From Promicromonosporaceae bacterium (GTDB lineage: Bacteria > Actinomycetota > Actinomycetes > Actinomycetales > Cellulomonadaceae): a stretch of DNA of 42,157 nt. The notes beneath the pieces were generated by a model. The model made no database searches and had not been told where the DNA came from. It saw only the letters and a list, made by a program, of their open reading frames with translations. Below are positions 1 through 42,157 of this stretch, in pieces. The position numbers and the translations under genes were made by a program. The first letter of the stretch is position 1. Each line of letters begins with the position of its first letter. Where the stretch lies: NCBI GenBank assembly GCA_009783295.1, contig WRHK01000033.1, positions 1-42,157 of the forward strand. The letters are read 5' to 3'.

Positions 1-1365
1 GGGCCCGCGCCCCCCGGGGCCGGCGCTTTCTCCCCGCGCGGCGGGCGCGCGTGGTGGGCGGCGCAGGGCGGCCTCTCCCCGTGGATCTGGGACCCCCCGC
101 CCCCCCCGCTCAACAACCAGCGGGTGCAGCCCCCGCCGCTCTACTTCGTGGCGGGCGCTGCCGTCCTCCGTGCCATCCCGGACTGGCAGCACCTGCCGTT
201 CGACCGCGTGTGGATGGTGCTGCGCTGGGTGGGCGTGCTGCTTGCCATGCCCCTGCCCCTGCTCGCCTGGGCGACGGCGCGCCGCCTGCGCCTGCCCGAC
301 CCGCTGCCGCTCGCCGCGGCGGGCGGCGTGGTCGCGATCCCCGAGCTCACCCACCTGCTCTCGGCGGTGGAGAACGACAACCTGCTGGTGCTGCTCGGGG
401 CCACCGCCACGTGGCTGGTGGCGCGTGTGCTCACGGGCGACCGCTCGGTCCGCACCGCGCTGCTCCTGGGCGCCGTGACGTCGTCGGCGCTGCTCACCAA
501 GGGCTTCGCGCTGCTGATGCCCGCCTGGGTGGCCGCCGCGTTCGCCGTCGCCTGGTGGCGGGACCGCCGGGCTGCCGGGGCGCTCCGACGGCACGTGCTG
601 CCCGCCGCGCTCAGCGCGGCCGCGATGCTCCCCGGGCTCGCGTGGTGGGTGCGCAACCTGCTCGTCTACGGCATGCTCCAGCCGCACGGCACCCACGCCG
701 ACCAGGGCTACCTCGCCGAGTCGGGGGCGCACTACACATGGGCCGACGGCGGGAGCGTGTGGCTGGGCAGGCTCACCGAGCGGCTGGTCACGCTGTTCTT
801 CGTGCAGGACCAGGCGGCCCTGCGCCACCACGACCTCGCGTGGTGGGCGGCGCGCGTCGCGCTCGCGGCCCTGGTCGTCGGGGTCGTCGCCGTGCTGGCG
901 CGCGGACCGCTGCGCCGGCTGGACGCCCTGGTGCTGCTGCTGCCCACGGCCGTGCTCGCCGTGCTGGTCGCCCAGGGCTCGTACCAGCAGTTCACCGCGT
1001 TCCGGAACCTCGGCGCGGCCCAGCAGGGGCGCTACCTCTATCTCGGCACCGTCGCGCTCGTCGTCGTGGCCGTCGCCGGGGCCGGCTCGCTGAGCGAGCG
1101 GCTGCGCCGGTGGGTGCCAGCGCTGGTGCTCACTCTGGGCGTCGGGCTCCACGCGGCTTTCCAGGTCGACGCCTGGAAGCTGCTGTGGATGCCGCGCGGG
1201 CCCGCATCCCCCGCCGGCGTCCTCGCCGCCGGGAAGGCGATGGTCGAGCTCCACCCCTTCGGGTGGCCGGCCCTGGCCCCGGCCGCGGCCGTCACGGCCG
1301 CGGCCCTCGTCGCGCTGGCCGTCGTGGCCGTGCGCGCGGGAAGGGTCAGACCGCGCGTCGCTTGA
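1..1365 (+). CDS. DUF2142-type polytopic membrane protein, 5'-truncated by the window edge
   Basis: An open frame without a stop runs from base 1, so the N-terminus is missing and 454 residues remain. The protein is a chain of hydrophobic segments with short polar loops, so it sits in the cytoplasmic membrane. QPPPLYFV (residues 43-50) matches QHPPLYYA in the DUF2142 protein at 4191-5870. Downstream NDNLLVLLGA and GRYLYLGTVAL match SNDTLVTLV and [11 protein letters not shown] of that paralogue. From this I assign it to DUF2142, a family of predicted membrane proteins with a GT-C-like layout found in surface-polysaccharide loci. A role in transferring a lipid-linked sugar outside the membrane is inference. 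Its last 20 bases overlap the end of the convergent whiB gene. Confidence 0.8.
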   Translation, partial: GPAPPGAGAFSPRGGRAWWAAQGGLSPWIWDPPPPPLNNQRVQPPPLYFVAGAAVLRAIPDWQHLPFDRVWMVLRWVGVLLAMPLPLLAWATARRLRLPDPLPLAAAGGVVAIPELTHLLSAVENDNLLVLLGATATWLVARVLTGDRSVRTALLLGAVTSSALLTKGFALLMPAWVAAAFAVAWWRDRRAAGALRRHVLPAALSAAAMLPGLAWWVRNLLVYGMLQPHGTHADQGYLAESGAHYTWADGGSVWLGRLTERLVTLFFVQDQAALRHHDLAWWAARVALAALVVGVVAVLARGPLRRLDALVLLLPTAVLAVLVAQGSYQQFTAFRNLGAAQQGRYLYLGTVALVVVAVAGAGSLSERLRRWVPALVLTLGVGLHAAFQVDAWKLLWMPRGPASPAGVLAAGKAMVELHPFGWPALAPAAAVTAAALVALAVVAVRAGRVRPRVA

Positions 1366-1672
1366 GCTTGCGGCGCTCGCGCTCGGACAGGCCGCCCCAG
1401 ATGCCGAAGCGCTCGTCGTTGGCGAGGGCGTACTCGAGGCACTCCGCCCGGACCTCGCAGCCCGAGCACACGCGCTTGGCCTCGCGGGTGGACCCGCCCT
1501 TCTCCGGGAAGAAGGCCTCAGGGTCGGTCTGCGCACACAGTGCGCGGTCCTGCCAGCCCAGCAGCGCCTCGTCCTCGAGGGGCGTGCCGAACAGCGGCAG
1601 GACGGGGGCGACGCGCTCTGGCGTGCGTCCCACGTCCGACGGGATGACATCGTCTTCGAGCAAGTTCCACAT
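1346..1672 (-). CDS. whiB: WhiB-family iron-sulfur transcriptional regulator (WhiB2/WhmD-like)
   Basis: This 108-residue protein has the full WhiB signature: four cysteines at 46, 69, 72 and 78 (CX22CX2CX5C), which in this family bind a [4Fe-4S] cluster, then GIWGG at 90-94 and a basic tail ERERRKLKRRAV for DNA binding. WhiB proteins act on the housekeeping sigma factor. The WhiB2/WhmD branch controls septation in actinobacteria. Placement in that branch rests on the tail and on the neighbouring TIGR03089 and rhamnose genes; as I recall, mycobacterial whiB2 also lies near rmlD and wbbL. The ATG start is preceded by GGAGGG six bases upstream. A good promoter lies at 1714-1742. The 3' end overlaps the convergent DUF2142 gene by 20 bases. 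Confidence 0.93.
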   Translation of the reverse strand: MWNLLEDDVIPSDVGRTPERVAPVLPLFGTPLEDEALLGWQDRALCAQTDPEAFFPEKGGSTREAKRVCSGCEVRAECLEYALANDERFGIWGGLSERERRKLKRRAV

Positions 1673-1713
1673 GGCTGACCCTCCACGGCTTTTACGGAAA
1701 CCGCATACGTGGA

Positions 1714-1742
1714 ATTACACGCGTGTCTTTCGGACCCGTCAA
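1714..1742 (-). promoter_or_regulatory. Sigma-70-type promoter of whiB
   Basis: Read on the minus strand, TTGACG (1742-1737), a 17-base spacer and TGTAAT (1719-1714) form the best -35/-10 pair I found in the window. Transcription would start near 1707, giving a leader of about 35 bases that includes the GGAGGG ribosome site. Confidence 0.7.
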
Positions 1743-1800
1743 GCCAGAATGTGCTAGCGGGGCGCGAAATCGTCCACGCCGCGCGCAATTCGACGAGGCT

Positions 1801-1806
1801 TATACC
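1801..1806 (+). promoter_or_regulatory. -10 element TATACC of a likely leaderless transcript
   Basis: TATACC ends eight bases before the GTG start at 1815. No ribosome-binding sequence lies between them, so the mRNA probably begins at or within a base or two of the start codon. No clear -35 is seen. Confidence 0.5.
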
Positions 1807-1814
1807 CTGGGCCG

Positions 1815-2576
1815 GTGGACATCGCACCCGGAACGCCGCAATCTGTCGCTCATCTGGTGAAGATCCTGGTCAGAGAGCCAGGCAAGCCGCGCCTGACGTG
1901 GTATGGCGACGACGAACGCGTCGAGCTCTCGGGTGCCGTGCTGGTGAACTGGATGAGCAAGACGGTGAATCTCATCGTCGAGGAGTTCGACGCCGGCCCG
2001 GGCTGGCGCTGCCTGATCGACCTGCCCCCGCACTGGCGCACGGCGATTTGGGCTCTGGCCGCGTGGCGTACCGGAGGAACCGTTCTTCTGCCCGGTCCGG
2101 AGGGTCTGGCACCGGACGGCCGGGCCGCCGACGCCGCCGTCACGAACACCCCGGCAGGTCAGGCGCGCGACGTCGTCGCGGTCGCACTGCCCGCGCTCGC
2201 GCGCCGGTTCGACGGCGACCTGCCGCCCGGCGCCACCGACGCCGCCGCGGCCGTCATGACGTACGCGGACCAGATCCTCTACGCGCCCGAGCCCGACCCG
2301 TCGGAGCCGGCGGTGCTCGCGCCCGCCGGCAGCGCGCCGGTCCAGGCGGTGCTGCACGGGGACCTGGCCGCCTGGGCCGCCGGCGCCGCGCCGGTCTCGG
2401 GCGCCCGCACCCTGGTGGACGGGCGGCTCCCGGTGCTCGACGTGCTGCGGACGATGCTCGGCGTCTGGCTCACGGGCGGCTCGGTGGTGCTCACCTCGCC
2501 GGGGATGGCCGCCGCGCTGGAGGCGGACCCTGCCCGCCGCGAGCGCCTGGTCGCTCAGGAGGCGATCACGGCCTGA
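1815..2576 (+). CDS. TIGR03089 family protein (N-terminal fragment-like relative of AMP-binding enzymes)
   Basis: The 253-residue product begins with GTG (MDIAPGTPQS...) and matches my memory of TIGR03089, an actinobacterial family of about 250 residues that resembles the N-terminal part of acyl/aryl-CoA ligases but lacks the adenylate-forming core motifs. Visible landmarks are KPRLTWYGDDERVELSG near the N-terminus, then LSGAVLVNWMSKTVNLI and GWRCLIDLPPHWRTAIWALA. There is no signal peptide, so it should be cytosolic. Its function is unknown, and I see no catalytic residues that would let me name a reaction. In actinobacteria it commonly sits near rhamnose and WhiB2 genes, as here. It appears leaderless. 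Its stop overlaps the end of the convergent gene at 2566-4194 by 11 bases. Confidence 0.82.
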   Translation: MDIAPGTPQSVAHLVKILVREPGKPRLTWYGDDERVELSGAVLVNWMSKTVNLIVEEFDAGPGWRCLIDLPPHWRTAIWALAAWRTGGTVLLPGPEGLAPDGRAADAAVTNTPAGQARDVVAVALPALARRFDGDLPPGATDAAAAVMTYADQILYAPEPDPSEPAVLAPAGSAPVQAVLHGDLAAWAAGAAPVSGARTLVDGRLPVLDVLRTMLGVWLTGGSVVLTSPGMAAALEADPARRERLVAQEAITA

Positions 2577-4194
2577 GCTCGGGCACACGGTCCGCGCCCA
2601 CCGCGAAGACGGCGCGGACCGTGACCGCCACGGCGCCGAGCGCGACGACGCCGCACGTGATCACCACCGCGAGCAGCACGCCAGGTGACACGGGGCTCCA
2701 CCCGGCCCAGCGGGTGGCCGCGTCCGCGAGCGTGTCGTGCGGCCCGCGGTAGAAGGCCACGAAGGCCCACACGATCCCGGCCGCGCCGGCGATGAGGGCG
2801 AGCGAGGCCACGACGGCGAGCGTGACGCGGGCCCGCGACTCGCGGTGCCGGGCGGCGTGCCACAGCGCGACCGCGAGCAGCGCCCCCAGCGCCGTGAGGC
2901 CGCCGTACACGTACCGCCCGTGGAGGGCGACCAGCACGTGAGTCCGGGACCAGAACTGCCACGCGTTGAAGATGACTCCGACCGTGAGCCCCATCGGCAG
3001 CCCGGCGAGGACGACAGCGCCCCGGCGAGCGCCCCGCACGGCGAGCGCGACCAGCCCGGCGACAGCCAGCACGACCGACCCGGCCCACACGAGCCGCAGA
3101 TCGAGGGGCACCTCGAGCCAGGAGAGGTGACCCCAGAAGGACTGCGCCACGCGGCGCAGGGCGCGCGGGACCATCTGGTTGCCCGGCACCGTGGCGAGGT
3201 TCGAGACGTCGCGCGGCAGGCCGACGGGCTGCACAGCACCGGTGGTCAGCACGTTGCGGGCCCACCACCAGCCACCCGCGGCCAGGCCGACGGCGAGCGC
3301 CGTCGCGCACCGCGCGGCGCGATGCCAGAACGTGCCCCGCCACGCGAGGCGCCAGGGCCTTACGACCGAGCCCGGCCACGGCGCGAGCGCGTACGCAGCG
3401 ACGATGCCCGGCACCGCGAACGCCGGCATGACCTTGCCGAGCAGCCCGAGCCCCAGTGCGACACCCAGCCCGGCGGCGGTGCGCCAGCGCGTGTCGCCCG
3501 TGACCACCCGCACGCTGAGCCAGATCACGACGGCGCACGCAAGCACCACGAGCGCGTCGTTGTTGGCGGCGCCGAGGATGTTGCCGACCTCGGGAACGAA
3601 CAGCGGGAACGGCGCCGCGACCAGGGCGGCGGGCCAGGACCCGGTCAACCGCCGCGCAGCGGCGGCAGCGAAGGGCACCGCGGCCACGAGCATCGCGACG
3701 TCCATGAGGCGCAGCGCGAGCAGCGCCTGGTCCCAGCGGGCGTGCGCGAGCCCCGTGACCCGCAGCATCGCCGCGCCGACGGCGTACCAGCCGGGCGGGT
3801 GCTGCGTCATCTGGTCGACGACGGCGTCCGAGGGGACGGGCGTGGGCGGGAGCGCGTTGGCGGCGTCGATGCGCGTGCGATCGGCGCGCACGGACGGCGT
3901 GATGTCGACGAGCTGCGGCTGGTCGGGGCGCTTGTAGTGGCGGCCGGGCAGGTCGCCGGGCCAGCCCGCCTCCTTCTCCGCCTGGTCGATCAGGGGCGCG
4001 ACGTACGCGTGCCCGGGCGCCGGCCAGCCGCCACCGTAGGCCAGGCGGAGCACCGAGTTGAAGTGCGTCTGCTCGTCCGGCGAGCGGAACGCCGGGTTGA
4101 GCAGGGCCCAGACAGTGCCCCAGGCCGCGACCAGCAGCATGAGCGCGGCGAGCACGCGACGCCACGTGCTGTCGCGGTCCACGCGTGCGGTCAT
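2566..4194 (-). CDS. DUF2142-family polytopic membrane protein
   Basis: This 542-residue membrane protein has an N-terminal transmembrane helix, then the extracytoplasmic signature RSPDEQTHFNSVLRLAYGGG (around residues 37-56), a long hydrophilic loop ending in [16 protein letters not shown], and a succession of hydrophobic helices. The acidic pair in PDE is in the place where GT-C glycosyltransferases keep their catalytic acid, but that equivalence is inference. The ATG start was chosen because it overlaps the upstream gene's stop in ATGA (4191-4194), giving translational coupling; a longer open frame upstream is only the shadow of that gene. It is the second gene of a two-gene minus-strand operon of DUF2142 paralogues. 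The likely job is adding a lipid-linked sugar to the wall polysaccharide on the outer face. Confidence 0.86.
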   Translation of the reverse strand: MTARVDRDSTWRRVLAALMLLVAAWGTVWALLNPAFRSPDEQTHFNSVLRLAYGGGWPAPGHAYVAPLIDQAEKEAGWPGDLPGRHYKRPDQPQLVDITPSVRADRTRIDAANALPPTPVPSDAVVDQMTQHPPGWYAVGAAMLRVTGLAHARWDQALLALRLMDVAMLVAAVPFAAAAARRLTGSWPAALVAAPFPLFVPEVGNILGAANNDALVVLACAVVIWLSVRVVTGDTRWRTAAGLGVALGLGLLGKVMPAFAVPGIVAAYALAPWPGSVVRPWRLAWRGTFWHRAARCATALAVGLAAGGWWWARNVLTTGAVQPVGLPRDVSNLATVPGNQMVPRALRRVAQSFWGHLSWLEVPLDLRLVWAGSVVLAVAGLVALAVRGARRGAVVLAGLPMGLTVGVIFNAWQFWSRTHVLVALHGRYVYGGLTALGALLAVALWHAARHRESRARVTLAVVASLALIAGAAGIVWAFVAFYRGPHDTLADAATRWAGWSPVSPGVLLAVVITCGVVALGAVAVTVRAVFAVGADRVPELRP

Positions 4195-5870
4195 GGCTGC
4201 CTGTCCTCCGTGCCCTCTGTCGCCGGGCGGCGCAGGGGCCGCGCCGGGCGCCAGTGTGGCACAGCGAGGGCACCGCGAAGCGCCGCGCGGCGGGCCTCCG
4301 ACGCCTGTCGCGCCGTGATGACGAGCGCGACCAACGCGACCACCGCGGTGAGCGCCGGGACCAGCCACAACCAGACCGGTCCGACCGGCGCGAGCAGCTC
4401 CCAGCGCTGCCACGCCTGGGCAAACGACCAGCCGGGCGCCCGGTAGAAGCCGGTGAACCCGAGCCGGGCCCCGTAGGCGTTGACGGCCACCGCGAGCGCC
4501 AGCACGCCGGGTACCGCCCACCACGTCCGGGCGCCTGCGCCGCACACGCGATGGACCGCGACGGCGACCACGACGGCCAGCGCGACGAGCCCCGCGAAGA
4601 GGTACCGACCCTGGACCCCCACGAGCTGGCCGTGCTCCCGGTAGTAGCCCCACGCGTTGCCGATGACGGCGACGAGCAGCAGGGTCGGCAGCGCCAGCAA
4701 CGTGGCGACCGCGCGCCGAGAGCCTCGCACGCTCAGCGCGAAGGCCCCGAGCACCAGCACCAGCACCGTCGCCGTCAGCCAGAACGTCTCCGGCGTGCGC
4801 AGGTCCAGCCACCCGAAGTCACCGAAGAACGACAGCGCGACGCTGCGCCACGCGATCATGAGGTACCGGCCGAACCCGTGCGGCAGGAGGTCGAGCGGCA
4901 CGCGGTCCAGCCCGACGGGCTGCACGGCGCCGTACAGGACCAGGTTCCGCACCCACCACCACCCGCCGACGCACGCGGCGACGCCGCCCATCAGCAGCAC
5001 GCGCACCGCGTCACCACCCAGCCCTCGCCAGCGCCGCGTCGTCCCCGCGCCGAGGGCCCCGGCGGGCGAGAGCACGTAGGCGAGCGCGACCACCGGCAGC
5101 AGGAACGCCGCCATCACCTTGGTGAGCAGCCCGACGCCGATCACCGCCCCGATCAGGGTGGCGGTGCGCAGCCGCCGGTCGCCCGTGAGCACACGCACTG
5201 CCAACGCGGTGACAACACCGGCCACCAGCGTCACGAGGGTGTCGTTGCTGACCGCGCCGAAGATGTGCCCCACCTGCGGCGACAGGAGCGGGACGAGCGC
5301 CGCGACGGCGCCGGCGGCCCGGGAGCCGGTCAGGCGGCGCGCCGACCAGGACGCCAGCGGCACGAGCGGCGCGAGCAACGCGACATCCAGCAGCCGCAGC
5401 GCGAGCAGCTGCTGGTCCCAGCGCGCGTCCGCCAGCCCGGTGACGTGCAGCAGCCCCGCACCCAGCGCGTAGTAGAGCGGCGGGTGCTGGGTCATCTGGT
5501 CGACGTCGCCCGGCTCGGTGGCCGGACGGTCGGGGAGCGCCGTCGCGCGGCTGACGCGGGCACGCTCGGCCCGCGGCACGATCTGCGCGTCCGAGAGCTG
5601 CGGCACGCCCGGCCGGTCCTGCCATCGGCCGGGCACGTCGGTCGCGAGTGCGACGTCGACGCGCGCCCGCTGCACCGCCGGCGAGAGCACGGCCTCCCCA
5701 GGCCTCGGCCAGCCCCCGCCATACGCGATCCGCAGCACGCTGTTGAGATGCTGCGGCTCGTCGGGCGCTCGGAGCGGCGGCGTGAGCAGTGCCCACGTGG
5801 CGGCCACACCGATCGCTAGCAGGGCCAGCACGACGTCGGTGCGCCGGCGACCGGGCAGATCCATGGGCAT
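4191..5870 (-). CDS. DUF2142-family polytopic membrane protein
   Basis: A 559-residue paralogue of the next gene (2566-4194), carrying the same blocks: [20 protein letters not shown] after the first helix, [16 protein letters not shown] at the end of the first outer loop, then SNDTLVTLV and [11 protein letters not shown]. The start is uncertain: ATG codons at 5870 ([10 protein letters not shown]) and 5864 are both possible and neither has a strong ribosome site; the frame stays open a little further upstream. A TACAAC hexamer at 5886-5881 would give an almost leaderless mRNA from 5870. It heads the operon and overlaps the next gene by four bases. Two adjacent paralogues suggest two distinct donor or acceptor specificities (inference). 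Confidence 0.85.
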
Positions 5871-5953
5871 AGTCTGCCCGGTTGTAGGTGCGCTCCCGCA
5901 GAACGTCTCCCGACGTCTCACCGCACACCCACCATCAGCGCAGGCTGGACCGC

Positions 5954-5959
5954 TAGGCT
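5954..5959 (+). promoter_or_regulatory. -10 element TAGGCT of a likely leaderless transcript
   Basis: TAGGCT ends nine bases before the ATG at 5969, with no ribosome-binding sequence between. It resembles the elements before 26515, 28638 and 9778. Confidence 0.45.
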
Positions 5960-5968
5960 CGCGTCTCG

Positions 5969-6883
5969 ATGTCAGAGTTCCCGCACCCCGACCAGCCCGC
6001 CGCCCCCGCGGGCCCCCCAGCCGTCCGCATCGTGTGCGTCGTCTACAACCCGGGACCCGAGCTGCGCTCGTTCGCCAAGACGCTGGCGCAGGCGACGTAC
6101 CGGCCGTACGAGCTGGTGGTCGTGGACAACGGCGACCCCACCGACGTGGTACGGGAGCTCGCCGCTGCCGGCGCGACCGTGCTGCGACACCCGGGCGGGA
6201 ACGTCGGCTACGGCACCGCCGCCAACCTCGGCGCGGCGGACTCCGCCGCGCCGTGGGTCGTCGTCGCCAACCCGGACGTCGAGTGGGAGCCCGGGTCGCT
6301 CGACCTGCTCATCGAGGCGGGCGACGCCGACCCGCTTGCCGGGAGCCTCGGCCCACGCATCCTCAACACCGACGGCACCACATACCCGTCGGCGAGGGCC
6401 TTGCCCTCGCTCTCCGTCGGGATCGGCCACGCGCTGCTCCACACGGTGTGGCCGGGCAACCCGTGGTCGCGCGAGTACCGGCAGGCCGAGGCCACGGTCG
6501 GGGCGACGGAGCCCCGCCCCGTCGGCTGGCTCTCCGGTGCGTGCCTGGTGCTGCGCCCCGACGCGTTTGCGCAGGTGGGCGGGTTCGACGAGCGGTACTT
6601 CATGTTCTTCGAGGACGTCGACCTGGGAGACCGGCTCGGCAAGGCGGGCTGGCGCAACGTCTACGTTCCCGGCGCGCAGGTCACGCACGTGCAGGGCGTC
6701 TCGTGGAAGCACTCCCCCGCGCCGATGATCCGCGCGCACCACGCGAGCGCGAAGCAGTACCTGTTCGACCGGTGGGGCGCTTGGTGGCAGGCGCCCGTGC
6801 GGCTCGCGATCGGCGTCGGGCTGTGGGTGCGCGAACGCGTCGAGGTCACCCTGGCCGGCTGGGAGCGGCGCAGGTCGCACTAG
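5969..6883 (+). CDS. GT2 glycosyltransferase, WbbL-like (probable rhamnosyltransferase)
   Basis: This 304-residue soluble enzyme has a GT-A fold: [10 protein letters not shown] at 21-30, VVDNGD at 51-56, the metal/nucleotide-binding NPDV in place of a strict DXD at 101-104, and [20 protein letters not shown] at 204-223, which holds the usual base region (ED). This ending and the size fit WbbL-type rhamnosyltransferases, which add rhamnose to a polyprenyl-diphospho-GlcNAc carrier. The call is strengthened by rmlA starting 41 bases downstream and by the nearby whiB/TIGR03089 pair. The acceptor cannot be read from sequence. The start ATG lies just after a -10-like TAGGCT and has no ribosome site, so it is probably leaderless. 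It acts at the inner face of the membrane. Confidence 0.88.
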
Positions 6884-6910
6884 CGACCGGCACCCGCTCG
6901 CGCAGTCGGG

Positions 6911-6916
6911 CACAAT
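6911..6916 (+). promoter_or_regulatory. -10-like element CACAAT before rmlA
   Basis: CACAAT ends eight bases before the rmlA ATG at 6925. Spacing matches the other leaderless-type sites of the window. A weak GGGG lies between, so ribosome-site-dependent initiation by read-through from the upstream gene is also possible. Confidence 0.35.
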
Positions 6917-6924
6917 GGGGCACC

Positions 6925-7788
6925 ATGCGCGGAATCATCCTGGCCGGCGGCTCCGGCACCCGGCTCCACCCGATCACCATGGGCGTGAGCAAGCAGCTCG
7001 TCCCGGTCTACGACAAGCCGATGATCTACTACCCGCTCTCGACGCTCATCGCGGCGGGGATCCGGGACATCCTGATCATCACCACCCCGCACGACGCGGA
7101 GCAGTTCCGCCGCCTGCTCGGTGACGGCTCGCAGTTCGGCGTCAACCTTGAGTTCACGGTACAGGCGGAGCCCAACGGGCTCGCGCAGGCGTTCGTGCTC
7201 GGCGCCGACTTCGTGGGCACCGACAACGCAGCCCTCGTCCTCGGCGACAACATCTTCTACGGCCCTGGCCTCGGCACCCGCCTCACCCGGTTCGCCGACA
7301 TCGACGGGGGCGCCGTGTTCGCCTACCACGTGTCCGACCCCACGGCCTACGGCGTCGTCGAGTTCGACGCCGACTTCAAGGCGGTCTCCCTCGAGGAGAA
7401 GCCGACGCAGCCCAAGTCGAACTACGCCGTGCCCGGCCTGTACTTCTACGACAACGACGTCGTGGAGATCGCCAAGAACCTCAAGCCCTCCGCGCGCGGC
7501 GAGTACGAGATCACCGACGTGAACCGCCACTACCTCGAGGCCGGCAAGCTCCAGGTCGAGGTGCTGCCGCGAGGCACCGCGTGGCTCGACACCGGCACGT
7601 TCGACTCGCTGCTCGAGGCGTCGGACTTCGTCCGCACCGTCGAGCACCGCCAGGGCCTCAAGATCGGCTCGCCGGAGGAGGTTGCGTGGCGCCGCGGCTT
7701 CCTGTCCGACGACGACCTGCGCGCCCGTGCGGAGGGGCTCGTCAAGTCGGGCTACGGCACGTACCTGCTGGGACTGCTCGACCACTGA
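6925..7788 (+). CDS. rmlA: Glucose-1-phosphate thymidylyltransferase RmlA
   Basis: RmlA joins dTTP and glucose-1-phosphate to give dTDP-glucose, the first and feedback-regulated step of dTDP-L-rhamnose synthesis in the cytosol. The 287-residue length is normal for the family. The nucleotidyltransferase motif GGSGTRL is at 8-14, the sugar-phosphate loop [11 protein letters not shown] at 23-33, the metal-binding VLGDNIFYG follows in the middle, and [20 protein letters not shown] marks the sugar-binding region. The ATG at 6925 is the natural start (MRGIILAGG); the long open frame upstream is noise. It lies 41 bases after the GT2 gene. rmlC and rmlD follow within 3 kb but are separated from it by a secreted-protein gene. 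rmlB is absent from the window. Confidence 0.97.
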
Positions 7789-7797
7789 TTTTCACCC

Positions 7798-7843
7798 GGG
7801 TGGGTGCCTGAGGCGACCGTGTGTCGGCATCCGGCGCCCACCC
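7798..7843 (+). terminator. Possible hairpin terminator after rmlA
   Basis: GGGTGGGTGCC (7798-7808) and GGCGCCCACCC (7833-7843) can pair over 11 positions with one G-U, with a 24-base loop and no T-run. It sits between rmlA and the next gene, where a terminator is expected, but the long loop makes it weak. Confidence 0.3.
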
Positions 7844-7893
7844 TGCTCCTGTGTAGCGTCGCGGCGCCAGCCCGACACACACCAGGAGCTCCT

Positions 7894-8886
7894 GTGCATC
7901 ACCTGCACCGATTGCTTGCCGCGTCCGCGGCCGCCTGCGTCCTCGTCACCGTGACTTTCGCTTCACCGGCGCTCGCAGACGGACGCGAGGTGGGCGGCAC
8001 GGGACAGCAGTACTTCCTCAACGACGCGTGGAGCGGCACCGCGAACCGCTCGTTCGCCTATGGCCGTGACACCGACCGGGTGTACACCGGCGACTGGGAC
8101 GGAAACGGCACCAACACGCTCGCCGTGCGCCGCGCCAACCAGTACTTCCTGAGCAACTCGCTCGGCGGAGGGGCCGCGGACCAGACGCTCAGCTACGGAA
8201 ACCCCGGCGATGCGGTGCTGGTCGGCGACTGGGACGGAAAGGGCGGCGACACCCTCGCCGTGCGCCGCGGGAACCAGTACTTCCTGCGCAACAGCCTGAC
8301 CAGCGGTGCCGCCGACAAGGTCCTCGGCTACGGCAAGCCGGACGACACCGTGCTGGTCGGCGACTGGAACGGCGACGGCACCGACACCCTCGCCGTCCGC
8401 CGCGGAAACACCTACTACTTCAGCAACTCTCTCAACGGTGGAACGGCCGACGTCGTCCTGTCTTACGGCAAGCCGAGCGACCAGGTCGTCGTCGGCGACT
8501 GGGACGGCGACGGCAAGGACACCCTCACGGTGCGGCGCGGAAACGTCTACTACGTCAGCAACTCGCTCACCTCGAACACCGCCGCGCAACAGATCGCGTA
8601 CGGGAAGCCGACGGACACGGTGCTCGCCGGCGACTGGGACGGCGACGGCAAGGACACCCTCGGCGTGCGCCGTCCCGCGCCGACGCCCCCGCCGGCAGTG
8701 ACGCCCCCGCCGCCGACCAACCCGGGCAACCCGCCCCGGCCGATCTCCCCTGACCTCGACTGCAAGGACTTCGCCACGCAAGCCGAGGCGCAGGCCGCAT
8801 ACGACTACTGGATGGCCGCGACGGGCCGGGACGTCTACAACCTCGACGGAGACCACGACGGGCGGGTCTGCGAGACCCTCCCGTGA
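7894..8886 (+). CDS. Secreted five-repeat (FG-GAP/VCBS-like) protein with C-terminal excalibur domain
   Basis: The product is 330 residues from a GTG with AGGAG five bases upstream; 30 in-frame codons further upstream were left out for that reason. A signal peptide (basic start, hydrophobic stretch, SPALA cleavage site near residue 28) is followed by five tandem units of about 45 residues. Each unit contains YFL/YY, YG, VLVGDWDGDG and DTLAVRRGN. The DXDGDGXXD pattern resembles the calcium loops of FG-GAP beta-propellers. After a Pro/Thr linker comes an excalibur domain (LDCKDFATQAEAQAAY... then LDGDHDGRVCE), a calcium-binding module of actinobacterial surface proteins. No catalytic domain is visible. 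A wall-associated binding role is inference. Its end is seven bases from the convergent end of rmlD. Confidence 0.85.
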   Translation: MHHLHRLLAASAAACVLVTVTFASPALADGREVGGTGQQYFLNDAWSGTANRSFAYGRDTDRVYTGDWDGNGTNTLAVRRANQYFLSNSLGGGAADQTLSYGNPGDAVLVGDWDGKGGDTLAVRRGNQYFLRNSLTSGAADKVLGYGKPDDTVLVGDWNGDGTDTLAVRRGNTYYFSNSLNGGTADVVLSYGKPSDQVVVGDWDGDGKDTLTVRRGNVYYVSNSLTSNTAAQQIAYGKPTDTVLAGDWDGDGKDTLGVRRPAPTPPPAVTPPPPTNPGNPPRPISPDLDCKDFATQAEAQAAYDYWMAATGRDVYNLDGDHDGRVCETLP

Positions 8887-8893
8887 GCTGACA

Positions 8894-9778
8894 TCAGAGC
8901 CCGAGCACCGTCGGCGCCGCGAGCGACCAGCGCTCCGCCCAGTCGCCGATCGGCTCCACGCCCACTCCACGCAGGGCGTCGTGCCCCAGCACCGAGTAGC
9001 TGGGGCGCGGCGCCTTCGCCGCGAACGCGGCCGAGCTCACCGGGTCGACCCGGGCCTGGAGCCCCGCGGCCGTCATGATCGCCTTCGCGAAGCCGTTCCA
9101 GGTGACCTCGCCCTGCGAGGTGCCGTGGTAGATGCCAGACGGGGCGCCCGCGGCGACGAGCCGCACGATGAGGTCGGCGAGGTCCACGGTCCACGTCGGC
9201 TGGCCGAGCTGGTCGTCGACGACGGTGAGCACATCGCGCTCGCCGCCCAGCCGCGCCATGGTCTTGGGGAAGTTGGGACCGCCGGCGCCGTAGAGCCACG
9301 CCGTGCGGATCACGTAGTAGTCGGGAGTGTTGGCGCGGACAGCCCACTCCCCCGCAGCCTTGGTGCGGCCGTAGGCGCCGGCCGGCGCGACGGGGGCGTC
9401 CTCCTGGTACGGCGCGGTGGCGTGACCCTCGAACACGTAGTCCGTGGAGATCTGCACCAGCCGAGCGCCAGTGGCGGCAGCAGCGCGCGCCAGGTTCTGC
9501 GGCCCGACGGCGTTCACCATGAACGCGGCGGCCTCCTGGTCCTCCGCGGCGTCCACGGCGGTCCATGCGGCACAGTTGACGACGACGTCGTACCCCTGGA
9601 CTGCGGCGAGGGTGGCGTCGGCGTCGGTGATGTCGACGTGCACGCGGTCGACGCCGTCCACCTCGGCGCCAGCGGCGCGTGCGGCGGCGACCATGTCCTG
9701 GCCGAGCATGCCGTGCGCGCCGACGACGAGCCAGCGGCCGGACAGGGATGCGGTCTGGGGGTTCGCGGTGTCGGTCAC
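8894..9778 (-). CDS. rmlD: dTDP-4-dehydrorhamnose reductase RmlD
   Basis: RmlD makes the last step to dTDP-L-rhamnose, an NAD(P)H-dependent reduction of the 4-keto sugar. The 294-residue short-chain dehydrogenase has the Rossmann GAHGMLG at 20-26, STDYVF at 111-116 and the catalytic YGRTK with Tyr136 and Lys140. The GTG start (VTDTANPQTAS) was chosen because it lies seven bases after a -10 element TAGGAT and gives normal length; the open frame continues antisense through rmlC and is not coding there. It diverges from rmlC across a 51-base gap. The divergent pair is probably co-regulated through the symmetrical element at 9782-9791. Confidence 0.95.
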   Translation of the reverse strand: MTDTANPQTASLSGRWLVVGAHGMLGQDMVAAARAAGAEVDGVDRVHVDITDADATLAAVQGYDVVVNCAAWTAVDAAEDQEAAAFMVNAVGPQNLARAAAATGARLVQISTDYVFEGHATAPYQEDAPVAPAGAYGRTKAAGEWAVRANTPDYYVIRTAWLYGAGGPNFPKTMARLGGERDVLTVVDDQLGQPTWTVDLADLIVRLVAAGAPSGIYHGTSQGEVTWNGFAKAIMTAAGLQARVDPVSSAAFAAKAPRPSYSVLGHDALRGVGVEPIGDWAERWSLAAPTVLGL

Positions 9779-9781
9779 GCG

Positions 9782-9791
9782 TAGGATCCTA
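9782..9791. promoter_or_regulatory. Palindromic double -10 element TAGGATCCTA between rmlD and rmlC
   Basis: The 10-base palindrome reads TAGGAT on both strands. Leftward it ends seven bases before the rmlD GTG, predicting a leaderless rmlD mRNA. Rightward it predicts a start near 9794 and a leader of about 36 bases with GAGGAG before rmlC. No convincing -35 is visible on either side. Confidence 0.55.
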
Positions 9792-9829
9792 GAGCCTGCG
9801 ACCCTGCCCCCCAGAACGAGGAGCCCCCC

Positions 9830-10447
9830 GTGCAGATCCGCGAACTCCGTGTCCCCGGCGCCTTCGAGATCACCCCGAAGCAGTTCGGCGATCCGCGCGG
9901 CGTCTTCCTGGAGTGGTTCAAGGCCGCCGCCTTCGAGGAGGCCGTCGGGCACACGCTCGACCTCGCGCAGGCCAACTGCTCCGTCTCGAGCGCGGGCGTG
10001 GTGCGCGGCATCCACTTCGCGGACGTCCCCCCGGGCCAGGCCAAGTACGTCACCTGCCCCAAGGGCGCCGTGCTCGACGTCGTCGTCGACATCCGCGTCG
10101 GATCGCCGACGTTCGGCCAGTGGGACTCGGTGCTGCTCGACGACGTCGACCGTCGCGCGATCTACCTGGGCGAGGGCCTGGGGCACGCGTTCATGGCGCT
10201 CGAGGACGGCTCCACCGTGATGTACCTCTGCTCCACCGGCTACAACCCCACGGGCGAGCACGGCATCAACCCGCTCGACGAGCAGATCGGCCTCACCTGG
10301 CCGACCACGGACCGCCACGGCAACCCGATCACGCCGCTGCTGTCCGACAAAGACACCGCCGCCCCGACTCTTGCCGAGGCGCAGGAGCAGGGCCTGCTGC
10401 CCGACTACGAGCAGGTGCTCGCGTACACGCGCTCGCTCGCGAGGTAG
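9830..10447 (+). CDS. rmlC: dTDP-4-dehydrorhamnose 3,5-epimerase RmlC
   Basis: RmlC converts dTDP-4-keto-6-deoxy-glucose to the L-configured 4-keto-rhamnose. The 205-residue cupin has the family's active-site residues where they are known from the mycobacterial enzyme: His62 in VRGIHF, Lys72 in GQAKYV and Tyr132 in VMYLC. The N-terminal FGDPRGVFLEW is the usual substrate loop. The GTG start has GAGGAG (9818-9823) six bases upstream. It diverges from rmlD and is followed at once by the tail of a broken HNH gene on the other strand. It works in the cytosol with RmlA and RmlD to feed the rhamnosyltransferases of the locus. Confidence 0.96.
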   Translation: MQIRELRVPGAFEITPKQFGDPRGVFLEWFKAAAFEEAVGHTLDLAQANCSVSSAGVVRGIHFADVPPGQAKYVTCPKGAVLDVVVDIRVGSPTFGQWDSVLLDDVDRRAIYLGEGLGHAFMALEDGSTVMYLCSTGYNPTGEHGINPLDEQIGLTWPTTDRHGNPITPLLSDKDTAAPTLAEAQEQGLLPDYEQVLAYTRSLAR

Positions 10448-10451
10448 TGGC

Positions 10452-10740
10452 TCAGCAGCGGCCGAGCAGGTCGCGCATCGCGTTCTTCTCTGCCTGCGTC
10501 GCCCGCAGCTTGTAGGTGGCCTTCACCTCGACCTGCGGGGCGACGTAGTCGCACCGGAATGCAGTGTTCGGCGGCAGCCACCGGTCGGCGGCCCGTCGCT
10601 CTTGCCGGCGTTCGTGGGGCCGTCGACGGCACGCAGGTCGCCGGGGTCGTTGGCGAGCTGCTCACGGCGCGCGTCCGTCAAGGCGTTGGCGCCGTTCTTC
10701 CACGCGTCCGACGGCGCAAGAGGACGGGCGCGCACCCGCG
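10452..10740 (-). pseudogene. Remnant of an HNH endonuclease (DUF1524/GmrSD C-terminal-like), frameshifted and 5'-truncated
   Basis: Two consecutive minus-strand frames read as one conserved protein tail. The first, about 10735-10600, gives LAPSDAWKNGANALTDARRE and then QLANDPGDLRAVDGPTNAGK. The second, about 10600-10452, gives RAADRWLPPNTAFRCDYVAP, then QVEVKATYKLRATQAEKNAM and RDLLGRC before TGA. This is the C-terminal half of the secreted HNH family of actinobacteria as I remember it. One missing base near 10596 would explain the frame change. The DH-containing catalytic strand that should precede LAPSDAW is absent and no start codon fits, so the gene is dead, not just mis-sequenced. This stretch (10448-10776) otherwise holds no gene; a long plus-strand frame there is an artefact. 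Confidence 0.72.
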
Positions 10741-10776
10741 GGCGGCGTGGCGCAGGGTGACCTCAACGCCGACGGG

Positions 10777-12294
10777 TCAGCTACAGGACCAGTCGTAGTC
10801 CTGGCCCGACTGGATCGTGCCGACCACGTACTGGGTCATGACGATCGTGCCGCCGCCCGTCAGCGGGATCCCACCGCACGCGGCTTTGGCCGTCGCGATC
10901 GGCGCGACTCCGACCGGAATCCAGCTGGGCAGCCCGTACAACGGGCTCGTCGACGGGACGGTCCCGATGTGCTCAGAGAAGTGGCTGGGTGGCGCATAGA
11001 GCCCCACCGTGGCGCCGATCTTCTGGAAGTAGGCGGTCATGCCCTCGAGCGAGGCGCGGTTGAGCGCCTGGTAGTTGGCCGTCGTGCTCGTCAGGTACGT
11101 GAACGACGACTCGACGTCGAGCCACCACCGGTACGACCCGGGCGTCGTGACGTCGCGGCTGGTCGCGTCGTCGTAGGCGCGCGCGTAGCCGTACATCCAC
11201 GAGCAGGCCGCATCGACCGCGCCCGCGCACGTGCCGAGCGGGTTGCTCACGGCCGTCCCCGCCGGGTACTGGTTGCTTGCCGGCCACGACGTCGCCGCGG
11301 TGCCCGGGTTGCCGGTGGCCACGTACAGCTGCACCTTGGGCTGGACCGAGGTGCCGGCGGTCGCCTTTGCCCAGGCGATCTCGTCGGCCAGGTTCGGGTT
11401 GGTGCCGAGCGCGTTGCCCTTGTTCACCCCGACGATCCCGAAGGCCATCCCGCTGGGGTACGGCCCCGTCGCCTGGGGCCACGAGACGTCGGCGCCGGTG
11501 CGTAGCGAGTCGGGCGCGGTGGCGCGCCGCACGCCGAGGGTGTCGTTGCCGTCGCCGTTCCAGTCGCCCACCAGCACGATGTCGTCGGCCTTGCCGTACG
11601 CGAACGAGACGTCGGCCTGCCCGCCCGTCGTTCCGTTGGTCAGGAAGTACTGGCTGCCGCGGCGCACCCCGAGCGTGTCCTTGCCGTCGGCGTTCCAGTC
11701 GCCCACCAGCACCGTGTCGTCGGGCTTGCCGTAGGCGAAGCTGATGTCCGCCTGGCCCCCGGCGGTGCCGTTGGTCAGGAAGTACTGGCTGCCGCGGCGC
11801 ACGCCCAGCGTGTCCTTGCCGTCACCGTTCCAGTCGCCCACGAGGACGGTGTCGTCGGCCTTGCCGTACGCGAAGCTGATGTCCGCCTGACCGCCCGTCG
11901 TCCCGTTCGTCAGGAAGTACTGGTTCCCGCGGCGCACGCCCAGCGTGTCCTTGCCGTCACCGTTCCAGTCGCCCACCAGCACGACGTCGCCCGGCTTGCC
12001 GAAGGCGAAGCTGATGTCCGCCTGACCGCCCGTCGTCCCGTTCGTCAGGAAGTACTCGTTCCCGCGGCGCACGCCCAGCGTGTCCTTGCCGTCACCGTTC
12101 CAGTCGCCCACCAGCACGACGTCGTCGGCCTTGCCGTACGCGAACGTGATGTCCGCCTGGCCGCCCGTGGTGCCGTTGGTCAGGTAGTACCAGCTGCCCG
12201 GGCTGGCGGCCTCCGCCGGCTGTGCCGCGATCGTGGCGGTCAGCAGCACGGCGACCCCCGCGGCAACGACGGACGTGATTCGGCGCAAGAACAC
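10777..12294 (-). CDS. Secreted five-repeat protein with C-terminal GH25-like (lysozyme-type barrel) domain
   Basis: The 505-residue product starts at GTG with GGGGGG just upstream. A signal peptide (residues 1 to about 29, ending PAEAA) is followed by five nearly identical 45-residue units (YFLTNGTTGGQADISFAYGK, then VLVGDWNGDGKDTLGVRRG), covering roughly 33-258. The C-terminal 245 residues begin with GADVSWPQATGPYPSGMAFG and contain YRWWLDVES, with Asp and Glu two apart as in GH25 muramidases, then LEGMTAYFQKIGATVGLYAP and a final VMTQYVVG. I infer a GH25-related barrel; whether it cuts peptidoglycan is not shown. The opposite domain order (repeat first, enzyme last) from the amidase gene at 16022 shows the repeat is a portable module. 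It follows the GT4 gene on the same strand but has its own probable promoter. Confidence 0.82.
   Translation of the reverse strand: MFLRRITSVVAAGVAVLLTATIAAQPAEAASPGSWYYLTNGTTGGQADITFAYGKADDVVLVGDWNGDGKDTLGVRRGNEYFLTNGTTGGQADISFAFGKPGDVVLVGDWNGDGKDTLGVRRGNQYFLTNGTTGGQADISFAYGKADDTVLVGDWNGDGKDTLGVRRGSQYFLTNGTAGGQADISFAYGKPDDTVLVGDWNADGKDTLGVRRGSQYFLTNGTTGGQADVSFAYGKADDIVLVGDWNGDGNDTLGVRRATAPDSLRTGADVSWPQATGPYPSGMAFGIVGVNKGNALGTNPNLADEIAWAKATAGTSVQPKVQLYVATGNPGTAATSWPASNQYPAGTAVSNPLGTCAGAVDAACSWMYGYARAYDDATSRDVTTPGSYRWWLDVESSFTYLTSTTANYQALNRASLEGMTAYFQKIGATVGLYAPPSHFSEHIGTVPSTSPLYGLPSWIPVGVAPIATAKAACGGIPLTGGGTIVMTQYVVGTIQSGQDYDWSCS
11523..12192 (-). repeat. Tandem 135-bp repeat array inside the GH25-like protein gene
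   Basis: Five 45-codon units occur in tandem. The block GTGTCCTTGCCGTC recurs at about 11674, 11809, 11944 and 12079 with an exact 135-base period; a diverged copy is near 11540. The units starting at 11806 and 11941 differ at only about a dozen bases, so recent duplication or gene conversion is likely. Confidence 0.85.
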
Positions 12295-12306
12295 AGAAAC
12301 CCCCCT

Positions 12307-12340
12307 GGCCCGGGCTCGTCCTCGGGCCGCGGGAACCCTA
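12307..12340 (-). promoter_or_regulatory. Probable promoter and leader hairpin of the 10777-12294 gene
   Basis: On the minus strand TAGGGT (12340-12335) is a -10-like element. Transcription would start near 12328, exactly where an eight-pair hairpin begins (arms 12321-12328 and 12307-12314, one G-U pair, six-base loop). The hairpin could protect the mRNA or terminate the upstream GT4 transcript. No T-run follows it. Confidence 0.35.
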
Positions 12341-12368
12341 GCGGAACTTCATCCGCCGCAGGAACCCC

Positions 12369-13487
12369 TTAGCGGAGCGCATTCTCGTACGCGGTGACGT
12401 GCGCCTGGGCCGCGGCGGCCCAGGTGAAGCCGGCCGCGCGCTCGACAGCGGCCTCCGCGAGCACCGCCCGCCGCGGCGCGTCCTCGAGCAGCGCGCGCAG
12501 CTCGGTGGCGATCGAGGCGTCGTCGGTGCCGCAGTAGGCGACGGCGTCGCCGCCGACCTCGGGGAGCGACAGCTCACGCGTAGTGAGCACGGTGGCGCCG
12601 CAGGCCATGGCCTCCAGCACCGGCAGGCCGAACCCCTCGCCGAGGCTCGGGTAGGCGAGGATGCGGGCGCCCGCGAGGAAGCCTGGCAGGTCGTCGAGCG
12701 GCAGGTAGCCGGGGCGACGCACGGTGAGGTGGCCAGGCACGGCGGCGACCGCCGTGTCGATGGACTCGTCCCAGCCCTTGCCGCCGGCCAGCACCAGGGC
12801 CGGGGGCTGGTCGAGGCCTTCGCAGGCGCGGACCCAGGCGCGCACGAGCGCGGGAACGTTCTTGCGCGGCTCGAGCGTGCCGAGGAACCCGACATAGTCG
12901 GCGTCGCCGATGCCCAGGCTGGAGCGCACGCGGGCGGCGTCGGCGGCGGGGACGGCGTGGAAGCGGTCGTGGTCGACGCCGTGGTAGGCCACGTGGAACT
13001 TGTCCGGGTCTGCGCCGACCAGGCGCACCACCTCGTCGCGGGTCGCCATGCTCGGGGTGATCAGCCCGGCCGCACGGCTCGCTGCGACGCGGATCGCGTT
13101 GCGGAAGAACACGGCCTTGGAGCGCAGGTGCAGGTCGGGCGTGGTGAAGAACGTGGCGTCGTGCAGCGTCACCACGACGGGCACGCCCGCGGCCAGCGGC
13201 ATCGTGTAGTGCGGGCTGTGCACGACGTCGGGCCGCACGCGGCGCACCAGCGCGGGCAGGCCGGTCTGTTCCCAGGCCATGCGGCGCGGACGGCGCTCCA
13301 GCGCCGGCGGCACGGCGACGATCTCGGCGTGCGGAGCAAGCCCGGCGAACAGATCCTGGTCGCGGGACTGAGCAGCGATCGTCAGCCGCACCCCGGCGCG
13401 GTCGAGCTCGGGCACGAGCTCGTCGACGTAGCGGCCGACTCCGCCCCGGTCTGCGGGGACGGCAGTGGCGTCGAGCAGGACGTGCAC
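12369..13487 (-). CDS. GT4 glycosyltransferase
   Basis: A 372-residue GT-B enzyme: MHVLLDATAVPADRGGVGRY forms the N-terminal glycine-rich loop, HSPHYTMPL and VVTLHDATFF follow, GFLGTLEPRKNV starts the C-terminal Rossmann domain, and SLGEGFGLPVLEAMACG carries the EX7E nucleotide-sugar motif. Retaining glycosyltransferases of this family use GDP-, UDP- or ADP-sugars, and the donor cannot be read from sequence. The GTG start has GGAGG six bases upstream, and a -10-like TAGGGT lies at 13527-13522. It shares its layout and the EPRKN and EGFG motifs with the GT4 enzyme at 26515, so the two are likely paralogues. It stands alone, between two secreted-protein genes, and probably acts in the cytosol on the same polysaccharide. 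Confidence 0.9.
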   Translation of the reverse strand: MHVLLDATAVPADRGGVGRYVDELVPELDRAGVRLTIAAQSRDQDLFAGLAPHAEIVAVPPALERRPRRMAWEQTGLPALVRRVRPDVVHSPHYTMPLAAGVPVVVTLHDATFFTTPDLHLRSKAVFFRNAIRVAASRAAGLITPSMATRDEVVRLVGADPDKFHVAYHGVDHDRFHAVPAADAARVRSSLGIGDADYVGFLGTLEPRKNVPALVRAWVRACEGLDQPPALVLAGGKGWDESIDTAVAAVPGHLTVRRPGYLPLDDLPGFLAGARILAYPSLGEGFGLPVLEAMACGATVLTTRELSLPEVGGDAVAYCGTDDASIATELRALLEDAPRRAVLAEAAVERAAGFTWAAAAQAHVTAYENALR

Positions 13488-13573
13488 GAAGGACCTCCGG
13501 GGCGCGGGCGACAGGCCTCCGACCCTACAGCGCCAACCCGGCGTGGGACCTGCGGCCCATGAAGCGCCTCACC

Positions 13574-13579
13574 TACCGT
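13574..13579 (+). promoter_or_regulatory. -10-like element TACCGT
   Basis: TACCGT precedes the ATG at 13606 by 26 bases, with AAGGAG in between. The same hexamer, again followed by GA, lies at 33657-33662 before another exported protein, and on the minus strand at 19791-19786 before the gene at 18315. Confidence 0.35.
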
Positions 13580-13605
13580 GAAACCCTCGGTAAGGAGCCC
13601 GTCCC

Positions 13606-16011
13606 ATGCGCATGCGAACTCGTCGCCTGGGCGCCGCAGCCCTGGCGTCCGCACTCTTCGTCACGCTCCTGGGCGCGGCGGTGACCACGGACGTCGGCTC
13701 GGCGGCGACACCGATCACGGACTTCGACCCGGGCTACATCATCAGCGACGCGGTGATGTACGACTCCCGAAGCATGACGGAGGCGCAGATCGCGCAGTTC
13801 ATCGCGGCCCAGGGCGCAAGCTGCACGCCATCGGCGGGCAACACGTGCCTCAAGGACTATCGCGAGACGACGCCGACGCGGCCTGCCACGTCCCTGTGCA
13901 CCGGCACGTACACGGGGGCGGCCGACGAGACGGCGGCCGCGATCATCAGCAAGGTGGGTATCGCCTGCGGGATCAACCCCCAGGTGCTGCTGGTGACGCT
14001 CCAGAAGGAGCAGGGCCTGATCACGGCGACCGCGGGCAAGGCCCCGGCGACGTACGCGCGCGCCCTCGGCTTCGGCTGCCCCGACAACACTGGCGGTGTG
14101 TGCTCCGCCGAGTACGCGGGCTTCGCGAACCAGGTGTACTCGGCGGCCCAGCAGCTGCAGCGCTACGCGGCGAACCCCACCTCGTACGCGCACCGTGCCG
14201 GGGCGATCAACAACATCCGCTTCAGCCCCGACGCCTCCTGCGGGTCGTCGCCCGTGTTCATCCAGAACCAGGGCACGGCGTCGCTCTACAACTACACGCC
14301 GTACCAGCCGAACGCTGCCGCGCTCGCCGCGGGCACAGGCACGGGCGACGCGTGCTCGTCGTACGGCAACCGCAACTTCCACATCTACTTCAAGCAGTGG
14401 TTCGGCCTGCCGACGGGCAACCGCACGCCGTTCGGGCACGTCGACGCCGTGACGGCGTCCGGCCCTGGGGCCGTGACGGTCAGCGGGTGGGCCGTCGACC
14501 GCGACGCTGACTCGATCGACGTCCACGTGCGCATCAACGGGCAGCTCGCAGGGGCGCTGCCGGCCACCGCCCCGCGCTCCGACATCCAGCGCCTCTACGG
14601 CAAGGCCAGGTCGGGCTTCTCAGGGACGTTCGCGACCGCGGCAGGGCGGCAGGACGTGTGCGTCTACGCGATCAACAGTCCCGCCGGCGCCAACCCGCTG
14701 ATCGGCTGCTCCACCGTCACGGTCACCAATCAAGCCCCCCGCGGCAGCCTCGACGTCGTCACCGCGGGCTCCGGCACGATCTACGTAGCCGGATGGGCGT
14801 TCGACCCGGACACGACGGCGGCGATCCCCGTCCACGTCTACGTCGACGGCAAGGCGGCCGCTGCCGTCGGCGCGGCCGGCTCACGGCCCGACGTCGCGCG
14901 CGTCTACGGGCAGGGCGGTACGTCGGGGTTCTCCACGACCGTCGGAGCCACCAACGGCGCTCACCAGGTGTGCGTCTACGCGATCAACACCCCCGCGGGC
15001 CCGAACCCGATGCTCGGGTGCCGCAACGTCGCCGTCGCGAACGCGGCGCCGCGCGCCGCGCTCGACATCGTGAACGTCGCCAGCCCGCAGCAGGTGCAGG
15101 TTCGCGGGTGGGCGTTCGACACCGACTCTGCCCAGCCGATCTCCGTGCGCATCTCGGTCGACGGCGCCGCCGTCCGCACGGTCACGGCGAACGGGTCGCG
15201 GCCCGACGTCGCCCGCGTCTTCGGCGTGCGCGACACCACGGGCTACGACACGTCGATCGCGCTCACCGCGGGGAGCCGGCAGGTCTGCGTCGACTCCCTT
15301 GACGCCTCGACGGCCCTGCCCACCCGCGTGGGCTGCCGCACGGTGAGCGTGCCGAACACGCCGACGGTCGGGGCCGTCACCGACGCCACGCCCGACGTCT
15401 CGGGCAACGCCGCGCCGCAGGTCAGCGTCTCCGGCTGGGCCTGGGACTACGACGTGCCGCAGACTCCCGTGACCGTCCAGCTGACGGTCGACGGCGTCGC
15501 CGCCGGCACCACCACCGCCTCCGCCACCGTGTCGCCCGTCCCGGCCGGAGCGGGGCGCGCGCAGGTCGGCTGGTCGGCCAAGGTCGCAGCCTCACCGGGC
15601 ACGCGGAACGTCTGCGCCGTGGCCCTCGACCCGCCCGCAGGCACGCAGCGGCCCCTCGGCTGCATGCAGGTGGACGTCCCCAACCGCGTCCCCTTCGGCG
15701 CGCTGGACGCGGTGGCCGTGCAGACGTCCGGTACCACGAGCTCGGTGCGCGTGGCGGGCTGGGCCATCGACCCGGACTCCGCCACGTCCGTGGCGGTGCA
15801 CGTCTACGTCGACGGGAAGCTCGCGGGGACCGGCGTCGCCGACCTGGCCCGGCCCGACGTCGAGGCCGCCTACGGGCTGGGCGCCAACCGCGGGTTCGCG
15901 TTCTCGGTCCCGGTCGCGTCGGGGGCGTCGGAGGTGCGGGTGTACTTCATCAACATCCCGGCCGGCAGCAACCCGAACATCCTGTGGCCGTCCGCCATCA
16001 CCGTGCCCTGA
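13606..16011 (+). CDS. Secreted hemagglutinin-like protein with five Ig-like repeats
   Basis: The 801-residue product has AAGGAG eight bases before its ATG and a signal peptide (RTRRLG, hydrophobic stretch, cleavage near residue 34 after GSAA). Residues 35 to about 270 match a domain common in actinobacterial secreted proteins often labelled hemagglutinin: YIISDAVMYDSRSMTEAQI, then ACGINPQVLLVTLQKEQGLI, several cysteines, and YGNRNFHIYFKQWFGLP. The LQKEQGL segment recalls lysozyme-fold helices, but the activity is unknown. Residues from about 275 hold five units of about 95-105 residues with (V/A)GWAFDPDT, VHVYVDGK, SRPDVARVYG, GF and GCRxVxV. The same unit occurs once in the amidase at 16022. 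A wall-binding or adhesive role is inference. It ends 10 bases from the convergent amidase gene. Confidence 0.82.
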   Translation: MRMRTRRLGAAALASALFVTLLGAAVTTDVGSAATPITDFDPGYIISDAVMYDSRSMTEAQIAQFIAAQGASCTPSAGNTCLKDYRETTPTRPATSLCTGTYTGAADETAAAIISKVGIACGINPQVLLVTLQKEQGLITATAGKAPATYARALGFGCPDNTGGVCSAEYAGFANQVYSAAQQLQRYAANPTSYAHRAGAINNIRFSPDASCGSSPVFIQNQGTASLYNYTPYQPNAAALAAGTGTGDACSSYGNRNFHIYFKQWFGLPTGNRTPFGHVDAVTASGPGAVTVSGWAVDRDADSIDVHVRINGQLAGALPATAPRSDIQRLYGKARSGFSGTFATAAGRQDVCVYAINSPAGANPLIGCSTVTVTNQAPRGSLDVVTAGSGTIYVAGWAFDPDTTAAIPVHVYVDGKAAAAVGAAGSRPDVARVYGQGGTSGFSTTVGATNGAHQVCVYAINTPAGPNPMLGCRNVAVANAAPRAALDIVNVASPQQVQVRGWAFDTDSAQPISVRISVDGAAVRTVTANGSRPDVARVFGVRDTTGYDTSIALTAGSRQVCVDSLDASTALPTRVGCRTVSVPNTPTVGAVTDATPDVSGNAAPQVSVSGWAWDYDVPQTPVTVQLTVDGVAAGTTTASATVSPVPAGAGRAQVGWSAKVAASPGTRNVCAVALDPPAGTQRPLGCMQVDVPNRVPFGALDAVAVQTSGTTSSVRVAGWAIDPDSATSVAVHVYVDGKLAGTGVADLARPDVEAAYGLGANRGFAFSVPVASGASEVRVYFINIPAGSNPNILWPSAITVP

Positions 16012-16021
16012 CTGCTGATGC

Positions 16022-18169
16022 CTACGGGCGCCGGACGCCCAGCGTGTCCTTGCGGTCGCGGTTCCAGTCACCCACGAGCGTCGCGTCGGCCTCGCGCCCG
16101 TAGGTGAGCTCGAGCTCCGCCTTCCCGTCGGCGATGACGTTGCGCACGAAGTACGTCCGGTCGCGCCGCACCGCGAGGGTGTCCTTGCCGTCCCCGTCCC
16201 AGTCGCCCACGACGACAGCGTCCGTGTCCCGGCCGAAGAAGACCGTGCGGGACGGCGTGGACGCCGTGAGGTCGTCGAAGATCAGGTACTGGTTGCCGCG
16301 GCGGATCGCGAGGGTGTCCTTGCCGTCACCGTCCCAGTCGCCCACGACCACACGGTCCGTCTCCAGGCCGAACGTGAGGGTGCTGTCCGCGTTGCCTGCG
16401 GCGAGCGAGTTCTTGAAGTAGTAGACGTTGCCGCGGCGCACTGCCAAGGTGTCGACACCGTCGCCGTCCCAGTCCCCGACAAGGACATCGTCGTCGGGCC
16501 TGCCATAGGCGACCACCCGGCTCGCCGCACCGCCCAGCAGTTTGTCGTTGATGTGGTACAGGTGACCGCGGCGCACCGCGATCGTATCGACGCCGTCGCC
16601 GTCCCAGTCCCCGATCAGCACGCGGTCGTCCGCCCAGCCGTACGAGAACGTCGTGTTCGCGACCCCGGTCCACGCGTCGTTGAGGAAGTAGTCCTTGCCG
16701 CCGGCCAGCGAGACCTCGCGGCACCCGAGCGCGGCGTCCCCGCCGTTGGCGACCACCGCAGCGCATACGCGGTAGTCGCCCGGGTTGAGCGGCAGCGTGA
16801 CGTCGAAGCCCGTGCTCGCGCGGCCGGTTGCGGCTTGGACGTCGGGCCGGTTCTGGTTCGCCGCGACCGTCGCTCGGACCGCCCCATCGACGATCAGGCG
16901 CACCTGCGCGGGCGCCGTCGTGCTCCCGACCACGGCCCAGCCCGTGACCCGCACCGCCTGGGTCCCCACCGCAGTCGCGGCGTCCAGCGCACCGCCGGTC
17001 ATGACCCGCTGCCGCAACGCGGTCAGGTCGGCGTACAGGTACTGCCCCGGGCACGCCGTCGAGTCGACGTCACGGTGCCCGTGCACCGCAGGGACCACGC
17101 GGGCCGGCACGTTGCGGGAGGCGTTGCCAGCCGACGTGAGCGTCCCCGTCGCCGAGACGCCGTGGATCCCGAACTTCCACGCGATGACGGCGGCCGCGCC
17201 GTCGACCATCGCGGTGCTGGTCCGCGCCTCGTCGTAGTTGCCGAGGAACGAGACGCCGAACGCCACCCGGTTGGTGGGCACGGAGTGCGCGCCGACGATC
17301 GCCCGGTCGATCCCGCCCTTGCGTCCCTCCCAGACGCGACCCCACTTGTCGACCAGGAAGTTGTAGCCGATGTCCCCCCAGCCCAGCGTCTGAGCGTGGT
17401 ACGTGTAGATGCCCCGGATCACGGACGCCGTCTGGTCCTGCGTGTAGGCGTTCGTGCCTGCAGTGTGGTGCACCGTCACCCCGCGCACGACGCCCACCTG
17501 GGGCGTCCACGTCATCAGGCGCTCGTCGGCGCCCCACGCAGCCCGAGCGCGCACGGTCGGCTGCGGGGGGACGATCGCGGCCGAGGCCGCCACGGCGACC
17601 GGCGCGGGGCCGAGAGCGGTGCGGCCCGACCGCGACGCCGCTGCCCCCCGGTCGGCGAGCGCGGAGTCGGGCTCGGTGGTGATCACGCTCAGCACCGGGT
17701 CCTCCGGGAGCGCCGACGGCGAGGTCAGCCGGGCCTCGACCGCGTCGACGCGCACCGCGACGAACGGGGCGGTGCCCTCCCGCACCGACTCGCCGTCGGC
17801 GGCGTGCGGGGCGGCGTCGACGTCCTGCGCGGTCCACTCCGACCACTCGCCGCCGGCCTGGGTCCGCAGCTCGACGACGGTGTCCCCGGCGTCGCTCCCC
17901 GCGACCCACGTGACGCCCACGACCGACAGGCCGCGCAGGTCCGCCTGCGCGGAAAGGACGCGGGAACCTCCCGGGAGGATGCCGGGCAGGTCGGTGGTGA
18001 GCGCGGTGTCGTCGGTCTGCGGCTCGAGGAACTCCGCCTCCGGCTCCGTCAGCACGGTGACGCCAGGCTGGTCCTCTGCCGGCGTCGCTTCCAGGTGGGC
18101 CGCCGGGACCCCCGTCCAGACCAAGGCGGAAACCAGCCCTGCAGCGACCTGTCGTGCGTTCGCAACCAT
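16022..18169 (-). CDS. Secreted N-acetylmuramoyl-L-alanine amidase (PGRP/Amidase_2) with Ig-like domain and five-repeat module
   Basis: This 715-residue exported enzyme should cut the bond between muramic acid and the peptide stem. After a short signal region and an acidic N-terminal domain (about 35-200) comes the amidase: RAAWGADERL at about 208, VHHTAGTNAY with the zinc His near 234, GWGDIGYNFLVDKWGRVWEG, and HGHRDVDSTACPGQ with His365 and Cys373 eight apart, as in T7 lysozyme. Residues about 395-490 form one Ig-like unit of the kind repeated in the adjacent gene. Five 45-residue GDWDGDGKDTLAVRRG units close the protein. The ATG has GGGAG five bases upstream. The repeats could anchor the enzyme to a wall polysaccharide (inference). 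Confidence 0.92.
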   Translation of the reverse strand: MVANARQVAAGLVSALVWTGVPAAHLEATPAEDQPGVTVLTEPEAEFLEPQTDDTALTTDLPGILPGGSRVLSAQADLRGLSVVGVTWVAGSDAGDTVVELRTQAGGEWSEWTAQDVDAAPHAADGESVREGTAPFVAVRVDAVEARLTSPSALPEDPVLSVITTEPDSALADRGAAASRSGRTALGPAPVAVAASAAIVPPQPTVRARAAWGADERLMTWTPQVGVVRGVTVHHTAGTNAYTQDQTASVIRGIYTYHAQTLGWGDIGYNFLVDKWGRVWEGRKGGIDRAIVGAHSVPTNRVAFGVSFLGNYDEARTSTAMVDGAAAVIAWKFGIHGVSATGTLTSAGNASRNVPARVVPAVHGHRDVDSTACPGQYLYADLTALRQRVMTGGALDAATAVGTQAVRVTGWAVVGSTTAPAQVRLIVDGAVRATVAANQNRPDVQAATGRASTGFDVTLPLNPGDYRVCAAVVANGGDAALGCREVSLAGGKDYFLNDAWTGVANTTFSYGWADDRVLIGDWDGDGVDTIAVRRGHLYHINDKLLGGAASRVVAYGRPDDDVLVGDWDGDGVDTLAVRRGNVYYFKNSLAAGNADSTLTFGLETDRVVVGDWDGDGKDTLAIRRGNQYLIFDDLTASTPSRTVFFGRDTDAVVVGDWDGDGKDTLAVRRDRTYFVRNVIADGKAELELTYGREADATLVGDWNRDRKDTLGVRRP

Positions 18170-18248
18170 GAGGCTCCCTCGTCTCGTCGGCCGCGGGACG
18201 CCGCACGTGGCTCGGCACCGCGTCGCAGCAGGCTACCCAGGGGCAGGG

Positions 18249-18286
18249 AGGCGCCCGGGTCGTGTCGCCCTGTGACCCGGACGCCT
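18249..18286 (-). terminator. Hairpin terminator after the 18315-19742 gene
   Basis: The arms 18249-18261 and 18274-18286 can pair over 13 positions around a 12-base loop. The single mismatch becomes a G-U pair in the minus-strand transcript. It begins about 28 bases beyond the stop codon. No T-run follows, which is usual in high-GC actinobacteria. Confidence 0.55.
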
Positions 18287-18314
18287 CTCCGGCTGGCCCC
18301 TCGGGAGCGCCGGG

Positions 18315-19742
18315 TCAGCCCACCGTCCAGGTGCCGTCCGCGGTGATCTCGACGATCGACGGCCCGGCGCGCAACTGGGCGCGGCCCGTGAACGCTCCGA
18401 TCGCGTTGATCAGGTAGTTCGTTTCCACCCCGCTGCTCGACCCCGTGTACTGATGAACGATGAAGTTCGACTGGCCGTTATGGGTGAACGTCGCGATCTG
18501 AGAGACCCCGTCGTACTTGTAGACCCCTGGCCCCGATCCCAGTTGCGTGAGCTTAGGGATCGAACTGATGGGAGCAACCGTAAGAGACCATTGCCCGTCT
18601 GCCTGCACGTCAAGCACCTGGATCGGGTTCAGGAACGAGTACGCCTCAAGGCCGACGCCGACAGTGCCGCTGTAGCTGCCGATCTCGTTGACCGCGTAGC
18701 CGACCGTTTCCCCAGATATATCGTTCGCGTGCACGATGAAGTTGCTGCGACCGTTGTGCGTCGCCGTCAGCGCAAACGCGCGGACCGGCTCCGCGAGCAT
18801 GACGACGTCCCTTCCGACACCGGTGTAGGTACGGGTCGTGAACGTCCCGTAGGCCTGCGTGTACCAGTTGGGCGTGACAGGAGCCGCGGGGGCCGCAGGC
18901 CGCCTCACCCCCAGCGTGTCGGTTCCGTTCCCGTCCCAGTCGCCGGCGAGCACAGTGTCCGTGGCGCGCCCGTAGTCGAGCACCTTGTCCGCCTCGCCGG
19001 AACGGATCGCGTTGGCGATGAAGTACCGGTTCCCGCGCCGCACCGCGAGCGAGTCCCCGCCCACGCCGTCCCAGTTGCCGACCACGACGACGTCGTCCTG
19101 ACGACCGTAGGGAACTTGCTGGTCGGCAGGGCCCGCGCTCCACGAGTTCTTGATGTGGTAGGTACTCCCTCGGCGGACCGCGGGCGTGTCGGTGCCGTTG
19201 CCGTCCCAGTCGCCGACGAGGACGACGTCGTCGGCCCTGCCGTATCCGACGACCTTGTCGGCGGGGCCGGAGCTCCACGAGTTCTTGATGTGGTACTCGT
19301 TCCCACGGCGGACCGCAGGAGTGTCGGTGCCGTTCCCGTCCCAGTCGCCGACGAGGACGATGTCGTCAGGGCGCCCGTACGCGACCACCGTCTCGGCCGC
19401 CCCGCCGAACGAGTTCGACAGGTAGTACTGGTTGTCGCGACGGACGGCCAGGCTGTCGCCGCCCTTCCCGTCCCAGTTGCCGACGTAGACCTGGTCGTTG
19501 GCCTGCCCATAGGCGAACTCGCGGTTCGCCGTCGACGTCCACGCGTCGTTGAGGTAGTACATCGAGCCGCTGCCGCCGACGGGCCGCCCGTCCGCCGCGG
19601 CCGTAGCGCCAGCCGCGACGATCAGGCCCGTCCCGATCAGGGCCGCCGCGGTCAAGGACCCGACGACCCTTCCGCGCACGGGACGCGGTGCTCGCGCGTG
19701 ACACGTTGTGTCGACCTGGCGAAGGCGGCTGCTGTGGCGCAT
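18315..19742 (-). CDS. Secreted five-repeat protein with duplicated C-terminal beta-domain
   Basis: The 475-residue product starts at ATG with GGGAG five bases upstream; a much longer open frame running into the next genes is not coding. A long signal peptide ends near residue 50 (ATAAADG). Five 45-residue units follow, opening with MYYLNDAWTSTANREFAYG. The Asp-rich loop varies: units 1 and 4 read GNWDGKGGDS and GNWDGVGGDS, the others GDWDGNGTDT. The last 170 residues contain two copies of an unnamed unit (ALTATHNGRSNFIVHANDIS and ATFTHNGQSNFIVHQYTGSS, each leading to VNEIGSYSG or INAIGAFTG and then VLDVQADGQWSL or VEITADGTWTV). Similar units occur in streptomycete exported proteins. The DNA of this tail looks clearly less GC-rich than its surroundings. 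Function unknown. Confidence 0.82.
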   Translation of the reverse strand: MRHSSRLRQVDTTCHARAPRPVRGRVVGSLTAAALIGTGLIVAAGATAAADGRPVGGSGSMYYLNDAWTSTANREFAYGQANDQVYVGNWDGKGGDSLAVRRDNQYYLSNSFGGAAETVVAYGRPDDIVLVGDWDGNGTDTPAVRRGNEYHIKNSWSSGPADKVVGYGRADDVVLVGDWDGNGTDTPAVRRGSTYHIKNSWSAGPADQQVPYGRQDDVVVVGNWDGVGGDSLAVRRGNRYFIANAIRSGEADKVLDYGRATDTVLAGDWDGNGTDTLGVRRPAAPAAPVTPNWYTQAYGTFTTRTYTGVGRDVVMLAEPVRAFALTATHNGRSNFIVHANDISGETVGYAVNEIGSYSGTVGVGLEAYSFLNPIQVLDVQADGQWSLTVAPISSIPKLTQLGSGPGVYKYDGVSQIATFTHNGQSNFIVHQYTGSSSGVETNYLINAIGAFTGRAQLRAGPSIVEITADGTWTVG

Positions 19743-19915
19743 CGTCACTCCCGTTGCTGCGTGCGGCGGCGGATCAGGACTGGCGACGGTACGCGAGATC
19801 GTCCGAGCACGAGCGTGGCGCAAACGCACCGCCCGGCGAGCACGAATCGGCGTCGCGGCAGGTCGCAGATCATGCCAGGAGCGCCTCATGCCGGCGATCG
19901 TCAGAGCAACCAGCG

Positions 19916-20857
19916 TCAGACGCCGAGCGTCTGCTCCGACCGGTGCCGCCCGGCAAGCACCTTCGACCCACCCGCCGCCAGCGCGGCGCCCAGCACGTCG
20001 AGCAGTGACATCACCACACGGGTGATCACGGCGAGTGCCAACGCGTCGCTGTTGGTCACGACGGTCGCGAGGATCACGACGAGAGCCGCCTCGCGAGGCC
20101 CGATGCCGCCGGGCGCAAACGCGATGACGCGCCCCACCGACCAGGCGAGCGCGTAGGCGCCGATGCCGAACCACACGAGGGTGCCGCCCGAGTAGCCGAG
20201 GCCGCGGATCAGCAACCACATCTGCAAGCCCCAGAAGATCCAGGACACGATGCACCACGCCGCCGATCGCAGCAGCGCGATGCCGTCGACCTCGACGTCG
20301 GCGAACGATGCAAAGCGCTTGTGGATCCGCGCGAGCCGACCCAGGCACCATTCGATCACTGCGGGCACGAGCATGAGCGTGCAGACCACCGCGACGGGGA
20401 TGAGCCACCAGTACGTGCTGATGCTGCCGCCCGCCAGGAAGATGCCCACGGTCCCGACGATCACGGCGGTCTCCAGCGAGATCACCATCGAGATGGTGGA
20501 GCCGAGCGCGCCGCGGGTGCGCGAGACGCCGTAGCGACGCATCAGCTGGACCTGCGCGACGACGGCCCACACGGACCCGGGCACGTACTTGCCGAGCTGG
20601 GACACCAGGAAGGTGTGGGTGGTGGGGCCCACCGGGATCAGGTGCGCCGTCGCGGCGACGGACTCGCGCCACGAGAGCATGCCGGTGAACACGGCAAGAG
20701 CACCCATCGAGCCGGCCGCGACGATGTCCCAGACGCCCATGCGGCCGACCGCGTCGACGAAGTCGCCCCACTGCCGCACGATGGCGACAGTCAGGAACAC
20801 GACCGCGCCCACCATGAAGAGGTAGGAGACGATCCGGCCGATCACCTTGGTGTTCAC
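19916..20857 (-). CDS. LPG-synthase-TM/flippase-like integral membrane protein
   Basis: The 313-residue protein has about seven or eight membrane helices and the two hallmark motifs of the lysylphosphatidylglycerol synthetase TM family (PF03706, including AglD- and MprF-like flippase domains): QLGKYVPGSVWAVVAQV and FAPGGIGPREAALV. Members lacking the soluble synthetase domain usually stand beside glycosyltransferases and are thought to move or modify lipid-linked sugars. Its GTG start overlaps the stop of the GT4 gene in GTGA, so it is the third, translationally coupled gene of the operon that starts at 22952. A small perfect hairpin (19917-19923 and 19927-19933) covers its stop codon. The likely role is translocating the product of its two partner enzymes (inference). 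Confidence 0.87.
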   Translation of the reverse strand: MNTKVIGRIVSYLFMVGAVVFLTVAIVRQWGDFVDAVGRMGVWDIVAAGSMGALAVFTGMLSWRESVAATAHLIPVGPTTHTFLVSQLGKYVPGSVWAVVAQVQLMRRYGVSRTRGALGSTISMVISLETAVIVGTVGIFLAGGSISTYWWLIPVAVVCTLMLVPAVIEWCLGRLARIHKRFASFADVEVDGIALLRSAAWCIVSWIFWGLQMWLLIRGLGYSGGTLVWFGIGAYALAWSVGRVIAFAPGGIGPREAALVVILATVVTNSDALALAVITRVVMSLLDVLGAALAAGGSKVLAGRHRSEQTLGV

Positions 20858-21939
20858 GCGAGTGCCTCCACCAGCGGTTCGACGACGGCGCCGGGGGCGG
20901 TCGCCGCCCGGCCTGCTTCGCTGCGGCGGGACGCCTCGGCGAGGTGCTCGCGATCGGCGAGCCAGGCCAGCCGTTCGGCGAGCGCAGCGGGATCCGCCGG
21001 GTGCACGAGCTCGGCGTGCTCGCCGACCTGACGCCGCTGCGGCGCCGTGTCGGACGTGACGACGACGCAGCCTGCGGCGATGCCCTGGTACACCTTGTTG
21101 GGCACCACGCGGAGCCCCTTGGGCGTGTCAGAGAAGATGCCGAGGCACACGTCGTGGTCCGCGACCAGGGCTGGCAGCTGGTCCGGGGCAACCCAGTCGA
21201 GCCAGCTCACGTGCGGTAGGTCGCCGGTCGCGGCCTTCGTGGCGGCGAGGTCCTGCCCGGTGCCCACCATCGTGACCTCCAGCTCGACGCCGCGCTCGGA
21301 CGCGAGGCGCAGGGCCTCCCCGATCACCGGCGCACCCTGCAGCGGCGTGTAGAGCCCGAAGAAGGCGACGCGCAGAGGGCCGTCGACGAAGGACGCGCGT
21401 CGGTCGCCGGCGTCGAACCACGCAGCGGGCGCGCCGACGGGGACGACGAGCCCGCGCGCCCCGTCCGGGAGCATCTGCCGGTGCTCCTCGGTGTCGGTCA
21501 CGACGACGTCGGCGCATCGGATCGCCAGCCGGTCGAGGCTGCGCAGCAGCCGGACGCGCAGGCCCGCGGCCCCACGGTCTGTCGCGGTGTCGCCGGCGAA
21601 GATGAGGTGGTCGAGGACGATCGTGGTGCGCGGGTACACGACCCGCGCGAGCAGCACGTCGAAGTGCCCCATGTACCCGACGACGACCGCCCGCGGCGCC
21701 CCGTGCGCGCGACGTGCCCGAGCGGCGCCGCCGACCAGCCCTGCCCAGCACGCGACCAGGCGCACCAGGAGCAACGGCAACCGCCACGGCTGCTGGAGCA
21801 TCCTCACTCGCTCGGCGGTCGTGAAGCCGAGCGGGCGGTTCACCTCCACGACCTGCTGCCCGTGGGCGCGAAGCCCCTCGATGATGACGCCGATCCGCGG
21901 GTGCCGGGCGGCGTCGTACGTCCCGAAAGTGACGATCAT
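20854..21939 (-). CDS. GT4 glycosyltransferase
   Basis: A 361-residue GT-B enzyme: MIVTFGTYDAARHPRIGVII opens with the HPR loop, VVTDTEEH and VGAPAAWF follow, the C-terminal half starts VAFFGLYTPLQGAPVIGEAL, and PKGLRVVPNKVYQGIAAGCV takes the place of the usual EGFG region. The ATG was chosen because it overlaps the preceding GT2 stop in ATGA; the open frame upstream is the GT2 gene's shadow. Its stop overlaps the start of the flippase-like gene. A hydrophobic stretch (PWRLPLLLVRLVACWAGLVG, about residues 51-70) suggests membrane association, which fits a lipid-linked acceptor. Donor and acceptor are unknown. Confidence 0.86.
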   Translation of the reverse strand: MIVTFGTYDAARHPRIGVIIEGLRAHGQQVVEVNRPLGFTTAERVRMLQQPWRLPLLLVRLVACWAGLVGGAARARRAHGAPRAVVVGYMGHFDVLLARVVYPRTTIVLDHLIFAGDTATDRGAAGLRVRLLRSLDRLAIRCADVVVTDTEEHRQMLPDGARGLVVPVGAPAAWFDAGDRRASFVDGPLRVAFFGLYTPLQGAPVIGEALRLASERGVELEVTMVGTGQDLAATKAATGDLPHVSWLDWVAPDQLPALVADHDVCLGIFSDTPKGLRVVPNKVYQGIAAGCVVVTSDTAPQRRQVGEHAELVHPADPAALAERLAWLADREHLAEASRRSEAGRAATAPGAVVEPLVEALA

Positions 21940-22952
21940 CGGGTGAGGTCGGCCTCGGCCTCGCGCACCTCGGTGGCAGCCGCGTCGCGCGCCGCACCCG
22001 CATACTCCGGGATCTGCCCATACTGCACTTCCTTGAGCCGCTCGAGGGTCTCCTCCAGCAGCACGCGGTTGGTGCGCTGCAGGTCGGCGATGACCAGCAG
22101 CGAGAAGCTCAGCAGCGACCCCACCAGCATAGCGACGCCGAAGATCAGGGACTGGACGTGCCCGCCGGCCGTGCCGACGGCCCATAACACAAGGAACCGC
22201 ACCATCGGGATGAGCGCCGCCACCAGGAACACCAGGCCGAGCGACACGAACACCGTGTGCGGCTTGAACATGATGTAGCTGCGGCCGATGGCCTGGCCCG
22301 ACTTGCCCATGTGCTGCCAGATGTTCTTGAACAGCCGCGACTCGCGCGTCTTCGGGTTCGTCGTGATCGGCACCGAGGCGATCCGCAGGCGCTTGTTGCC
22401 GGCCTGGATGATCGTCTCCATGCAGTAGCTGAACTGCGTGACCACGTTGAGGTGGTACAGCGAGGCGCGCGAGTACGCGCGGAAGCCGCTCGCAGCGTCG
22501 GGCAGGTCGGTGCCGGCCGCGAAGTTGACCACCTCGGAGCCGACCTTCTGCATCGCCTTCTTGAAGGGCGAGAAGTGGGCGATCGTTGCGGTCTGGCGGT
22601 CGCCGATCGCGATGTCGGCCTCGCCTCGCAGGATCGGCTGCACCAGCTCGGTGATCGACTCCTGCGGGTACTGGTTGTCGCCGTCGGTATTGACCACGAT
22701 GTCGGCACCGTGCCGGAGCGCGTAGTCGACGCCATCGCGGAACGAGCGTGCCAGGCCCATGTTCCGGGTGTGGTGCACGAAGTGCGTGACCCCGAGGTTG
22801 CGGGCCACCTCGACCGTGCGGTCGCTCGAACCGTCATCGATGACGAGGATCTCGATCTCGTCGATACCCGGGATCGCTCGAGGGATCGTCGCGAGCACGA
22901 GGGGAAGGGTCTCTTCCTCGTTGAGGCACGGGATCTGGACGAAGAGCTTCAT
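21936..22952 (-). CDS. Polyprenyl-phosphate-type GT2 glycosyltransferase with two C-terminal membrane helices
   Basis: Enzymes of this DPM1/GtrB-like class load a sugar onto polyprenyl phosphate at the inner membrane face. The 338-residue protein has IPCLNEEETLPLVLATIP at 8-25, IDDGSSDRT, the metal-binding NTDGDNQYP, and DAASGFRAYSR, then two hydrophobic segments (about 235-255 and 268-288) and a charged tail. The N-terminal ATG has only a weak GGAAG; a TATACT promoter lies at 23002-22997. It is the first gene of a coupled operon with a GT4 enzyme and a flippase-like protein, suggesting synthesis, extension and translocation of one lipid-linked sugar. The sugar cannot be told from sequence. 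Confidence 0.9.
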   Translation of the reverse strand: MKLFVQIPCLNEEETLPLVLATIPRAIPGIDEIEILVIDDGSSDRTVEVARNLGVTHFVHHTRNMGLARSFRDGVDYALRHGADIVVNTDGDNQYPQESITELVQPILRGEADIAIGDRQTATIAHFSPFKKAMQKVGSEVVNFAAGTDLPDAASGFRAYSRASLYHLNVVTQFSYCMETIIQAGNKRLRIASVPITTNPKTRESRLFKNIWQHMGKSGQAIGRSYIMFKPHTVFVSLGLVFLVAALIPMVRFLVLWAVGTAGGHVQSLIFGVAMLVGSLLSFSLLVIADLQRTNRVLLEETLERLKEVQYGQIPEYAGAARDAAATEVREAEADLTR

Positions 22953-22966
22953 GAAGGCTTCCAGTC

Positions 22967-23002
22967 GGGGGCATGGGTGCCACGCTCGGCCCCCAGAGTA
23001 TA
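22967..23002 (-). promoter_or_regulatory. Promoter (TATACT) and leader hairpin of the 19916-22952 operon
   Basis: On the minus strand TATACT (23002-22997) is a near-consensus -10, with transcription expected to start around 22990. The leader then contains GCCCCC/GGGGGC arms (22989-22994 and 22967-22972, 16-base loop) ending 14 bases before the start codon. The left part of the stem may overlap the start site, so regulation by this hairpin is uncertain. Confidence 0.5.
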
Positions 23003-23019
23003 GGTGTGCAGTTCGGAGC

Positions 23020-24522
23020 CTAGGGGAGGATCCCGGCCGTACTCAGGGCCAGGGGAGCCGCCATGCGTGCCTCGACGCCGTTCCTGCGCCCGGCGAGCAG
23101 GGCGCCCAACGCCACCACGGCGAAGCCGACGGAGCCCAGCACCACAGTAGCCATCGGCGGCACGGGCGATGCCCACCACTCGACATGGGCGTCGAGGTTG
23201 AAACCCGAGCCGTCCATGCCGGTGGTGAACCGCCGGATCTGGACCCACAGCGCGGCCATCTGCGCGGCAACGAGCCCCAGGAGCACGACGGTCGTCTGGA
23301 CCCTCGTCAGGCGCTCTGCGCTGTTTCGGACCGGGTCCCACAGAGCCGTCATGAGGATCACCGCGACCAGTGGCGTGAGGTACCGACCCTGTACCTCCGC
23401 ACCGACGTTCGCGCCCGAGAGCTGGAGCAGCAGCAGCGGCAGGACGCAGAACGCGACCACCAGGCCGAGCAGCGAGATCCCCTTCGCCCAGGTCAGCGAC
23501 CGGAGCCCCCAGAAGACCGCGGCCGCCGCGAACAGCGTGACGGTCACGCTCGTGAGCGCAGGCACGGAGGTGTCCAGCCAGTTGAGCGGCCCCGCCATCG
23601 ACTCGAGAAGCAGGGACGGCAGCGCAAAGACGTTGCTCGCGAGCAGGCCGAGCCCGCCGGGTCCGCGCCCGTCCATCCCGTTGGCGACCGCCACGCCCTG
23701 CGAGCCGGAGACGTAGCCGAGGACGCCGACGACCGCGATCACGGCGGGCAGGGCCGCGTGCCGGGCGTCGGCCCGGAGCCGGTCGGCGTGCAGCACGGCC
23801 ACCGCCAGCGCGGCGAGCGCGACGTAGGCGCCGGCGTCGCTGCGTGCGGTGGCGGCGAGCAGCGCGCCGGCCAGGGCCACGGCGGCCAGGCCCGCCCGGC
23901 GCCCGGTCGAGCTCTCCGCGAGGTACCCGTGGACGCCCACCCACGCGGCCGCCACGCCGGTGACCGCCCAGCCGGAGGGGTTGATCGACGCGACGAGATA
24001 GACCCCCATCGGGACGGACGCGAGCAGCAGGCCGGCGGAGACGGTGAGGCGCCCCCGCGGGGATGTGAGGGCGACCGCCGCGCCCAGGAGCGCCACGGCG
24101 ACGGCTCCGTTGACGAGCCGCATCGTGAACACCGACTCCGTGAAGCGCTTCCCCACGAACAGGTGCATGGCACGGTAGAAGCCGCCCGGGTACTCGCCGT
24201 CGTCGACCCGCGGGGTCCACGACGGTTGCAGGCTGATCCGCTCGACGCACGCCCCGGACGCGTCCGGCTGGCGAGCCATGCACGCCGAGGCGTCGACGAG
24301 CCGGCGCGGCAGCTCGACCTCCCGCGTCCCGTCCGGGAGCCGCCGCGTGGGGCACGCGCCCTCGACGCCCGGCGGGCACCAGATCGACGCGAGGTGGTAG
24401 TCCTCGTCGGGCGTCGCACCGATCGGGGACGCCGTCGCCCAGGACGCGACCCACAGCAGGGCTCCGACCACGACGGCGACGGTTCCGACGACGCGGGCGA
24501 CCCGTCCCTGGAAGAGGCGCAT
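23020..24522 (-). CDS. DUF2142-family polytopic membrane protein
   Basis: The 500-residue membrane protein has a first helix, then ASPIGATPDEDYHLASIWCP with the family's acidic PDE signature, a long outer loop with several cysteines (CPP, CPTRR, CMAR, CVER) that may form disulfides, YPGGFYRAMHLFVG, and then about ten helices including EVQGRYLTPLVAV. The ATG start overlaps the preceding gene's stop by one base (TGATG) and has GAGGGG upstream, so the two genes are coupled. It is a more distant relative of the DUF2142 genes at 1-5870. A GT-C-like transfer of a lipid-linked sugar is inference. It ends about 17 bases before the next operon's promoter. Confidence 0.84.
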   Translation of the reverse strand: MRLFQGRVARVVGTVAVVVGALLWVASWATASPIGATPDEDYHLASIWCPPGVEGACPTRRLPDGTREVELPRRLVDASACMARQPDASGACVERISLQPSWTPRVDDGEYPGGFYRAMHLFVGKRFTESVFTMRLVNGAVAVALLGAAVALTSPRGRLTVSAGLLLASVPMGVYLVASINPSGWAVTGVAAAWVGVHGYLAESSTGRRAGLAAVALAGALLAATARSDAGAYVALAALAVAVLHADRLRADARHAALPAVIAVVGVLGYVSGSQGVAVANGMDGRGPGGLGLLASNVFALPSLLLESMAGPLNWLDTSVPALTSVTVTLFAAAAVFWGLRSLTWAKGISLLGLVVAFCVLPLLLLQLSGANVGAEVQGRYLTPLVAVILMTALWDPVRNSAERLTRVQTTVVLLGLVAAQMAALWVQIRRFTTGMDGSGFNLDAHVEWWASPVPPMATVVLGSVGFAVVALGALLAGRRNGVEARMAAPLALSTAGILP

Positions 24523-26438
24523 CAGCCCCTCACGACCGTGAAGCGCGCGTCGGAGCACTCCGCACGAAGGCCTGCCTCCAGCCCGGGGTCAGTGGTGCGG
24601 ACGGTCACCGGCACGCCCCACGTGCGGATCGCCGAGCACACCTGTGCCTCCGACTCTGGGTCCATGACGTAGGAGAAGTGGCGGATCGGATCGTCCGACG
24701 ACTCCGACTCGAGCTGCAGCAGCCAGGCATTCAGGAACTTGTCGGTCGTGCGGCCGTGGTAGCGCGCGGCGATCGTGGGTACGCCGTCCTCCGCCACCGC
24801 GAACAGGTCGCGGGCGCGCGCCGCGCCGGCGGCGATGCCGGTGCCGCGCGCGACGCCGGCCAGGGGCAGCACCGCGCGGAACCCGGGCATCGGCACCTGG
24901 ATCATGAGCACCCCGGCGACGGCGGCCGCGCACAGCCCGGCGAGCACCGACTCCAGGCGCGCTGGCCGGATCACTGCCTCAACGCGCGCGAACCGGCGCG
25001 GCCCCAGGACGGAGTGGGCCGACGCGAGCAGCAGGACGAGCAGCAGGCAGCACACCGACCAGGCCATCTTGACCGGGTAGTAGCCCCAGGGGTTCGCGCC
25101 CGCGCCCGTGCGCTGGAGCACCAGGTAGCCGATCCCGGCTACCGACGCGACGACGACGGTCACCGCGCCGATCAGCCGGTGCGCACTGCGCTCCCGCAGC
25201 GCGTGCAGCAGCAGGACGAGCCCCGTGACGATGGTGACGATAGCGACGTGGTGCGAGCTCACCGGCTGGATCCCGCCGTCGACGGCGAGGGCCGCGCCCT
25301 CACGCTGCAGGTCGCCGAGTGTGACGAGGGCCCCGTAGGCGCCGACGGCCGCGATCGCACCCGCCCACCAGGCCCAGCGGAACGAGGGGTTGCGAACCAG
25401 GTCGCGGACGTTCCGCACGAGCACCACGGCCGCGAGCGCCAGCGGGATCACGGCGAGCGGCGCCCACGTGGCCAGCAGCGCGATGGTCGCGGCCGCGAGC
25501 ACGACCGCCGCGACGACGGGAGCCTCGCGCGACTCCAGCCACGCGAGCCAGGCGCCCAGAAGGAGCATCAGGGCCAGGCTCGAGTTGTAGAAGCCGAACT
25601 GGAATGCGAACCCGACGACGTACCAGCTCATGGCCGCCAGGCCCGTCACCACCGCGGCCGTCGCGCGCAGCGTGGGCGTGCTGCCCCGGGTGGTGCGGAG
25701 TGCGACCAGCGCCGCGAGCGCGCACGCCGCGTGGACCACGAGCAGCCACAGCTCGGCCGCCCGGCGCACGTCGTGCCCCAGCAGCTCGCGGGCGGCGAGC
25801 CCGCCCCGCCCGACGGCGGCGGCCATGGCGATGAGCCCGGCCGTGAGGGGGGACGAGTTGGGCCGCGCCGCGGCCACGCCGCCGTCGCCGAGCAGCTGGC
25901 GGGCAGTGACCATGTTCCACACCGCGTCGTTCTTCATCGCCCACGTCGGCCCCCAGCCGGTGGCGCCCAGCACGGGTCCGAGCGCCGCCATCAGCAGCAC
26001 CGGGACCACGATGACCAGCGCGCCGACCACGACGGCGCGTCGGTGCGGCACGCGCAGCACGCCCCGACGGGCAAGGAGGGCGATCGGTATGACGGCCGCG
26101 ACGGTCAGCGCGACTGCCCCGGTTGCGGCGAGCCCCATCCCGGTGAGTGGCGCGAGCCGTAGAAGCACGGCGTACCCGGCGAGCAGGAGCGCCGGGGCAC
26201 CGGCGGCGGCGAACGGCCAGGAGGTGCGCTGCCCGAGTGCGAGCGTGACGGCGGCGACAGTGGCGAGCACCAGGAGCCAGGGGGTCAGCCCTTCGGTCCA
26301 GGCGGCGAGCCCAGCGGCGGTGGCGACGCCCAGGCCCACGAGCCACGGCCTCCCGCCGACGGCGCGCCAGGCGGGGGGTGCGGGGGTGATCGACGGCTCA
26401 GGAAGGGTCGTCGGAAGCGGGGATGCGACGGTGCGCAT
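24522..26438 (-). CDS. Large unknown polytopic membrane protein, GT-C-like
   Basis: I do not recognise a named family. The 638-residue protein has an N-terminal Pro-rich cytosolic end, about 14 hydrophobic segments and a C-terminal soluble domain of about 100 residues (from VAEDGVPTIAARYHGRTTDK to SDARFTVVRG). The outer loop TGWGPTWAMKNDAVWNMVTA holds acidic and basic residues soon after a helix, and GANPWGYYPVKMAWSVC resembles the YY-K-W segment seen in some actinobacterial arabinan/galactan membrane transferases. Both points suggest a GT-C enzyme but do not prove it. ATG at 26438 has only a weak AAGG. It is coupled to the DUF2142 gene downstream and diverges from the GT4 gene at 26515 across 76 bases. 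Confidence 0.75.
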   Translation of the reverse strand: MRTVASPLPTTLPEPSITPAPPAWRAVGGRPWLVGLGVATAAGLAAWTEGLTPWLLVLATVAAVTLALGQRTSWPFAAAGAPALLLAGYAVLLRLAPLTGMGLAATGAVALTVAAVIPIALLARRGVLRVPHRRAVVVGALVIVVPVLLMAALGPVLGATGWGPTWAMKNDAVWNMVTARQLLGDGGVAAARPNSSPLTAGLIAMAAAVGRGGLAARELLGHDVRRAAELWLLVVHAACALAALVALRTTRGSTPTLRATAAVVTGLAAMSWYVVGFAFQFGFYNSSLALMLLLGAWLAWLESREAPVVAAVVLAAATIALLATWAPLAVIPLALAAVVLVRNVRDLVRNPSFRWAWWAGAIAAVGAYGALVTLGDLQREGAALAVDGGIQPVSSHHVAIVTIVTGLVLLLHALRERSAHRLIGAVTVVVASVAGIGYLVLQRTGAGANPWGYYPVKMAWSVCCLLLVLLLASAHSVLGPRRFARVEAVIRPARLESVLAGLCAAAVAGVLMIQVPMPGFRAVLPLAGVARGTGIAAGAARARDLFAVAEDGVPTIAARYHGRTTDKFLNAWLLQLESESSDDPIRHFSYVMDPESEAQVCSAIRTWGVPVTVRTTDPGLEAGLRAECSDARFTVVRG

Positions 26439-26502
26439 GGCGTGCCTTCGGTCAGAGGACGAGCGCGCCGGCGGCCGGCGCTGCCCAAAGGTTGTGGGCG
26501 CC

Positions 26503-26508
26503 TAGGCT
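26503..26508 (+). promoter_or_regulatory. -10 element TAGGCT of a likely leaderless transcript
   Basis: TAGGCT ends six bases before the GTG at 26515, which has no ribosome site. It lies in the palindrome GCCTAGGC (26500-26507) between two divergent genes; the opposite-strand reading TAGGCG is a poor -10. Confidence 0.5.
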
Positions 26509-26514
26509 CGTCCC

Positions 26515-27633
26515 GTGAGTGATGACCGCCTGGCAGTGGCGATGGTAGTGGAGCAGCTGTGGCAACCGGTACCCGGTGGTTCGGGCACCTACATCCGGGA
26601 GATCGCCGCAGCGCTGGCGGCCCGCGGCGACGTCGCGCTGCGGGCTGTGCGCGCCTCCGGGCCGGACGGCGACCGCCACGGGCTGCCCGTCGACGTGCCC
26701 CTCCAGGCATCCCACCTGCCCCGGGCCGCCCTCTACGAGGCATGGACGCGGCTGCGCGCCCCGCGGGTGCCGGGCCCCCGCCCACAGGTGCTCCACGCGA
26801 CGACGTGGGCCGTGCCGCCGCGCTCGGCACCGCTGGTGGTCACCGTGCACGACATCGCCTTCCGCCGGAACGCGGATCACTTCACGCCGCGCGGTGTCGC
26901 GTTCTTCGAGCGCGCCCTGGCGGTCACGCGGCGCGACGCCGACGCCGTCGTCGTGCCGTCGATCGCGACGCGGGACGACGCCGTGGCCGCCGGGATCGAC
27001 CCTGACCGCGTCCACGTGGCTCCTCACGGCGTCACCGCCCTGCCGGTGGATGACGCCGCCGCGGCTTCCTTTCGCTCCCGGCACGGGCTGACCCGCCCGT
27101 ACGTCATGTGGTGCGGGGCGATCGAGCCGCGCAAGAACCTGGGCGTGCTGCTCGACGCGTTCGCGCGGCTCGTGGGCGACACCGACCTCGACCTGGTCCT
27201 CGTGGGCCCAGACGGCTGGGGTGGCGCCGCCGACGAACTGCGCGCGCGCCGCGCCGCACTCCCCGCCGACCGGGTCCACGTGCTCGGCTCGGTGCCCTGG
27301 CCCGAGCTCCACGAGGCGTACGCCGCGGCCCGCGTGTTCTGCTTCCCTTCGCTGTGGGAGGGGTTCGGCATGCCCGTCCTCGAGGCGCAGGCGCACGGCG
27401 TCCCCGTCGTCACGTCGCTGGGCACGTCGATGGCGGAGGTGGCGGGCGACGGCGCGGTGCTGGTCGACCCGCTCGACGCCGACGACGTCGCCGCCGGGAT
27501 CCGGGCGGCCGCCGGCGAGCGGCACGACGATCTCGCCGCGGCGGCCCGCGCCAACATCGTGGGCTACACGTGGGAACGGTCGGCCGAGCAGCACATGGCC
27601 GCCTACCGCGCCGCGCTCGGGCGGGCCTCGTGA
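26515..27633 (+). CDS. GT4 glycosyltransferase
   Basis: A 372-residue GT-B enzyme: VVEQLWQPVPGGSGTYIREI near the N-terminus, LHATTWAVPP, VVTVHDIAFRRN, WCGAIEPRKNLGVLLDAF opening the second domain, and SLWEGFGMPVLEAQAHG with the EX7E motif. It is close in size and motifs to the GT4 at 12369, and both resemble mannosyl/rhamnosyltransferases of O-antigen and wall-polysaccharide clusters. It begins a plus-strand run of overlapping genes that reaches 28574, then resumes at 28638. Its GTG appears leaderless. The stop overlaps the next gene in GTGA. Cytosolic. The linkage made is unknown. Confidence 0.9.
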   Translation: MSDDRLAVAMVVEQLWQPVPGGSGTYIREIAAALAARGDVALRAVRASGPDGDRHGLPVDVPLQASHLPRAALYEAWTRLRAPRVPGPRPQVLHATTWAVPPRSAPLVVTVHDIAFRRNADHFTPRGVAFFERALAVTRRDADAVVVPSIATRDDAVAAGIDPDRVHVAPHGVTALPVDDAAAASFRSRHGLTRPYVMWCGAIEPRKNLGVLLDAFARLVGDTDLDLVLVGPDGWGGAADELRARRAALPADRVHVLGSVPWPELHEAYAAARVFCFPSLWEGFGMPVLEAQAHGVPVVTSLGTSMAEVAGDGAVLVDPLDADDVAAGIRAAAGERHDDLAAAARANIVGYTWERSAEQHMAAYRAALGRAS

Positions 27634-28574
27634 CGGGGCCACGGGTCCGGGCCGTCGTCGTCACGTGGAACGGGGCCCACCTGCTGCCCGAGTGCCTCGA
27701 CTCGCTGCTCGCCCAGGACTTCACCCCGGGTGAAATGGAGGTGCTCGTCGTCGACAACGCGAGCACCGACGGCACCGCCGCCCTGCTCGCCGAGAGCTAC
27801 TCCCAGGTGCGGGTGCTCGCGCTCCCTCGCAACGCCGGGTTCGCCGGTGGCGTCGCGGCCGGCACGGCTGACCTTGTCGCGCCCGGCGCCGACCTGTCGG
27901 CGCTCCCCGAGTACGTCGCGCTGCTCAACAACGACGCCCGGTTCGAGCCCGACGCCGTGCGCCTGCTCGTCGACGCGGCCGACGCGGCCGCGGCTGCCGG
28001 CGAGCGCGTCGGCGCCGTCACCGCGACCGTGCTGCTGGCCGAGCGGGACCGTGACGGGCGGGTGCTGGTGAACTCCACGGGCAACGTGCTGACAGCCGCC
28101 GGGGCCGCGGCCGACCGCGACTACCGGGTGCCGCTCGACGACGTCCAGCCTGCCCGCGACGTGTTCGGGTTCAACGGGGGCGCGTCCCTGCTGCGCACGA
28201 CGGCGCTTCGCGAGGCGGGCGGGTTCGACGCGCAGCTCTTCCTCTACTACGAGGACACGGACCTCTCGTGGGCCATGCGCGAGCACGGCTGGTCGGTCGT
28301 CCACGAGCACGCGGCTCGCGCCCACCACCGCCACATGGCCTCGACCGGCGGCGGGACCAGCCCCACGTTCCGCTACTACAACACCCGCAACTCGCTCATC
28401 GTCGTCACTCGCCACGCAGGGGCGGGGGCCGCGCTCAAGAGCCTCGCCCGGCAGACGGCCGGGGCCGTGCTCCGGACGGTTCGCCCTGCCGAGCCGGCCG
28501 CCGTCGTTCGCGCCCGATGGCGCGGCCTGGGCGCCTATCTGGGCTGGCTCGTCACGCGACGCGGGCGCGCCTGA
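27630..28574 (+). CDS. GT2 glycosyltransferase (rhamnosyltransferase-like)
   Basis: The 314-residue GT-A enzyme shows VRAVVVTWNGAHLLPECLDS at 6-25, VVDNASTDGT, the sugar-binding LLNNDARF, and GGFDAQLFLYYEDTDLSWAM with the catalytic-base region. This is the class that includes WbbL-like and other wall rhamnosyl/galactosyltransferases. The GTG start overlaps the previous stop by four bases; the frame stays open upstream through the GT4 gene but is antisense to no known domain and lacks homology there. It would act at the inner face of the membrane on the lipid-linked chain. Donor unknown; dTDP-rhamnose is a reasonable guess from the locus. Confidence 0.88.
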   Translation: MTGPRVRAVVVTWNGAHLLPECLDSLLAQDFTPGEMEVLVVDNASTDGTAALLAESYSQVRVLALPRNAGFAGGVAAGTADLVAPGADLSALPEYVALLNNDARFEPDAVRLLVDAADAAAAAGERVGAVTATVLLAERDRDGRVLVNSTGNVLTAAGAAADRDYRVPLDDVQPARDVFGFNGGASLLRTTALREAGGFDAQLFLYYEDTDLSWAMREHGWSVVHEHAARAHHRHMASTGGGTSPTFRYYNTRNSLIVVTRHAGAGAALKSLARQTAGAVLRTVRPAEPAAVVRARWRGLGAYLGWLVTRRGRA

Positions 28575-28624
28575 TCACGGTCCGGAGGCCGACCGACTCT
28601 GTCGATCGAGGGGTTGCCCGCCGC

Positions 28625-28630
28625 TAGGAT
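28625..28630 (+). promoter_or_regulatory. -10 element TAGGAT of a likely leaderless transcript
   Basis: TAGGAT ends seven bases before the GTG at 28638, and there is no ribosome site. This separates the operon 28638-33597 from the two genes before it. Confidence 0.5.
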
Positions 28631-28637
28631 CTGCCGC

Positions 28638-29378
28638 GTGACAACCCGCCCCGATCAGCGCGTGCTCATCGTGCTGCCCGCCTGGAACGAACAGGCTGCG
28701 ATCGCCTCTGTGCTCGACGAGGTGGCGACCGTTCTCCCGTGGGCGGACCTGCTCGTCGTCAACGACGGGTCGACCGACTCCACGGCCGCTGTCGCGCGCG
28801 CGACAGGACGGGCCTCGGTGCTCGACCTGCCGCTCAACCTCGGCGTCGGCGGGGCGATGCGGGCCGGGTACAAGTACGCCCATCGCAACGGCTACGACGT
28901 GGCCTGCCAGCTCGACTCCGACGGCCAGCACGACCCCGCCGAGGTGCCCCGCCTGCTCGCCGCGATGGCCGACCAGGGCGCGGACGTCGTCATCGGCGCC
29001 CGGTTCGCCGGGACCGGCACGTACTCCGTCCGCGGCCCGCGCAAGTGGGCCATGCGGCTGCTGTCAGTGGTCCTGTCGCGTGTGGTCGGCACCCGGCTCA
29101 CGGACACCACCTCGGGCTTCAAGGCCTCCAACCGCCGCGCCATCGCGCTCTTCGCGCGCGACTACCCGGCCGAGTACCTCGGCGACACGGTCGAGTCGCT
29201 CGTCATCTCCGCGCGCGCGGGCCTCAAGGTCACGCAGGTGGGCGTCGAGATGCGCGCCCGCGCCGCCGGCACGCCGTCCCATCATCCGGCCAAGGCCGCG
29301 ATCTTCCTGGGGCGGGCGATCCTCGCCCTCCTCGTCGCCCTCAGCCGCCCCTCCTCCGAGTCAGGAGATGCCCGTTGA
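28638..29378 (+). CDS. DPM1-like GT2 glycosyltransferase (polyprenyl-phosphate sugar synthase, GacI-like position)
   Basis: The 246-residue enzyme has RVLIVLPAWNEQAAIASVLD at 8-27, VVNDGSTDST, the DXD motif in QLDSDGQHDP, RFAGTGTY and the acceptor-site TDTTSGFKASNR, all typical of enzymes that transfer a sugar to polyprenyl phosphate. It has no strong membrane helix of its own apart from a short C-terminal hydrophobic stretch (FLGRAILALLVAL). The following DUF2304 membrane protein overlaps its stop and is its usual partner. In streptococcal GAC synthesis the equivalent GT2 (GacI) makes GlcNAc-phosphate-undecaprenol with a DUF2304 partner; the sugar here is unknown. The GTG start appears leaderless; eight upstream codons in frame were excluded. 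Confidence 0.91.
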   Translation: MTTRPDQRVLIVLPAWNEQAAIASVLDEVATVLPWADLLVVNDGSTDSTAAVARATGRASVLDLPLNLGVGGAMRAGYKYAHRNGYDVACQLDSDGQHDPAEVPRLLAAMADQGADVVIGARFAGTGTYSVRGPRKWAMRLLSVVLSRVVGTRLTDTTSGFKASNRRAIALFARDYPAEYLGDTVESLVISARAGLKVTQVGVEMRARAAGTPSHHPAKAAIFLGRAILALLVALSRPSSESGDAR

Positions 29379-29752
29379 GCGGGTACTGGTTCGCCCTCGT
29401 CACCGCAGTCCTGCTCGTCGTCTTCCTCGTGCTGCTGCTGCGCCAGCGTCGCCTGCGGGAAAAGTACGCGGCCACGTGGCTCGTGCTCGCCGTCGTCGTC
29501 GTCGTCATCGGGGCGTTCCCCGACCTGGTGACGTGGCTGGCCGACGTGGTCGGCGTCGAGACGCCGAGCAACCTGCTGTTCGCCGGCGCCCTCCTGATCC
29601 TGCTGGGCGTCTGCGTCCAGCTCAGCGTCGAGGTCACCACCCTGGAGGAGGAGACGCGCACGCTGGCCGAGGAGGTCGCGATGCTGCGGCTCGACGTCGA
29701 GCAGCTCGCCACCCGGCACTCCACCACGGACGCTCCCGGCAATGAGCTCTGA
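29375..29752 (+). CDS. DUF2304 small membrane protein (GacJ-like partner of the GT2)
   Basis: The 125-residue product has three hydrophobic segments (about 5-20, 31-48 and 63-82) and a C-terminal coiled coil (TTLEEETRTLAEEVAMLRLD). This layout and the placement right after a DPM-like GT2 define DUF2304. In streptococci the homologous small protein GacJ binds and stimulates its GT2. The TTG start is unusual but well supported: AGGAG lies seven bases upstream (29363-29367) and TTGA overlaps the GT2 stop. An ATG at 29368 is in another frame. The 3' end overlaps the flippase start by 11 bases. Confidence 0.88.
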   Translation: MSGYWFALVTAVLLVVFLVLLLRQRRLREKYAATWLVLAVVVVVIGAFPDLVTWLADVVGVETPSNLLFAGALLILLGVCVQLSVEVTTLEEETRTLAEEVAMLRLDVEQLATRHSTTDAPGNEL

Positions 29753-31025
29753 GGCCGCGCGCACCGACCAGGCCGGCCAGCGGACCAGCACCTTGTGGGT
29801 GGCGATCGGCCTGGGCCTGTTCGGGCTGTCCAACTTCGTCTTCATCGCCCTGGTCGGCCGCGACCTCGGACCCGCCGGGTCGGCGCCCGTCGGCGTCGCC
29901 TGGACGGTGCTCAACGCCCTCGGCATCGGCCTGTTCCAGCCGCTCGAGCAGGACGCCGGGCGGCGCCTCGCCGCCGGGCGGGCCCGCGGAGTGGGTGCCA
30001 ACCTCGCGCGCGCCGTGCGGCTCGGCCTGTGGGGGTCGGCCGCGATCGTCGTCGTCGGGCTCGCGCTCATGCCGTGGATCGCCGACGCTGTGTTCAGCGG
30101 CGCGCGGGAGATCGTCGTCGTGGTGGTGCTCGGCCTGGTGGGCCAGGCGATCGCCTACTACGCACGCGGCGTGCTCGCCGGTTCCGGGCTGTTCGTGCGG
30201 TACGGCGCGCAGCTGGCCGCCGACGGCGCGCTGCGCATCGTCCTGGCGGTCGTCCTGTTCGTGCTGCCGACCCAGTCACGGCTGCTGTACGGGCTGGTGC
30301 TCGTGGTCGCGCCTGTGGCCGCCACACTGCTCACCGCGGTGCCGCCCACGCTGCTGCGGTTGGCCCGCGCGCACCGTGAGCTCCCGGTCGGGCAGCACCT
30401 CGGGTCGCTCGTGGGGGCCTCGTCGTTCGCGCAGCTCCTGGCCAACCTGGGCCCCATCGCCCTCGCCGCGCTCGCGACGCCCGAGCAGCAGGGACTCTCG
30501 GGCAGCTTCGTGGCCGGCGTGACGATCGCGCGCATCCCGCTGTTCGTGTTCGCCGCGATCCAGGCCGTGTTCCTGCCCGCCTTGGCCGCGCAGCTCGCGC
30601 GGGGCGACCTCGCCGGCTACCGCCGGTCGGTCCGGAACGCGTTCGCCGCCACCGGCGCGCTCGCTCTCGCGGGCGTGCTGGGCCTGTGGCTGCTCGGCCC
30701 GTGGGCGCTGCGCCTTGTGTACGGCGACCAGTTCGACCTGTCCCGCGCCACCCTGACTGTCATCGCGGCGTCCGGGGGCGTGTTCATGCTCGCCCAGGTG
30801 TGCGCGCAGGCTCTGCTCGCACACGTGCGCGAGCGTCTCGTCGCCATCGGCTGGTTCGGCGGGCTCGTGGTCGCGCTCGTGACGCTGGCGCTGCCGGGCG
30901 CCCTCGACCTCCGGGTCGCCTGGGCCCTGACCATCGGCGCGGCGGTGTCGTTCGTCGTCCTCGCGGGCGCGCTCGTCCGTACGGACCGCGCCGCGCAGCC
31001 CGCTCCCGTCGAGGTGTCCCCGTGA
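29742..31025 (+). CDS. Wzx/MATE-type oligosaccharide flippase
   Basis: The 427-residue protein has about 12 hydrophobic segments in the polysaccharide-flippase layout: TLWVAIGLGLFGLSNFVFIA at the start, GRDLGPAG after helix 1 and WTVLNALGIGLFQPLEQDAG in helix 2, then paired helices, ending with a short polar tail. Wzx-type proteins turn lipid-linked sugars across the membrane. Charged residues within helices (E and D of PLEQDAG) are typical of their cation-coupled substrate path. ATG starts 11 bases before the DUF2304 stop, and the gene's own stop overlaps the next GTG. It probably flips the polyprenyl-phosphate sugar made by the two upstream products, as GacK is thought to do. Confidence 0.85.
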   Translation: MSSEAARTDQAGQRTSTLWVAIGLGLFGLSNFVFIALVGRDLGPAGSAPVGVAWTVLNALGIGLFQPLEQDAGRRLAAGRARGVGANLARAVRLGLWGSAAIVVVGLALMPWIADAVFSGAREIVVVVVLGLVGQAIAYYARGVLAGSGLFVRYGAQLAADGALRIVLAVVLFVLPTQSRLLYGLVLVVAPVAATLLTAVPPTLLRLARAHRELPVGQHLGSLVGASSFAQLLANLGPIALAALATPEQQGLSGSFVAGVTIARIPLFVFAAIQAVFLPALAAQLARGDLAGYRRSVRNAFAATGALALAGVLGLWLLGPWALRLVYGDQFDLSRATLTVIAASGGVFMLAQVCAQALLAHVRERLVAIGWFGGLVVALVTLALPGALDLRVAWALTIGAAVSFVVLAGALVRTDRAAQPAPVEVSP

Positions 31026-32056
31026 CCGACCTGTCGATCGTCATGCTCGCCTACGGCGAGGAGCCCTACCTCGCCGAGGCCGTCGCCTCCGTGCTCGGCT
31101 CGACCGGCGTCGACCTCGAGCTCGTGCTCGTCGACAACGGGACCACGTCGGACGCCGTGGCCGCTCTGCCCGCGGACCCGCGGCTCACGGTGCTGACCCC
31201 GGGTACCAACCTCGGCTTCACCGGCGGCGTGAACCTCGGCGCAGAGCACGCACGCGGCTCGTACCTGGGCACCGTCAACAGCGACGCGATCGTCGACCCG
31301 GGCACGCTCGCCCAGCTGGTCGACCACCTGGCGGCGCACCCGGGCGTCGGGATCGCGGGAGCTACGATCGTGCTCGCGGACGACCCCGACACCATCAACT
31401 CGGCCGGCAACCCCCTCCACGTGCTGGGGCTCAGCTGGGCCGGCGAGATGGGCCGCCCGGCGTCGGGAGTCCCGGCCGTGTCGGCGCCGACGTCGGTGAG
31501 CGGCGCCACCATGGTGCTGCGACGTGACCTGTGGACGGAGCTCGGCGGGTTCCCGCTGGAGTTCTTCGCCTACTTCGAGGACATGGAGCTCAGCTGGCGC
31601 GTGCGGCAGGCGGGCCTGACGGTCCACGTGCTCGGCACCGCCCGGGCCCGGCACCACTACGAGTTCTCACGCAGCCCGCTCAAGATGTACCTCATCGAGC
31701 GCAACCGCTGGCTGCTCCTGCTCACGTGCTTCGAGCGGCGCACACTGGCGGCCCTGGCGCTCCCGCTGCTCGCGTTCGAGCTCGCGATCGGCCTGGTCGC
31801 CGCCCTGCAGGGCTGGGGCAGGCAGAAGGCGGCCGGCTGGCACTGGATCCTCACCCACCGCCGGTGGCTGGGCGAGCGCCGCGCCCTCGTCCAGCGCACT
31901 CGCACGGTCCCCGACGCCGAGCTCGTCGGCCTGCTGACCGACACGTTCGACCCCGCCCAGACTCCGCTGCCGTCCGCGGCCGCGCCCCTTGAGCACCTCA
32001 TGCGCGCCTACTGGTGGCTCGCCTCCCGGATCCTGACCCGAAAGCTGCACCGATGA
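31022..32056 (+). CDS. GT2 glycosyltransferase (rhamnosyltransferase-like)
   Basis: The 344-residue GT-A enzyme shows SIVMLAYGEEPYLAEAVASV near the start, LVLVDNGTTSD, GTVNSDAIVD and GGFPLEFFAYFEDMELSWRV, followed by an amphipathic and hydrophobic C-terminal region (ERRTLAALALPLLAFELAIG) that likely touches the membrane. The GTG overlaps the flippase stop (GTGA) and its own stop overlaps the DUF2142 start (ATGA), so all five genes 28638-33597 are translationally chained. Probable job: adding a sugar to the lipid-linked repeat or side chain. Donor not known. Confidence 0.87.
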   Translation: MTDLSIVMLAYGEEPYLAEAVASVLGSTGVDLELVLVDNGTTSDAVAALPADPRLTVLTPGTNLGFTGGVNLGAEHARGSYLGTVNSDAIVDPGTLAQLVDHLAAHPGVGIAGATIVLADDPDTINSAGNPLHVLGLSWAGEMGRPASGVPAVSAPTSVSGATMVLRRDLWTELGGFPLEFFAYFEDMELSWRVRQAGLTVHVLGTARARHHYEFSRSPLKMYLIERNRWLLLLTCFERRTLAALALPLLAFELAIGLVAALQGWGRQKAAGWHWILTHRRWLGERRALVQRTRTVPDAELVGLLTDTFDPAQTPLPSAAAPLEHLMRAYWWLASRILTRKLHR

Positions 32057-33597
32057 CTCTTCTCGACACGCTCCCTGGGTCTCCGCGCTGGGTGCGGTGG
32101 ATCGCCGAGGGGCGCCGCGTCTCCCCTCGCCGCTCGTTCTGGGCGACGTTCGCCGCGCTGTTCGTCGTCTCGTCGATCTGGGCGATCGCCAACCCGCTCA
32201 TGGCGTCCGTCGACGAGCCCGCGCACGTCGTCAAGGCGGCGGCGACAGTCAAGCTCGCCGACGACATCTCGGCCGACGGCTACCACACCGGCATCGGCAC
32301 GGTCATGCTGCCTGGGTTGTACGAGCAGCTAGCGCTGTTTCCGAACTGCTTCGCGTTCCAGCCGGACGTCACGGCCGCGTGCCAGCCCGCCCTCTCGGGC
32401 GACCTGGACGCGCTGCGGCCCGTGCAGACATCGGCGATCAACTACAACCCGATGTACTACGCCGTCGTCGGCCTGCCCGCGCTGCTGCCGGGCGGCGGCG
32501 AGCACACCGTCTACTTGATGCGCCTGGTCAACGCGGCGTTCGCCGCCGCGGTGCTGGCGATGGCCGCGCGCACGGTGGTGGAGCTGAGGCGCCGCCGCTG
32601 GGTGGGCATCGGCCTGGTGCTCTCCCTGACGCCGACCATCGTCAACCTGCTGGGCTCGGTCAACCCGCAGTCCGTCGAGGTGGCTGGCATCGCACTGCTG
32701 TGGGTCGCTCTCCTCGCACTGCTGCGCGAGCCCGACCCGGCCCTCACTGTGCGCCGCCTGGTCCGGGTCGTGCTCGGCGCGCTGCTCGTGGCGAACGCGC
32801 GCGGCCTGGGGCCGTTCTTCGTCACGCTCGTGGTGCTGATCTGCCTGGTCGCGGTGCCCTGGCGCAAGGTCACGGCGATGTTCACCGACCGGCGTCTGTG
32901 GTGGGGCGTCGGCGGAGGCGTTCTCGCCTGCGTGATCGGCACCCTGTGGATCCTGAAGGGGTCCGCCCTGCCGCAGGGTGCGGCCGGCGCGATGGGCTGG
33001 CGCGAGGCCGTGTTGTTCAGCATCGGGCACACCAGCGCCTACATCCAACAGCTCATCTCGGCTCTGGGCTGGCTCGACGTCGCGGTGCCGATCTGGGTGT
33101 ACCTCGCAGCGTCGGCCCTCATCGGGTTCGTCGCGATCCTCGCCTGGTCGATCGGGCGCGGACGCGACCGCCTGGTGCTGCTCGGCACCGCCGCGCTGGT
33201 GCTGCTCATGCCCGTGGCGATCCAGGGGATGCAGGCGCAGGCCCTCGGCCCGTTCTGGCAGGGCCGGTACGTGTACCCGCTCGCCATCGGCTTCGTGCTG
33301 CTCGCAGGAGTGGCGATCGACGACCGCGCGGACCTGCTACCCGGCTGGCTGCACGCCAACCTCGCCACGACGCTCGGGCTGTCGTTCGCTGCGGTCAACG
33401 TCGCGGCGTTCGCCACCAACCTGCACCGCTACGTGAACGGCGCCACGGGCGGTTGGTTCCGCCTGGACGCACACTCGTGGAATCCCCCGCTGAACCCGCT
33501 CCTGCTCGTGCTGCTGTACGCGCTCGCCTGGCTCGCGTTCGTGGGCGTGGTGCTGCGCGTGACGTCCGACGGCGAGGACCGCCGCATCACCGTGTGA
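32053..33597 (+). CDS. DUF2142-family polytopic membrane protein
   Basis: The 514-residue member has the family's first helix (SFWATFAALFVVSSIWAIAN), the acidic outer loop ASVDEPAHVVKAAATVKLAD, a cysteine pair (FPNCFAF and TAACQPA) likely to be disulfide-bonded outside the membrane, INYNPMYYAVVGLPALLPGG matching QHPPLYY of its paralogues, then about ten helices with GRYVYPLAIG. ATG overlaps the GT2 stop by four bases; the frame stays open slightly upstream. As last gene of a DPM-GT2/DUF2304/flippase/GT2 chain it occupies the slot of the GT-C transferase (GacL) that attaches the flipped sugar to the polymer. That function is inference. Confidence 0.86.
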   Translation: MTLLDTLPGSPRWVRWIAEGRRVSPRRSFWATFAALFVVSSIWAIANPLMASVDEPAHVVKAAATVKLADDISADGYHTGIGTVMLPGLYEQLALFPNCFAFQPDVTAACQPALSGDLDALRPVQTSAINYNPMYYAVVGLPALLPGGGEHTVYLMRLVNAAFAAAVLAMAARTVVELRRRRWVGIGLVLSLTPTIVNLLGSVNPQSVEVAGIALLWVALLALLREPDPALTVRRLVRVVLGALLVANARGLGPFFVTLVVLICLVAVPWRKVTAMFTDRRLWWGVGGGVLACVIGTLWILKGSALPQGAAGAMGWREAVLFSIGHTSAYIQQLISALGWLDVAVPIWVYLAASALIGFVAILAWSIGRGRDRLVLLGTAALVLLMPVAIQGMQAQALGPFWQGRYVYPLAIGFVLLAGVAIDDRADLLPGWLHANLATTLGLSFAAVNVAAFATNLHRYVNGATGGWFRLDAHSWNPPLNPLLLVLLYALAWLAFVGVVLRVTSDGEDRRITV

Positions 33598-33656
33598 CGC
33601 GCGCCAGCCCGACCGGGTGCCGCGCGAGCCTGGCGGGGATCTCACCGACTGGCGCC

Positions 33657-33662
33657 TACCGT
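33657..33662 (+). promoter_or_regulatory. -10-like element TACCGT
   Basis: It lies 29 bases before the GTG at 33692, leaving a leader of about 23 bases with GGAGG. It matches the site at 13574-13579. Confidence 0.3.
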
Positions 33663-33691
33663 GAGCAGACTTGTTCCGGGTGGAGGTGGCC

Positions 33692-34267
33692 GTGCGTCGG
33701 TTCTGGGGGTTCGTGGCCGCGCTGGTGGCCGTCGCGAGTATCGGCGCCATCGCCTACGTCGCGCTCACGCGCGGCGCGCAGCAGAGCGACGACGCCGAGC
33801 CGTCCGGCTCGTCGACGGCGTCCGTGACGGCCGATCCGGCGCCCGTGGTCTCGCCCTCACCGGAGGAGATCACGTCGCCGGCCGCGTCAGCGGAGCCCGC
33901 CACGCCCTCGGAAGAGCCGTCGCCGGCCCCTGATCCCGCCGGTTCGACGCTCGCGCCCACGGACCACCGCCAGACCGCGGACGTCACGATCAGCTTCCTC
34001 GAGTGGGACGCCGGCGCACAGGCCGTCGAGGCCGCCGGGTACGTCGCGCGGCTCGACTCCGGTGGGACGTGCACGCTCACGCTCACACACGTCGGGACGG
34101 CGGTCGCGATGAACGTGGCAGGCGTCCAGGACGTCTCCACCGTGGTGTGCGGTGGGTTCACGGTCCCGCGCGCCAAGCTCACGGCGGGGCCGTGGACGGC
34201 GACGCTCCGCTACGAGTCGACCACCCAGGTGGGGGTCTCCGCGCCGGTGCTCGTCGCGGTGCCCTGA
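33692..34267 (+). CDS. Membrane-anchored Pro/Ser/Thr-rich exported protein of unknown function
   Basis: The GTG at 33692 has GGAGG (33682-33686) five bases upstream, giving 191 residues. One N-terminal hydrophobic segment (FWGFVAALVAVASIGAIAYV, residues 4-23) acts as an anchor or uncleaved signal. A low-complexity linker of about 75 residues, rich in Pro, Ser, Glu and Ala, should span the wall. The C-terminal 95 residues look like a small beta-sandwich (TADVTISFLEWDAGAQAVEA, TCTLTLTHVG, VVCGGFTVPRAKL) with two cysteines likely disulfide-linked. I recognise no family. It follows the glycosyltransferase operon by 94 bases, so it may be co-transcribed or have its own promoter. It converges on the fusion gene. 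Confidence 0.75.
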   Translation: MRRFWGFVAALVAVASIGAIAYVALTRGAQQSDDAEPSGSSTASVTADPAPVVSPSPEEITSPAASAEPATPSEEPSPAPDPAGSTLAPTDHRQTADVTISFLEWDAGAQAVEAAGYVARLDSGGTCTLTLTHVGTAVAMNVAGVQDVSTVVCGGFTVPRAKLTAGPWTATLRYESTTQVGVSAPVLVAVP

Positions 34268-34306
34268 CCGGGCGGGTAGGAGGAACCGACCCGGCCGGGC
34301 ACGGTG

Positions 34307-36808
34307 TCAGTGCTGCCCGGCGATCCGCCGCACGCGCCCTGAGACGCGCCGCGCCAGCTCCGTGGGGCCACCCGCGTTGAGGTACTCGCGCACCAGCTTG
34401 ATGTCGGCGGCGAAGCTCCAGGGCCGGTGGAACTGCTCGGCACGCGTGTCCGGCAGCCCCAGCTCGTAGGCGAGGTCGGCGGCGCGGCGCGGGAACCGGC
34501 AGAAGTCCACGAGGGGCTGGAGCACCGTGGACCACCGGTAGCGGTCGGCGAACGTCGACACCGCGGCGCGGGCGGAGGCGATCGCCTCGTCGTCGAACAG
34601 GTACGTCTCCAGGGCCGCGACCAGTGCGTCGACGTCCTCGGGCGGCACGGTGGCGCCGAGGCCGTTCTCGGTGATGAGCGCGTCGAACGTGTCCCCGCCG
34701 GTTGCGACGATCGGCAGGCCGGCCCAGAGGTAGTCGAGGATGCGCGTGCGGAAGCTGAACGCCGTCTCGATGTGGTGGAAGTGCGTCGACACGCCCAGGT
34801 CGGCGTCGAGCAGGTAGTTGGCCCGCTCGTTGTACGGCACCCAGCCGGAGTTGAAGAACACGTTCTTGCCGGTGAGCCCCAGCTTGTCGCTGAGCTCGCG
34901 CAGCTCCCACGCGATCCGCATGTCCGGCACGCCGGGGTTGGGGTGCTTGAGGCCCAGGAAATACAGCTTGACCTCCGGGTGCTCCTTGACCAGGCGGTCG
35001 ACGGCGCGGACGAGCGTCAGCGGGTCGAACCAGTTGTAGACGCCGCCGCCCCAGAGGATCACCTTGTCGGTCTCGGAGATCCCTGGGACCACGCCCTTGA
35101 TGCCGTGCGCGGTCTGCACGGGCGCGTCGTCGGCGACACCGAACGGCACGACTGCGACCAGCGAGTCGAGCGAGGCGTCCTCGTCGTACACGCGGGCGTT
35201 GATGCGGCCCTGGCCGGCGAGCTGGCCCAGCCAGAAGTCGCGCTGCTTGTCCGAGGCGCACAGCACCAGGTCGGCGCGGCGCAGCTGTTCGTTGAGCACT
35301 CGGGTGGTCTCGCGGATCGACGCGGCACGCCCCTCGGGGCCCAGGTCGCGGGCCTGCTCGAGCTGCTCGAGGTGCATCGGGTCGTAGACATCGGCGACGA
35401 GGATCTTGGACGACTCGACCAGCCACGGCGCACCCTCGAGCAGGAAGCCCTGGAACACGATGACGTCGGCCCAGTCGGTGTGCTCGCGCAGCTTCGGGCC
35501 GGCGGAGTACACGACGTCGAAGTGCGGCGAGGTGACCTTCGCACCGGCCGTCGAGAGCAGGCGGACGTCGGCGAACGGCGAGACGGCCTTGGCGATCTCC
35601 CACGCGCGGATCGCCGGCCCGGCCATCTTCTCCAGCAGCGGCTCGCCCGTGACCACGAGCACGCGCTGCTTGGACACGAAGTGCGAGTCGATGCCGAAGG
35701 CCTCGACCAGGGCGTCGTGGCCCGCGTTGTAGCCCTCGATCGCGTAGGCGGCCTCGATCGCGTGGCGGAACAGCGGGAACAGCTCGCGATCGGAGCGTCG
35801 GCGGTGGGCCTGGAGCTCCTGGCGCACCTCGTGCAGGCCGGTGGTGATCTGCTCGACGAAGTAGTCGACGGCGAGCGGGCCCGTCAGGGCCATCTTCTGC
35901 ACCTCGACAGTGCCGACGTCGTCGCCCCCGGGGCGCTTCTGCAGGTCCAGCATCGCCGCGTCCGTGCCCGTGCGGGCCACCGAGCGGCGCACGGCGAGCG
36001 CCATCGCCGGCGCGAGAGCCTTGGCGAGCGACTCGTCGTCGAGGTTCTTGTACATGCTCAGCAGCGCGTTGCGCTCCAGGAGGTACGACTCCCGGTAGTT
36101 GCCGAACTTCTTCATGGTCACGTGGTGCTTGTGGTACGCGACCGAGCCCGGCACGTAGCGCACACGCCAGCCGAGCAGGTTCAGGCGCCAGCCCAGGTCG
36201 ACGTCCTCGTAGAACATGAAGAAGCGCTCGTCGAACCCGCCGACCTCGCGGTACACCTCCGTCGGGACGAACATCGCGGCGCCCGTGCCGAACAGCACGT
36301 CCTTCGCGACGTCGTACTCCGCGGAGTCCGGCCACTCGGCCTCGCGCTTGTAACCCATGCCGTACCAGGTGAGCGACCCGTCGACGTAGTCGACCAGGTT
36401 GCCGTCCCAGTCGAGCACCTTGGACGCAACGGACCCGATGGTGGGGTCGGCCTCCATGGCCTCGACGGCCGCACGGATCCAGCCCTCACCGGGACGCGCG
36501 TCGTTGTTGATGAACCCGACCCACTCGCCGCTCGCGTGCGCGACGCCGAGGTTGCAGCCTCCCGCGAACCCGAGGTTGCCCCCGGACTCGATGACCTTCG
36601 CCGCCGGCACGGCCTCGCGGATCTTCTCCGCGCTGCCGTCCTGAGAGTCGTTGTCGACGACGATCAGCTCGAGCCTGTCGGCCGGCCAGTCCACCTCGTC
36701 GAAGTACTTCAGGCACGTGATCGTGTCGTCCGCACCCTTGTAGTTGACGAGGACGACAGAGACGACGCCGTCGCGCTGGGCGGGCGGCTGCACCTCGGTG
36801 CCGGTCAC
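34307..36808 (-). CDS. Bifunctional glycosyltransferase: N-terminal GT2 fused to C-terminal GT4
   Basis: The 833-residue protein joins two transferases. The GT2 half has SVVLVNYKGADDTITCLKYF, VVDNDSQDGS, GFINNDARPG and GGFDERFFMFYEDVDLGWRL (about 191-210). A helical linker (about 260-370) leads to a GT-B half containing VLVVTGEPLLEKMAGPAIRA, LILWGGG-like VILWGGGVYNWFDP, LYFLGLKHPN and FSFRTRILDYLWAGLPIVAT. Such fusions make two successive linkages of a polymer or act as a polymerising pair. The GTG start at 36808 was preferred for AGGAGG four bases upstream; ATG at 36847, one base after the YfhO gene's stop, is the alternative and would add 13 residues. It is the second gene of a minus-strand operon, adjacent to the divergently placed Wzm/Wzt exporter genes. 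Confidence 0.9.
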   Translation of the reverse strand: MTGTEVQPPAQRDGVVSVVLVNYKGADDTITCLKYFDEVDWPADRLELIVVDNDSQDGSAEKIREAVPAAKVIESGGNLGFAGGCNLGVAHASGEWVGFINNDARPGEGWIRAAVEAMEADPTIGSVASKVLDWDGNLVDYVDGSLTWYGMGYKREAEWPDSAEYDVAKDVLFGTGAAMFVPTEVYREVGGFDERFFMFYEDVDLGWRLNLLGWRVRYVPGSVAYHKHHVTMKKFGNYRESYLLERNALLSMYKNLDDESLAKALAPAMALAVRRSVARTGTDAAMLDLQKRPGGDDVGTVEVQKMALTGPLAVDYFVEQITTGLHEVRQELQAHRRRSDRELFPLFRHAIEAAYAIEGYNAGHDALVEAFGIDSHFVSKQRVLVVTGEPLLEKMAGPAIRAWEIAKAVSPFADVRLLSTAGAKVTSPHFDVVYSAGPKLREHTDWADVIVFQGFLLEGAPWLVESSKILVADVYDPMHLEQLEQARDLGPEGRAASIRETTRVLNEQLRRADLVLCASDKQRDFWLGQLAGQGRINARVYDEDASLDSLVAVVPFGVADDAPVQTAHGIKGVVPGISETDKVILWGGGVYNWFDPLTLVRAVDRLVKEHPEVKLYFLGLKHPNPGVPDMRIAWELRELSDKLGLTGKNVFFNSGWVPYNERANYLLDADLGVSTHFHHIETAFSFRTRILDYLWAGLPIVATGGDTFDALITENGLGATVPPEDVDALVAALETYLFDDEAIASARAAVSTFADRYRWSTVLQPLVDFCRFPRRAADLAYELGLPDTRAEQFHRPWSFAADIKLVREYLNAGGPTELARRVSGRVRRIAGQH

Positions 36809-36848
36809 AGGACCTCCTGGGACGGTGTTGTCTGGAACAGCGGTCATC

Positions 36849-39698
36849 CTAGTGGGCGGTCTCCTGGCGCAGGCGCCGTTCGCGCCTGTCACGCAGGATG
36901 ACGAGAACTCCGCCGCCCACCAGGATCAGCAGACCGGCGCCCGTGCCCCACAGGCCCTCGCGAAGCAGCGGCGTGTGGTACGTGAGCTCGACGACGTGCG
37001 TGCCCGCCGAGCCGACGAACACCGCCCCACCGACGTGCTCGGCGGCGATGAGCGGGACAGGCTTGCCGTCCAGCGTGGCCGACCAGCCCTCTCGTCGCAG
37101 CGAGTCGGCCACGACCACCCAGCCGGCCCCGGTCGAGGTCACCTCGGCCGAGATCGTGTCAGTGTCCGTGTCGTGCTCGGTCACCGTCGCGGTCGACGTG
37201 CCGTCGAGCCCATGGACGTCGTCCGGGTCGTCGAGGATGACGGCGTCCGGGTTCGTCGACGGGTCGGCCATGGCACGCACGCGCGCGTCCGCGTCCGGCT
37301 CGGCGATCTCGGCCGACGCCCATCGCACCCGGGCCAACGCCGTCGTCCGCTCGTACACGGTGGCGTCTCCCGTGTGCACCACGTCCAGGCCGTCGCCAGC
37401 TGCCGGCAGGATCGGCGTGAAGCCGAGCGTGCCGTCGTCGGCGATCCCGACGTCGAGGCTCGCCGCAGAGGTGCCGGAGCGCAGCCGGAGGGAGATCTGG
37501 GCCGTCCACGAAGTGCCCGCCGGGATGTTGTCGGCGTCGAGCGCGACGTTTCCGACGCCTCCGCCGGGGCGGGCCCAGGTCGACGTACTAGCGATCTGCT
37601 TCCCGTCAGCGCCCGTGAGGGTCACGACGACGTCGGCGCCCTCGCCGCCCTGCACCGAAAGGCCGGAGGTGCTCAGCTGGAGGCCTCGGACAGGGCCGGT
37701 GAACGCGCGCGTCGTCAGCGTCGAGCCGGAGGCGAGGTGGACGCTGCTCGTCGCCGGGACGCCGGCCCCGGGGGCGCCCTCGAGCTGGGCACCCGGATCC
37801 TCGACCACGAAGCGCACTGCGAGCCGGTCGAGCACGCCGCTGCGAAGCGACTTCGAGAGGTTCTGTGGAGCGAGCGTCGAGTAGGTGGGCGACAGCAGCA
37901 TGTCCGGGTCCGCGGCGAGCATGAGCTCGCGCCACTCCGGCGTGATGAACGCGTGCCCCCCCAGGGCTCGCTGGCCGTACAGCGTGCTGGACCCGGGGAG
38001 CATCACCTGCGCGACCGTGGCGTAACGGTCGGTGCCGAGGTGCTGGTCCAGGAACTCGTGGGTGGGCGTGACCGGGTACCACATCGACACCGGGTTCTGC
38101 GGCCACCAGCTCCGCGCGACGTCGATCGCCGGCACGCCGACGAGCGCAAGGATGCCGAGCGCCGCCACGAGCGATGTCCACCACCTGCCGACGACCCAGG
38201 CGACCAGGACCAGCACGACCGTGCCGACCAGGTACACGAGCGCGACGCGCGTCTGCAGGCCCAAGTCCATGCGGTGGGGGGTGTCGCGCCGCGCGACGAC
38301 GACCGAGTACAGCACCGTGACCAGAACGCCGGCACCGGCGACCAGGCCGAAGACGCGTGCGGCGACAGTCGAGCGGGCCTTCGGCAGTGACGCCAGCTCA
38401 TCGCGAGCGGTCCTCGGCTCGAGCACCACCTGGAGCCCGAACGCCGCGACGACGGCGGTGAAGAAGCCGATCATCACGCGCAGCCGGGCCACCGGGTTGT
38501 TCGAGAAGATCGGCAGGTTCTGGATGGCCCCGAGCAGAGGGCCTCCCAGGTAGACCGCGATGACGGCGACCACCAGCGAGATCACGAAGAACGGGAGCAT
38601 CCCCGTGCGCGCCTGGCGTCGCGAGCGCAGCGCCAGCCCCACGGCGACGAGCACGACGACGGCCGCGCCCAGGTAAGAGAAGCTCTCGACGGAGTTGGCG
38701 CCACCCCACTGGAGCTGTCCGTCCGGCGTGCCCGTCGACCAGGGCAGTACAGCGTTGGAGAGGAAGACGAATGGCAGATGCATCGTCGAGCTCTGCGCGC
38801 GCACACTGAAGTCGAGCACCGTGAGCGCGTTCCAGGCGAATGGCATCAGGAGGAACGCGGAGATCAGCGCGCCGAGCGCGACTCCGCCCAGTGCGGCCAG
38901 GCCGCCCATGACGACGCTGCGCACCTTGCGGCGCGCGATCGCGGCCCGCACGATCACGTAGGCCGCCCCCGCGTAGAGGGCGTACCCGGTGACGGCGGGG
39001 AATCCGCCCAAGAACATCGAGGCGACAGGTATCGCCGTGACCAGCGCCTCGCGCCATCGCGGGCGCACGGCCGCACGGTCGAGCGCCCAGAAGAGCAGAG
39101 GGATGAACGCCGCGACGCGCGTCTGGGGCCAGTTGGTCCAGCTCACCATGAACCCGGACGTCACATAGGCGAGCGTGGCGAGAGGCCAGGTCGCCCTGCT
39201 CAGCCCCAGCCGCCGCAGGAAGAGCGACATGCCCAGCCCGACGATGACGATCTCGAGCAGCTTCATCGCGCCCGGTGCATAGGCGTGCGGGAGCACCCAC
39301 CATGCGAGCGACACCGGCGAGAACATGCCCGTGTTGGGCAGGCCGCCGAGCTCGACGCCGCCCTGGTTGTACGGGTTCCACTCGGCGAGCGCCCCGTCAC
39401 GGGCGACGTTCGCGATCAGCTCGGCCTGCGGCGCGAACCCGTCGACCGTGTCTCCGAGCAGGGGTACGTGCGGCGGCGTCGCCGCCGCGACGACGCCGTC
39501 GGTGCGCCACGGGGCGAAGGACTGCAGGATGTCGACGCCGAGGAACGTCGTGCGCCCGATCAGCGAGGTCCCGACTGTCGCGGCCACGAAGAGCGCGAGG
39601 ACGGCCCAGCCGACGACGGCGACGATCGTGTCCACCCGACCCGCGACCGGGCGGAGCGACTTTTCCTTGCGTGCATGCACGTGCGTGTTCCCTCTCAT
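36849..39698 (-). CDS. YfhO-family large membrane protein (putative GT-C glycosyltransferase)
   Basis: The 949-residue protein has about 13 helices in its first 580 residues and one at the C-terminus, around a large outer domain. FLGVDILQSFAPWRTDGVVA, AEWNPYNQGGVELGGLPNTG, FSPVSLAWWVLP and the late REGWSATLDGKPVPLIAAEH followed by VELTYHTP are the standard landmarks of YfhO (PF09586). YfhO proteins in Gram-positive bacteria glycosylate lipoteichoic acid or wall polymers outside the membrane using polyprenyl-phosphate sugars. ATG at 39698 follows a TACTGT -10-like element by nine bases (possibly leaderless); GTG six codons in, with GAGGG upstream, is an alternative. It precedes the GT2-GT4 fusion by one base if that gene starts at 36847. 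Confidence 0.88.
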   Translation of the reverse strand: MRGNTHVHARKEKSLRPVAGRVDTIVAVVGWAVLALFVAATVGTSLIGRTTFLGVDILQSFAPWRTDGVVAAATPPHVPLLGDTVDGFAPQAELIANVARDGALAEWNPYNQGGVELGGLPNTGMFSPVSLAWWVLPHAYAPGAMKLLEIVIVGLGMSLFLRRLGLSRATWPLATLAYVTSGFMVSWTNWPQTRVAAFIPLLFWALDRAAVRPRWREALVTAIPVASMFLGGFPAVTGYALYAGAAYVIVRAAIARRKVRSVVMGGLAALGGVALGALISAFLLMPFAWNALTVLDFSVRAQSSTMHLPFVFLSNAVLPWSTGTPDGQLQWGGANSVESFSYLGAAVVVLVAVGLALRSRRQARTGMLPFFVISLVVAVIAVYLGGPLLGAIQNLPIFSNNPVARLRVMIGFFTAVVAAFGLQVVLEPRTARDELASLPKARSTVAARVFGLVAGAGVLVTVLYSVVVARRDTPHRMDLGLQTRVALVYLVGTVVLVLVAWVVGRWWTSLVAALGILALVGVPAIDVARSWWPQNPVSMWYPVTPTHEFLDQHLGTDRYATVAQVMLPGSSTLYGQRALGGHAFITPEWRELMLAADPDMLLSPTYSTLAPQNLSKSLRSGVLDRLAVRFVVEDPGAQLEGAPGAGVPATSSVHLASGSTLTTRAFTGPVRGLQLSTSGLSVQGGEGADVVVTLTGADGKQIASTSTWARPGGGVGNVALDADNIPAGTSWTAQISLRLRSGTSAASLDVGIADDGTLGFTPILPAAGDGLDVVHTGDATVYERTTALARVRWASAEIAEPDADARVRAMADPSTNPDAVILDDPDDVHGLDGTSTATVTEHDTDTDTISAEVTSTGAGWVVVADSLRREGWSATLDGKPVPLIAAEHVGGAVFVGSAGTHVVELTYHTPLLREGLWGTGAGLLILVGGGVLVILRDRRERRLRQETAH

Positions 39699-39707
39699 CG
39701 GCGAGTC

Positions 39708-39713
39708 ACAGTA
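39708..39713 (-). promoter_or_regulatory. -10 element TACTGT before the YfhO gene
   Basis: On the minus strand TACTGT ends nine bases before the ATG at 39698, with no ribosome site between. It belongs to the same leaderless pattern as the sites at 5954, 9782, 26503 and 28625. Confidence 0.4.
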
Positions 39714-39811
39714 GCGGGTGCCGCACGGCCACTTTCCCAGCCCAGCCGACAGTGCGCCGAATTGCGGCGCAGGACCCGCGCATGGCCGCACGGTCCCACT
39801 GCGCAAGACGG

Positions 39812-39817
39812 TAGAGT
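39812..39817 (+). promoter_or_regulatory. -10-like element TAGAGT of the wzm-wzt operon
   Basis: TAGAGT would start transcription near 39824. A GTG at 39833 is in frame with wzm and nearly leaderless; the ATG at 39875 is preceded by GGAGG, so the longer protein remains possible. Confidence 0.35.
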
Positions 39818-39874
39818 CGACGCGCTTCGTCCGTGTTCCGGGCGTGGCAGGCGAAGTGGAGGACGAAGCACGCC

Positions 39875-40825
39875 ATGACCGTGGAAACGCCCGATCGCGC
39901 CGCGCACCTCGCGGCGGAGCCGTTGCGCCCTGCGGGGCCGCGACGCGGCTTCGCCAGCGGGACGCTGGACTCGATCAAGGACCTGCTCGCGCACCGCGAG
40001 CTGCTCGGCATGCTCGTGCGCCGCGAGCTCAAGGCGCGGTACAAGGACAGCACGCTCGGCTTCATCTGGAGCCTCGGGCGGCCGCTGGCCATGCTCGCCA
40101 TCTACTACCTGGTGCTTGGCCAGTTCATGGGTGCGGCGCGGGGAACGCAGCAGTTCGCCGTCTTCATCTACGCCGGCCTGACGGCCTGGGGTTTCTACTC
40201 CGAGGCGATCATGGCGGGCACGGGCTCGATCATCGCCAACAGCGGCCTGGTCAAGAAGGTGTACCTGCCGCGCGAGATCTTCCCGCTCGCGTCGATCGGC
40301 TCCGCGCTGTTCAACTTCGCGGTGCAGCTCGTGATCCTGCTGCTCGCGACCGTGCTGGTGGGTCAGTTCCCCACGGGCTCGCGGTGGCTGTACTTCCTGC
40401 TCGCGGTGATCGTGCTGGTCGTCTACTCGACCGCGTTCGCGCTGGTCCTGGGCGCGGTGAACGTCTACCTGCGCGACGTCCAGTACCTGGTCGAGATCGC
40501 GATCATGATCCTCATGTGGGTCTCCCCCGTCGTGTACCGGTGGGACTTCGTCCAGGACACGCTGAACCGGGTCTGGCACAACAACGGGCTGGTGCACGCG
40601 GCGATGGAGGTCTACCTCGCCAACCCGGCCACGCTGGCCGTGCTCGGCTTCCAGAAGACCTTCTGGGTGGCCGGTGACACCGCGTACGGGGACATCCCGG
40701 CCGCCCCCGCCGTGCCGCACCTCATGGAGCGCATGGGCATCGCGATCGTGGTGGGCCTGCTGCTGCTTTGGGTGGCCCAGCGCGTGTTCGCCCGCCTGCA
40801 GGCCAACTTCGCCCAGGAGCTGTGA
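39875..40825 (+). CDS. wzm: ABC-2 type polysaccharide exporter permease (Wzm/TagG-like)
   Basis: The 316-residue permease pairs with the ATPase encoded next. Landmarks of the ABC-2 polysaccharide family are LLGMLVRRELKARYKDSTLG (about 41-60), FIWSLGRPLAMLAIYYLVLG as first helix, ANSGLVKKVYLPREIFPLAS in the gate region, LRDVQYLVEIAIMILMWVSP, and about six helices. Wzm/Wzt systems move a complete lipid-linked polysaccharide to the outer face before it is attached to the wall or membrane. ATG 39875 has GGAGG 11 bases upstream; GTG 39833 would add 14 residues. Its stop overlaps the wzt start by one base (TGATG). The gene diverges from the YfhO-fusion operon across a 176-base gap with a promoter-like site for each direction. 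Confidence 0.93.
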   Translation: MTVETPDRAAHLAAEPLRPAGPRRGFASGTLDSIKDLLAHRELLGMLVRRELKARYKDSTLGFIWSLGRPLAMLAIYYLVLGQFMGAARGTQQFAVFIYAGLTAWGFYSEAIMAGTGSIIANSGLVKKVYLPREIFPLASIGSALFNFAVQLVILLLATVLVGQFPTGSRWLYFLLAVIVLVVYSTAFALVLGAVNVYLRDVQYLVEIAIMILMWVSPVVYRWDFVQDTLNRVWHNNGLVHAAMEVYLANPATLAVLGFQKTFWVAGDTAYGDIPAAPAVPHLMERMGIAIVVGLLLLWVAQRVFARLQANFAQEL

Positions 40826-42024
40826 TGACCACCGTCGTCGAGATCGAGAACCTCTCCAAGCACTTCACCATCCGCAAGGAGAAGTCGCTGAAGGAGCGGG
40901 TGGTCAACTTCGGCCGCTCCCAGAAGCACAAGGAAGACTTCTGGGCGCTGCGCGACGTCAGCCTCAGCATCAACTCCGGTGAGACCGTGGGCCTCATCGG
41001 CCCCAACGGCTCCGGCAAGTCGACGCTGCTGAAGATGATCGGCGGCATCCTCCAGCCCGACAAAGGCTCCGTGAGCATCCGCGGACGCCTGGCGGCGCTG
41101 CTGGAGCTCGGCGCCGGCTTCCACCCGGACCTCACGGGCCGCGAGAACGTCTACCTCAACGCCTCGATCCTAGGTCTGTCCCGCGAGCAGACCGACAAGT
41201 ACTTCGACGCAATCGTCGACTTCTCCGGCATCGAGAAGTTCATCGACACCCAGGTGAAGTTCTACTCGTCCGGCATGTACGTACGCCTGGCCTTCGCCGT
41301 CGCGGTCCACGTGGACCCCGACATCCTGCTCGTGGACGAGGTCCTGGCGGTGGGCGACGAACCCTTCCAGCGCAAGTGCCTGGAGCGCATCCGCCAGTTC
41401 CAGTCCGAGGGCCGCACCATCGTGCTGGTCACGCACGGGCTCGACCAGGTCGACGAGTTCTGCGACCGCGCCGTCGTGCTCGAGTCCGGGCACGTGGTCA
41501 CCGACGGCAGCCCCCGCGAGGCGCTGCGCAGCCTGCGAGCCGACTTCGAGGAGGCCCGGCAGGAGGAGCGCGAGCGCGAGCTCGCCGAGGCCGCCGACGC
41601 CCGCCCTGAGCTCGCCGCACGGTTCACCGGCATCGCCCTGCAGTCCGACTCCGGGCAGACCGGGCGCCCGACGCTCGCCACCGGCGAGGGGCTCATGGTG
41701 GCCATGGAGATCGACTCGCCGGCCCCCGTGGCCGACCCGGTCATCGAGGTCGGGGTGGCGACGCCGCTGGGCCAGCCCGTCTACGCGACGAGCACACGCC
41801 TGCTGGGCATCTCGCTGCACGACCTCAAGCCGACGTCGCGGTTCCAGATCCACCTCACCAACATGCGCCTCGGCGAGGGCGACTACTCGGTTCGCGTGGG
41901 CCTCACGCTGCCCGACGGCACCGAGGTGCACCGGGTGCCGGAGGCCGGGCAGTTCGCCGTCGCGGGCAGCGGCCTGTCGCACGGCATCGCGGTCGCCGAT
42001 GCCGACTTCCTCGCGCTGGACTGA
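40825..42024 (+). CDS. wzt: Polysaccharide ABC exporter ATPase with substrate-binding C-terminal domain (Wzt)
   Basis: The 399-residue ATPase has Walker A GPNGSGKST at 59-67, the signature YSSGMYVRLAFA from 147, Walker B ILLVDE at 167-172 and a switch His in VTHGLDQ. The signature is the YSSGM form typical of Wzt/TagH. After a charged linker rich in Glu and Arg (about 248-275), residues from about 285 form a Wzt C-terminal beta-domain that in characterised systems reads the end of the exported glycan, so export here may depend on a specific chain terminus. ATG at 40825 has AGGAG five bases upstream and overlaps the wzm stop. It closes the locus and is followed by a strong hairpin. Confidence 0.94.
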   Translation: MTTVVEIENLSKHFTIRKEKSLKERVVNFGRSQKHKEDFWALRDVSLSINSGETVGLIGPNGSGKSTLLKMIGGILQPDKGSVSIRGRLAALLELGAGFHPDLTGRENVYLNASILGLSREQTDKYFDAIVDFSGIEKFIDTQVKFYSSGMYVRLAFAVAVHVDPDILLVDEVLAVGDEPFQRKCLERIRQFQSEGRTIVLVTHGLDQVDEFCDRAVVLESGHVVTDGSPREALRSLRADFEEARQEERERELAEAADARPELAARFTGIALQSDSGQTGRPTLATGEGLMVAMEIDSPAPVADPVIEVGVATPLGQPVYATSTRLLGISLHDLKPTSRFQIHLTNMRLGEGDYSVRVGLTLPDGTEVHRVPEAGQFAVAGSGLSHGIAVADADFLALD

Positions 42025-42034
42025 CGCGTCTTTT

Positions 42035-42080
42035 CGCGACGAAGGGTCCGAGGCGTTCTCGCCTCGGACCCTTCGTCGCG
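42035..42080. terminator. Perfect 21-bp hairpin, probable bidirectional terminator
   Basis: The arms 42035-42055 and 42060-42080 are perfectly complementary over 21 bases with a TTCT loop. It lies 10 bases after the wzt stop and 12 bases before the stop of a convergent minus-strand gene. Neither side has a T-run, but such hairpins end transcription in actinobacteria. Confidence 0.85.
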
Positions 42081-42092
42081 TGCCGCCCGCCG

Positions 42093-42157
42093 TCACGGCA
42101 GGGACGGGGCGGCCTCCCGCCTGTACCAGCGCCGCTCCGCCACGGCCGTCTCCCCCG
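42093..42157 (-). CDS. 3' end of an unidentified minus-strand gene, cut by the window edge
   Basis: A minus-strand frame enters from the right edge and ends GETAVAERRWYRREAAPSLP before TGA (42095-42093). The residues look like a natural protein tail, and the position right after a bidirectional hairpin supports a convergent gene. Too little is visible to name it. Confidence 0.45.
   Translation of the reverse strand, partial: GETAVAERRWYRREAAPSLP

Follow-up and report, generated by a model that had tools for sequence, protein, structure and literature searches.

The locus and its four five-unit genes

The window, by which we mean the whole stretch of DNA that was analysed (42,157 nt; contig WRHK01000033.1 of assembly GCA_009783295.1, from a Promicromonosporaceae bacterium), contains four genes that encode arrays of Asp-rich units and several genes of a polysaccharide locus. 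The features are as follows:

6925..7788, + strand: rmlA-type nucleotidyltransferase, just upstream of gene A; the genome's only copy at E <= 1e-50
7894..8886, + strand: gene A; N terminus signal-like (by eye), five-unit array, Pro-rich linker, Excalibur-like tail
7999..8676, + strand: array A; five units, spacings 45, 45, 45, 45
8930..9730, - strand: RmlD substrate-binding domain, the matched part of ORF 8894-10318
9830..10447, + strand: RmlC-type dTDP-4-dehydrorhamnose 3,5-epimerase, between genes A and B
10777..12294, - strand: gene B; N terminus signal-like (by eye), five-unit array, C-terminal domain without a family match
11521..12198, - strand: array B (L030); five units, spacings 45, 87% mean internal identity
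16022..18169, - strand: gene C; Amidase_2 (PGRP-type amidase), one GWA-type unit, C-terminal five-unit array up to the stop codon
16025..16702, - strand: array C; five units, spacings 45
18315..19742, - strand: gene D; N terminus signal-like (by eye), five-unit array, C-terminal duplicated domain without a family match
18897..19571, - strand: array D; five units, spacings 44, 45, 45, 45
39833..40825, + strand: ABC2_membrane transporter (wzm-like) of a polysaccharide locus
40822..42024, + strand: ABC ATPase with a Wzt C-terminal domain

The gene coordinates given in the original prediction were correct, and we add the strands, which are forward for 7894-8886 and reverse for the other three. As predicted, all four genes encode exactly five units of about 45 residues in one open frame; the spacing is 45 residues in 15 of 16 cases, with the single 44 in gene D (18315-19742). 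When all six frames of the window were searched with the unit pattern, the 20 units of these arrays came back and no others. The genome has five further arrays on a different contig, and all nine of its arrays have five units.

The partner domains proposed for these genes fared differently. The PGRP amidase of gene C (16022-18169) is a solid Amidase_2 match (E 8.8e-12). The Excalibur domain of gene A stayed below threshold (16.5 bits against a cut-off of 22), although similar array-plus-Excalibur tails can be made out in several other genomes; Excalibur was matched in 2 of 83 carriers at 1e-5. The GH25-like assignment of gene B gained no database support, since for its C-terminal domain Pfam gave nothing up to E 0.5 and the PDB nothing credible, and the same holds for the duplicated C-terminal domain of gene D. 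Two Pfam matches on gene B, OKR_DC_1 and NUP210, were below cut-off and were judged to be artefacts of repeat composition; the top NCBIfam matches, such as F420_cofC, were far below their cut-offs. On the module itself, no Pfam or NCBIfam model rose above cut-off in the four window proteins, and one end of a carrier therefore appears empty. The article texts searched yielded no description of a fixed-number, permuted five-unit family.

Across 811 units of the family, the predicted loop DXDGDGXXD was not borne out, and the pattern was instead Dx[DN]x[DN]GxD[TS], with D at unit position 30 (98%), D/N at 32 (99%), D/N at 34 (95%), G at 35 (86%), D at 37 (97%) and T/S at 38 (99%). Trp occurs at positions 8-9 in 5-6% of the units, and no Trp is conserved at positions 19-26. 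The last unit does read DTLGVRR followed by Pro or Ala in the four window genes (P, A, P and P in turn), but this is not a constant terminal mark, because gene B (10777-12294) has DTLGVRR in all five units and the last units vary in the genome's other five arrays (followed by V, V or S in three, and reading DTVGLRR in one).

Copy number and permutation across the family

Variable copy number, which had been named beforehand as counting against the prediction, did not occur. Copy number is almost constant: the close family has 168 complete arrays, of which 162 have five units in total and four have four (L097, L117, L156 and L157, all permuted), one has a single unit (L108), one is masked and none exceeds five; these counts are not independent, because the arrays share descent and many come from Georgenia. 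Of 22 distant arrays, 17 total about five units, three about ten and two (L208 and L210) about four, and in two of the three ten-unit arrays unit 1 is closest to unit 6. The 27 less close complete arrays, which were not inspected singly, comprise 17 that measure 4.4-4.9, nine that measure 1.9-4.2, the low values being due in part to degenerate units missed by the model, and one viral array at 5.6. This very diverged array (L124, again as L197) falls into about six pieces and may have six units; together with a second diverged viral array (L198, about 4.2 units) it stands outside the 22 distant arrays, the count being unsafe in both.

The units can be read as four-stranded blades, in which strand A would be VLVGDW, loop AB the Asp loop DGDGxD, strand B TLAVRRG, strand C YFLTN and strand D VTFAYG. 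In the window genes, the chain would run from strand C at its start to strand B at its end, so that the last blade would be completed by the first in a two-strands-plus-two closure. With these putative strand names, the usual array break lies between B and C. In other arrays the break lies at A/B (e.g., L072, L053, L061, L071, L114 and L024) or at D/A (L122), and the missing part of the unit is found at the opposite end. Such permuted arrays start mid-unit and end at the same point of the unit, and their total is still five, except for the four that total four.

Circular permutation with the total kept at five supports a closed ring. Judged from sequence, the fixed total, the permutations and the five-plus-five tandems make it very probable that the module is a closed five-bladed ring, as originally predicted, although a few four-unit arrays exist. 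Could five be no more than an accident of descent in an open solenoid or adhesin-like repeat rod? The few four-unit arrays and the one-unit array would suit a rod, as would the finding that for 387 of 725 units the closest match is the unit at the same position of another array, which means that blocks of five are often inherited whole. That analysis used only arrays with five pieces; the statement on copy number therefore rests on a different figure, namely that five units are kept in 30 of 33 arrays with internal identity of at least 70% (aligned units). In a rod, moreover, neither the total of five in permuted arrays nor the restriction of clear larger numbers to ten (the diverged viral array at 5.6 aside) would be expected, and VCBS repeats elsewhere are reported to vary in number, with 3, 4, 6 and 9 in one cyanobacterial group (PMC9218822). 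The near-fixed number and the permutations thus disfavour the open rod, which we regard as highly improbable. Covariation between units 5 and 1 was not raised in its raw value; homogenisation at equal positions was dominant, and after its removal there was no carry-over to held-out neighbouring units, so the comparison is given no weight.

For protein evolution, the family offers a clean natural experiment, in which the start of the chain has moved to three places and the units are up to 87% alike, and the blade number is still five or ten with few exceptions.

Kinship of the fold

The most likely fold, as far as sequence can tell, is a five-bladed VCBS/FG-GAP-type beta-propeller with short blades of about 45 residues. 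Of 26 diverse double units, 19 gave a PF13517 match at E <= 10 (the best at 1.2e-6), and at most two matched any other family. The predicted FG-GAP kinship is thus seen in the diverse units, whereas the four window proteins stay below the PF13517 cut-off of 26.9 bits (15.2, 12.3 and 10.5 bits, and one without a match). A PDB profile search matched the secreted esterase 9oee_A over four stretches (E 1.3e-5), and a PDB search with gene A gave no match. A profile of the nine arrays had neocarzinostatin as its best PDB match (E 0.0056, not credible), followed by beta-lactamases from E 0.13 up.

With VCBS/FG-GAP propellers (PF13517; PVL lectin, integrin alpha), the module shares repeated blades, here putatively of four strands, frequent occurrence in exported bacterial proteins and an Asp-rich loop, whose assignment to AB here is putative; the loop lies in AB in the VCBS propellers described in PMC8023676. 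A metal may sit in this loop, and calcium is plausible from its sequence. The units differ in length (45 residues against 61 positions in the PF13517 model) and lack the GW in loop DA' and the W in loop CD, features that PMC8023676 describes as not universal among VCBS propellers. They would also form five blades, compared with the seven that it gives for PVL, AUDH, TcB and integrin propellers. Five blades are found in tachylectin-2, according to the same account; however, tachylectin-2 and the bacterial tachylectin-like propellers lack the AB Asp loop and have GW in DA', the opposite of the present units. The VCBS actinolectins (Pereira and Lupas 2021, PMC8023676), compared by description rather than by sequence, are likewise exported actinobacterial propellers, some of them joined to another domain. 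The present module has many partners and occurs also on a phage contig.

Carriers, neighbourhood and function

Could the ring be a lectin that holds exported proteins on the cell wall? Several VCBS propellers recognise carbohydrate (PMC8023676). The partners of the module, as raw counts in 83 carriers, include CAP (7), Amidase_2 (6), SpoIID (5), GH25 (5), YkuD (2), M23 (1) and NlpC/P60 (1). The array is C-terminal (at most 40 residues from the end) in 67 of 112 ORFs, and a phage endolysin, recognised by PHROGs and not by Pfam, also carries it at the C terminus. Peptidoglycan hydrolases and endolysins have known wall-binding modules, such as LysM, SH3b, CWB2 and choline-binding repeats, which are extendable. 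Like these, the present module is portable, terminal and found on unrelated hydrolases and a phage endolysin; it differs in that it would be a propeller ring of near-fixed number.

The best explanation overall, and one we consider reasonably probable, is that the five-bladed VCBS/FG-GAP-type ring is a portable, lectin-like anchor to wall glycopolymer. At either end of an exported protein, the module would bind carbohydrate and thereby hold the protein on the wall glycopolymer, a function that the sequences make the best supported for it and that we likewise put above even chances. If so, it would explain the surface retention of many secreted actinobacterial enzymes and provide a tool for reading wall glycopolymers.

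A metal-stabilised structural domain or spacer with no ligand of its own might equally keep the Asp loop in nearly all units and have very even units in some arrays. On the other hand, the frequent C-terminal position fits an anchor better, and since the length of a spacer should vary, a nearly constant unit number would be surprising in one; we consider this reading quite unlikely. A closed five-bladed ring might also have a different ligand, namely a protein at the surface, a polysaccharide from plants or the diet, or a partner subunit. Many of the partners fall outside the wall enzymes (subtilases, pullulanase, alkaline phosphatase, alpha-L-rhamnosidase, ThuA/GSDH, 5'-nucleotidase), and among these the pullulanase, alpha-L-rhamnosidase, GSDH and ThuA domains in particular would suit such ligands; protein-protein interactions are also mentioned for VCBS-like propellers (PMC9218822). 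The repeated fusion to peptidoglycan hydrolases from unrelated families, the use of the module in a phage endolysin and the rmlA neighbourhood described below argue against this reading, which we hold to be unlikely, if less so than a spacer.

The association with polysaccharide genes, whose absence elsewhere would have counted against the original prediction, recurs beyond the window. In 9 of 14 genomes (0.6 expected) an array is found no more than 10 kb from the single strong rmlA copy; the figure is 8 of 13 without the window's own and 7 of 11 by genus. No array lies near rmlA in the other 5 of 14, in three of them because array and rmlA are on different contigs. For wzm/wzt, the predicted association has little behind it, at 3 and 7 of the 76 loci, several of them with low identity. 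Under the wall-anchor explanation, the polymer bound at this locus would perhaps be the product of the surrounding rml/glycosyltransferase/ABC-transporter cluster. The claim that the neighbouring genes build the ligand is weakened because five of the nine arrays of the genome lie elsewhere, and that the ligand is the local rhamnose polymer is only a tentative suggestion from sequence, the rhamnose-containing polymer being the least certain part.

Umbrella particles offer a further comparison. Their six-bladed UmbA propellers bind a wall glycopolymer, and the five-bladed UmbA5 is reported with a target species but with no known ligand (PMC13274773). The UmbA lectin domains described there (five-bladed families 5BP1-5BP12) are, as the present module would be, five-bladed propellers on exported proteins, and the umbrella-particle layout of the same account (trypsin-like plus C-terminal lectin, with an ALF-repeat UmbC nearby) is that of the L024/L226 protein, a propeller protein with a Trypsin domain (9.3e-16) near an ALF-repeat (4.8e-48), pretoxin-HINT protein. 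The four window proteins differ from UmbA in having no trypsin-like domain by Pfam.

It is conceivable, though doubtful, that in some actinobacteria such as Georgenia one propeller family serves as a general means of surface attachment. Dozens of unrelated exported enzymes would be docked on the cell's own rhamnose-containing wall polymer by a freely permuted ring that almost always has five blades or double that number, and a phage endolysin and umbrella-type toxins would use the same ring to recognise the polymer on their targets. Georgenia genomes carry about 25 copies each. Only two of the 76 named loci lack an actinobacterial title, and these are metagenome-assembled genomes titled Clostridiales and Lachnospiraceae, possibly misassigned; one locus of the family is the phage contig. 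The phage collection had no match to either of two queries, and in the plasmid collection four records matched at about 30% identity, two of which are named as FG-GAP-like proteins.

Constancy of the five-unit array

We confirmed that four proteins of the window, noted originally as carrying a module of exactly five Asp-rich repeats of about 45 residues, each contain one array of five such units, when the units are anchored on the motif G[DN]W[DN]:

7894–8886 (+), gene A, unit spacings 45/45/45/45
10777–12294 (−), gene B, unit spacings 45/45/45/45
16022–18169 (−), gene C, the Amidase_2 carrier, unit spacings 45/45/45/45
18315–19742 (−), gene D, unit spacings 44/45/45/45

A whole-genome search (3.98 Mb in 119 contigs, the window beginning at base 1 of contig C33) found repeat matches on two contigs only, and reading of the open frames gave nine arrays of five units each, four in the window and five on contig C9. 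The latter five lie in two gathered loci:

L014, 7453–12865 (−), further arrays of the window's genome
L015, 7393–10731 (+), further arrays of the window's genome

Behind four of these five arrays comes a C-terminal domain that has the pattern DGxYRVGxDIAPGTY...CGTW and is possibly the Rv1352/Rv1906c domain. Gene A and many other N-terminal arrays have a conserved stretch, approximately G-x-E-V-G-G-x-G, between the signal-like sequence and unit 1.

How constant is the number five? An HMM trained on the nine arrays' 45 units was applied to every open frame in the window and the gathered loci. It gave 202 arrays after de-duplication, of which 195 were uncut by a locus edge; 168 of these were close, their best unit scoring 55 bits or more. 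The total length, with split ends counted, was 4.75–5.25 units in 154 of the 168 close arrays. Eight of the other 14 proved to be five once all pieces were counted or the sequence was read (L020, L021, L122, L132, L139, L188, and two in L138), so that 162 of 168 have five units and none has more. One array (L163, 3338–4303) enters masked bases, one (in L108) has a single unit only, and four arrays, all of them permuted, total four units and could represent degenerate rings or a form with four blades:

L156, 3487–5556, four-unit permuted array
L157, 2978–5446, four-unit permuted array
L097, 3084–5816, four-unit permuted array
L117, 7578–9110, four-unit permuted array

The single-unit version, in an Agromyces draft genome (L108, 4932–5795; the same in L131), sits beside a five-unit gene and could be a real loss or a collapsed assembly. 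Among the 27 less close complete arrays, 17 measured 4.4–4.9 units, nine 1.9–4.2, and one of viral origin (L124) 5.6; these lengths come from the model rather than from individual reading, and degenerate units escape it there.

The locus ranking in one gathering search favored arrays of at least five units (another search used single units). The 32 first-round arrays that merely adjoined a matched one showed the same picture: 24 had five units in whole phase and four had a split five; a further one had five with one match shortened, two had four, and one had a single unit. The arrays are kin by descent, with Georgenia over-represented, and hence the counts are non-independent. Where the mean identity between units was at least 70%, 30 of 33 arrays had five units and three had four.

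Moved break points and the probable propeller fold

Could the module be a closed ring? The usual array begins at unit position 1–4 and finishes at 42–45. A second set begins at about 33–37 (DTLAVRRGN) and finishes at about 31–35 (...VLVGTW), with four whole units in between and a stop codon often within one residue of the final ...VLVGTW. These arrays are found in L072, L053, L061 (two), L071, L114, L093, and L024; in one of the L061 arrays the model pushes the start to 23, and the start piece of L020 is visible by reading only. A permuted array in L158 finishes at 27. The phage protein of L122 shows a third cut site, starting with VLFDVPLVG and ending with ...MLFSYGR around five complete units. 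If, by our assignment, the blade strands are A (VLVGDW), B (TLAVRRG), C (YFLTN), and D (VTFAYG), the three break points would fall at B/C, A/B, and D/A. A total that stays constant although the start moves is predicted by a ring and not by a rod.

Other classes of the phylum yielded 22 more distant arrays. Of these, 17 had about five units (4.3–5.0), two about four (L208 and L210), and three about ten, namely L202 and L225 (two genes of genome G599) and L218 (genome G297). The ten-unit arrays are apparently five plus five. In L202, unit 1 is closest to unit 6 (57% vs. at most 48% elsewhere), as it is in L225 (55% vs. at most 49%), where the cutting pattern fused units 4 and 5, which makes unit 6 the fifth row. 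In L218, the inter-unit comparison did not find unit 1 most like unit 6.

FG-GAP_3 was matched below threshold in three of the four window proteins. PF13517 was matched by 19 of 26 diverse double units, and any other family by at most two. The double-unit profile found one solved chain, a secreted esterase (9oee_A; four stretches, E 1.3e-5). Across 811 units, conservation was very high at G20 (100%), D24 (99%), D30 (98%), W31 (99%), D/N32 (99%), D/N34 (95%), D37 (97%), T/S38 (99%), R42 (96%), and R43 (99%), with 86% at G35 and 92% for G at position 11. According to Pereira and Lupas (PMC8023676), the VCBS supercluster carries an Asp loop in AB, GW in DA', and G/W in CD, and includes VCBS actinolectins as an uncharacterized actinobacterial group. 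The module shares the Asp loop and the G at position 11 with the supercluster as described there, whereas the W motifs are absent from it. The module forms a real and compact family; judged from sequence, its members are probably VCBS-type propellers with five blades, and the ring form is well supported. Our searches of the literature found no name for the family. What is new within this known kind of propeller is the short blades, the variant Asp loop, the count of five or ten with few exceptions, the three natural circular permutations, and the broad use of the module on exported and wall enzymes.

Partner domains and carriers

The position of the array was scored in 112 ORFs of the window, C9, and the named loci that carry a complete close one: 67 have it at the C terminus, 28 at the N terminus, and 15 internally, and two consist of it alone. 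Pfam was run on 83 carriers (81 of the 112 plus genes A and B, leaving out 22 ORFs of more than 1000 residues and nine others). Partner counts are raw.

Partner families of the 83 carriers (selected among the 25 of 33 Pfam and 25 of 38 NCBIfam families listed)
Pfam, seven to five carriers: CAP 7, Amidase_2 6, S8 5, SpoIID 5, GH25 5
Pfam, three or two: Abhydrolase_10 3, BNR_4 3, surface Ig domain 3, YkuD 2, LGFP 2, Excalibur 2
Pfam, single matches: M23, NlpC/P60, ChW, alkaline phosphatase, pullulanase domain
NCBIfam additions: Rv1352/Rv1906c domain 11, alpha-L-rhamnosidase 3

Five of the 22 long ORFs had ThuA, GSDH, rhamnosidase, subtilase, or 5'-nucleotidase domains.

The L122 carrier lies on a viral contig that also codes for ribonucleotide reductase, endonuclease VII, portal, and head maturation protease. 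Its residues 11–171 match the endolysin family phrog_1493 (E 4.7e-20), with the module as its C-terminal end; no Pfam match was found at 1e-5.

In G025, a genome of the window's family, an A/B-permuted five-unit module stands behind a trypsin-like domain (E 9.3e-16) and ends the protein:

L226, 7799–19899 (−), umbrella-particle-like locus of G025

The neighboring genes encode a further three trypsin-like proteins, of which one has leucine-rich repeats, together with a protein that combines ALF repeats (E 4.8e-48) with a pretoxin HINT domain and a protein of ~200 aa with no Pfam match. This layout is like that of umbrella particles (PMC13274773). According to that paper, UmbA proteins are fusions of a lectin with a trypsin-like domain; a wall polymer of the teichuronic-acid type is bound by the six-bladed UmbA4; the five-bladed UmbA5 has a target but no known polymer ligand; and twelve five-bladed families are listed.

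The window also encodes an 801-aa, probably exported protein (13606–16011, +) with no Pfam match above the cut-off. Its C-terminal part has, by eye, five GWAxDxD-type units of ~95 residues, one of which recurs in gene C. Relatives of the N-terminal part (best segments 50–67% identical) lie in L046, L048, L050, and L051, inside ORFs that end in a five-unit array.

Distribution and the rhamnose neighborhood

The module has a patchy distribution. At 1e-6 it was matched in 14 of 59 relatives, single-unit queries at 1e-5 matched 32 of 248 genomes across the order, and at 1e-20 matches came from 18 of 396 genomes of the phylum, each tally including the window's own genome. Two genomes are rich in profile matches, G253 with 30 and G168 with 31 (26 and 24, respectively, at E < 1e-60). 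Neither of two queries matched any of 50,697 phage records.

The gene order in the window is rmlA, gene A, rmlD, rmlC, gene B. The window's rmlA was matched at 66–88% identity in 10 of the 76 named loci, taken with flanks reaching 6 kb at most; two of the 10, L049 and L097, overlap. Matches to rmlD occurred in 13 loci, to wzt in seven, and to wzm in three, and several of the wzt and wzm matches had low identity. The proximity to rmlA was then evaluated genome-wide in 14 chosen array-bearing genomes, some of which already showed the neighborhood, and the window's own had prompted the question. In all 14, rmlA was single at E 1e-50. An array lay within 10 kb of it in nine genomes, compared with 0.62 expected if scattered (P 6e-11, genomes treated as independent), within 1.5 kb in eight, and within 0.3 kb in six. 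Leaving out the window's genome gave eight of 13 within 10 kb (0.57 expected, P 1e-9), and taking one genome per genus gave six of 10 (0.37 expected, P 1e-7). The test counted profile matches, which exceed the true number of arrays, and the expectation is therefore raised. G046 and G089 are clear negatives with no array near rmlA, and in G135, G170, and G231 the arrays and rmlA are on separate contigs. The module likely binds a wall glycopolymer; that this ligand is the rhamnose polymer of the window's locus is a guess with statistical support.

Immediately upstream of gene D, the window encodes an LPG_synthase_TM-type membrane protein (19916–20857, −), relatives of which were found by tblastn in five of the 76 array loci.
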